A DNA stretch of 25,767 nt from a virus: positions 1 through 25,767 of the IMG/VR virus record IMGVR_UViG_3300050821_001079; one strand, given 5' to 3'. The translations under genes and the position numbers were made by a program. Each line of letters starts with the position of its first letter. Within the stretch, counting starts at the first letter, position 1. Below, one piece after another: positions 1-25,767 of this stretch. Under the pieces are notes generated by a model. The model searched no databases. It was not told the origin of the DNA and was given only the letters and a program-made list of their open reading frames with translations.

Positions 1-176
1 GATTTGCGCCCGTCATCCTCCGCGTCGTATTCCGGTTCAGGCTCCTCCTCGGGCCCGGGCCCGAGAAACTCATCGTCCGGGTTTGTGGTTTTCCAGTGGT
101 CGTAGGACATCAGAACCCCTCCCGTGAGAGAGCGGTCCTGCTCTACCCGGATACGGAACTTGTTTCGATTGGTCAT
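1..176 (-). CDS. Small acidic hypothetical phage protein, 3' end cut by window edge
   Basis: An open frame runs leftward off the window edge. From the ATG at 176 it begins MTNRNKFRIRVEQD. An in-frame ATG at 110 gives MSYDHWKTTNPDDEF, followed by a Glu/Pro/Asp-rich acidic stretch. Both starts have a ribosome binding site: GGAG seven bases before 176 and GGAGGGG before 110. I chose 176 because it follows the stop of the upstream gene (181-183) by only four bases. Internal initiation at 110 is equally possible and could yield a shorter product. Small acidic proteins beginning MSYDHWKTTNP are, from memory, common hypothetical proteins of rhizobial phages, with no known function. The gene would be transcribed from the leftward promoter at 439-468. 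Confidence 0.7.
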   Translation of the reverse strand, partial: MTNRNKFRIRVEQDRSLTGGVLMSYDHWKTTNPDDEFLGPGPEEEPEPEYDAEDDGRK

Positions 177-180
177 GGGT

Positions 181-414
181 CTACTCCGCGATCCCGCGAG
201 AGGCACAATGCTCCTCGTCGCTGTTGATGTTCTTGCCGATCAGGGCCGCTACGGCCTGGAGGTGCTTGGACTGGCGCTGCAGATCGATCTTCTGAGCCAG
301 CGTCAGATTCGGGCTCTTGGAGCGAGCGCGCAGTTCGCGGGAGGCCTCAAGCAATTCGAGGATCCGGCGGTACTGCTCCTTGGAAACCACATAAACTTTC
401 GCGTCCTGTGCCAT
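181..414 (-). CDS. Small helical hypothetical protein of the leftward early unit
   Basis: This 77-aa frame begins MAQDAKVYVV and is rich in Arg, Leu, Glu and Gln, suggesting mostly alpha-helix (residues about 12-60). There is no membrane segment or recognisable motif. The ATG at 414 is preceded by GCGAGGAGAG at good spacing. It is the first gene after the leftward promoter at 439-468, whose spacer holds a palindromic operator, so it is probably repressible. The next leftward gene starts four bases after its stop. I do not recognise the family. Its divergent position opposite the HNH gene is where temperate phages often keep regulatory or host-interaction proteins, but nothing in the sequence shows such a role. 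Confidence 0.7.
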   Translation of the reverse strand: MAQDAKVYVVSKEQYRRILELLEASRELRARSKSPNLTLAQKIDLQRQSKHLQAVAALIGKNINSDEEHCASRGIAE

Positions 415-438
415 CTGGTCTCTCCTCGCTATGCCAAG

Positions 439-468
439 ACACTATCCCAAGAGGATAGCTCGAGTCAA
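439..468 (-). promoter_or_regulatory. Leftward early promoter
   Basis: Read on the minus strand, TTGACT (468-463) is followed by an 18-base spacer and TAGTGT (444-439), then CTT. The hexamers, spacer and downstream CTT match two other candidate promoters in this window (838-867 plus strand and 23481-23510 minus strand). The predicted start, near 432, leaves a short leader before the ATG at 414. The palindrome at 443-457 occupies the spacer and the edge of the -10, which suits repression. This is inferred from sequence alone. Confidence 0.55.
443..457. promoter_or_regulatory. Palindromic operator-like site 1
   Basis: TATCCCAAGAGGATA is an inverted repeat (TATCC, five bases, GGATA) with an extra flanking C/G pair. 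It is one of four matching sites in the window, all with the invariant right arm AGGATA. It overlaps the leftward promoter between its -35 and -10. Confidence 0.6.
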
Positions 469-476
469 CATAAATA

Positions 477-503
477 TTGACAATAGCGCTGGATCACTAT
501 CTT
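477..503 (+). promoter_or_regulatory. Possible rightward promoter of the first HNH gene
   Basis: TTGACA at 477-482 is a perfect -35. The best -10 is TATCTT at 498-503 after a short 15-base spacer, and it lies inside operator site 2. If it is used, transcription would begin almost at the ATG (512), giving a nearly leaderless message. The 18-base spacing seen at the other promoters gives no acceptable -10 here, so the call is weak. Confidence 0.3.
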
Positions 504-512
504 GTGAGGATA
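498..512. promoter_or_regulatory. Palindromic operator-like site 2
   Basis: TATCTTGTGAGGATA has the invariant right arm AGGATA and left arm TATCTT, one mismatch from a perfect palindrome. It ends on the first base of the preferred HNH start codon, so a bound protein would block initiation of that gene. Confidence 0.6.
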
Positions 513-832
513 TGGAGACTTTGACGTTCCAAGAAAAGCTTGATCTTAATTCAATGCCAGTCCCGGAGAGCGGATGCGTGATTTGGCTGCGATGTTTGAA
601 CGGTAATGGCTACGGCGCGCTTACGTATAATGGCATATTTTGGCTCGCCCACCGAGCCTCCTGGGCGCTGACCCGCGGAACGATCCCTCGCGGTTTGTAT
701 GTCCTGCATAAATGCGACGTGAGATGCTGCATTAACCCTGAACACCTTTATCTCGGTTCCGCCTTCGATAATGCGAGGGATTGCCAAGTTCAAAGCGGCC
801 GCGCAAAAAATATTAAGCGCCCGGGCTACTAA
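512..832 (+). CDS. HNH endonuclease (HNH_3-like)
   Basis: This 106-aa protein begins METLTFQEKL. Its N-terminal part has the ESGCVIW...GNGYG...HRASW pattern of small phage HNH enzymes. The C-terminal half carries the ββα-metal core: HKCDVRCCINPEHL, then LGSAFDNARD, with the catalytic His, metal-binding Cys/His and the Asn of the HNH fold present. These enzymes nick or cut double-stranded DNA, as free-standing homing nucleases or packaging helpers; which applies here is unknown. The frame stays open upstream to an ATG at 431, but that extension encodes the operator sites, lacks a ribosome binding site and does not resemble the family. The 512 start also has a poor ribosome binding site (GAGG two bases away). 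The gene is flanked by operator sites at 443, 498 and 834, so it is likely repressed as a unit. Confidence 0.85.
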   Translation: METLTFQEKLDLNSMPVPESGCVIWLRCLNGNGYGALTYNGIFWLAHRASWALTRGTIPRGLYVLHKCDVRCCINPEHLYLGSAFDNARDCQVQSGRAKNIKRPGY

Positions 833-833
833 C

Positions 834-848
834 TATCTTGACAGGATA
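834..848. promoter_or_regulatory. Palindromic operator-like site 3
   Basis: TATCTTGACAGGATA contains the -35 hexamer TTGACA (838-843) of the main early promoter within the palindrome. Binding here would directly occlude RNA polymerase. It begins one base after the HNH stop codon. Confidence 0.65.
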
Positions 849-867
849 TCTCCTCTTGGTGTAGCGT
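838..867 (+). promoter_or_regulatory. Main rightward early promoter
   Basis: TTGACA (838-843), an 18-base spacer and TAGCGT (862-867), followed by CTTTC. The expected start near 874 lies just before the GAGGAG ribosome binding site of the first downstream gene (ATG 890). The capsid promoter at 23481-23510 has the identical hexamers, spacer length and downstream CTTT. Operator site 3 covers the -35. Confidence 0.6.
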
Positions 868-889
868 CTTTCCTGCGAGGAGAGACCAA

Positions 890-991
890 ATGATCCGCAC
901 CATCATCGAGGAGACCATGGCGCTGGGCTCCATCGGCCTGTTTCTGGCCGTGGTCTTAGTCTGGGCCGCATATTTCACGGGAGCACTGTGA
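890..991 (+). CDS. 33-aa single-pass membrane peptide
   Basis: A short frame begins MIRTIIEET at the ATG at 890, with GAGGAG upstream. Residues about 10-30 form one hydrophobic helix (ALGSIGLFLAVVLVWAAYF). It is the first gene after the main early promoter. Its TGA overlaps the ATG of the next gene (TGATG), so the two are translationally coupled. Small early membrane peptides of this kind occur in many temperate and lytic phages and may modify the host membrane; no function can be assigned. Confidence 0.65.
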   Translation: MIRTIIEETMALGSIGLFLAVVLVWAAYFTGAL

Positions 992-1200
992 TGAAGATCG
1001 TCAGCGACTACGCCCGCCAGGAGACCGCCCTGCGGCTCCAGCGCATCCACAACGAGTTGTACGAGATCGCCAATCTCCTGGAGTTGGACACCGATCTCGG
1101 CACATTCGCAAAGGGCGTGCGCTTGGCCCAGAGCCTCTCGCGCGATGCGGGATATCAACTCGAAGGCGCCGTGGGGCGCTGCGTTTCCTGTGGAGACTGA
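991..1200 (+). CDS. Small helical hypothetical protein
   Basis: This 69-aa protein begins MKIVSDYARQ at the ATG at 991, overlapping the preceding stop. A GTG at 988 would add one residue. It is mostly alpha-helical (Arg, Leu, Glu and Gln up to residue 55) and ends with a short tail holding two Cys (RCVSCGD), which could bind metal but is too short to call a zinc finger. There is no recognised family. It lies second in the early operon. Confidence 0.7.
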   Translation: MKIVSDYARQETALRLQRIHNELYEIANLLELDTDLGTFAKGVRLAQSLSRDAGYQLEGAVGRCVSCGD

Positions 1201-1201
1201 C

Positions 1202-1369
1202 ATGGTAATTCAAATCAGGCTGGTCGGGGCGGGTGGCGAGCTGGACAAGCAAACCATCGACGTGAGCGACGACGACAGCGCCGAAGTCTCTGAGCATATC
1301 CACGAGGCAATGGCGTGTTGGGTACTTTCCCCCGGCGACACCATCATCATCACGGAGACAGCATCGTGA
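1202..1369 (+). CDS. Small acidic hypothetical protein
   Basis: This 55-aa protein begins MVIQIRLVGAG from the ATG at 1202, one base after the previous stop. The pattern suggests alternating beta-strand segments with an acidic middle (DVSDDDSAEV). The open frame extends upstream to 1145, but that part overlaps a neighbouring gene in another frame. It shares GTGA with the next gene. No known family is recognised. Confidence 0.65.
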   Translation: MVIQIRLVGAGGELDKQTIDVSDDDSAEVSEHIHEAMACWVLSPGDTIIITETAS

Positions 1370-1551
1370 GCGATTTCCGAAAGCTCGACGTTACCGTTAC
1401 CCTCACTGGCGAGCAGTGGTTTGCCGTCATCGCCCAGTGCGCCGGCAAACCCTTCTCGAAAGAGGGGCTGAAGATCTTGCGCGAGGCCGAGAAGAAACTC
1501 GGCACGACCGTGGTCAAGGCGGCAGAGGCCTGCAAGAGGGGCGTGGCATGA
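1366..1551 (+). CDS. Small hypothetical protein, GTG start
   Basis: This 61-aa protein starts at the GTG at 1366, which overlaps the upstream TGA, with GGAG eleven bases before. The sequence begins with a beta-like stretch (KLDVTVTLTGEQW) followed by helices rich in Lys, Glu and Ala. The ATGA overlap with the following gene is preserved. Function is not recognised; its size and place match many early-phage orphan genes. Confidence 0.65.
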   Translation: MSDFRKLDVTVTLTGEQWFAVIAQCAGKPFSKEGLKILREAEKKLGTTVVKAAEACKRGVA

Positions 1552-1739
1552 CCTGGGTCTATCGCAGGGCTCGCCAGGGCGACGGATATCTCTACGTCGT
1601 CGGCTATTACGCTCCCGTCAATAGAGACAGCATGACCGACTACATCTGGGAGCCAGTCCAGGATTTCACGATCGAATCGGACGCCCGCAAGCTCGTCAAC
1701 TATCTCAATGGCGGGGCCGTCTTAGTGAGCAACCCATGA
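1548..1739 (+). CDS. Small hypothetical protein, aromatic-rich
   Basis: This 63-aa protein begins MTWVYRRARQG at the ATG overlapping the upstream stop (ATGA). It is rich in Tyr and Trp with short beta-like segments (YLYVVGYYAPV) and a helical FTIESDARKLVNYLNGG segment, a fold typical of tiny single-domain phage proteins. A longer open frame starting at 1416 is only an extension over the previous gene. I do not recognise the family. Confidence 0.65.
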   Translation: MTWVYRRARQGDGYLYVVGYYAPVNRDSMTDYIWEPVQDFTIESDARKLVNYLNGGAVLVSNP

Positions 1740-2068
1740 GCCCCTCGCTCGCGTGGTTAGAGGCCTACAACGGAGGCTGTGATATGTCCAAATGGAAAGA
1801 GCCCGGCGAGGGCGAAACAATTTATCGCGAACTTTTCGGGGAAACCGTCATCGAACGAGAGGCCAGGAAGGCTCGGGAACGCCTTACCCCTCCCTCCATG
1901 GTGACAGAGCTGCCGCCCGACGCGCAGAAGGCAATCGACGAGACCGAGGTACTCCGCTCCGAGAGTCTCGTCGCGATCGCCACGCTAGAGGTGAGGCTCG
2001 AGGCCGAGCGCGCGCGCCTGCGCCTGCTTGAGGATCTCATCGAATCAGTGAGGGCGATCTATCTATGA
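1736..2068 (+). CDS. Coiled-coil hypothetical protein
   Basis: This is a 110-aa frame from the ATG at 1736, which overlaps the upstream TGA. A second in-frame ATG at 1784 (MSKWKEPGEGE, 94 aa) has a better ribosome binding site, GGAGG seven bases before it, and may be the true or an additional start. The first is preferred only because nearly every gene in this operon begins at an ATGA overlap. Residues about 60-105 form an amphipathic, Glu/Arg/Leu-rich helix likely to be a coiled coil. No enzymatic motif is seen and the function is unknown. Confidence 0.65.
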   Translation: MSPSLAWLEAYNGGCDMSKWKEPGEGETIYRELFGETVIEREARKARERLTPPSMVTELPPDAQKAIDETEVLRSESLVAIATLEVRLEAERARLRLLEDLIESVRAIYL

Positions 2069-2277
2069 CCGACGACCGCAAGATCGGAGCTCGCGTTCGC
2101 GAGGCCCGCCTCGCCGAGGGCCTCACTCAGGAGGTGCTCGCCGCCGTGCTCGATCTACGCATGATGGCGATCTCCAAGAAAGAGGCCGGCCAGATCACGA
2201 TCACCGCGCCGCAGCTCGTGAAGATCGCCAAGGCTCTCAACCGGCCCCTCACATTCTTCGTACAGGATCTCAAATGA
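2065..2277 (+). CDS. XRE-family helix-turn-helix regulator
   Basis: At 70 aa, the protein is essentially one Cro/C1-type DNA-binding domain. Helix 1 is IGARVREARLAEGL, then TQEVLAAVLDLRMMAIS forms the helix-turn-helix. TAPQLVKIAKALNRPLTFF closes the five-helix bundle. The usual acidic Trp/Glu-Asn-Gly signature after the recognition helix is replaced by KKEAGQ. The length matches single-domain phage regulators such as Cro. It is the only DNA-binding repressor candidate in the window, so it may recognise the four TATCCT-N3-AGGATA sites; its mid-operon position, far from those sites, makes that an inference. The ATG at 2065 overlaps the previous stop. Confidence 0.85.
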   Translation: MTDDRKIGARVREARLAEGLTQEVLAAVLDLRMMAISKKEAGQITITAPQLVKIAKALNRPLTFFVQDLK

Positions 2278-2531
2278 CCGACGAATCCGACCTACGCGTA
2301 ATGCAGGAGAGAAACTATAGATTCCGCGACGGCATAGTGTTGGTCCCTGCCGCGGTTCCGGGCAGTCGTGGCCCAAGAGTTTATGATTTTAACAGAGTCC
2401 TGGCCGGTGCGATGAGCCTCGACCGCTTGGATCATGAGATCGCGATAGCATCGAACCGGCTCACCGCGTTGGTGGCGGCGCGGAATTGGCTCGCCGAGGT
2501 CACCCCGATCAGAAAAAAGAAATCAAAATGA
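2274..2531 (+). CDS. Hypothetical protein with basic tail
   Basis: This 85-aa protein begins MTDESDLRVM, joined to the regulator by ATGA. An N-terminal beta-like part (residues 10-38) precedes a helical region (DRLDHEIAIASNRLTALVAARNWL). A Lys-rich end (RKKKSK) suggests contact with nucleic acid or membrane, though that is weak evidence. There is no known family. Confidence 0.65.
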   Translation: MTDESDLRVMQERNYRFRDGIVLVPAAVPGSRGPRVYDFNRVLAGAMSLDRLDHEIAIASNRLTALVAARNWLAEVTPIRKKKSK

Positions 2532-2905
2532 AACGCGCCCACATCCCGATGAAGACGAAGCTGGCCGCGGCGCTGCTGCAGACCGATGCCGGACAACATT
2601 ACATTCCCTACTTGCATTCAAAGCTTATGACGGCTGATCAGATCATCAGCCTGTTCCAGCTCGACCACTACCCGATTCGCCACGCTGATGGCGGGACCGA
2701 CGAGCCTTGGAATCTGACGTGGCTCTGGATCGGCGAGCACCGCGAGAAGACCAAGCGCGACGTGAAGGAAATGGCGAAGACGAAGAGGATCCATTTACGC
2801 GAATGGCGCGGCCAATATCACAAGAGCCTCGCCGCCAACATCGCGAGGCCCAAGCGCAAGATCCCGTCGCGCCCGTTCCCCAAAGGCAGGAAGTTCCGAC
2901 GATGA
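2528..2905 (+). CDS. HNH-like endonuclease
   Basis: This 125-aa protein has the core FQLDHYPIRHADGG, followed by DEPWNLTWLWIGEHREKTKRD and a Lys/Arg-rich C-terminus. The DH pair, the NL and the H-x3-K-T-x2-D segment follow the order of an HNH domain as seen in phage HNH proteins. Cys metal-binding pairs are absent, so it belongs to a zinc-free subgroup. The basic tail suits DNA binding. Start at the ATG at 2528 (ATGA overlap); the longer frame from 2486 lacks support. A role near the recombination genes, for example in DNA processing, is inferred from position only. Confidence 0.7.
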   Translation: MKRAHIPMKTKLAAALLQTDAGQHYIPYLHSKLMTADQIISLFQLDHYPIRHADGGTDEPWNLTWLWIGEHREKTKRDVKEMAKTKRIHLREWRGQYHKSLAANIARPKRKIPSRPFPKGRKFRR

Positions 2906-3144
2906 ACCGCTTCGATGAACTTGTTAAGAAACACTATGACGCCGTGCCGGAAGACAGGCGCTACCAGGGATTTCTTGACGAAAGTATGAGACGGGCGAAG
3001 AGCGATCTCGAGCAAGAAGTGCCGCTAGAGAAGGCTCGCTTGGTGATGTTCCGGAGCTCCAATTGGTGGTGCATGAACTTCACTGAAGCGGCAGTTATCC
3101 AGCGCTCCGTGATCCTTCAGCTCTTAGACGAGGCAAAGCTATGA
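2902..3144 (+). CDS. Hypothetical protein
   Basis: This 80-aa protein begins MNRFDELVKKHYD at the ATG overlapping the upstream TGA. It is charged and mainly helical, with a central MFRSSNWWCMNF segment and a C-terminal helix. There is no membrane anchor or catalytic motif. It lies directly before the ERF recombinase gene and overlaps it by four bases, so it is co-translated with the recombination module. Function is not recognised. Confidence 0.65.
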   Translation: MNRFDELVKKHYDAVPEDRRYQGFLDESMRRAKSDLEQEVPLEKARLVMFRSSNWWCMNFTEAAVIQRSVILQLLDEAKL

Positions 3145-4052
3145 CGGGCGACCGCAACCCGTATAGGAGCCCCACTGGAACACCGGAGGCCTTTATGGCT
3201 AACGAACCCTTCGACCCGCCCATCAACGCGCGAACCAACGATGGCGGCAAGACCGTATACAACGCAGGAGAATCACCCATGACCGCTACCGCAGTTGCCA
3301 TGCAGCCCGCCGTTCCCGAGGTCACCCACTCCGGTAACGACGCCGAGCTGCAGATGCTAGAGCGCATGTCGCTCAACCCAGCGATCGATATCGACAAGTT
3401 CGAGCGCCTCGTCGCCATGCGCGATCGCCGCGTAGCGCAGTTGGCCAAGAACGCCTTCGTCGCGGCCTTCGTGGCCGTGCAAAGCGAATTGCCCGTAATC
3501 GAGCGCAAGGGAATGATCACCGTCAAGAAAGAGGGCAGGCTAGTCCATTCGACGCCTTACGCGCAGTGGGCCGACATCAATGAGATTATCAAACCGATCC
3601 TCGGCCGGCACGGGCTCGCGCTATGGTTCAAGACCAACACAGAGGGCGAGCGACTCACTATCACCGCCATCCTCGGACATGTCGACGGTCACATCGAGAC
3701 CAATACGGTTCCGTTACCGCTCGACCGAACGGGCAGCAAGAACGAGAATCAGGCTGTCGGGTCGACTCTCACCTATGGGCAGCGCTACGCGGCGACGGGC
3801 CTGCTCAATCTCACCAGCCGCGCCGAGGATCAGGCCGACAAGGACGGCAATGGCGACGCCAAGGTGCGCGAGAAGGCCTCCGAGGAGCAGATCAAGGTGA
3901 TCCGCGACAAGATCACCGACAAGGAAAACGGAGAGCGCCGGCTGCTGACGCTGCTGAAGCTTGAGAAGCTTGAGGATCTCTTTGCCGATAAGGTCGGGAC
4001 GGTCATCGGGATTATCGAGTCGAAGAAACCCATAACCAAAGGTGCAAAATGA
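3141..4052 (+). CDS. ERF-family single-strand annealing recombinase
   Basis: This 303-aa frame contains an ERF domain at about residues 95-235. Visible features are FVAAFVAVQSELPVIERKG, YAQWADINEIIKPILGRHGL, a strand-rich HVDGHIETNTVPLPLD section and the signature GSTLTYGQRYAATGLLNL. ERF proteins form rings on single-stranded DNA and anneal complementary strands, working with a 5'-3' exonuclease. The YqaJ-type exonuclease two genes downstream fits as partner. The start is uncertain. The ATG at 3141 keeps the ATGA overlap, ATG 3195 has GGAGG five bases away, and ATG 3279 has AGGAG eight bases away. The 3279 start gives an N-terminus most like relatives I recall. The C-terminal third is charged and helical. 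Confidence 0.88.
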   Translation: MTGDRNPYRSPTGTPEAFMANEPFDPPINARTNDGGKTVYNAGESPMTATAVAMQPAVPEVTHSGNDAELQMLERMSLNPAIDIDKFERLVAMRDRRVAQLAKNAFVAAFVAVQSELPVIERKGMITVKKEGRLVHSTPYAQWADINEIIKPILGRHGLALWFKTNTEGERLTITAILGHVDGHIETNTVPLPLDRTGSKNENQAVGSTLTYGQRYAATGLLNLTSRAEDQADKDGNGDAKVREKASEEQIKVIRDKITDKENGERRLLTLLKLEKLEDLFADKVGTVIGIIESKKPITKGAK

Positions 4053-4444
4053 TCCCATCATTATCCGTCGCCGGAACGTTTCTGTTGTTTATCCTCATTG
4101 CTTTTAGCATGTGGGGATGCCCGCAGTACAACGTCTACACTCAGCGGCTCGATGGTGAGGCCGAACTTGCCAAAGCTGAATATAGCCGTCAGGTCGCAGT
4201 TCGCGAGGCGCAGGCCAAAAAGGACAGTGCCTCGTTGCTGGCCGATGCGGAAGTGGCGCGCGCACACGGTGTCGCCCAGGCGAACGAGATCATCGGCAAG
4301 AGCCTCCAGAACAACGAGGCCTACCTCAAGTATTTGTGGATCACTGACGTGACGGGCAACAAGACGCCGACCGTGATCTACGTTCCCACCGAAGCAAACA
4401 TCCCGATCCTTGAAGCAGGACGCACAGCAGGAGTCGCAAAATGA
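4049..4444 (+). CDS. Membrane-anchored helical protein, SPFH-like tail
   Basis: This 131-aa protein has an N-terminal hydrophobic segment (SVAGTFLLFILIAFSMWGC, residues 6-24). The Gly-Cys could be a lipid-attachment site but lacks a full lipobox. A long Ala/Glu/Lys-rich helix follows (about 37-85), then TDVTGNKTPTVIYVPTEANIPI. The helical part with VAQANEII resembles the region after the SPFH/band-7 domain of prohibitin-like proteins, and similar free-standing proteins occur in several phages, function unknown. It probably sits in the inner membrane with the helix in the cytoplasm or periplasm. It is placed between the two recombination genes with four-base overlaps on both sides. Confidence 0.7.
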   Translation: MIPSLSVAGTFLLFILIAFSMWGCPQYNVYTQRLDGEAELAKAEYSRQVAVREAQAKKDSASLLADAEVARAHGVAQANEIIGKSLQNNEAYLKYLWITDVTGNKTPTVIYVPTEANIPILEAGRTAGVAK

Positions 4445-5073
4445 TCCAAGGATCGGAAGAGTGGAAGCTGGCCCGCTGCGGCAAGGTCGGAGCCTCGCGA
4501 GTGGCCGACATCATGGCCAAAACGAAGACCGGGTGGGGCGCGTCGCGCGACAACTACCTGCACGAACTCCTCCTCGAGCGTCTCAATGGTGTCCCGACCG
4601 AGGGGTACAAGAGCGCGGCTATGATAAGAGGCACCGAAACCGAGCCAGAGGCCCGGAGATACTACGAGGTCATATACGACGTTGACGTCGCCCAGGTTGG
4701 GTTTATCGGACACCCGAAGATCCGCATGGCCGGCGCATCACCGGATGGTCTCGTGGGGAAGGATGGCGTCCTTGAGATTAAGTGCCCCGAAGCGAAGGAG
4801 CACGTCGCCACCTTGCTGGGGAAGGCAATCCCGGCGCGGTACCTCATACAAATGCAGTTCCAAATGGCCTGCACGGGTCGCCAGTGGTGCCATTTTGTCT
4901 CGTACCATCCTGAGTTTCCCGGGAAAATGAAAATGTTCGAGGGCGTCCTCAAGCGCGATGACGCTGTGATCAAGCAACTCGAGGACGAAGTCCGCGTGTT
5001 CCTCAAGGAACTCGACGCCAAGGTCATCGAGCTATCAGCCGCCTATGACGTGGTCCCAAAGGTGGCGGCATGA
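4441..5073 (+). CDS. YqaJ / lambda-type exonuclease
   Basis: This 210-aa protein matches the YqaJ viral recombinase family of the PD-(D/E)XK nucleases. It opens with IQGSEEWKLARCGKVGASR, has RGTETEPEARRYYE (conserved Glu), then ASPDGLVGKDGVLEIKCPE with the catalytic Asp and E-x-K, followed by YLIQMQFQMACTG and WCHFVSYHPEFP. All expected active-site residues are present. The enzyme digests 5' ends of double-stranded DNA, leaving 3' tails for the ERF annealing protein encoded at 3141-4052. Together they form a phage recombination system comparable to lambda Exo/Beta. It starts at the ATGA overlap at 4441. Length is normal for the family. Confidence 0.92.
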   Translation: MIQGSEEWKLARCGKVGASRVADIMAKTKTGWGASRDNYLHELLLERLNGVPTEGYKSAAMIRGTETEPEARRYYEVIYDVDVAQVGFIGHPKIRMAGASPDGLVGKDGVLEIKCPEAKEHVATLLGKAIPARYLIQMQFQMACTGRQWCHFVSYHPEFPGKMKMFEGVLKRDDAVIKQLEDEVRVFLKELDAKVIELSAAYDVVPKVAA

Positions 5074-5207
5074 CACGCATCAAGATTTGGATCCTTCGGA
5101 AATTGATCCACCGATGGGTGCCACAATACGATCTCTGGATCTGCGGAGACTGCGGTTGCCCGTGCCTAGCGCTCTATTTGATAGAGGCCATGGATGAAAA
5201 ACGCTGA
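5070..5207 (+). CDS. 45-aa Cys-rich small protein
   Basis: A short frame begins MTRIKIWILRK at the ATG overlapping the exonuclease stop. Its centre, CGDCGCPC (residues 25-32), holds four cysteines spaced like a metal-binding knuckle. An amphipathic basic N-terminus and a hydrophobic LALYLIEAM segment surround it. It overlaps the next gene by 14 bases. Support is the coupled start and good coding character; the function is unknown. A zinc-ribbon-like fold is a guess. Confidence 0.55.
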   Translation: MTRIKIWILRKLIHRWVPQYDLWICGDCGCPCLALYLIEAMDEKR

Positions 5208-5385
5208 CGAAAGACACGCCAACGAGGTGCGCTTTAGGCTGCATTGCCTCCAAGCGGCCATACGCCAAGCGCGCGACGCCGGCCTTACTGTCGAACTGTC
5301 GCTCGCCGCGATGGTCACACTCGGAGACAAGCGCGATACCCCGTTCGATCCTCACACCGCAGTAACCATCAGCAGGGAAACATGA
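5194..5385 (+). CDS. Hypothetical protein
   Basis: This 63-aa protein begins MKNADERHANEVRF, with GAGG six bases before the ATG at 5194. It has helical HANEVRFRLHCLQAAIRQARDAG (residues 8-30), then a beta-like end. It overlaps the preceding short gene by 14 bases and the next by four. There is no recognised family. Confidence 0.6.
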   Translation: MKNADERHANEVRFRLHCLQAAIRQARDAGLTVELSLAAMVTLGDKRDTPFDPHTAVTISRET

Positions 5386-5927
5386 GCGACGCGCCAGTCT
5401 TGATGCGGTGGCATGGATTTGCCAAGGGGCCCGGCGGCGCATTCCAGCCGCTGCCAAACTTCGCCGCGAGGTGTGACGAGCTCTACGTCGACAATGAGAT
5501 CTACGCCATCACCGCGCGTCAGCCGCGCTCGCCCAAGAGCCACAGCCACTACTTCGCCTGTGTCACCAAGGGCTGGAAGAACCTCCCTGAGGATCTGGCG
5601 AAGCGATATCCATCGCCGGATCATTTGCGCAAACAGATCTTGATCGAAGCGGGGTTCGTTGACGAGCGTACCAGGGTCGAAGACACCCCGGCCGGCGCCC
5701 GCGCCGTCGCGTCCTACATGAAAACGCTCGAGCCCCACACCATCATCGTGGTCAGCGGCAACGTCATCAAGATTTTTACAGCCCGGTCCCAGAAGGGCAC
5801 CGTCATGGGAGCCAAGGAATTTCAGGAATCAAAAGACGTGGTGCTCAACAAGATCGCCGATATGCTCGGCATTTCTGTTGAGGAGTTGACGAAGGTACCA
5901 ACCAAGCAGGAGAGCGATGATGAGTGA
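5382..5927 (+). CDS. Conserved phage hypothetical protein
   Basis: This 181-aa protein starts at the ATG at 5382 (ATGA overlap); the frame is open to 5244, but that is shadow of the previous gene. The N-terminal half is beta-rich with ARQPRSPKSHSHYFACVTKGW, then LPEDLAKRYPSPDHLRKQILIEAG. The C-terminal half has MKTLEPHTIIVVSGNVIKIFTARSQ and a helical end. The HSHYFA...GWKNLPE...PSPDHLRK pattern recurs, from memory, in rhizobial phage proteins next to recombination genes and recalls DUF1367-like proteins, which are uncharacterised. It is probably a DNA-metabolism accessory, judged by neighbours only. Confidence 0.7.
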   Translation: MSDAPVLMRWHGFAKGPGGAFQPLPNFAARCDELYVDNEIYAITARQPRSPKSHSHYFACVTKGWKNLPEDLAKRYPSPDHLRKQILIEAGFVDERTRVEDTPAGARAVASYMKTLEPHTIIVVSGNVIKIFTARSQKGTVMGAKEFQESKDVVLNKIADMLGISVEELTKVPTKQESDDE

Positions 5928-6297
5928 CAACATGCAACACGTTGGCGGGGTCGACGGGATGGGCGGTGGCGGCGGCGGCGGTGGCGGCAGCGGTTTTATC
6001 CCCGCTCCATCCAAACGTCAGCCCCACCCCGGCCCGCTCCGCGGCACTGTCTCGGCCTCGGTCGAGGATTTTGAACTGCAGCTCAAGCAACTCGATCTCA
6101 TGATCACGCTGGCGCGCGAGACCTCCAACCGGATCGTGCCGGCCGTCAAATTGGCCGAGGTGAGAGACGCAGTGCCGGGAAAATCCCCGGCCGGTCTCAT
6201 CGAGGTCATCAGAGACAAGCGGGCGAAATTAGCGAAGGGGCTCGATGAACTTCAGATATTGCTGGAGTCGATCAATCAGAGCCTGTTCCTGGAGTGA
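5917..6297 (+). CDS. Poly-Gly and helical hypothetical protein, end of early operon
   Basis: This 126-aa protein starts at ATGATG (5917) and overlaps the previous gene by 11 bases. Residues 16-25 are a Gly-rich run encoded by a GGC/GGT repeat, followed by a Pro-rich linker. Residues 45-125 are helical (Leu, Glu, Lys, Ile), likely a bundle or coiled coil. This flexible-linker-plus-helix design suggests an adaptor protein, but no family is recognised. It is the last rightward gene. Its stop lies twelve bases from the stop of the convergent late operon, with no visible terminator between them. Confidence 0.65.
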   Translation: MMSDNMQHVGGVDGMGGGGGGGGGSGFIPAPSKRQPHPGPLRGTVSASVEDFELQLKQLDLMITLARETSNRIVPAVKLAEVRDAVPGKSPAGLIEVIRDKRAKLAKGLDELQILLESINQSLFLE

Positions 6298-6309
6298 AAC
6301 GGCTGGGTG

Positions 6310-6795
6310 CTAGTGGCGGAACAGAACAAACCCGCCAAACGTGAGCAACAGTGACAGCGCGCCAATGATGGCGACCAAGATACTCGTTATGGTCCTAGTA
6401 TTCTGCCGCTGCTGCTCCGCCTGCTGGACCGCCCCGCTCTGGCTACTGACGTAGGTAGTCAGGGGCGAGAGCGTCGCATTCAGCTCGCGGATCGCAGCGG
6501 CGAGGTCGTCCTTCGTCGCATAGCTCCCACGCTCACGCTCGATCTGCGAGCGCAGCTCGTTCGCCTTCTCGTCTTTGTAAATCTGGATCTCTCTGGCGAG
6601 GCCGAGCGCCTGCTCATCCGCCCGCTGCTTGACAGCGAGCGCCTTCTCCTCGGCCGCCTTGACCTCGGAATACCGGCGGTCGCGCTCCTCAAGGAACTCA
6701 CGTTGGAGACCACTGATAACCTGCCAGTGCTCCTGCAGGGTGTCGAGCGTCCACCCGCCACCCTTCTCATCGCAGCGATGTTTAATGGCCGTCAT
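6310..6795 (-). CDS. Coiled-coil protein with C-terminal membrane anchor
   Basis: This 161-aa protein starts at the ATG at 6795 (MTAIKHRCDEKGGG), one base after the stop of the upstream 45-aa gene. The frame extends to 6846, but the coupled start is preferred. Residues about 20-100 are a long charged coiled coil. Residues about 137-157 form a single hydrophobic segment (ITSILVAIIGALSLLLTFGGFVLF) ending in RH. This is a tail-anchored topology, the reverse of an inner-membrane spanin. It lies last in the late operon within a lysis-type cluster, so a role in lysis or membrane stress is plausible but unproven. Confidence 0.72.
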   Translation of the reverse strand: MTAIKHRCDEKGGGWTLDTLQEHWQVISGLQREFLEERDRRYSEVKAAEEKALAVKQRADEQALGLAREIQIYKDEKANELRSQIERERGSYATKDDLAAAIRELNATLSPLTTYVSSQSGAVQQAEQQRQNTRTITSILVAIIGALSLLLTFGGFVLFRH

Positions 6796-6796
6796 C

Positions 6797-6934
6797 TCAC
6801 CACCATCGCTTAGTGTACTTGCGGCGGCGCCTGCGCTCGTCAACATAGAGCCGCAGGTTCGCCGCCGCCATGAACGCCGAAAGACCCACGAGCATCTGAA
6901 AGACGAACGTGGGATCCAGGTCTTTCAACAACAT
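6797..6934 (-). CDS. 45-aa small membrane protein
   Basis: The ATG at 6934 overlaps the preceding stop (TAATG). The product begins MLLKDLDPTFVFQM, with one hydrophobic helix (VFQMLVGLSAFMAAANL, residues 11-27) followed by a strongly basic tail (DERRRRRKYTKRWW). The positive tail places the C-terminus in the cytoplasm. Its tight coupling to both neighbours supports it as real. It could be a holin or antiholin-like peptide of the lysis cluster, but single-span peptides of this size are hard to classify. Confidence 0.65.
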   Translation of the reverse strand: MLLKDLDPTFVFQMLVGLSAFMAAANLRLYVDERRRRRKYTKRWW

Positions 6935-7167
6935 TACGCGACCGGTGGTGTCACCGGGGGTAACGATGACGTTAACGAGGCTGCATCAGCAGCCATCTTG
7001 CTCGACACGGCCGCGATGTTTGCGGCTGCGGCAGAGACGGCGGCGGTGTTGCCGGCGGCGAGAGCTGCAGTCAAAGCAGTGATCTCGGCCTGGACAGCTG
7101 TATCAAGCGTCGTGAAGTTCGCCGCGAGCGTTGCGACGGCAGCATTGAGGTCGTCAATCGCAGCCAT
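6934..7167 (-). CDS. Ala/Thr-rich helical phage protein
   Basis: The preferred start is the ATG at 7167 (MAAIDDLNAAVATL), preceded by AAGGAG at eight bases; the product is 77 aa. The frame is open to an ATG at 7266, adding 33 residues (MGLAKSKLLIALDAK...), but the AGGAG there directly abuts the codon. The protein is an Ala, Thr, Val and Leu-rich helix series (ALTAALAAGNTAAVSAAAANI) with a Pro-rich end. Short proteins beginning MAAIDDL are frequent in late or lysis regions of proteobacterial phages, function unknown. It sits between a DUF3309-like gene and a membrane peptide gene. Confidence 0.65.
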   Translation of the reverse strand: MAAIDDLNAAVATLAANFTTLDTAVQAEITALTAALAAGNTAAVSAAAANIAAVSSKMAADAASLTSSLPPVTPPVA

Positions 7168-7269
7168 TTCCTTAACTCCTTGTGCAAGGATCTTATTTAA
7201 TACCACGAGCGCCTGATCCATCTTGGCGTCGAGCGCGATCAATAACTTACTTTTAGCGAGTCCCATCTC

Positions 7270-7434
7270 CTAGAGCCTACCAAGCAGCACGAGAATCAGC
7301 ACGATCACGAGCACCAACCCAAGACCGCCGCCGAGGTAGGGACCGCCACCGTAGAAGGGGCCACCACCAAACCCGCTGAACCCGCCCAGCAGCACGATGA
7401 TCAAGACGATCAGTAGAATCAGTCCTAGCGACAT
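7270..7434 (-). CDS. DUF3309-like two-span membrane peptide
   Basis: This 54-aa protein is preceded by GAGG seven bases before the ATG at 7434. Two hydrophobic helices (MSLGLILLIVLIIVLLGG and LGLVLVIVLILVLLGRL) flank a Gly/Tyr/Pro loop (FGGGPFYGGGPYLGGG). This near-symmetrical layout is that of DUF3309, a small membrane family of Proteobacteria of unknown function. In this position, among lysis-region genes, it is a candidate accessory holin, but that is inference. Confidence 0.75.
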   Translation of the reverse strand: MSLGLILLIVLIIVLLGGFSGFGGGPFYGGGPYLGGGLGLVLVIVLILVLLGRL

Positions 7435-7511
7435 CTCAGCACCTCACACAGATATCTGCCGGTGCAGGCGGTACGGGCGGCAACTCTTGCACCTGACTGT
7501 AGCCGCCCGAA

Positions 7512-7673
7512 TCAGTGTCCCAAGAAGACGTGGCTCGCGCCGCCGATGATCTCGGCCAGTACCCAACACGCCAGACCGATGGCGACGAAGTACCATCCTG
7601 GCGGGTTCCACTTCGCCGCGATGACGAAGAAGACGAACGCGAACACCATCAAAATCAGTCCGATATTTCCCAT
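7512..7673 (-). CDS. 53-aa two-span membrane protein
   Basis: The ATG at 7673 has AGGAG seven bases upstream. The product, starting MGNIGLILMVFAF, has two hydrophobic segments (residues 3-20 and 27-47) joined by a short AKWNPPGW loop. Phage genomes of this kind often carry such a protein beside the lysin. A holin role is possible. About 75 bases separate its stop from the next gene and contain nothing I can call. Confidence 0.65.
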   Translation of the reverse strand: MGNIGLILMVFAFVFFVIAAKWNPPGWYFVAIGLACWVLAEIIGGASHVFLGH

Positions 7674-7683
7674 GACGTTTCTC

Positions 7684-8058
7684 CTATCTTGGGGAACTTC
7701 CTCTCCCCGGCGGTTTTGCGTCAGACGTAACCTTCTTGTCGATCAGCACCGATGGGGGCGCCTCGATGATGTTCTTGGTGGCCTCTGACGTATCCTTGGC
7801 GAGAATTTGAACGCTTGCTGGCGCGTTAGGACCAGCCACCACCTTCACGTCAGGCATTGCTGCCGCTGCCTTGGCCTGATTGGCGTGGTTGTTCTCCCAC
7901 CATGACCAGATGCCCATCACGATAGGAATGCCCGCGATGATCCAGTCCTGCAGCTCGGTGGGATTTATTCCGTACTTGGCGACAAGGATCGCAAGCGGAG
8001 TTCCTGCCGCCAGTACGATCCGGATGACGCCGGTTATTTGTTGCTGGTTCATGTTCAT
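7684..8058 (-). CDS. Putative holin
   Basis: This 124-aa protein begins [13 protein letters not shown]. Two hydrophobic segments lie at about residues 9-28 and 37-54 (WIIAGIPIVMGIWSWW). A periplasmic or cytoplasmic tail follows, containing PDVKVVAGPNAPASVQILA, a feature of rhizobial-phage holin-like proteins (Pam3-gp28 type) as I recall them. Holins open the inner membrane so the lysin can reach the wall. Its ATG overlaps the lysin stop by ATGA, the usual lysis-cassette arrangement. The tail is longer than in most such holins. Confidence 0.68.
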   Translation of the reverse strand: MNMNQQQITGVIRIVLAAGTPLAILVAKYGINPTELQDWIIAGIPIVMGIWSWWENNHANQAKAAAAMPDVKVVAGPNAPASVQILAKDTSEATKNIIEAPPSVLIDKKVTSDAKPPGRGSSPR

Positions 8059-9194
8059 TTCCCAGCCTTCGTGTTTGTGATGTAGTTGCGAACGACCACC
8101 GCGGCCATCTCACGCGCTTGGTCAAGAGTCATGGCTGGAGTCAACCCAAGCTTCGTAGCCTCGGCCTGGACCACGGCCGCAGCTTGATCCAGATCGAACT
8201 GCGTCAGGATCAGATTTGTTATCGCCTGCTGCGGCGTAGCACCGGCAGCGACCTGGGTTGAGAGCCCGGTGATCACCTGCGTGAGCGCGGCAGCCGCAGT
8301 GGGATTGGAGATCAATCCGGTCACCATGCTCATAAGTGCTGGACTGCCTAACACTACTTGTAGAAGTACGGGGATAAGTGCGCCCATTTGATCGCCTGTA
8401 AGGGTTGGTGCCGGTGTCGGCACTGGTGTTGGTGTTGGTACTGGCACAGGAGTCGGAGTAGGGACAGGGGTTGGAATTGGGATTGGAGTCGGGGCCGGGG
8501 TCGGAGTTGGAATTGGCGCCGGAGGAACAACAACAATCGGCGGCGTTGGCGGGCCATAAGGCACCGCCGAATCCAGTCCCGCGAGGAACCGAAGCAACGG
8601 AGCACATCCGATTTGCATGTCGAGTGTTGAGGGATCGAAAATTCCGTCCGATATGTACTTTCCGAGCTGTTGCTCTGAACTCGCTCCCCAAATATATGGA
8701 CTGGCCATCGGGGGGTGTCCGTGCGGACCGTCCGCGTACCCGAATCCGTTCAGCCCCTCGAGGAAAGTCAGAGCCGAGCCAGTCGACCACCCCCAAGTCG
8801 CGAACCAATGCGGCGCTTTCTGCACATCGATCAGGGCATCGAGCGCGCCGCGGTAGAACGCGTCCTCGCCGGGAGGATCATTCGGGTGATTTAAGAATGG
8901 CCCTCGGCCATGGGGTTCGATCGTCGTGACTTGACCGAGCGCCTGACCGTTCCCGAGGTAGCTGTTACAGAGGCCGAACTGGCCATCATGTTCTCGCGAA
9001 TCGATCACCGCGACCAGTGCCCATTGTTCCGGTTTGTTGAAGACCTTCGTCGCAATCCGAGTATATTTTGCCTTGTGGGGCGGTAGGCTCAGACCGGCAC
9101 AGGTCTGACCGATCTCATTGAGCCTTGATGTGTTAAAGTGCATCGCCACGAAGCGGCGGTTGTTCGCGTCGATCAGGTGCGCGATGTTCGGCAT
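8055..9194 (-). CDS. Endolysin-like muralytic protein with Pro-rich linker
   Basis: This 379-aa protein starts at the ATG at 9194 ([12 protein letters not shown]), overlapping the tail-fibre stop (TAATG); the longer frame begins with TTG. Residues about 1-213 form a lysozyme-like domain. [15 protein letters not shown] matches the family's catalytic VIxxRE pattern, followed by [43 protein letters not shown] and SPYIWGAS. Residues 214-264 are a Pro-Thr-Pro linker and 265-379 an Ala/Thr/Leu-rich helical domain of unknown role. It cleaves peptidoglycan at the end of infection, most likely together with the holin-like product of 7684-8058. No signal peptide is visible, so holin dependence is expected. 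Confidence 0.8.
8403..8552 (-). repeat. Pro-Thr-Pro repeat linker in the lysin gene
   Basis: The coding strand repeats hexamer-like units giving P-T-P-x (x is mostly Val, Ile or Ala) for about 40 residues, preceded by IVVVPPAP. Such linkers are stiff and extended, and could hold the C-terminal domain away from the catalytic part. Repeated units make length variation between relatives likely. Confidence 0.8.
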
Positions 9195-10180
9195 TATTGA
9201 ACTCGCAGGATCCAATTCATCATCATGAGGGGATTGAGGAGCGACATCGCCGCCGCTGTCGCAGAGTTGTTGATGGTGATGCCAGTTGTAGATGTGCCGG
9301 TATTTCCCGCCGACAGGGCAGCCGCTGCAGCCGCACCACCGCCGACACCAACGCCGGAATTGATAACTGGAATAGTATGCAGATGTCCCGGGTCGGTGAT
9401 CGCATGATTGTGTGCACCAACCTCTGCACCAATTTGAATGTGCGTCGATGAACCGCCAGCAGAACCAAGCGTGGTGCCAGTTACTGTCCCGCTATCTGTG
9501 ACCACCGTGCCGACCCGGCCAGCAGCCACCCCTCCCATGTTGTCCAGTCCAAGCACTGACCGCCCGCGCAGATCCGGGATGTTGAACGTGGTAACGCCAT
9601 CGCCGACACCGAATGTTGTGCCATAGATGGAAAACAGCACGGAAAACGTCGTGCGCGAGATCGCCTGCCCGAACGGCAATGCGAACGCACTGCTGGGCGC
9701 CGTAGACCCCCCGTACGGCAACATGGCCCCGACCGGGACAACGCCGGGATTACTGACCAAATAGAAGTTCTGTGCGATCCACGCGACGGCCGACGCACTG
9801 AACTTGAGTACATACGGTGTTCCGGCAATGAGCGTCGCCGCTGGGATCGCAACACCCGGAGATGTTTGAATCGGAAAGACGGTTCCGCTGTCGACCTGAA
9901 GTGTGGGCGCCGCCCCATTTGTTACGTTTGGGCTGAAGGCGATAAGCTGGCCATCGTTTGGCGTAGATGGGAGGCCCTGATTAGAAGTCAGCGTATAGGC
10001 AGTCGAGGTGCCGGCGCTCACCAGCAACCCGGAAGTATCGTCCCGAAACGAGGCCAGCCCCGCCATCATGGCACGCGCCGAGTCATTCACCGATGACGGC
10101 GCCTGACCCTCCGCCCAGTTGATCGTGGGATCTGCTGTCGCGTTCGTGGCGGCGGTCTTCGACCATTGCCAGAAGCTCAT
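9194..10180 (-). CDS. Tail fibre with phage tail collar domain
   Basis: This 328-aa protein begins MSFWQWSKTAATN with GGAGGG before the ATG at 10180. The N-terminal part has INWAEGQAPSSVNDSARAMM, typical of the particle-attachment end of such fibres, then beta-rich sequence. Residues about 150-220 form the collar domain (VGAMLPYGGSTAPSSAFALP, IPDLRGRSVLGLDNMGG). The Gly/Ala/Ser-rich C-terminus has HNHAITDPGHLH, which can bind metal ions in fibre tips. It probably forms a trimeric fibre that contacts the host surface. Four-base overlap with the transglycosylase gene upstream. Confidence 0.88.
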   Translation of the reverse strand: MSFWQWSKTAATNATADPTINWAEGQAPSSVNDSARAMMAGLASFRDDTSGLLVSAGTSTAYTLTSNQGLPSTPNDGQLIAFSPNVTNGAAPTLQVDSGTVFPIQTSPGVAIPAATLIAGTPYVLKFSASAVAWIAQNFYLVSNPGVVPVGAMLPYGGSTAPSSAFALPFGQAISRTTFSVLFSIYGTTFGVGDGVTTFNIPDLRGRSVLGLDNMGGVAAGRVGTVVTDSGTVTGTTLGSAGGSSTHIQIGAEVGAHNHAITDPGHLHTIPVINSGVGVGGGAAAAAALSAGNTGTSTTGITINNSATAAAMSLLNPLMMMNWILRVQ

Positions 10181-10989
10181 GTCGTCCCTCCACCGAACAC
10201 GCCACGCAATGCCGCCGCTCTAGCGGCAGCGAGCCCTGGCGGCACTGGGTAATTGATCTGCATTGGCGGCGGTGCAGGCATTTCCGGTCCGTTCAACAAC
10301 CCGAGTCCGGTCTGAGCAGCAGCAATAGCATTCTTTGACTGATCCTGCTGACCTAATAATCCCGGAGTGTTTGAAGTACCGGGCCACGCCGCACTTGGTG
10401 CTCGCACATTCGTAAGCAGTCCAGCCGGCGCGGCCGAGGCCGACACGCCGGTCGGAGAAAAATCACCGCCGCCCTCGACCTTGTTCTTCCAGATGTTCAT
10501 GAAGTCCTGGCTCGACACCGTGTCGACGCCACCAGGAAACTGCGCCTTGAAACTGTCCGGGATGTTTCCCCAGATCGCCTGCTTGGCCCAGCCCGGACCC
10601 TTCTGCTTGCCTTCGCCGGTCGAGGCCATGTTCTGCCACGCCGGAGCGCCCGGGTTGGCCATGTGTGCGGCCGCGCCGGCCGGGCCTTGCTGGTGCTGCA
10701 GGTAGATCTCGGTCGGGGTCGGCGCGCGCCCGTGGGTCTGGGTGAACTGGGCAATCTCCGTCGCAGTCTTTTTGGCCGCGGCCCGAGCGTTATCATTCGG
10801 ATCCCAGATGTTACCTCCGCCATACTTCTGGAACTCGCCGTTCGAGAGCTGAAACAATCCGTGATAACTGCCGGTCGAGGCCCTCGGATTCAGGCTCGAT
10901 TCGATGTGGCCGATCCGCAGCATAAGGTTCGGGTCCACCCCGTTCTGGGCGGCTGCCGCACCTATGATCGCGGAGATGTCATCAGCCAT
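10177..10989 (-). CDS. SLT-type lytic transglycosylase, virion-associated
   Basis: This 270-aa protein has an N-terminal SLT-like domain. The catalytic Glu30 lies in RIGHIESSLNP, followed by YHGLFQLSNGEF and the DPNDNARAAAK helix. It continues with PTEIYLQHQQGPAG, all in normal order for the GEWL/SLT fold. The C-terminal half (from about 170) is low-complexity, rich in Pro, Ala and Gly. Such proteins ride in the virion and locally open peptidoglycan during DNA injection. Start at 10989 with GGGCGAG upstream. Operator site 4 lies just before it. Position among internal-virion and fibre genes supports an injection role rather than lysis. Confidence 0.85.
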   Translation of the reverse strand: MADDISAIIGAAAAQNGVDPNLMLRIGHIESSLNPRASTGSYHGLFQLSNGEFQKYGGGNIWDPNDNARAAAKKTATEIAQFTQTHGRAPTPTEIYLQHQQGPAGAAAHMANPGAPAWQNMASTGEGKQKGPGWAKQAIWGNIPDSFKAQFPGGVDTVSSQDFMNIWKNKVEGGGDFSPTGVSASAAPAGLLTNVRAPSAAWPGTSNTPGLLGQQDQSKNAIAAAQTGLGLLNGPEMPAPPPMQINYPVPPGLAAARAAALRGVFGGGTT

Positions 10990-11005
10990 CGTCTCGCCCT
11001 TATGT

Positions 11006-11020
11006 TATCCTACGAGGATA
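11006..11020. promoter_or_regulatory. Palindromic operator-like site 4 (perfect arms)
   Basis: TATCCTACGAGGATA is the only site with perfectly matched six-base arms (TATCCT/AGGATA). It lies in a 50-base gap between the divergent starts of the transglycosylase gene (10989, minus) and the 58-aa membrane gene (11040, plus). It is identical in form to sites 1-3, about 10 kb away. Confidence 0.65.
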
Positions 11021-11039
11021 CATAGACAGGGAGGCACAC

Positions 11040-11216
11040 ATGTCTATTCCGCAAGCGTTTCTCTGCTTTTTCTGGTTCGGTGTACTCATGCTGTTCTTGC
11101 GGTTGGGGGTCACATACATCAACGAAGTCGCTGGAGTACCGGGGGTCATCATGGTGACGCTGCTGTTCCTCGGAGCATCAATAGCCCTCCTCCGCTTTAC
11201 GGAGGGGCGCGCGTAA
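11040..11216 (+). CDS. 58-aa two-span membrane protein opposed to the late operon
   Basis: The ATG at 11040 is preceded by AGGGAGG at five bases, an excellent ribosome binding site. The product begins MSIPQAFLCFFWFG, with hydrophobic segments at residues about 6-24 and 33-51, and ends RFTEGRA. It is the only rightward gene within 19 kb of leftward late genes. It overlaps the 3' end of the neighbouring leftward gene by 39 bases, tail to tail. A perfect palindromic operator lies 20 bases upstream. This suggests a moron: a small gene expressed separately from the late genes, perhaps in the lysogen or early, such as a superinfection-exclusion membrane protein. No promoter hexamers are clear. Confidence 0.6.
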   Translation: MSIPQAFLCFFWFGVLMLFLRLGVTYINEVAGVPGVIMVTLLFLGASIALLRFTEGRA

Positions 11217-13031
11217 CTGTTGCACCCTGAACGCTGCTGCCGCCAAATTGGCAGCACGGTTCAGGTGCGGCACGGACCTCGGCGGCGGCAGCATCCTCTT
11301 GAGCTGCGCGCTCGCTGGAGCCTGCGCTCTTATCGAAGCGCTCAGCCGCGCAGCCTTGCCTGCCATCATGCTGTTGGAAAGATGCTTGGCGACGGCACCT
11401 CCTACTGCGCCTGTGAGAGCGCTGACGGGCTCGCCTGCCGCGACCATGCCGAGTTCACCCATCATCGGCAAAGCATGCCCAACTGGGGACAGCTTGCCGA
11501 TCTGGCGCAAGGTATTCTGCGTAAACGATCCCTTGATGATCTGATCAAGCGCGGTCTTCTCCTGGTCGGAAGCGCCGCGCATGGCGTTCTTGTTGTTGCG
11601 CAGCGCCTTGAACTGATTGCGCAGGTTCAGGTCGAGGCTCCCAGTTCCGGCGTCAGCTGACAACTGTGCCTTGCGGATCGCCTCGTCATAGAACTCGGCC
11701 CGCTTGCTCCATCGATAGTTGGCGTTGCTCTCCTGCAATTGGCGCAGCGCTGTCGTCGGATCGCCAGCGACCACATCCTTCGGGGTTATGGTCTCAAGCA
11801 GATCATCGAGCCCCTCGATCGCCTGTCCGGCTGCCGCAGCCTTGGAGGTGCCGGGGCTCTTGCGAATGAAATCGTTCAACCGCATGCGCGCCGCGGCGAC
11901 GTCCCCAAAGCTCGTCGGGGCGGGCCGCGTCGTCGGCGGTGTGGGGATTTGTCCGAGATTTGGAACGCTCGGTCCCACAGTAGGCGGCGCCGCTGGGATA
12001 GGCTCGGTCTTCGCCAGCCGTCCGATCCGGTTGAACACCGCGCCCTGATCCTCGGGGCCAAAGTTTCTGGCTCGCAAGTCGGAAAAGATCTGGCTGATCT
12101 TGTTGCCGACGTGCTGGGGATGGATCAGTGCCCCGGCGTTATCGATCGCTTGATAACCCTGCCGCGCGATATCGCCCAGCGCCGGTGAGGTGAACGCACC
12201 GCCGGCCGTTAACGGCTCGGCCGAGGCTCCAGCGATCGACTGCGCTGCCTTCTCTGTGGCTGCCCGCACCGCGGGCGCCGAGAGCATGTTGGTGATGCCG
12301 CTCACACCGCGGCCAACCAGTCGGCCCGCAACCGGCGCCGCAGCCCCGAGGGAAGCGCCGATCGCGGCTCCCGAGACCGGGTCTGTGCCCTGCTCGAGGG
12401 CGTTGCCGGCACCCAGCGCACCGAACGTGGCGCCAGCCGTGGCAATGCGCGCAGGCAGGCTGCCGGTGAGCCCGAGCAACCGCATCCCCATCCCCGTGCC
12501 AGCCGCAGGGGCTAACGCCGCGGTACCGCCGGCCATGCCGGCGATCGCCGAGACGATCGGGTGTGCCTCGTTGAAGGCCTGCCCGGCCTGCTCCTCGTGA
12601 GCCAGATCCTCTGTGTAACGCTGTCCGAACGTAGGCGCCTGCGACCGGTTGGGATTGATGGGGAGGCCGAGCACCTGCTTGACGCCAGTCCCGGCCGCCG
12701 AGGCAGCACTTCCCAGCCGGTTAAATGCCGACGCAACACCGGGTATCCCAGTGTTCTGGGTCGCCGCCCTGATTACGTTGGCTGGGGTGACCCCGGTGTT
12801 CCCGTGGGTCTCGAGCTGGTACCCGGGCGGTAGATCGTCTCCAGACGGGCCAGGGGAGCCCGCTGGTGCGTTTTGGGTAGTGGGGCCCTGGTCCCCCTGT
12901 AGGAGGAACGGGGAGACGCCGCTATCGCCCCGTACGGGCGCAGGGAGCCACTTAGCACGGTCAGGGGCGCCCCTGGCCGGGAATGGCTGGTGTTCTAGTT
13001 CAAACCCGGGCGGGAGGTCATCATCGGCCAT
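11178..13031 (-). CDS. Large internal-virion-like protein
   Basis: This 617-aa protein starts at the ATG at 13031 (MADDDLPPGFELEH); the longer frame starts with TTG. The motif DDLPPGFELE near the start recurs as DDLPPGYQLET about 60 residues later. A Gly/Ala-rich hydrophobic region (about residues 150-260, with GMAGGTAALAPAAGTGMGMRLLG) could insert into membranes. The second half is helical and charged (VAAARMRLNDFIRK, LRQLQESNANYRW). This layout resembles ejection proteins that help DNA cross the cell envelope in podoviruses, though no family is certain. It overlaps the upstream gene by 11 bases. Confidence 0.7.
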   Translation of the reverse strand: MADDDLPPGFELEHQPFPARGAPDRAKWLPAPVRGDSGVSPFLLQGDQGPTTQNAPAGSPGPSGDDLPPGYQLETHGNTGVTPANVIRAATQNTGIPGVASAFNRLGSAASAAGTGVKQVLGLPINPNRSQAPTFGQRYTEDLAHEEQAGQAFNEAHPIVSAIAGMAGGTAALAPAAGTGMGMRLLGLTGSLPARIATAGATFGALGAGNALEQGTDPVSGAAIGASLGAAAPVAGRLVGRGVSGITNMLSAPAVRAATEKAAQSIAGASAEPLTAGGAFTSPALGDIARQGYQAIDNAGALIHPQHVGNKISQIFSDLRARNFGPEDQGAVFNRIGRLAKTEPIPAAPPTVGPSVPNLGQIPTPPTTRPAPTSFGDVAAARMRLNDFIRKSPGTSKAAAAGQAIEGLDDLLETITPKDVVAGDPTTALRQLQESNANYRWSKRAEFYDEAIRKAQLSADAGTGSLDLNLRNQFKALRNNKNAMRGASDQEKTALDQIIKGSFTQNTLRQIGKLSPVGHALPMMGELGMVAAGEPVSALTGAVGGAVAKHLSNSMMAGKAARLSASIRAQAPASAQLKRMLPPPRSVPHLNRAANLAAAAFRVQQLRAPLRKAEEGY

Positions 13032-14046
13032 AGGGCACCCAAGCTCCGCCCCGCACAATCATGCGGTCGCCAGTCGACGGGTTGACCGCGATCGAGCCCT
13101 CGGGTCGTTTGGTCGGGAATGCCGAGATGTTCTGCTGGGGCCCAGACGGCGCAGCAGCTGGGCTCACCGCTGGTGTCCCCCCAGCGTTCGGCCCAGCCGC
13201 CGCAGCTCCCCCACCACCACCTGACGTCCGTCCATGTAGCCGATCTAGGGCCGCTTGGATACGGGCGCTGTGCGCGTCCTGTTCTGCGAACTTCTGGGCA
13301 TACTCTTTGTCGACATAAGGGCCGAGCTTGGTCGAGATCTCTTCCTTGATCTGGCTCATCTTGCCGGGGATCAACGCCAACTCGGCCTCGATCACCGCAG
13401 CCAACTCCTGCGGGCTCTTTACACCAGAGAGCGACGTCAGAAAGCGCTCGCGCTCGGCCTCGCCGCCAGGCGATCCGGCGTAGAACTTGGTGATCTCCTG
13501 GCCATAGTGCGCGGCCTCGTCCTTGAGGTTCTCCATCGCTGCCGATTGCTGCGTCGTTACCCCGCGTGCGTAGTTGATCGCGTGCGCTAGCGGCGCGATC
13601 CCCCAGCCGCCCGAGTTATTGAGATTAACCGCCGACTCCGCCACTTTGGCCAAGTGATCCATGGCCGTGGTGCCGTTACGCAACTGGCCACCCATCGAAC
13701 TCGGGGCGCCTGAGGTGAGTTGCGACCGCAAGTTCCGGCGCTCGGTAAAGGCCGTGTCGTCCGCCGGCACGCCAATGTCAGACCCATACTTGCCCGCTAC
13801 CATCCTGACGACGTTGGTCTTGCGTGGGTTGCCGGTCGGCATGACGCGGCCAGCGATGAAGTCCCTAGCGCCCTGCTGGATCTCCTGCGGGAACTGCTTG
13901 AGATAGTCCTCACCCCGCAGGTTCGAATCGACCCCCGGGAATATCTCATCGCTCCCGCCGACGCCTGGGACAGACTGCCCCATCTGGCCAAGCTGCCCCG
14001 ACATGTCGCCGGTGTATGGCTGGAACTGGTCCCAAATGCCCGGCAT
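13021..14046 (-). CDS. Internal-virion-like hypothetical protein
   Basis: This 341-aa protein begins MPGIWDQFQPYTGDM at the ATG overlapping the upstream TGA. The segment GARDFIAGRVMPTGNPRKTN...VRMVAGKYGSDIG, with FTERRNLRSQL and NGTTAMDHL, is a pattern I recall from internal or ejection proteins of many podovirus-like phages. The C-terminal region has a helical, charged middle. It ends with a Gly/Ala/Pro linker and a small EGSIAVNPSTGDRMIVRGG beta unit. No enzyme motif is seen. Its neighbours are transglycosylase and other virion proteins. Confidence 0.68.
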   Translation of the reverse strand: MPGIWDQFQPYTGDMSGQLGQMGQSVPGVGGSDEIFPGVDSNLRGEDYLKQFPQEIQQGARDFIAGRVMPTGNPRKTNVVRMVAGKYGSDIGVPADDTAFTERRNLRSQLTSGAPSSMGGQLRNGTTAMDHLAKVAESAVNLNNSGGWGIAPLAHAINYARGVTTQQSAAMENLKDEAAHYGQEITKFYAGSPGGEAERERFLTSLSGVKSPQELAAVIEAELALIPGKMSQIKEEISTKLGPYVDKEYAQKFAEQDAHSARIQAALDRLHGRTSGGGGGAAAAGPNAGGTPAVSPAAAPSGPQQNISAFPTKRPEGSIAVNPSTGDRMIVRGGAWVPYGR

Positions 14047-14975
14047 CAGCGCACCCTTACGACCCCTTCTGGATCAATGAAAGTGGTCCCCTTCGGCAAC
14101 GCCAAGGCCTCCTCGAACGAGTTGACCTTCTTGGTCCCCGGAGGCACGGCCGTCGGCCGCTGGGCGGTGCCGGTTGCGGCATCCGTCAGCACGAGATCCG
14201 TCCCACCGTACGCGTTCGGGAGCTTCTCAAACGTCGGCTGCGAGAAATGCTTCGCGATAAGCGCCTGCATGATCTTGGGGTCGGACGTCGCCGCCAGCGC
14301 CGTGTTCGGATCGACGCCCTTTTCCATGAGGGCCTTCACGGTCGCATTCATCGCGAGATTGCTGATGTCGCCCTGCTGACCCTGCACCGCCCCAGCGAGC
14401 CCGCGGCTGATGCCCTGGCCAATGCTCGGCGCGCCCGCAATGCCTGCGCCCATGCTCATGAGTTGGTTGCTATGCGCGCTCAGCCAGTTCCCGACACGGC
14501 CGAGCAAATCCGGCACCGCTGTCGGTCCTGTCGGGTTGACCGGTCGAGGCGCTTGCGGCGCAGCTGCAGGAGGCCTGTTCTCGAGCAAACCAAACCCGCC
14601 CTGCGTCGGTGGCGTGGTCGGCATCTGACCCGCCGGCACGGTCGGCACTGCGGTCGCGCCAGGAGCCGCGCCACCAGCCAGCAATCCGGCCGGAGCCTGT
14701 GGCGCTGGTGCTGGCCCCATCGGGAATGGCGTTGCCCCACCCGGAAGGCCCTGACCCTGCGTCGGCGGCAGGTATCCGGGCTGGCCCGCCTGCGGACCCT
14801 GCGAAGGGATTGCCGGAGGATTGAGCATCGACGCTTCGCTGCCGGCCTGCACCGAGAGCCCCGGCCGCCGCTTGCGCTCAAGACGGCGCGTCGACTCGGG
14901 ATCAATCCCCTGTTCCTGATCCTCGAGCGTCGGCATCTGCCCGCCTAGGCCCATGATGTCCAGCAGCCCAGCCAT
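14046..14975 (-). CDS. Pro/Gly/Ala-rich virion-cluster protein
   Basis: This 309-aa protein begins MAGLLDIMGLGGQM with AGGAG before the ATG at 14975. Residues 35-160 are low-complexity, dominated by Pro, Gly, Ala and Gln. Residues 165-240 are helical with WLSAHSNQLMSMGAGIAGA, and the end has small beta-like units (KGTTFIDPEGVVRVR). The family is not recognised. The stop-start overlap with the next gene (TGATG) and position point to a minor virion component. Confidence 0.62.
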   Translation of the reverse strand: MAGLLDIMGLGGQMPTLEDQEQGIDPESTRRLERKRRPGLSVQAGSEASMLNPPAIPSQGPQAGQPGYLPPTQGQGLPGGATPFPMGPAPAPQAPAGLLAGGAAPGATAVPTVPAGQMPTTPPTQGGFGLLENRPPAAAPQAPRPVNPTGPTAVPDLLGRVGNWLSAHSNQLMSMGAGIAGAPSIGQGISRGLAGAVQGQQGDISNLAMNATVKALMEKGVDPNTALAATSDPKIMQALIAKHFSQPTFEKLPNAYGGTDLVLTDAATGTAQRPTAVPPGTKKVNSFEEALALPKGTTFIDPEGVVRVR

Positions 14976-14984
14976 CTGACGCTC

Positions 14985-16091
14985 CTATGCCGGCATCTGG
15001 TTGGCGGCGCGCGCGGTCGCGAGGCCGTAGTCGACGTGACGCAGCCCCAGCGCGTCTTTCGACACTGCCTCCGGGATCTCCTCCTCGACGTCTTGCGCGA
15101 GCAGGCCGATCTGCGGCTGCTTCGTGGGATCGAACTTGTAGTTGTAGGAGTAGACCGGGAGGCCATCGTTGAGCATGCCGACCTTCCTGATGTTCTCCTT
15201 CACCCGCTTGTCCGAGAACGGCGCAAATCCGAGCGACCCGAGTATCCCGGCGCCGCCGAGACCAGCTCCGAGGATCTGATTGAGTAGCGGGTTAGATTGC
15301 TGCACCGTCTGCTGCATCGAGCCCGTGGAGGACTGCCCGAGCCCCGCGATCGGCGTCGTGAGGCTCTCGACCTGGCCGATATTGGCGAGCGGCAGACCGA
15401 ACTGCGTATTGGCTGCCCCGAGTGCCGTGGTCGCCGGCTGCGTCAGCAGGCCAGGGACCGCGCCAGCCGCACTGATTCCTGCGATCTGATTCTGCAGCGG
15501 GATCTGATTGAGCCCAGCACCCGTGGTCGCGGTGCTCCCACCGGCACTGAACAGCGCATTCGCTGCGGCCTGCTGGTTGCCGGAGAGGGTGTTGTACTCG
15601 CCCGCAAGTAGGCCGCCCTCGCCTTGCGAAAGACCGCGTGCGAGCGCCATCGAGTTGCCCGGTGAAAGATCGCGCCCAGCCGCCGCGAACTGCGAGTTGA
15701 TCTGGTTGGTGATGTCGGTGTTAAGCGTTCCCATCGCGGTCTTGAGCGCGGGATTGGTGTAGGGGTTCGTATAGTTCGGATCACTGTAAGGCCCGAGCGT
15801 CTTCTGCAGTTGATTATAGGCGTTGGTCAGCAATCCGGTCTGCGGCGCCGTCGAGGAGTTGAACAGATTGTTGACCGCCGTCGTGCCCTGACCACCGAAG
15901 TTCGGAACCGTGCCAGCTGCAGAGACTAGATTACTCGCAGCCGTCGACTGCGGAGTAGTGACGCCAAACCCGGTGTTGCCGATCCCAGCCAGAATGCTCT
16001 CGAGCAACGGCTGTGCCGGTGCCCACGGCGAGGTCTGCGACTGCTGTGAGCCGCTCGTAGTCTGAGTAGGACCGCCACCACCACCAGACAT
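14985..16091 (-). CDS. Virion protein with C-terminal S74 chaperone domain
   Basis: This 368-aa protein starts at the ATG at 16091 (TGATG overlap). The N-terminus is Gly/Ser/Thr/Gln-rich with SPWAPAQPLLESILAG, and the middle is Asn, Gly and Ala-rich. From residue about 292 it has FSDKRVKENIRKVG, then PVYSYNYKFD, IGLLAQDVEEEIPEAV and LRHVDYGLAT, the intramolecular chaperone (Peptidase_S74) domain. The Ser and Lys of the self-cleavage site are present. S74 domains help trimeric fibres fold and are then cut off. Here the rest lacks obvious fibre repeats, so it may be a tail appendage or another trimeric virion protein. Confidence 0.8.
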   Translation of the reverse strand: MSGGGGGPTQTTSGSQQSQTSPWAPAQPLLESILAGIGNTGFGVTTPQSTAASNLVSAAGTVPNFGGQGTTAVNNLFNSSTAPQTGLLTNAYNQLQKTLGPYSDPNYTNPYTNPALKTAMGTLNTDITNQINSQFAAAGRDLSPGNSMALARGLSQGEGGLLAGEYNTLSGNQQAAANALFSAGGSTATTGAGLNQIPLQNQIAGISAAGAVPGLLTQPATTALGAANTQFGLPLANIGQVESLTTPIAGLGQSSTGSMQQTVQQSNPLLNQILGAGLGGAGILGSLGFAPFSDKRVKENIRKVGMLNDGLPVYSYNYKFDPTKQPQIGLLAQDVEEEIPEAVSKDALGLRHVDYGLATARAANQMPA

Positions 16092-16513
16092 CACAACCTC
16101 TTTTCCAGGATGATCCCGGTTTGCTGATAATCAGCCAGCACTCGCTTCCAGCCAGCGCGGCCGTAGAGCCGCATTCTGCTGCAGCCCTCATCTCTAGCAT
16201 ACGACTCGATCTCTGAGCGCAGATGCACCCATCGCCTCATCCCGCTGCCGCCGATCGTAACCAGCTGACACACGAGATCGTCACCCTTGATCAATCGCGT
16301 CAGCGCCGCGGCGAGGATCTTCTGGTCCTGATAGGCGATCCACAGCAGCAGGTGCCCAGTACGCAAATCGATCAAGGTCGACACCTTGTCGAAGTACTCG
16401 CCGCCAGCCTTCTGGCCACCTCGCAGAAACGCCTCGACGCGCGGCCATATCCGCCACGTCTCCTTCGGCGGGACGCATAAAACTTTATATTCGCGCGCTA
16501 GCGTCCCGTGCAT
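16091..16513 (-). CDS. GNAT-like phage protein
   Basis: This 140-aa protein begins MHGTLAREYKVLCVPP at the ATG at 16513, two bases after the upstream stop; the longer frame to 17017 is shadow. It follows a phage family recalled as acetyltransferase-like. Features are WRIWPRVEAFLRGG, LIDLRTGHLLLWIAY, AAALTRL, LVTIGGSGMRRWV, LRSEIESYARDEGC and RLYGRAGWKRVLADYQQTG, ending LEKRL. The order of strands and helices fits the GNAT fold, but an acetyl-CoA pyrophosphate loop is not clear (GGSGMRRW is the nearest). Its role in the virion cluster is unknown. Some members are packaged or modify host proteins. Confidence 0.72.
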   Translation of the reverse strand: MHGTLAREYKVLCVPPKETWRIWPRVEAFLRGGQKAGGEYFDKVSTLIDLRTGHLLLWIAYQDQKILAAALTRLIKGDDLVCQLVTIGGSGMRRWVHLRSEIESYARDEGCSRMRLYGRAGWKRVLADYQQTGIILEKRL

Positions 16514-16515
16514 GA

Positions 16516-16833
16516 CTATCCCAAACACACAAACCAGAATGTGCAATCGGCGTTCGCCGTCGTCGCATGCGAGATCGTGAACTGACCCTTCTTGACATTC
16601 ACCGCCAGCACGAACGTCGTCAGCAGCACCGCCGCGGCGTGCGCAGTCTGCGGAAACAGAAACACCGCCGACGTCACGCTGCAGTTCGGCGCCAGCACCA
16701 CCGTCGTGGTCGCGGCTCCGGTCGCCAGCGAGCATGTGCCGATTGCATCGCTGCGGCCTTCCGAGAGTTGCCGTATTACATAGACCAGCTGCTGCGGGTC
16801 TCTTTCTGCCGGGGCGAGATGCCGAATGGCCAT
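16516..16833 (-). CDS. Small beta-rich structural-cluster protein
   Basis: This 105-aa protein begins MAIRHLAPAERDPQQL at the ATG overlapping the TGA of the large tail gene. A helical start (LVYVIRQLSEGRS) is followed by beta-rich sequence (ATTTVVLAPNCSVTSAVFLFP, NVKKGQFTISHATTANADCTF). This arrangement recurs in small proteins beside podoviral tail genes. They probably decorate the tail or fibre, although that is inferred from position. No enzyme motif. Confidence 0.68.
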   Translation of the reverse strand: MAIRHLAPAERDPQQLVYVIRQLSEGRSDAIGTCSLATGAATTTVVLAPNCSVTSAVFLFPQTAHAAAVLLTTFVLAVNVKKGQFTISHATTANADCTFWFVCLG

Positions 16834-18566
16834 CAGCGATCTCCCTGTCCAGGAACCGCGTCAGGCGCATGCACGCCCTGTGCGTAGGTCCACACCGTGC
16901 CGAACGGGATGCGCAGATGCGCCTGCGCATAACGGGTCTCCGCTCGCTGTGGCACCAACCCCTGCGCGTTGACCACCTGTTCCGCAGTATAGACAACCGG
17001 CGACTGCGCGGTGTCACGCAGCCCGAGGCTACCGAAACACCCAGGCGCGTCCGTCATCGGGCGCAGAAATGAGATCCACACCCGGTCCAGGAGATCCTGC
17101 GCCGAGCTCTCAAGTACGGCCTCCAGGTTCGGCCCGGAATAGAACCCGAGCGCATTGTTGTTATCAAAGGCGGCCAACCGCACCGTCGCCTGCGCTGAGA
17201 TGGTGTCGAGCGAGAACCCGAGCTGATCGAGCGATCCGCCGATCGAGCCCGTCCCGGTCGAGGTGAACGTCGTCCCGATCAGATCGATGTGCGTAGAATC
17301 GATGATGTTGAAGCGGAAATTCCCAGCCGTTAGTCCGCCTGTGACATTGTAAACCTCGACCGTGTTTTCGATGTTGAGGTTGGTGTTGGATGGCGGCGTG
17401 CCTGCAGTAAGACCGGGCACCAATGTGCAGCGCTGCCGCCCCGCCGTTCCTGCAGCAACCACCGAGATCGTGATAATCCCGGGCGCGATCGGATCGAGCG
17501 CTTCGAGCGTGAGGCCCGGTTTAGCCAGATAGGTCAGGAACTCGCTCGCCTGCGCGACGATCGTCGACCATCGCCCATTATCCCCAAGTGCCCAATCATA
17601 GACCAACATCTTGTCAGCGAGGCCGGCCGCGCCAGATTTTGACTTGTATTGCCAGAACACCCGCGTCGACATCGGGTCAGTCCCAGCGATAAATAGCTGC
17701 AGATTGTTCGTATCCAGATCTGCGAAGAACGTGGTGTCGACGCGCTGCTTCCCAATCGGGGTCGGATAGCCGCCGCTCTGGATCATCTTGAACCCTTGCG
17801 GCGAGTAGAAAAACACTTTGTCGCCGGCCGTGATCGACGAGTATTGGCCGTAGATGCCGTCCTGAGTGGATATGCGCAGAATATCAAACACCACCGCAGA
17901 ACCCGGCGCATAGATCAGCGTGCGGATCGACTGATCCTGGAAGATGATGCCGTACTGATCACCGCCGCGGATGTCGTGCACCGCACCGCCGTCCGGGAGA
18001 TCCTGGAAATCGGCCTGACCAACCCCCGGCGTCCACGTCGTAGGCGCATTGAGATCAGACCACTGCACCCGGTTCGGAAACCCAAGTATCCCACTCAGCA
18101 CGATAAACCGGTTAATGATCGCGATGTGGCTAGCCTGCGGCGGAGTTCCACCTAGATCGAGAAACGTCGCCGAAATGCCCAAATTGTATACCTGCGGATT
18201 GACGTTCTCCTGAACCGCGATAACCAAGTTGTTGAACTGTGCAAATTGCCAGTTATCGGTCGAGATCAGCGCCGAATACGGGCCACCCCCTTGCGACACA
18301 TTGGTCCAGGCGAACGTCGTGTTGTTGAGCAAGTACAGGTTCGTCGCCGTCCCGGCGAAAATCACCACGGTATTATCGGCCATGCGCGCAAAGATGCACC
18401 CGCGACACGGACCCGGCAGCGCCTGCGTCAACTCAACGAGCGACGGAAACGGGCCGTAGCCGTCCTGGCGAGGCACAACATTCGTTGCGATCGTGGCGTA
18501 GGGCAACGCGATCGCCGAGATGTCCGGCGACCAGTCTTGAAACGTGAGTAGCCCTGCATCTGGCAT
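16833..18566 (-). CDS. Large tail / packaged-DNA stabilisation-like protein
   Basis: This 577-aa protein starts at the ATG at 18566 (TGATG overlap). WSPDISAIALPYATIATNVVP and GYGPFPSLVELTQAL open a beta-rich region with repeated strand-turn units (NNTTFAWTNVSQGG, NRVQWSDLNAPTTWTPG, DQYGIIFQDQSIRTLIYA, DKVFFYSPQGFKMIQ). This resembles the propeller-like tail nozzle or stabilisation proteins (P22 gp10-type) of podoviruses. Residues about 362-446 look like an inserted beta module (VEVYNVTGGLTAGNFRF, TGTGSIGG). Position next to the adaptor-like gene fits a tail that plugs the portal. Assignment by pattern only. Confidence 0.72.
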   Translation of the reverse strand: MPDAGLLTFQDWSPDISAIALPYATIATNVVPRQDGYGPFPSLVELTQALPGPCRGCIFARMADNTVVIFAGTATNLYLLNNTTFAWTNVSQGGGPYSALISTDNWQFAQFNNLVIAVQENVNPQVYNLGISATFLDLGGTPPQASHIAIINRFIVLSGILGFPNRVQWSDLNAPTTWTPGVGQADFQDLPDGGAVHDIRGGDQYGIIFQDQSIRTLIYAPGSAVVFDILRISTQDGIYGQYSSITAGDKVFFYSPQGFKMIQSGGYPTPIGKQRVDTTFFADLDTNNLQLFIAGTDPMSTRVFWQYKSKSGAAGLADKMLVYDWALGDNGRWSTIVAQASEFLTYLAKPGLTLEALDPIAPGIITISVVAAGTAGRQRCTLVPGLTAGTPPSNTNLNIENTVEVYNVTGGLTAGNFRFNIIDSTHIDLIGTTFTSTGTGSIGGSLDQLGFSLDTISAQATVRLAAFDNNNALGFYSGPNLEAVLESSAQDLLDRVWISFLRPMTDAPGCFGSLGLRDTAQSPVVYTAEQVVNAQGLVPQRAETRYAQAHLRIPFGTVWTYAQGVHAPDAVPGQGDR

Positions 18567-19543
18567 CAGAAATACATCGGCCGCACAACGCCGCGCCTCG
18601 CCATTCTAACCGCCTCGACCTTGAGTTCGCGGTACGCCGACCACGTCTCGCCTTCGAGCGCTCCGCCCTGCGGCTCGTACGGAGACATCGCCATTGCCAT
18701 CGCATTGTTGCGGGTGACGTGCGTCGCCAGCTGATACTTCGCCCGCGACCGGATCAGGCGCTCGGCACCGATGTCCGTCACCCACAGATTGCCGGTCTGA
18801 GCGTCGTTCGCCGGCGCCGCCAAGGCCACATGCGCGCCGATGCTGATCAAATAGGGCCCGGTCGCGCCCGTGAATGTCCCGGTGACCTGGATGAAGAACC
18901 CGGATCCGGGGCCGAGCGTCGTCGCAGTCAGAATATCATTGACCAGATACCCCACGCCCGGATTGACGATCGCCACGTTGGTGACGACGCCGGCCGTCAC
19001 GATGATGTTCGCCGTCGCGCTGTTACCCGCCCCGCCAATCAACGGCACGTTCGTATAGGAACCCGGGCTATACCCGCTCCCTGGCCCGGTCTGAATGAAC
19101 GCCGAGATCTGGCCCGGGCCGCCACTCGACGGCACCGGATAAAGCATGATCTGACCGTTCGAATAGGCATACGCATACGGCTGGCCCTGTTGGGTGCCGG
19201 TCTGCGTCAGGATCAGGATCTCCTCGGGCTGGATCCGCGGCAGATCAAACACCGCAGGCGGCACCGTGATCGTCAGCCAGTCGAGCGCATAGATCTGCTG
19301 CGTCGATACGACGTTCGGATAGTTCGGGTCCGTGAAGACGTTATAGTTCTGCTGCCCGACCGTCGTCATGAACGACGTCTGGAACGTAGTGTTAAACCGG
19401 AACCGCTCCTTCTGATACATGATGATTGCGTCCGAGATCGCCGCCGCAATCTGCGTCGTGAGGTCACCGCGCGCCAGCTCATCGGCGATGCGGTCCTTCA
19501 TGTAGCCGAGAGTGTTTGGTGGAAAGGCAGAGGGCCATGTCAT
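18566..19543 (-). CDS. Head-tail adaptor-like protein with inserted beta domain
   Basis: This 325-aa protein begins MTWPSAFPPNTLGYMK, with GAGGGC before the ATG at 19543. The helical start (MKDRIADELARGDLTTQIAA) and MYQKERFRFN, with strand pairs up to about residue 140, and the C-terminal helix (ERLIRSRAKYQLATHV) resemble gp4-type head-completion or tail-adaptor proteins. Residues about 151-225 form a beta module with YTNVPLIGGAGNSATANIIV and VNPGVGYLVNDILTA, similar to modules in phage tail fibres. This domain is absent from simple adaptors. Four-gene neighbourhood with large tail protein and head genes supports a connector role. Confidence 0.7.
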   Translation of the reverse strand: MTWPSAFPPNTLGYMKDRIADELARGDLTTQIAAAISDAIIMYQKERFRFNTTFQTSFMTTVGQQNYNVFTDPNYPNVVSTQQIYALDWLTITVPPAVFDLPRIQPEEILILTQTGTQQGQPYAYAYSNGQIMLYPVPSSGGPGQISAFIQTGPGSGYSPGSYTNVPLIGGAGNSATANIIVTAGVVTNVAIVNPGVGYLVNDILTATTLGPGSGFFIQVTGTFTGATGPYLISIGAHVALAAPANDAQTGNLWVTDIGAERLIRSRAKYQLATHVTRNNAMAMAMSPYEPQGGALEGETWSAYRELKVEAVRMARRGVVRPMYF

Positions 19544-19550
19544 GCTGCCC

Positions 19551-20297
19551 TCACTTCGTTAAATAGGCCCCGGCCGTAAACACGTAGTACAGCGTGACAA
19601 TGCCGGTCGCTTGCGACACGCCTGTAGCTCCTGCCGTGCCGTTGATCGTGTCGGATCCGGTCGCGTAGACCAGCAGCGTCGCTGCGGCCGGCAGATTGTT
19701 TGCGACCGCAATCTCGAGCCCGGCCACCGCGGGCGGCAGTGTCACGCCAGCCGGTGTTCCAGTTCCGGTCGTGACGTTCACCAGCGCCTGCGTGATCTTG
19801 GTCGCCGTCGTCTGCGAGGTGCCGGCAGATGCGATGGCGCCTTGCGAGGCAACCGTCTGGATCGACCCGGCGGCGCCAGCGCCGATCCCGTCAGCTACCC
19901 ACACGCCGGTCGTCAAGCAGTAGAACGCCGTGATCGAGGCCGGCATCAGCACAACCGATGCACCGCCATTGATCGTGCCGCCGACATCGCCAACACCAGG
20001 ATATACCGTGAGGAAGTTCAGGCCGGAGTTCTGTATCGCGACCTCAAGGCCCTGCAAATTGACGGCACCGCTCGTATTCGGGAGTACCGCTCCCGTGCCA
20101 GCACTAACGAACCCGAACACCGTCGTGCCCGCGCGGATCTGATAGGCATTTGCGGCCGTCGTACCAGTCGCCGTAACACCAGCATTATTCGCGCCAGCGT
20201 CTACAGCGACGGCATTCGCGAGCGACAGCTGCACCGAGTTTTGCAGCGACGCGTCGAGCCCAAATTGCAGGACGGGAGGATAACCGATCCCAGGCAT
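19551..20297 (-). CDS. Beta-rich structural protein
   Basis: This 248-aa protein begins MPGIGYPPVLQFGLD, with GAGG five bases before the ATG at 20297. The sequence is dominated by Ala, Gly, Thr and Val with many short strands (TVFGFVSAGTGAVLPN, VTLPPAVAGLEIAVANN, TLLVYATGSDTING), ending ATGIVTLYYVFTAGAYLTK. Repeated strand-loop units suggest a fibre or decoration protein. No known domain is certain. It lies between the signal-peptide protein and the adaptor-like gene. Confidence 0.68.
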   Translation of the reverse strand: MPGIGYPPVLQFGLDASLQNSVQLSLANAVAVDAGANNAGVTATGTTAANAYQIRAGTTVFGFVSAGTGAVLPNTSGAVNLQGLEVAIQNSGLNFLTVYPGVGDVGGTINGGASVVLMPASITAFYCLTTGVWVADGIGAGAAGSIQTVASQGAIASAGTSQTTATKITQALVNVTTGTGTPAGVTLPPAVAGLEIAVANNLPAAATLLVYATGSDTINGTAGATGVSQATGIVTLYYVFTAGAYLTK

Positions 20298-20304
20298 GAC
20301 TACC

Positions 20305-20793
20305 TCAGTTCGGGTTGCCGCTCGTGATGACGAGGAAGTTGATCTCGATCGTCGCGGAAGTCAGCGCGGTCGTCGAGGCACTCTGGATGGTGAACACGAT
20401 GGTGTTCGCCGTGTTGTGCGTATTACAGACCAGCGCAGAGGCGGCCGCGCCAGCCAGCTTGTCGAGCTGACACAGCACGAGATCGTTGGCGCCGACCTTG
20501 CTGTTGGTAAGCGTGATCACGGACGGCGTGGCACCTGAGGCACCAGCAGTCGTCGCCGCTGAAGTGATGATCCCAGACGCGCCGTTGCAGGTTCCGGCTG
20601 CGGTGGCACCAGAAACCGTGACAGAGACCGTACATAGCCCCGTCTTCAGGCGGGCGACATTGAACACCTCGGCCTGTGACAGGCTGTTCTCGCCGGTCTC
20701 TGGTGCCACCAGCGGCGTCAGCGTCGTCTGCAGCGCCCACGCGAGACCGAACATCCCGAAGAACGCACCGACCGCGAGCAAGAATTTCTTCAT
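20305..20793 (-). CDS. Structural-cluster protein with N-terminal signal peptide
   Basis: This 162-aa protein begins MKKFLLAVGAFFGMFGLAWA, a textbook Sec signal peptide (basic start, hydrophobic core, Ala-x-Ala-type cleavage at about residue 20). AGGAGAC precedes the ATG at 20793. The mature part has VFNVARLKTGLCTVSVTVSG and AGTCNGASG, VICQL-like Cys segments and a Thr/Ala-rich end, probably beta. Four Cys residues could pair after export. It is the first gene after the terminator at 20805-20841. It may be exported to the periplasm or surface rather than packaged, or the N-terminus may be a membrane anchor in the virion. Confidence 0.75.
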   Translation of the reverse strand: MKKFLLAVGAFFGMFGLAWALQTTLTPLVAPETGENSLSQAEVFNVARLKTGLCTVSVTVSGATAAGTCNGASGIITSAATTAGASGATPSVITLTNSKVGANDLVLCQLDKLAGAAASALVCNTHNTANTIVFTIQSASTTALTSATIEINFLVITSGNPN

Positions 20794-20804
20794 CGTTTCG
20801 TCTC

Positions 20805-20841
20805 CTAAGAAAAAGGGCGGCGGCTATGGCGTCCGCCGCCC
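20805..20841 (-). terminator. Rho-independent terminator in the late operon
   Basis: On the minus strand a perfect nine-base-pair stem (GGGCGGCGG with CCGCCGCCC, 20841-20833 and 20823-20815) has a nine-base loop and is followed by TTTTTCTT (20814-20807). It follows the stop of 20885-21370 and precedes the signal-peptide gene. It would end or attenuate transcription from the capsid promoter, lowering tail-gene messages. No new promoter is visible just downstream. Confidence 0.8.
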
Positions 20842-20884
20842 CTCGAGAACTTCCGGCAGGAGGCGTCAGCCCTCGAGTAAGCTC

Positions 20885-21370
20885 CTAATTACTGGCCGCG
20901 CCTGGAGCATTCGCCCCATAAGGCAGCGGTTGCGGACTGGCAGGCACAGGCTCTACGGGCGCCACAGGCGCCGCGGCCGCTACTTCGGCCGCTTGCTTTG
21001 CCAACTCGGCGTCGTGTTTCTCCTTCAAGGCCGCCGCAGCAGCCGCTTGCCTTTCGGACAGTCGCTTCGCAACGATGTCCGCGATCTTTTTCTTGCGCGC
21101 ATCAGCGAGCGCCTTGGTAGCGTCCGCTGACTGTGCATGAGCTCCAGTGAGGCTGGCTAGATCCTCGCCAGTCTCGGCGATCGCCATCGGCGGGCTGCCG
21201 CTGGAGAAATGCAGAACGCTTGATCCGACATGGGCCGAGGTGATCGGCAGGGGGCTATCTAACGGTGGTAGCGTCTCTGCAGCAATCACGTCGACTTGCT
21301 CGACACTGTCAAGATTGACCACCTGCGGAGTGCCGGTGTCCTTGCGAGTAACCGTTACAAACGTCGGCAT
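20885..21370 (-). CDS. Hypothetical protein with beta N-terminus and helical tail
   Basis: This 161-aa protein begins MPTFVTVTRKDTGTP, with GGAGGCGGCAG before the ATG. Residues 1-60 are beta-rich (VVNLDSVEQVDVIAAETL, SSVLHFSSGS). Residues 80-135 form an Ala/Lys/Glu-rich helix (KALADARKKKIADIVAKRL), and the end is Pro/Ala-rich. The family is not recognised. It is the last gene before the terminator, so it shares the head-gene transcript. A head-minor or chaperone role is only a guess. Confidence 0.68.
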   Translation of the reverse strand: MPTFVTVTRKDTGTPQVVNLDSVEQVDVIAAETLPPLDSPLPITSAHVGSSVLHFSSGSPPMAIAETGEDLASLTGAHAQSADATKALADARKKKIADIVAKRLSERQAAAAAALKEKHDAELAKQAAEVAAAAPVAPVEPVPASPQPLPYGANAPGAASN

Positions 21371-21382
21371 CTGCCGCCTCCG

Positions 21383-22078
21383 TTAACCCTCGAGTCCGGT
21401 GAACTCGATCATGGCCGCGTAGGTACCGGCCGTATTGGCGGTGCCCGTGCCGGCGATCAGGAACCCGACCACATAGATGTCGATGTCCGTCAAGCTGGCG
21501 AGGTTAGCGATGGCACCAGCGGTCGTCGGGACACCGAACCCGTTGGGCCCAGGCGCCGCGTTGGCAGCCGTGAACGCTGTCGAGTTGATGCTCGTGATCG
21601 ACCGGTAGAGGTTACCGATCGTCGGCGTCGTGATGTAGGCCAGCAGGTTCAGCGTCGCTGGAGGATAGGCCGTGTCCAATGTCGCGTTGGTGTAGAAGAA
21701 CCCGACGCTGGTCGACGTGCCACCAGCGATCGTCTGATAGCACTGCAGCATCATGTCGATGATCACGGCCCCTTGCGGGATCGTGCCAATCAGAATGCCG
21801 CCTGTGTTGGTCGTGAGCTGGCCGGCCGAGAGCGTACCGGTCGAGTTCAGGATCATCGACCGATTGACTGCGGGTTGCTGGCCAGGAACCGGAGGCAGCG
21901 TCAGCGTGGTGTTCCAGCTCAGTGAGCCGCCACCAGTCTGTGCCGCGGGAACGGCCGGCGTGGTCTGCGCAACGGGATCATTCGGGCCACCGCGGGCGAT
22001 GTAGTGCGATACCTGCCATGGAAACAGACGTGCACTGTCGCCAGGGACGCCAGAACCGCCAGAAGAAAGAGTGGGCAT
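21383..22078 (-). CDS. Probable head decoration or head-associated protein
   Basis: This 231-aa protein begins MPTLSSGGSGVPGDSA, with AGGAGCAAGTAGA before the ATG. Pro/Gly-rich early residues lead to a beta-rich body (VNRSMILNSTGTLSAG, GGILIGTIPQGAVIIDMMLQ, TSVGFFYTNATLDTAYP) ending AAMIEFTGLEG. It follows the major capsid gene across a 63-base gap with a hairpin, a usual place for a decoration or minor head protein. No domain is certain. Confidence 0.68.
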   Translation of the reverse strand: MPTLSSGGSGVPGDSARLFPWQVSHYIARGGPNDPVAQTTPAVPAAQTGGGSLSWNTTLTLPPVPGQQPAVNRSMILNSTGTLSAGQLTTNTGGILIGTIPQGAVIIDMMLQCYQTIAGGTSTSVGFFYTNATLDTAYPPATLNLLAYITTPTIGNLYRSITSINSTAFTAANAAPGPNGFGVPTTAGAIANLASLTDIDIYVVGFLIAGTGTANTAGTYAAMIEFTGLEG

Positions 22079-22102
22079 TCTACTTGCTCCTCAGGCTCTG
22101 CC

Positions 22103-22128
22103 CGACCGCCGTCTATTACGAGCGGTCG
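22103..22128 (-). other. Hairpin between capsid gene and next gene
   Basis: CGACCGC (22103-22109) pairs with GCGGTCG (22122-22128), and the inner CGT pairs with ACG across a CTATT loop. There is no T-run, so it is not a standard terminator. It begins about 14 bases after the capsid stop (minus direction) and could protect the capsid message 3' end or tune downstream expression. Confidence 0.5.
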
Positions 22129-22141
22129 CGCTGGGAACCTA

Positions 22142-23251
22142 TTAGGTGTGGGCCGCCGACCAAGTCGAAACCACGACCGTGCCGTAGTCCAACGAGTTAA
22201 ACTGGGTCTTCTTCAGGCCGTGGATGGTCCAAGCGGAGACCTCAAGGCGCCGCTTGTGATCGAAGAGTTCTTCGTTCCACCTGTATTTTGCGGGTGCGTC
22301 CTTCTGACCGAACGCCATCATGCAGGCCTGTCCGCCGAGCAGAACTGCGCGGTTCGTGCTGGTTTGCGCTACACCAGCGTTCGACACGCCGTTGGTGACA
22401 TCGAACGACTGCCGCAAGATGACGCCGTTGTATTCGCCGATGGCGCCGCTGAAGATCGGGTTTCCCGTCTCCTCGAGGCCGATATACGCGGCCTTGACGA
22501 TGTCGAGCCACTGGCCAGTCGACGTGTTCGTGCGCATGTCGGTGACCTGATATGGATGTAAATACATCACATATTTGTCGGTCAGCGTTGCGTTGTAGTC
22601 GCGCCGTCCTTCACCGCCGCCCTTGCCGGAGATCCTGATCGGCCGGATCTTGGGGACTGCCGTGATCGCTGCTTCCTTCGCCTTGTCGATCAGATTGATC
22701 GTGAAGACGTCGGTCGACACCAAGCTCGCATCGTCCGTACGGGACGACTGGCGAATGATGCGGCCCGTGGTCGCCGCCAGTGATGCCTGTAGACCAGTGA
22801 ACCGAACGTCCGCCTGTGGGGTAAATCCGCAGACCTGATTGAAGAACGCGACCGAGAAGCGCTTGGCGTACCAGTCGGCGAGACCGTCTCTGGCCTCCAT
22901 TCTTAAGTCAAATGGAACCCTTTGTTGGTCAATCGTATTTTGCGACTTGACCCCAACAACATGGCCCAGTTCGTTGATCACGATCGAGTCCGAGAAGATC
23001 GTGAGCGACTCACCGTTGCCCTCGGCCAACTGATTTTCCGTAAAACCAGAGCCGGTGAGCTGCATCCTCAGGCCGTACGTGACCTTGTCACCGGCACCCT
23101 TCGACGTCTCCGTCTTGTGGTGGATGATCGAGTTCGCGTCGTTTCCGATGAGCGGGAAAATGTCGGTGTATTTGAGAGCTTCGTGATCGAGTGTCTTCGA
23201 CCACAACTTGACCGCCAACGCGTCGTTGACGGGGAAATTTGTCATCGCCAT
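22142..23251 (-). CDS. Major capsid protein, N4-gp56 family
   Basis: This 369-aa protein begins MAMTNFPVNDALAVKLWS. It matches the N4-gp56/Phage_capsid_3 family of HK97-fold capsids: LAVKLWSKTLDHEALK, a GAGDKVTYGLRMQLTG strand region, then NGESLTIFSDSIVINEL, PFDLRMEARDGLADWYAKR and FFNQVCG. Later come KYVMYLHPYQV and a GYPIFSGAIGEYNGV-like section (NPIFSGAIGEYNGVI), QACMMAFGQ and a C-terminal HGLKKTQFN. The family's E-loop/scaffold length is normal. It is preceded by AGAGG and a structured leader. Scaffold-like gene upstream and decoration-like gene downstream agree with head assembly. Confidence 0.92.
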   Translation of the reverse strand: MAMTNFPVNDALAVKLWSKTLDHEALKYTDIFPLIGNDANSIIHHKTETSKGAGDKVTYGLRMQLTGSGFTENQLAEGNGESLTIFSDSIVINELGHVVGVKSQNTIDQQRVPFDLRMEARDGLADWYAKRFSVAFFNQVCGFTPQADVRFTGLQASLAATTGRIIRQSSRTDDASLVSTDVFTINLIDKAKEAAITAVPKIRPIRISGKGGGEGRRDYNATLTDKYVMYLHPYQVTDMRTNTSTGQWLDIVKAAYIGLEETGNPIFSGAIGEYNGVILRQSFDVTNGVSNAGVAQTSTNRAVLLGGQACMMAFGQKDAPAKYRWNEELFDHKRRLEVSAWTIHGLKKTQFNSLDYGTVVVSTWSAAHT

Positions 23252-23474
23252 GGTGTGCGCCTCTGACGTTCACCGCGGCAGGCGCTCTAAGCGCCGCCGC
23301 ATTCGGTTACGAGCGTGAGGTGCAACTGTTGCCGTCGTTGCGGACGAAAGGAGATCCTTGCGGCGATCTCAGACCATGCTCGCATGACCCAGCCAGCTAC
23401 GGGGCATTCCCAGGCGTGTCGGCAAGAACTGCGGGGTCACCGTGGGAACAGTCGACACCCATGTATCTTGCGTT
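23252..23474 (-). promoter_or_regulatory. Structured untranslated leader of the capsid gene
   Basis: About 220 bases without a convincing gene lie between the capsid start and the promoter at 23481-23510, in an operon otherwise packed tightly. In minus-strand order they hold: a possible pseudoknot (GTGTCG 23458-23453 with CGACAC 23421-23416; TTCCCA 23448-23443 with TGGGAA 23412-23407); then GAGATC pairing with GATCTC (23370-23365, 23356-23351). Last comes a strong hairpin at 23300-23275 (11 base pairs, one bulge, loop TAG) about 15 bases before the capsid ribosome binding site. No T-run is present. It may control capsid translation or message stability. Confidence 0.5.
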
Positions 23475-23480
23475 GAAAAG

Positions 23481-23510
23481 ACGCTACTCCGCTACATCTG
23501 GCGGTGTCAA
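23481..23510 (-). promoter_or_regulatory. Capsid promoter
   Basis: On the minus strand TTGACA (23510-23505), an 18-base spacer and TAGCGT (23486-23481) are followed by CTTTTC. The hexamers, spacer length and downstream CTTT equal those of the main early promoter (838-867). The -10 overlaps the stop codon of the 56-aa gene. No palindromic operator lies nearby, so this promoter should escape the putative repressor. Expected start near 23474. Confidence 0.55.
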
Positions 23511-23654
23511 GCGGCCAGAATCCTCTCGTTTTTGTTCTTTAAGTCGCCCAACATCATAACAAGCGCGCGCTAGCTCCTCGATAAATGCCCCGTAGTAGAT
23601 CCACTCGCCGCTGTAGCCGAGCGGCCGCTTCACCATGCGGATCTCTACCATCAT
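23484..23654 (-). CDS. 56-aa hypothetical protein between scaffold and capsid genes
   Basis: The ATGATG at 23654 overlaps the scaffold-like stop (ATGA). The product begins MMVEIRMVKRPLGYSGEW, then YYGAFIEELARACYDVGR and ends PPDVAE. It is charged and mostly helical, of unknown family. The coupled start and normal codon use support it. Its 3' end also carries the capsid promoter, so the gene and promoter share sequence. Confidence 0.62.
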   Translation of the reverse strand: MMVEIRMVKRPLGYSGEWIYYGAFIEELARACYDVGRLKEQKREDSGRLTPPDVAE

Positions 23655-24787
23655 GCACCCGGGAGCAGTTGTCGCAGACGTGCCGGGGACAGCCGGTCCA
23701 TTAGCTTGCCGAAGGCCTCCTCGTCCATGTTGGCGAGGATCTCTGGCGTGAGCGTCTCCGGCGGGGCTCCACCAGCCTGCGAAAGACTAAACGATGCGGC
23801 CTGACCGCTGCGTACGGCCTCGATCTCGGCACCAACGTTGGGAGGCGGCGGAGTAGTGGCGGCTCCGGCGCCGGGGTGGGGGGTGGTCGGAGCCGCCGAG
23901 GGGGCGGTCGGGGGAGGTGATCCGACCGCTGTCGTAGCGGCTACGGGGGCGTTCGCCGCTACGTTTGGGTTAAATCCGTAAGCTTGGGCAACCCTGAAGA
24001 TACGCTCGGCCGGGTTGATTCGCGAGGCATATGATTGCTCGACCAGCGCACGCTCTTCCTGCAGCACGATTCGCTCACGGTCGAGCAGGGCGTCAACGCC
24101 GGCCGCCTCGAGCTGCGCCAATCGTGTCCTGATCAAATGTCCATAAGCGGCGCCGAACAGCGGCTGCGTTGCCGCATAGCGCGCGGCATCGGCACGATAG
24201 TTGTTGACTAGCTCGTTCTCTGCCGTCTGCGTGCCGACATGATCGCGTATGCCCTCGATCTGCTCGCCGAGCCGCTCCTGCATGCGCTGCATCTGTCGAC
24301 CCTGCCAAGCGACATAGCCGAAAATATCTTCTTTCGGATCGGGCGCGGGATCTTCAGCCTCGGCATTCTGCTGCTCCTCGGTGGGGGCAGTGAGCGCTTC
24401 GTTGATGATCCGCATGCGCTCGTCAGCCCGGGACACCGTGTCCTTGAGCTGCGTCATCTCGTTGCGCGTTAGCTCGAACTGCCGTGTCTGCTCGTCGTAC
24501 TGCTCCTGCAGTTTGCGGAATCGGTTGTAATTCACATGCCGCGGCGGTTTTTTGCCGGTCTTCGGATCGACCGGAGGCTCGCCCTCTTCCTCGTCATCCG
24601 GCGGAGCAGCCCCAGCCGGCGGTGATTCTCCGGCCGGGGCCTCCGCAGCCGCGGGCACAGCTGGCTCATCAGCTGCAGGCGGCGCAGCCGGTTGCTCAGT
24701 GGGATCGGGGAGCCCGGACAGGCCCCTCGTTTCCATGAATTTACGCTCTTCGGGCGTCAGGCCATCATCGGGTTTGTCGTCAGCCAT
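23651..24787 (-). CDS. Probable scaffolding protein
   Basis: This 378-aa protein begins MADDKPDDGLTPEERKF, with TAGGAG before the ATG at 24787. Residues 30-85 are acidic and Pro/Ala-rich, and residues 85-145 form a charged coiled coil (YNRFRKLQEQYDEQTRQFE). The helical middle includes IFGYVAWQGRQMQRMQERLGEQ, followed by another Pro/Ala linker and a helical C-terminus (ILANMDEEAFGKLMDRL). Long, acidic, helical proteins just before the capsid gene are typically scaffolds that guide procapsid assembly and leave before or at packaging. The C-terminal helix would contact capsid. No protease motif. Confidence 0.78.
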   Translation of the reverse strand: MADDKPDDGLTPEERKFMETRGLSGLPDPTEQPAAPPAADEPAVPAAAEAPAGESPPAGAAPPDDEEEGEPPVDPKTGKKPPRHVNYNRFRKLQEQYDEQTRQFELTRNEMTQLKDTVSRADERMRIINEALTAPTEEQQNAEAEDPAPDPKEDIFGYVAWQGRQMQRMQERLGEQIEGIRDHVGTQTAENELVNNYRADAARYAATQPLFGAAYGHLIRTRLAQLEAAGVDALLDRERIVLQEERALVEQSYASRINPAERIFRVAQAYGFNPNVAANAPVAATTAVGSPPPTAPSAAPTTPHPGAGAATTPPPPNVGAEIEAVRSGQAASFSLSQAGGAPPETLTPEILANMDEEAFGKLMDRLSPARLRQLLPGA

Positions 24788-24796
24788 GAAGTTCTC

Positions 24797-25111
24797 CTAA
24801 GCAACCGCACGCGTGTTGTGCTTTTTGATCTCTAGTGCCATCGCGGTCCAGGTTTTCTCATCAATAGGCCCGATGCGCTTGTCGTTCAAGAATACTGATC
24901 CGCAATTATATTTCGGGTTGACGTCGGAACTCTCGACCAGAATCTCGTAATCCTTGTCGGCCAGTTGGAACCGGACGCCCGCCGCCTGCTGTTCGTCGTT
25001 ATCGTCTTTTGGGATGAACACCCGCACCGTGTCCCACTTCACGATGCCCATGAGGTCGTACTCAAAGAACCGCTGCAGATTGCGAAGAATACTGTCGATC
25101 ATGTTTGCCAT
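24797..25111 (-). CDS. Small hypothetical protein of the head cluster
   Basis: This 104-aa protein begins MANMIDSILRNLQRFF, with GAGGAG before the ATG at 25111. An N-terminal helix is followed by a beta-rich section (WDTVRVFIPKDD, AGVRFQLADKDYEILVES, GSVFLNDKRIGP) and a C-terminal helix. The family is not recognised. It lies between the repeat protein and the scaffold-like gene, spaced by a few bases each way, so it is likely a head-assembly accessory. Confidence 0.68.
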   Translation of the reverse strand: MANMIDSILRNLQRFFEYDLMGIVKWDTVRVFIPKDDNDEQQAAGVRFQLADKDYEILVESSDVNPKYNCGSVFLNDKRIGPIDEKTWTAMALEIKKHNTRAVA

Positions 25112-25114
25112 AGG

Positions 25115-25767
25115 CTACTCCTCGTCGTTGAACATATTCTGCAACATCCATACTAGCTCGTCATCCTCCAGTTCGTTCAGGAACGGCTGACGCTGTTCGG
25201 GCGGCAACTGCAACAACAGCAACTCGATGTCTTTGCGCGTCAGTGCCGGCGAGATCCGCAGGCGCCCACCGCGATAGTCGGCCGTCCTGCTACCGTAGCC
25301 TGCGCCGCCCTGACCGGAGCCCTGCTGGAATCGGAACCCTGGAGGTGGCGGTGGCGGCGGTGGGGGTGGAACGAACGGCTCCCACCCCTGGAACTGCTGT
25401 AGCGCCACCGGGAACGTCTTGGTGAAGCGTTCCGGATCTTGGAAGTTCCAGCCGATAAATTGCTGTGTCTGTGCGGGGCCCGGCTGCCGTGGCTGCCCCG
25501 TGAATTGCTGCAACGAAACATTGACCGGTTTTGCAAATCGCTCGGGCGAATATGTCCACGGCCAAATCTTCGGGTTTAGAGCAATGATGATGCCGGCGGG
25601 AGCGAAGTCCTGGAACCGCTGCAGCGAGACTGGGAACGGTTTTGCAAATTGTTCAGGCGAAGGTGACCACGGCCAAGTCTTGGGATTGGGGGCCGTGACC
25701 GGGCGCTGTACGTTGAATGCCGACTGGTAGAGCAGCGTGACGTTGAAGACTGTCGGCCCTTCAAGCG
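25115..25767 (-). CDS. 37-residue tandem-repeat structural protein, 5' end cut by window edge
   Basis: The frame is open from the window edge; an apparent start at 25513 is only an internal TTG. At least 217 aa are visible. Four consecutive 37-residue units fill the first part. Their conserved core is E-(Q/R)-F-(A/T)-K-x-(F/V)-x-V-(S/A)-L-Q-x-F, and Trp-Pro-Trp lies near the end of two units. A ten-residue poly-Pro run follows. A Gly/Gln-rich stretch and a helical acidic C-terminus (IELLLLQLPPEQRQPF...DDELVWMLQNMF) complete it. The family is not recognised. Position upstream of scaffold and capsid genes suggests a portal-proximal or head protein. Confidence 0.75.
   Translation of the reverse strand, partial: LEGPTVFNVTLLYQSAFNVQRPVTAPNPKTWPWSPSPEQFAKPFPVSLQRFQDFAPAGIIIALNPKIWPWTYSPERFAKPVNVSLQQFTGQPRQPGPAQTQQFIGWNFQDPERFTKTFPVALQQFQGWEPFVPPPPPPPPPPGFRFQQGSGQGGAGYGSRTADYRGGRLRISPALTRKDIELLLLQLPPEQRQPFLNELEDDELVWMLQNMFNDEE
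25322..25765 (-). repeat. Four tandem 37-codon (111-bp) units
   Basis: Units lie at 25765-25655, 25654-25544, 25543-25433 and 25432-25322. The middle two are still alike in DNA, sharing CGGTTTTGCAAAT and CCACGGCCAA at an offset of 111 bases, which shows duplication. The last unit has been partly replaced by poly-Pro. More units may lie beyond the window. Confidence 0.78.

Follow-up and report, generated by a model that had tools for sequence, protein, structure and literature searches.

Four near-identical palindromes in a podovirus fragment: a predicted operator set that brackets an HNH gene and reaches a distant membrane-protein gene

Introduction

In phages with CI and Cro type regulation, such as lambda and P22, near-identical short palindromes lie over divergent early promoters, with a helix-turn-helix (HTH) protein encoded nearby. 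One repressor can also act through a series of operators at promoters that lie beyond the immunity region, as with the conserved inverted repeats of phiC31 and the c1 operators of P1. Repressor sites outside the immunity region are likewise found in the cluster A mycobacteriophages, where the stoperators are asymmetric, number 20-30 per genome, are oriented with transcription and lie mostly outside promoters (PMC6550527). In the immI region of P22, sieA lies between genes 16 and 9 and encodes an inner-membrane protein that blocks DNA entry (PMC10883804). Free-standing HNH homing endonuclease genes occupy intergenic positions in T4 and other phages, and the homing endonuclease I-TevI represses itself through an operator (PMC2988022). 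Caulobacter and its phage phiCbK have XRE regulators in common, which read common sites (PMC10688885).

At the locus described here, as in the lambda/P22-type sets and in those of the Rhizobium phages RHph_Y1_10 and RHph_N3_2 reported below, near-identical palindromes lie at divergent early control regions and an HTH protein is encoded nearby; the locus differs from these sets in having a late-region site 10 kb off, a different palindrome, and an HNH gene that splits the early set. Compared with phiC31 and P1, it has only four sites, of unrelated sequence. An earlier reading of this DNA, made from the sequence only, had likened the sites to stoperators, a comparison that fails here: the four sites are palindromes directly upstream of genes, and their symmetry, number and position rule out a stoperator reading. 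Like sieA, the late-region gene encodes a membrane protein and lies beside the ejection-protein genes of a podovirus. However, its product has 58 residues and no detectable sequence relation to SieA, and the gene lies between gp20-like and gp16-like genes, with a putative operator in common with the early region. Unlike the T4-type HNH genes, the HNH gene lies exactly between two copies of the putative operator, one of which reaches into its start codon. What is new here is the exact bracketing of the HNH gene by two of the sites, and the distant site before a two-helix membrane-protein gene that opposes the late operon.

Results

The virus record is linear and 25,767 bases long, and all of it was analysed (hereafter, the window). 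It is probably a fragment of a virus genome. The genes of the late region point leftward, and their products include a capsid protein (PF13252, E 6.5e-89), virion proteins, an SLT transglycosylase and a tail-collar protein. From about 0.9 kb, the early genes point rightward and encode an XRE protein, an ERF annealing protein, a YqaJ exonuclease and a NinB-like protein, while a second early operon runs leftward and off the record end at position 1 (Table 1). Judged by the capsid, the nearest named phage is Rhizobium phage RHph_Y1_10 (54% identity), whose record has an annotated integrase. Since neither an integrase nor a CI-type repressor was identified in the 25,767-base fragment, we deduce temperance from the relatives.

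Table 1. Features of the window and positional counterparts in related phages
Position	Strand	Feature	Basis or remark
181..414	-	Leftward operon gene 1, 77 aa, without known family	Family/profile searches
441..468	-	Leftward early promoter Pleft, TTGACT-16-GATAGT	Promoter scan; 9/12 consensus bases
443..457	.	Operator-like palindrome 1, TATCCCAAGAGGATA, over leftward promoter spacer and -10	Pattern, promoter and matrix scans
498..512	.	Operator-like palindrome 2, TATCTTGTGAGGATA, last base is A of HNH start codon	Pattern scan; 18-bp direct repeat
512..832	+	HNH_3 endonuclease gene, 106 aa, between palindromes 2 and 3	PF13392
834..848	.	Operator-like palindrome 3, TATCTTGACAGGATA, TTGACA inside; HNH stop codon one base away	Pattern scan
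834..892	+	Rightward early control region, inverted copy of 412-472, weak -10	Sequence self-comparison
869..883	.	Degenerate palindrome TTTCCTGCGAGGAGA; alone not above chance	Matrix scan, RNA fold
2065..2277	+	XRE/HTH_3 protein, 70 aa, Cro-sized, candidate reader	Profile and structure comparison
10177..10989	-	SLT transglycosylase (gp16-like ejection protein) gene, divergent from 11040-11216	
11006..11020	.	Operator-like palindrome 4, TATCCTACGAGGATA, perfect arms, distant site	Pattern scan
11040..11216	+	58-aa protein, two predicted membrane helices, antisense to late operon	GGGAGG 5 nt before ATG
L079 18210-18395	-	Positional counterpart of 11040-11216, at SLT gene start, antisense to late operon	
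L081 12500-12682	-	Positional counterpart of 11040-11216, at SLT gene start, antisense to late operon	
L100 about 1219-1449	-	Positional counterpart of 11040-11216, at SLT gene start, antisense to late operon	
L106 about 2734-2964	-	Positional counterpart of 11040-11216, at SLT gene start, antisense to late operon	

The sequence-only reading had listed four sites of the form TATC(C/T)(C/T)-N3-AGGATA and had seen no other full match in the window. Our scan agrees on both counts. The pattern TATCYYNNNAGGATA matches exactly at the four palindromes of Table 1 (called sites 443, 498, 834 and 11006 by their first base), a fifth listed match being site 11006 read on the opposite strand; there is no further full match elsewhere in the 25,767-bp record and none in 100 dinucleotide shuffles. 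The right arm is identical in all four sites. In a sequence-blind test, which compared any 6-bp palindromic arms with spacers of 0-9 against 100 shuffles, the palindromic family of these sites ranks first in the window (log10P -3.1; best of the shuffles, -2.2). All four sites lie in non-coding gaps, which on our gene map make up 5.6% of the window and hold 5% of all 15-mers (p about 6e-6). A search of the literature for the consensus TATCTTGACAAGATA found no match.

With a matrix built from the four sites, the sites themselves score 21-23.5 bits, and the next match in the window, at 869-883, scores 11.7 bits, inside the range of the shuffle maxima. This near match and another at 849, which corresponds to site 443 in the inverted copy of the promoter, were ruled out as full operators because they do not rise above the shuffle maxima; the former is possibly a weak site or a leader hairpin. 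The sites were also ruled out as mere -10 elements, given that the right arm is identical in 4/4 and that the left-hand site is out of -10 register with its gene.

Three of the sites had been placed on early promoter elements, a claim that holds for one of them and is less firm for the others. Pleft was called by the promoter scan, and site 443 spans its spacer and -10. No promoter was called at 498, 834 or 11006, and the promoter linkage of these three sites rests on position and inspection. Site 498, correctly placed by the earlier reading at the start of the HNH gene, begins 15 bp after a TTGACA (at 477), as seen by inspection. Site 834 had been assigned to the -35 of the main early promoter; it does contain a TTGACA (at 838), but a poor hexamer stands where the corresponding -10 would be. 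The two control regions, 412-472 and 834-892, are imperfect inverted copies (37-nt arms 76% and 18-nt arms 94% complementary). Both have the TTGAC, the same distance to the -10 and, directly ahead of the first ATG, the leader GCGAGGAGAGACCA; they differ in the position of the palindrome, which lies at the -10 on the left and at the -35 on the right.

The intergenic ORF between sites 498 and 834 carries an HNH_3 domain (PF13392, E 3.3e-10). Together with their flanks, these two sites form an 18-bp direct repeat (496-513 and 832-849, 89% identity). The first copy ends within the HNH start codon, and the second starts on the last base of the stop codon.

The fourth site, with perfect arms and about 10 kb off before a rightward gene, was found as described earlier. 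It sits in a 50-bp gap directly upstream of an RBS and ATG, and ends 19 bp before the ATG of the 58-aa ORF, which has the gp20-like gene (11178-13028) on one side and the SLT gene on the other. Small hydrophobic ORFs of 60-76 aa occupy the same place and orientation in four relatives (L079, L081, L100 and L106), where their start overlaps the SLT start region. The 58-aa protein and its L079 counterpart show a weak but visible similarity (9/30 identities, E 0.007 in one comparison). Upstream of the four counterpart ORFs we saw no operator-like site common to the rest of the genome. The 58-aa protein gave no PHROG match below E 0.1 and no tblastn match in phages, and it showed no sequence relation to any known exclusion protein.

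The sequence-only reading had named a lack of conservation of the sites in related phages as an outcome that would refute it. Among 34 relatives gathered by capsid, YqaJ and SLT searches, none carries any of the four sites by direct search, and none was found to share the early region. Searches with the protein of 181-414, the ERF protein and the XRE protein returned no close early-region relative, a search with the promoter-leader pattern gave no match, and a capsid search of bacterial genomes gave no relative. De novo counting of palindromes in the coding-rich relatives was swamped by GC-rich arms. Two phages related to the window phage by capsid or ERF have palindrome sets of their own, which are likely operator sets: RHph_Y1_10 (L154) has four GTNACACCN3TGTNAC sites at 16036, 16069, 17316 and 17351, flanking an HTH gene (16947-17282), and RHph_N3_2 (L155) has five CGGTAAAAAAACCG-type sites at 30974, 31003, 32307, 32342 and 32366, in two early clusters. 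Four to five palindromes near the early promoters, differing in sequence, thus seem usual in this phage group. No convincing late-region copy of its own palindrome was seen in either phage.

The XRE protein is a true member of the HTH_3 class, and searches with window proteins recognised no other HTH protein. Its gene lies 1.2 kb downstream of site 834. A blind scan for pairs of TATCYYN3RRGATA yielded 36 viral and at least 115 bacterial loci (at least 151 in total). In the 151 loci listed, XRE seeds found seven HTH proteins, four of them within 70 bp of the sites (p about 2e-5); these XRE/CI-like genes are in L119, L175, L182 and L254, of which L119 is not independent, one of the two seeds having been taken from it. 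The 15-mer of site 834, TATCTTGACAGGATA, adjoins the repressor genes of L175 and L182. HTH_3-class proteins therefore probably read this palindrome class elsewhere, judging from gene neighbourhood. None of the window proteins occurs in the 36 viral contigs, most of which are unrelated uses of similar palindromes. The recognition helix of the window XRE protein reads R-M-M-A-I-S-K-K-E, whereas those encoded beside the same palindrome read K/Q-K/R-A-A-I-H/N-K-Y-E, so that it differs at two of the three usual base-contact positions (M, M versus K/R, A) and has one lysine in common with them. A single-sequence fold of the XRE protein was set aside for its low confidence (pLDDT 60).

Discussion

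We consider it likely that the four palindromes are the operators of one dimeric HTH repressor of a temperate podovirus, which would silence the early promoters and a distant gene. The predicted set would most likely consist of ordinary phage immunity operators with one unusually distant member. This reading is favoured because the exact sites exceed chance and all lie in non-coding gaps upstream of genes, because the Pleft spacer and -10 are overlapped and the early operon encodes a Cro-sized HTH_3 protein, because the palindrome class is enriched beside XRE/CI genes and Rhizobium phages have sets of their own, and because the membrane-protein gene has positional counterparts in four relatives. 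Against it stand the lack of the sites in all 34 relatives, the uncalled promoters at three sites, a fragment in which neither an integrase nor a CI-type repressor was identified, the mismatch of the XRE recognition helix, and the relatives' membrane-protein gene, which has no such operator. The absence in the relatives is not decisive, because the searches gave no close early-region relative and phage immunity regions readily change hands. The earlier proposal of a repressor with distant targets is thus retained, with three early targets and one distant target, and parts company with the stoperators.

On this operator-set reading, the bound repressor would cover Pleft, the promoter and start codon of the HNH gene, and the -35 of the rightward early promoter, and would thereby silence the HNH gene along with the two early operons. 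Through the fourth operator it would shut a small promoter 10 kb away that drives the two-helix membrane protein against the late operon, so that this protein would follow the same lytic/lysogenic switch as the early genes. If this is right, one 15-bp site ties a late-region membrane protein to the early-promoter switch, and a single site is a simple route to immunity control of a distant gene.

The repressor itself would be either the XRE protein, which is Cro-sized, or a CI-type protein encoded past the left end of the record. The CI-type protein is a serious candidate, at least as likely as the XRE protein, and the probability left over by these two goes to host or other readers. The XRE protein, which the sequence-only reading had named as a possible repressor alongside one encoded outside the window, is a more tentative choice. 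Being Cro-like and made from the rightward operon, it would turn down the distant gene and the early promoters in the course of infection. This proposal falls within the operator-set reading, and the two confidences overlap. Its size and its standing as the one recognised HTH protein speak for it, as does the position of its gene downstream of site 834 in the same operon, which would give feedback. Among solved structures it comes closest to the controller proteins C.AhdI and C.BclI, both of them palindrome-reading dimers. However, its recognition helix is unlike those of the repressors beside the same palindrome, its gene is about the seventh in the operon and not the first, and other repressors may exist in the left operon, which runs off the record. 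It is a real HTH_3 protein, but nothing ties it to the sites, and it may read a variant of the palindrome.

Another possibility would be that the sites belong to a host regulator tapped by the phage, so that the early genes and the membrane protein follow the state of the host. The fragment has no proven repressor for the sites, and the XRE sites common to Caulobacter and phiCbK (PMC10688885) provide a precedent. We nevertheless regard this as improbable, given that sites overlapping early promoters are classically those of a phage repressor.

It also appears improbable that the three early sites are operators and that site 11006 is a chance match or a relic without function. The counterpart gene of the relatives has no operator there, and no promoter was detected at 11006. 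However, this site is the only one with perfect arms, no match is expected from the shuffles, and it lies immediately before an RBS and ATG. Since the relatives have the gene without the operator, the membrane-protein gene seems older than its operator. Superinfection exclusion is our best guess for the role of its product, from place and topology. An antisense two-helix gene whose position is kept in several relatives is a candidate exclusion protein outside the P22 group.

Returning to the operator set, the HNH gene gives the impression of a cassette inserted into the operator region, with one operator copy left on each side. The simplest history we infer starts from a divergent promoter region with operators, which the HNH cassette later split while one operator was duplicated; a relative without the HNH gene was not found. 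The gene between its putative operator copies offers a clear case in which to ask how a mobile nuclease gene meets phage repressor control. We would give little credence to a more elaborate scheme, in which a homing cassette entered the immunity operator, duplicating it and placing its own start codon on one copy, so that the prophage repressor controls the nuclease, cutting is aimed at the operator regions of competing phages (homing tied to immunity), and the same repressor also controls a distant membrane exclusion protein. It is equally doubtful that the HNH protein itself reads the palindrome and represses its own and the neighbouring promoters: the exact fit of the ORF between the direct repeats, the first of which ends within the ATG, and the autorepression by I-TevI count for it, but HNH_3 proteins are not known to form dimers on short perfect dyads, the distant site is left unexplained, and the same palindrome class elsewhere accompanies XRE genes (as searched with XRE seeds).

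Two minor observations concern the leader and the palindrome class. In the rightward leader, a 9-bp hairpin with a GCG loop is possible at 866-886 and would cover the AGGAG (RNA fold -11.6 kcal/mol, z -2.4, equalled in 3/200 shuffles); it may start upstream of the transcript, and RNA folding gave no such hairpin in the left leader. Outside the window, palindromes of the TATCTTG(A/T)CAAGATA type lie upstream of XRE/CI-type repressor genes in L175 (5412-5529), L182 (539-644), L254 (3798-3880) and L119 (2815-2876). In L131 (4197-4266), a GC-rich inverted repeat with A/T flanks, which resembles a bidirectional terminator, is enclosed by TATCCTGTCAAGATA and TATCTTGACAGGATA in mirror arrangement.
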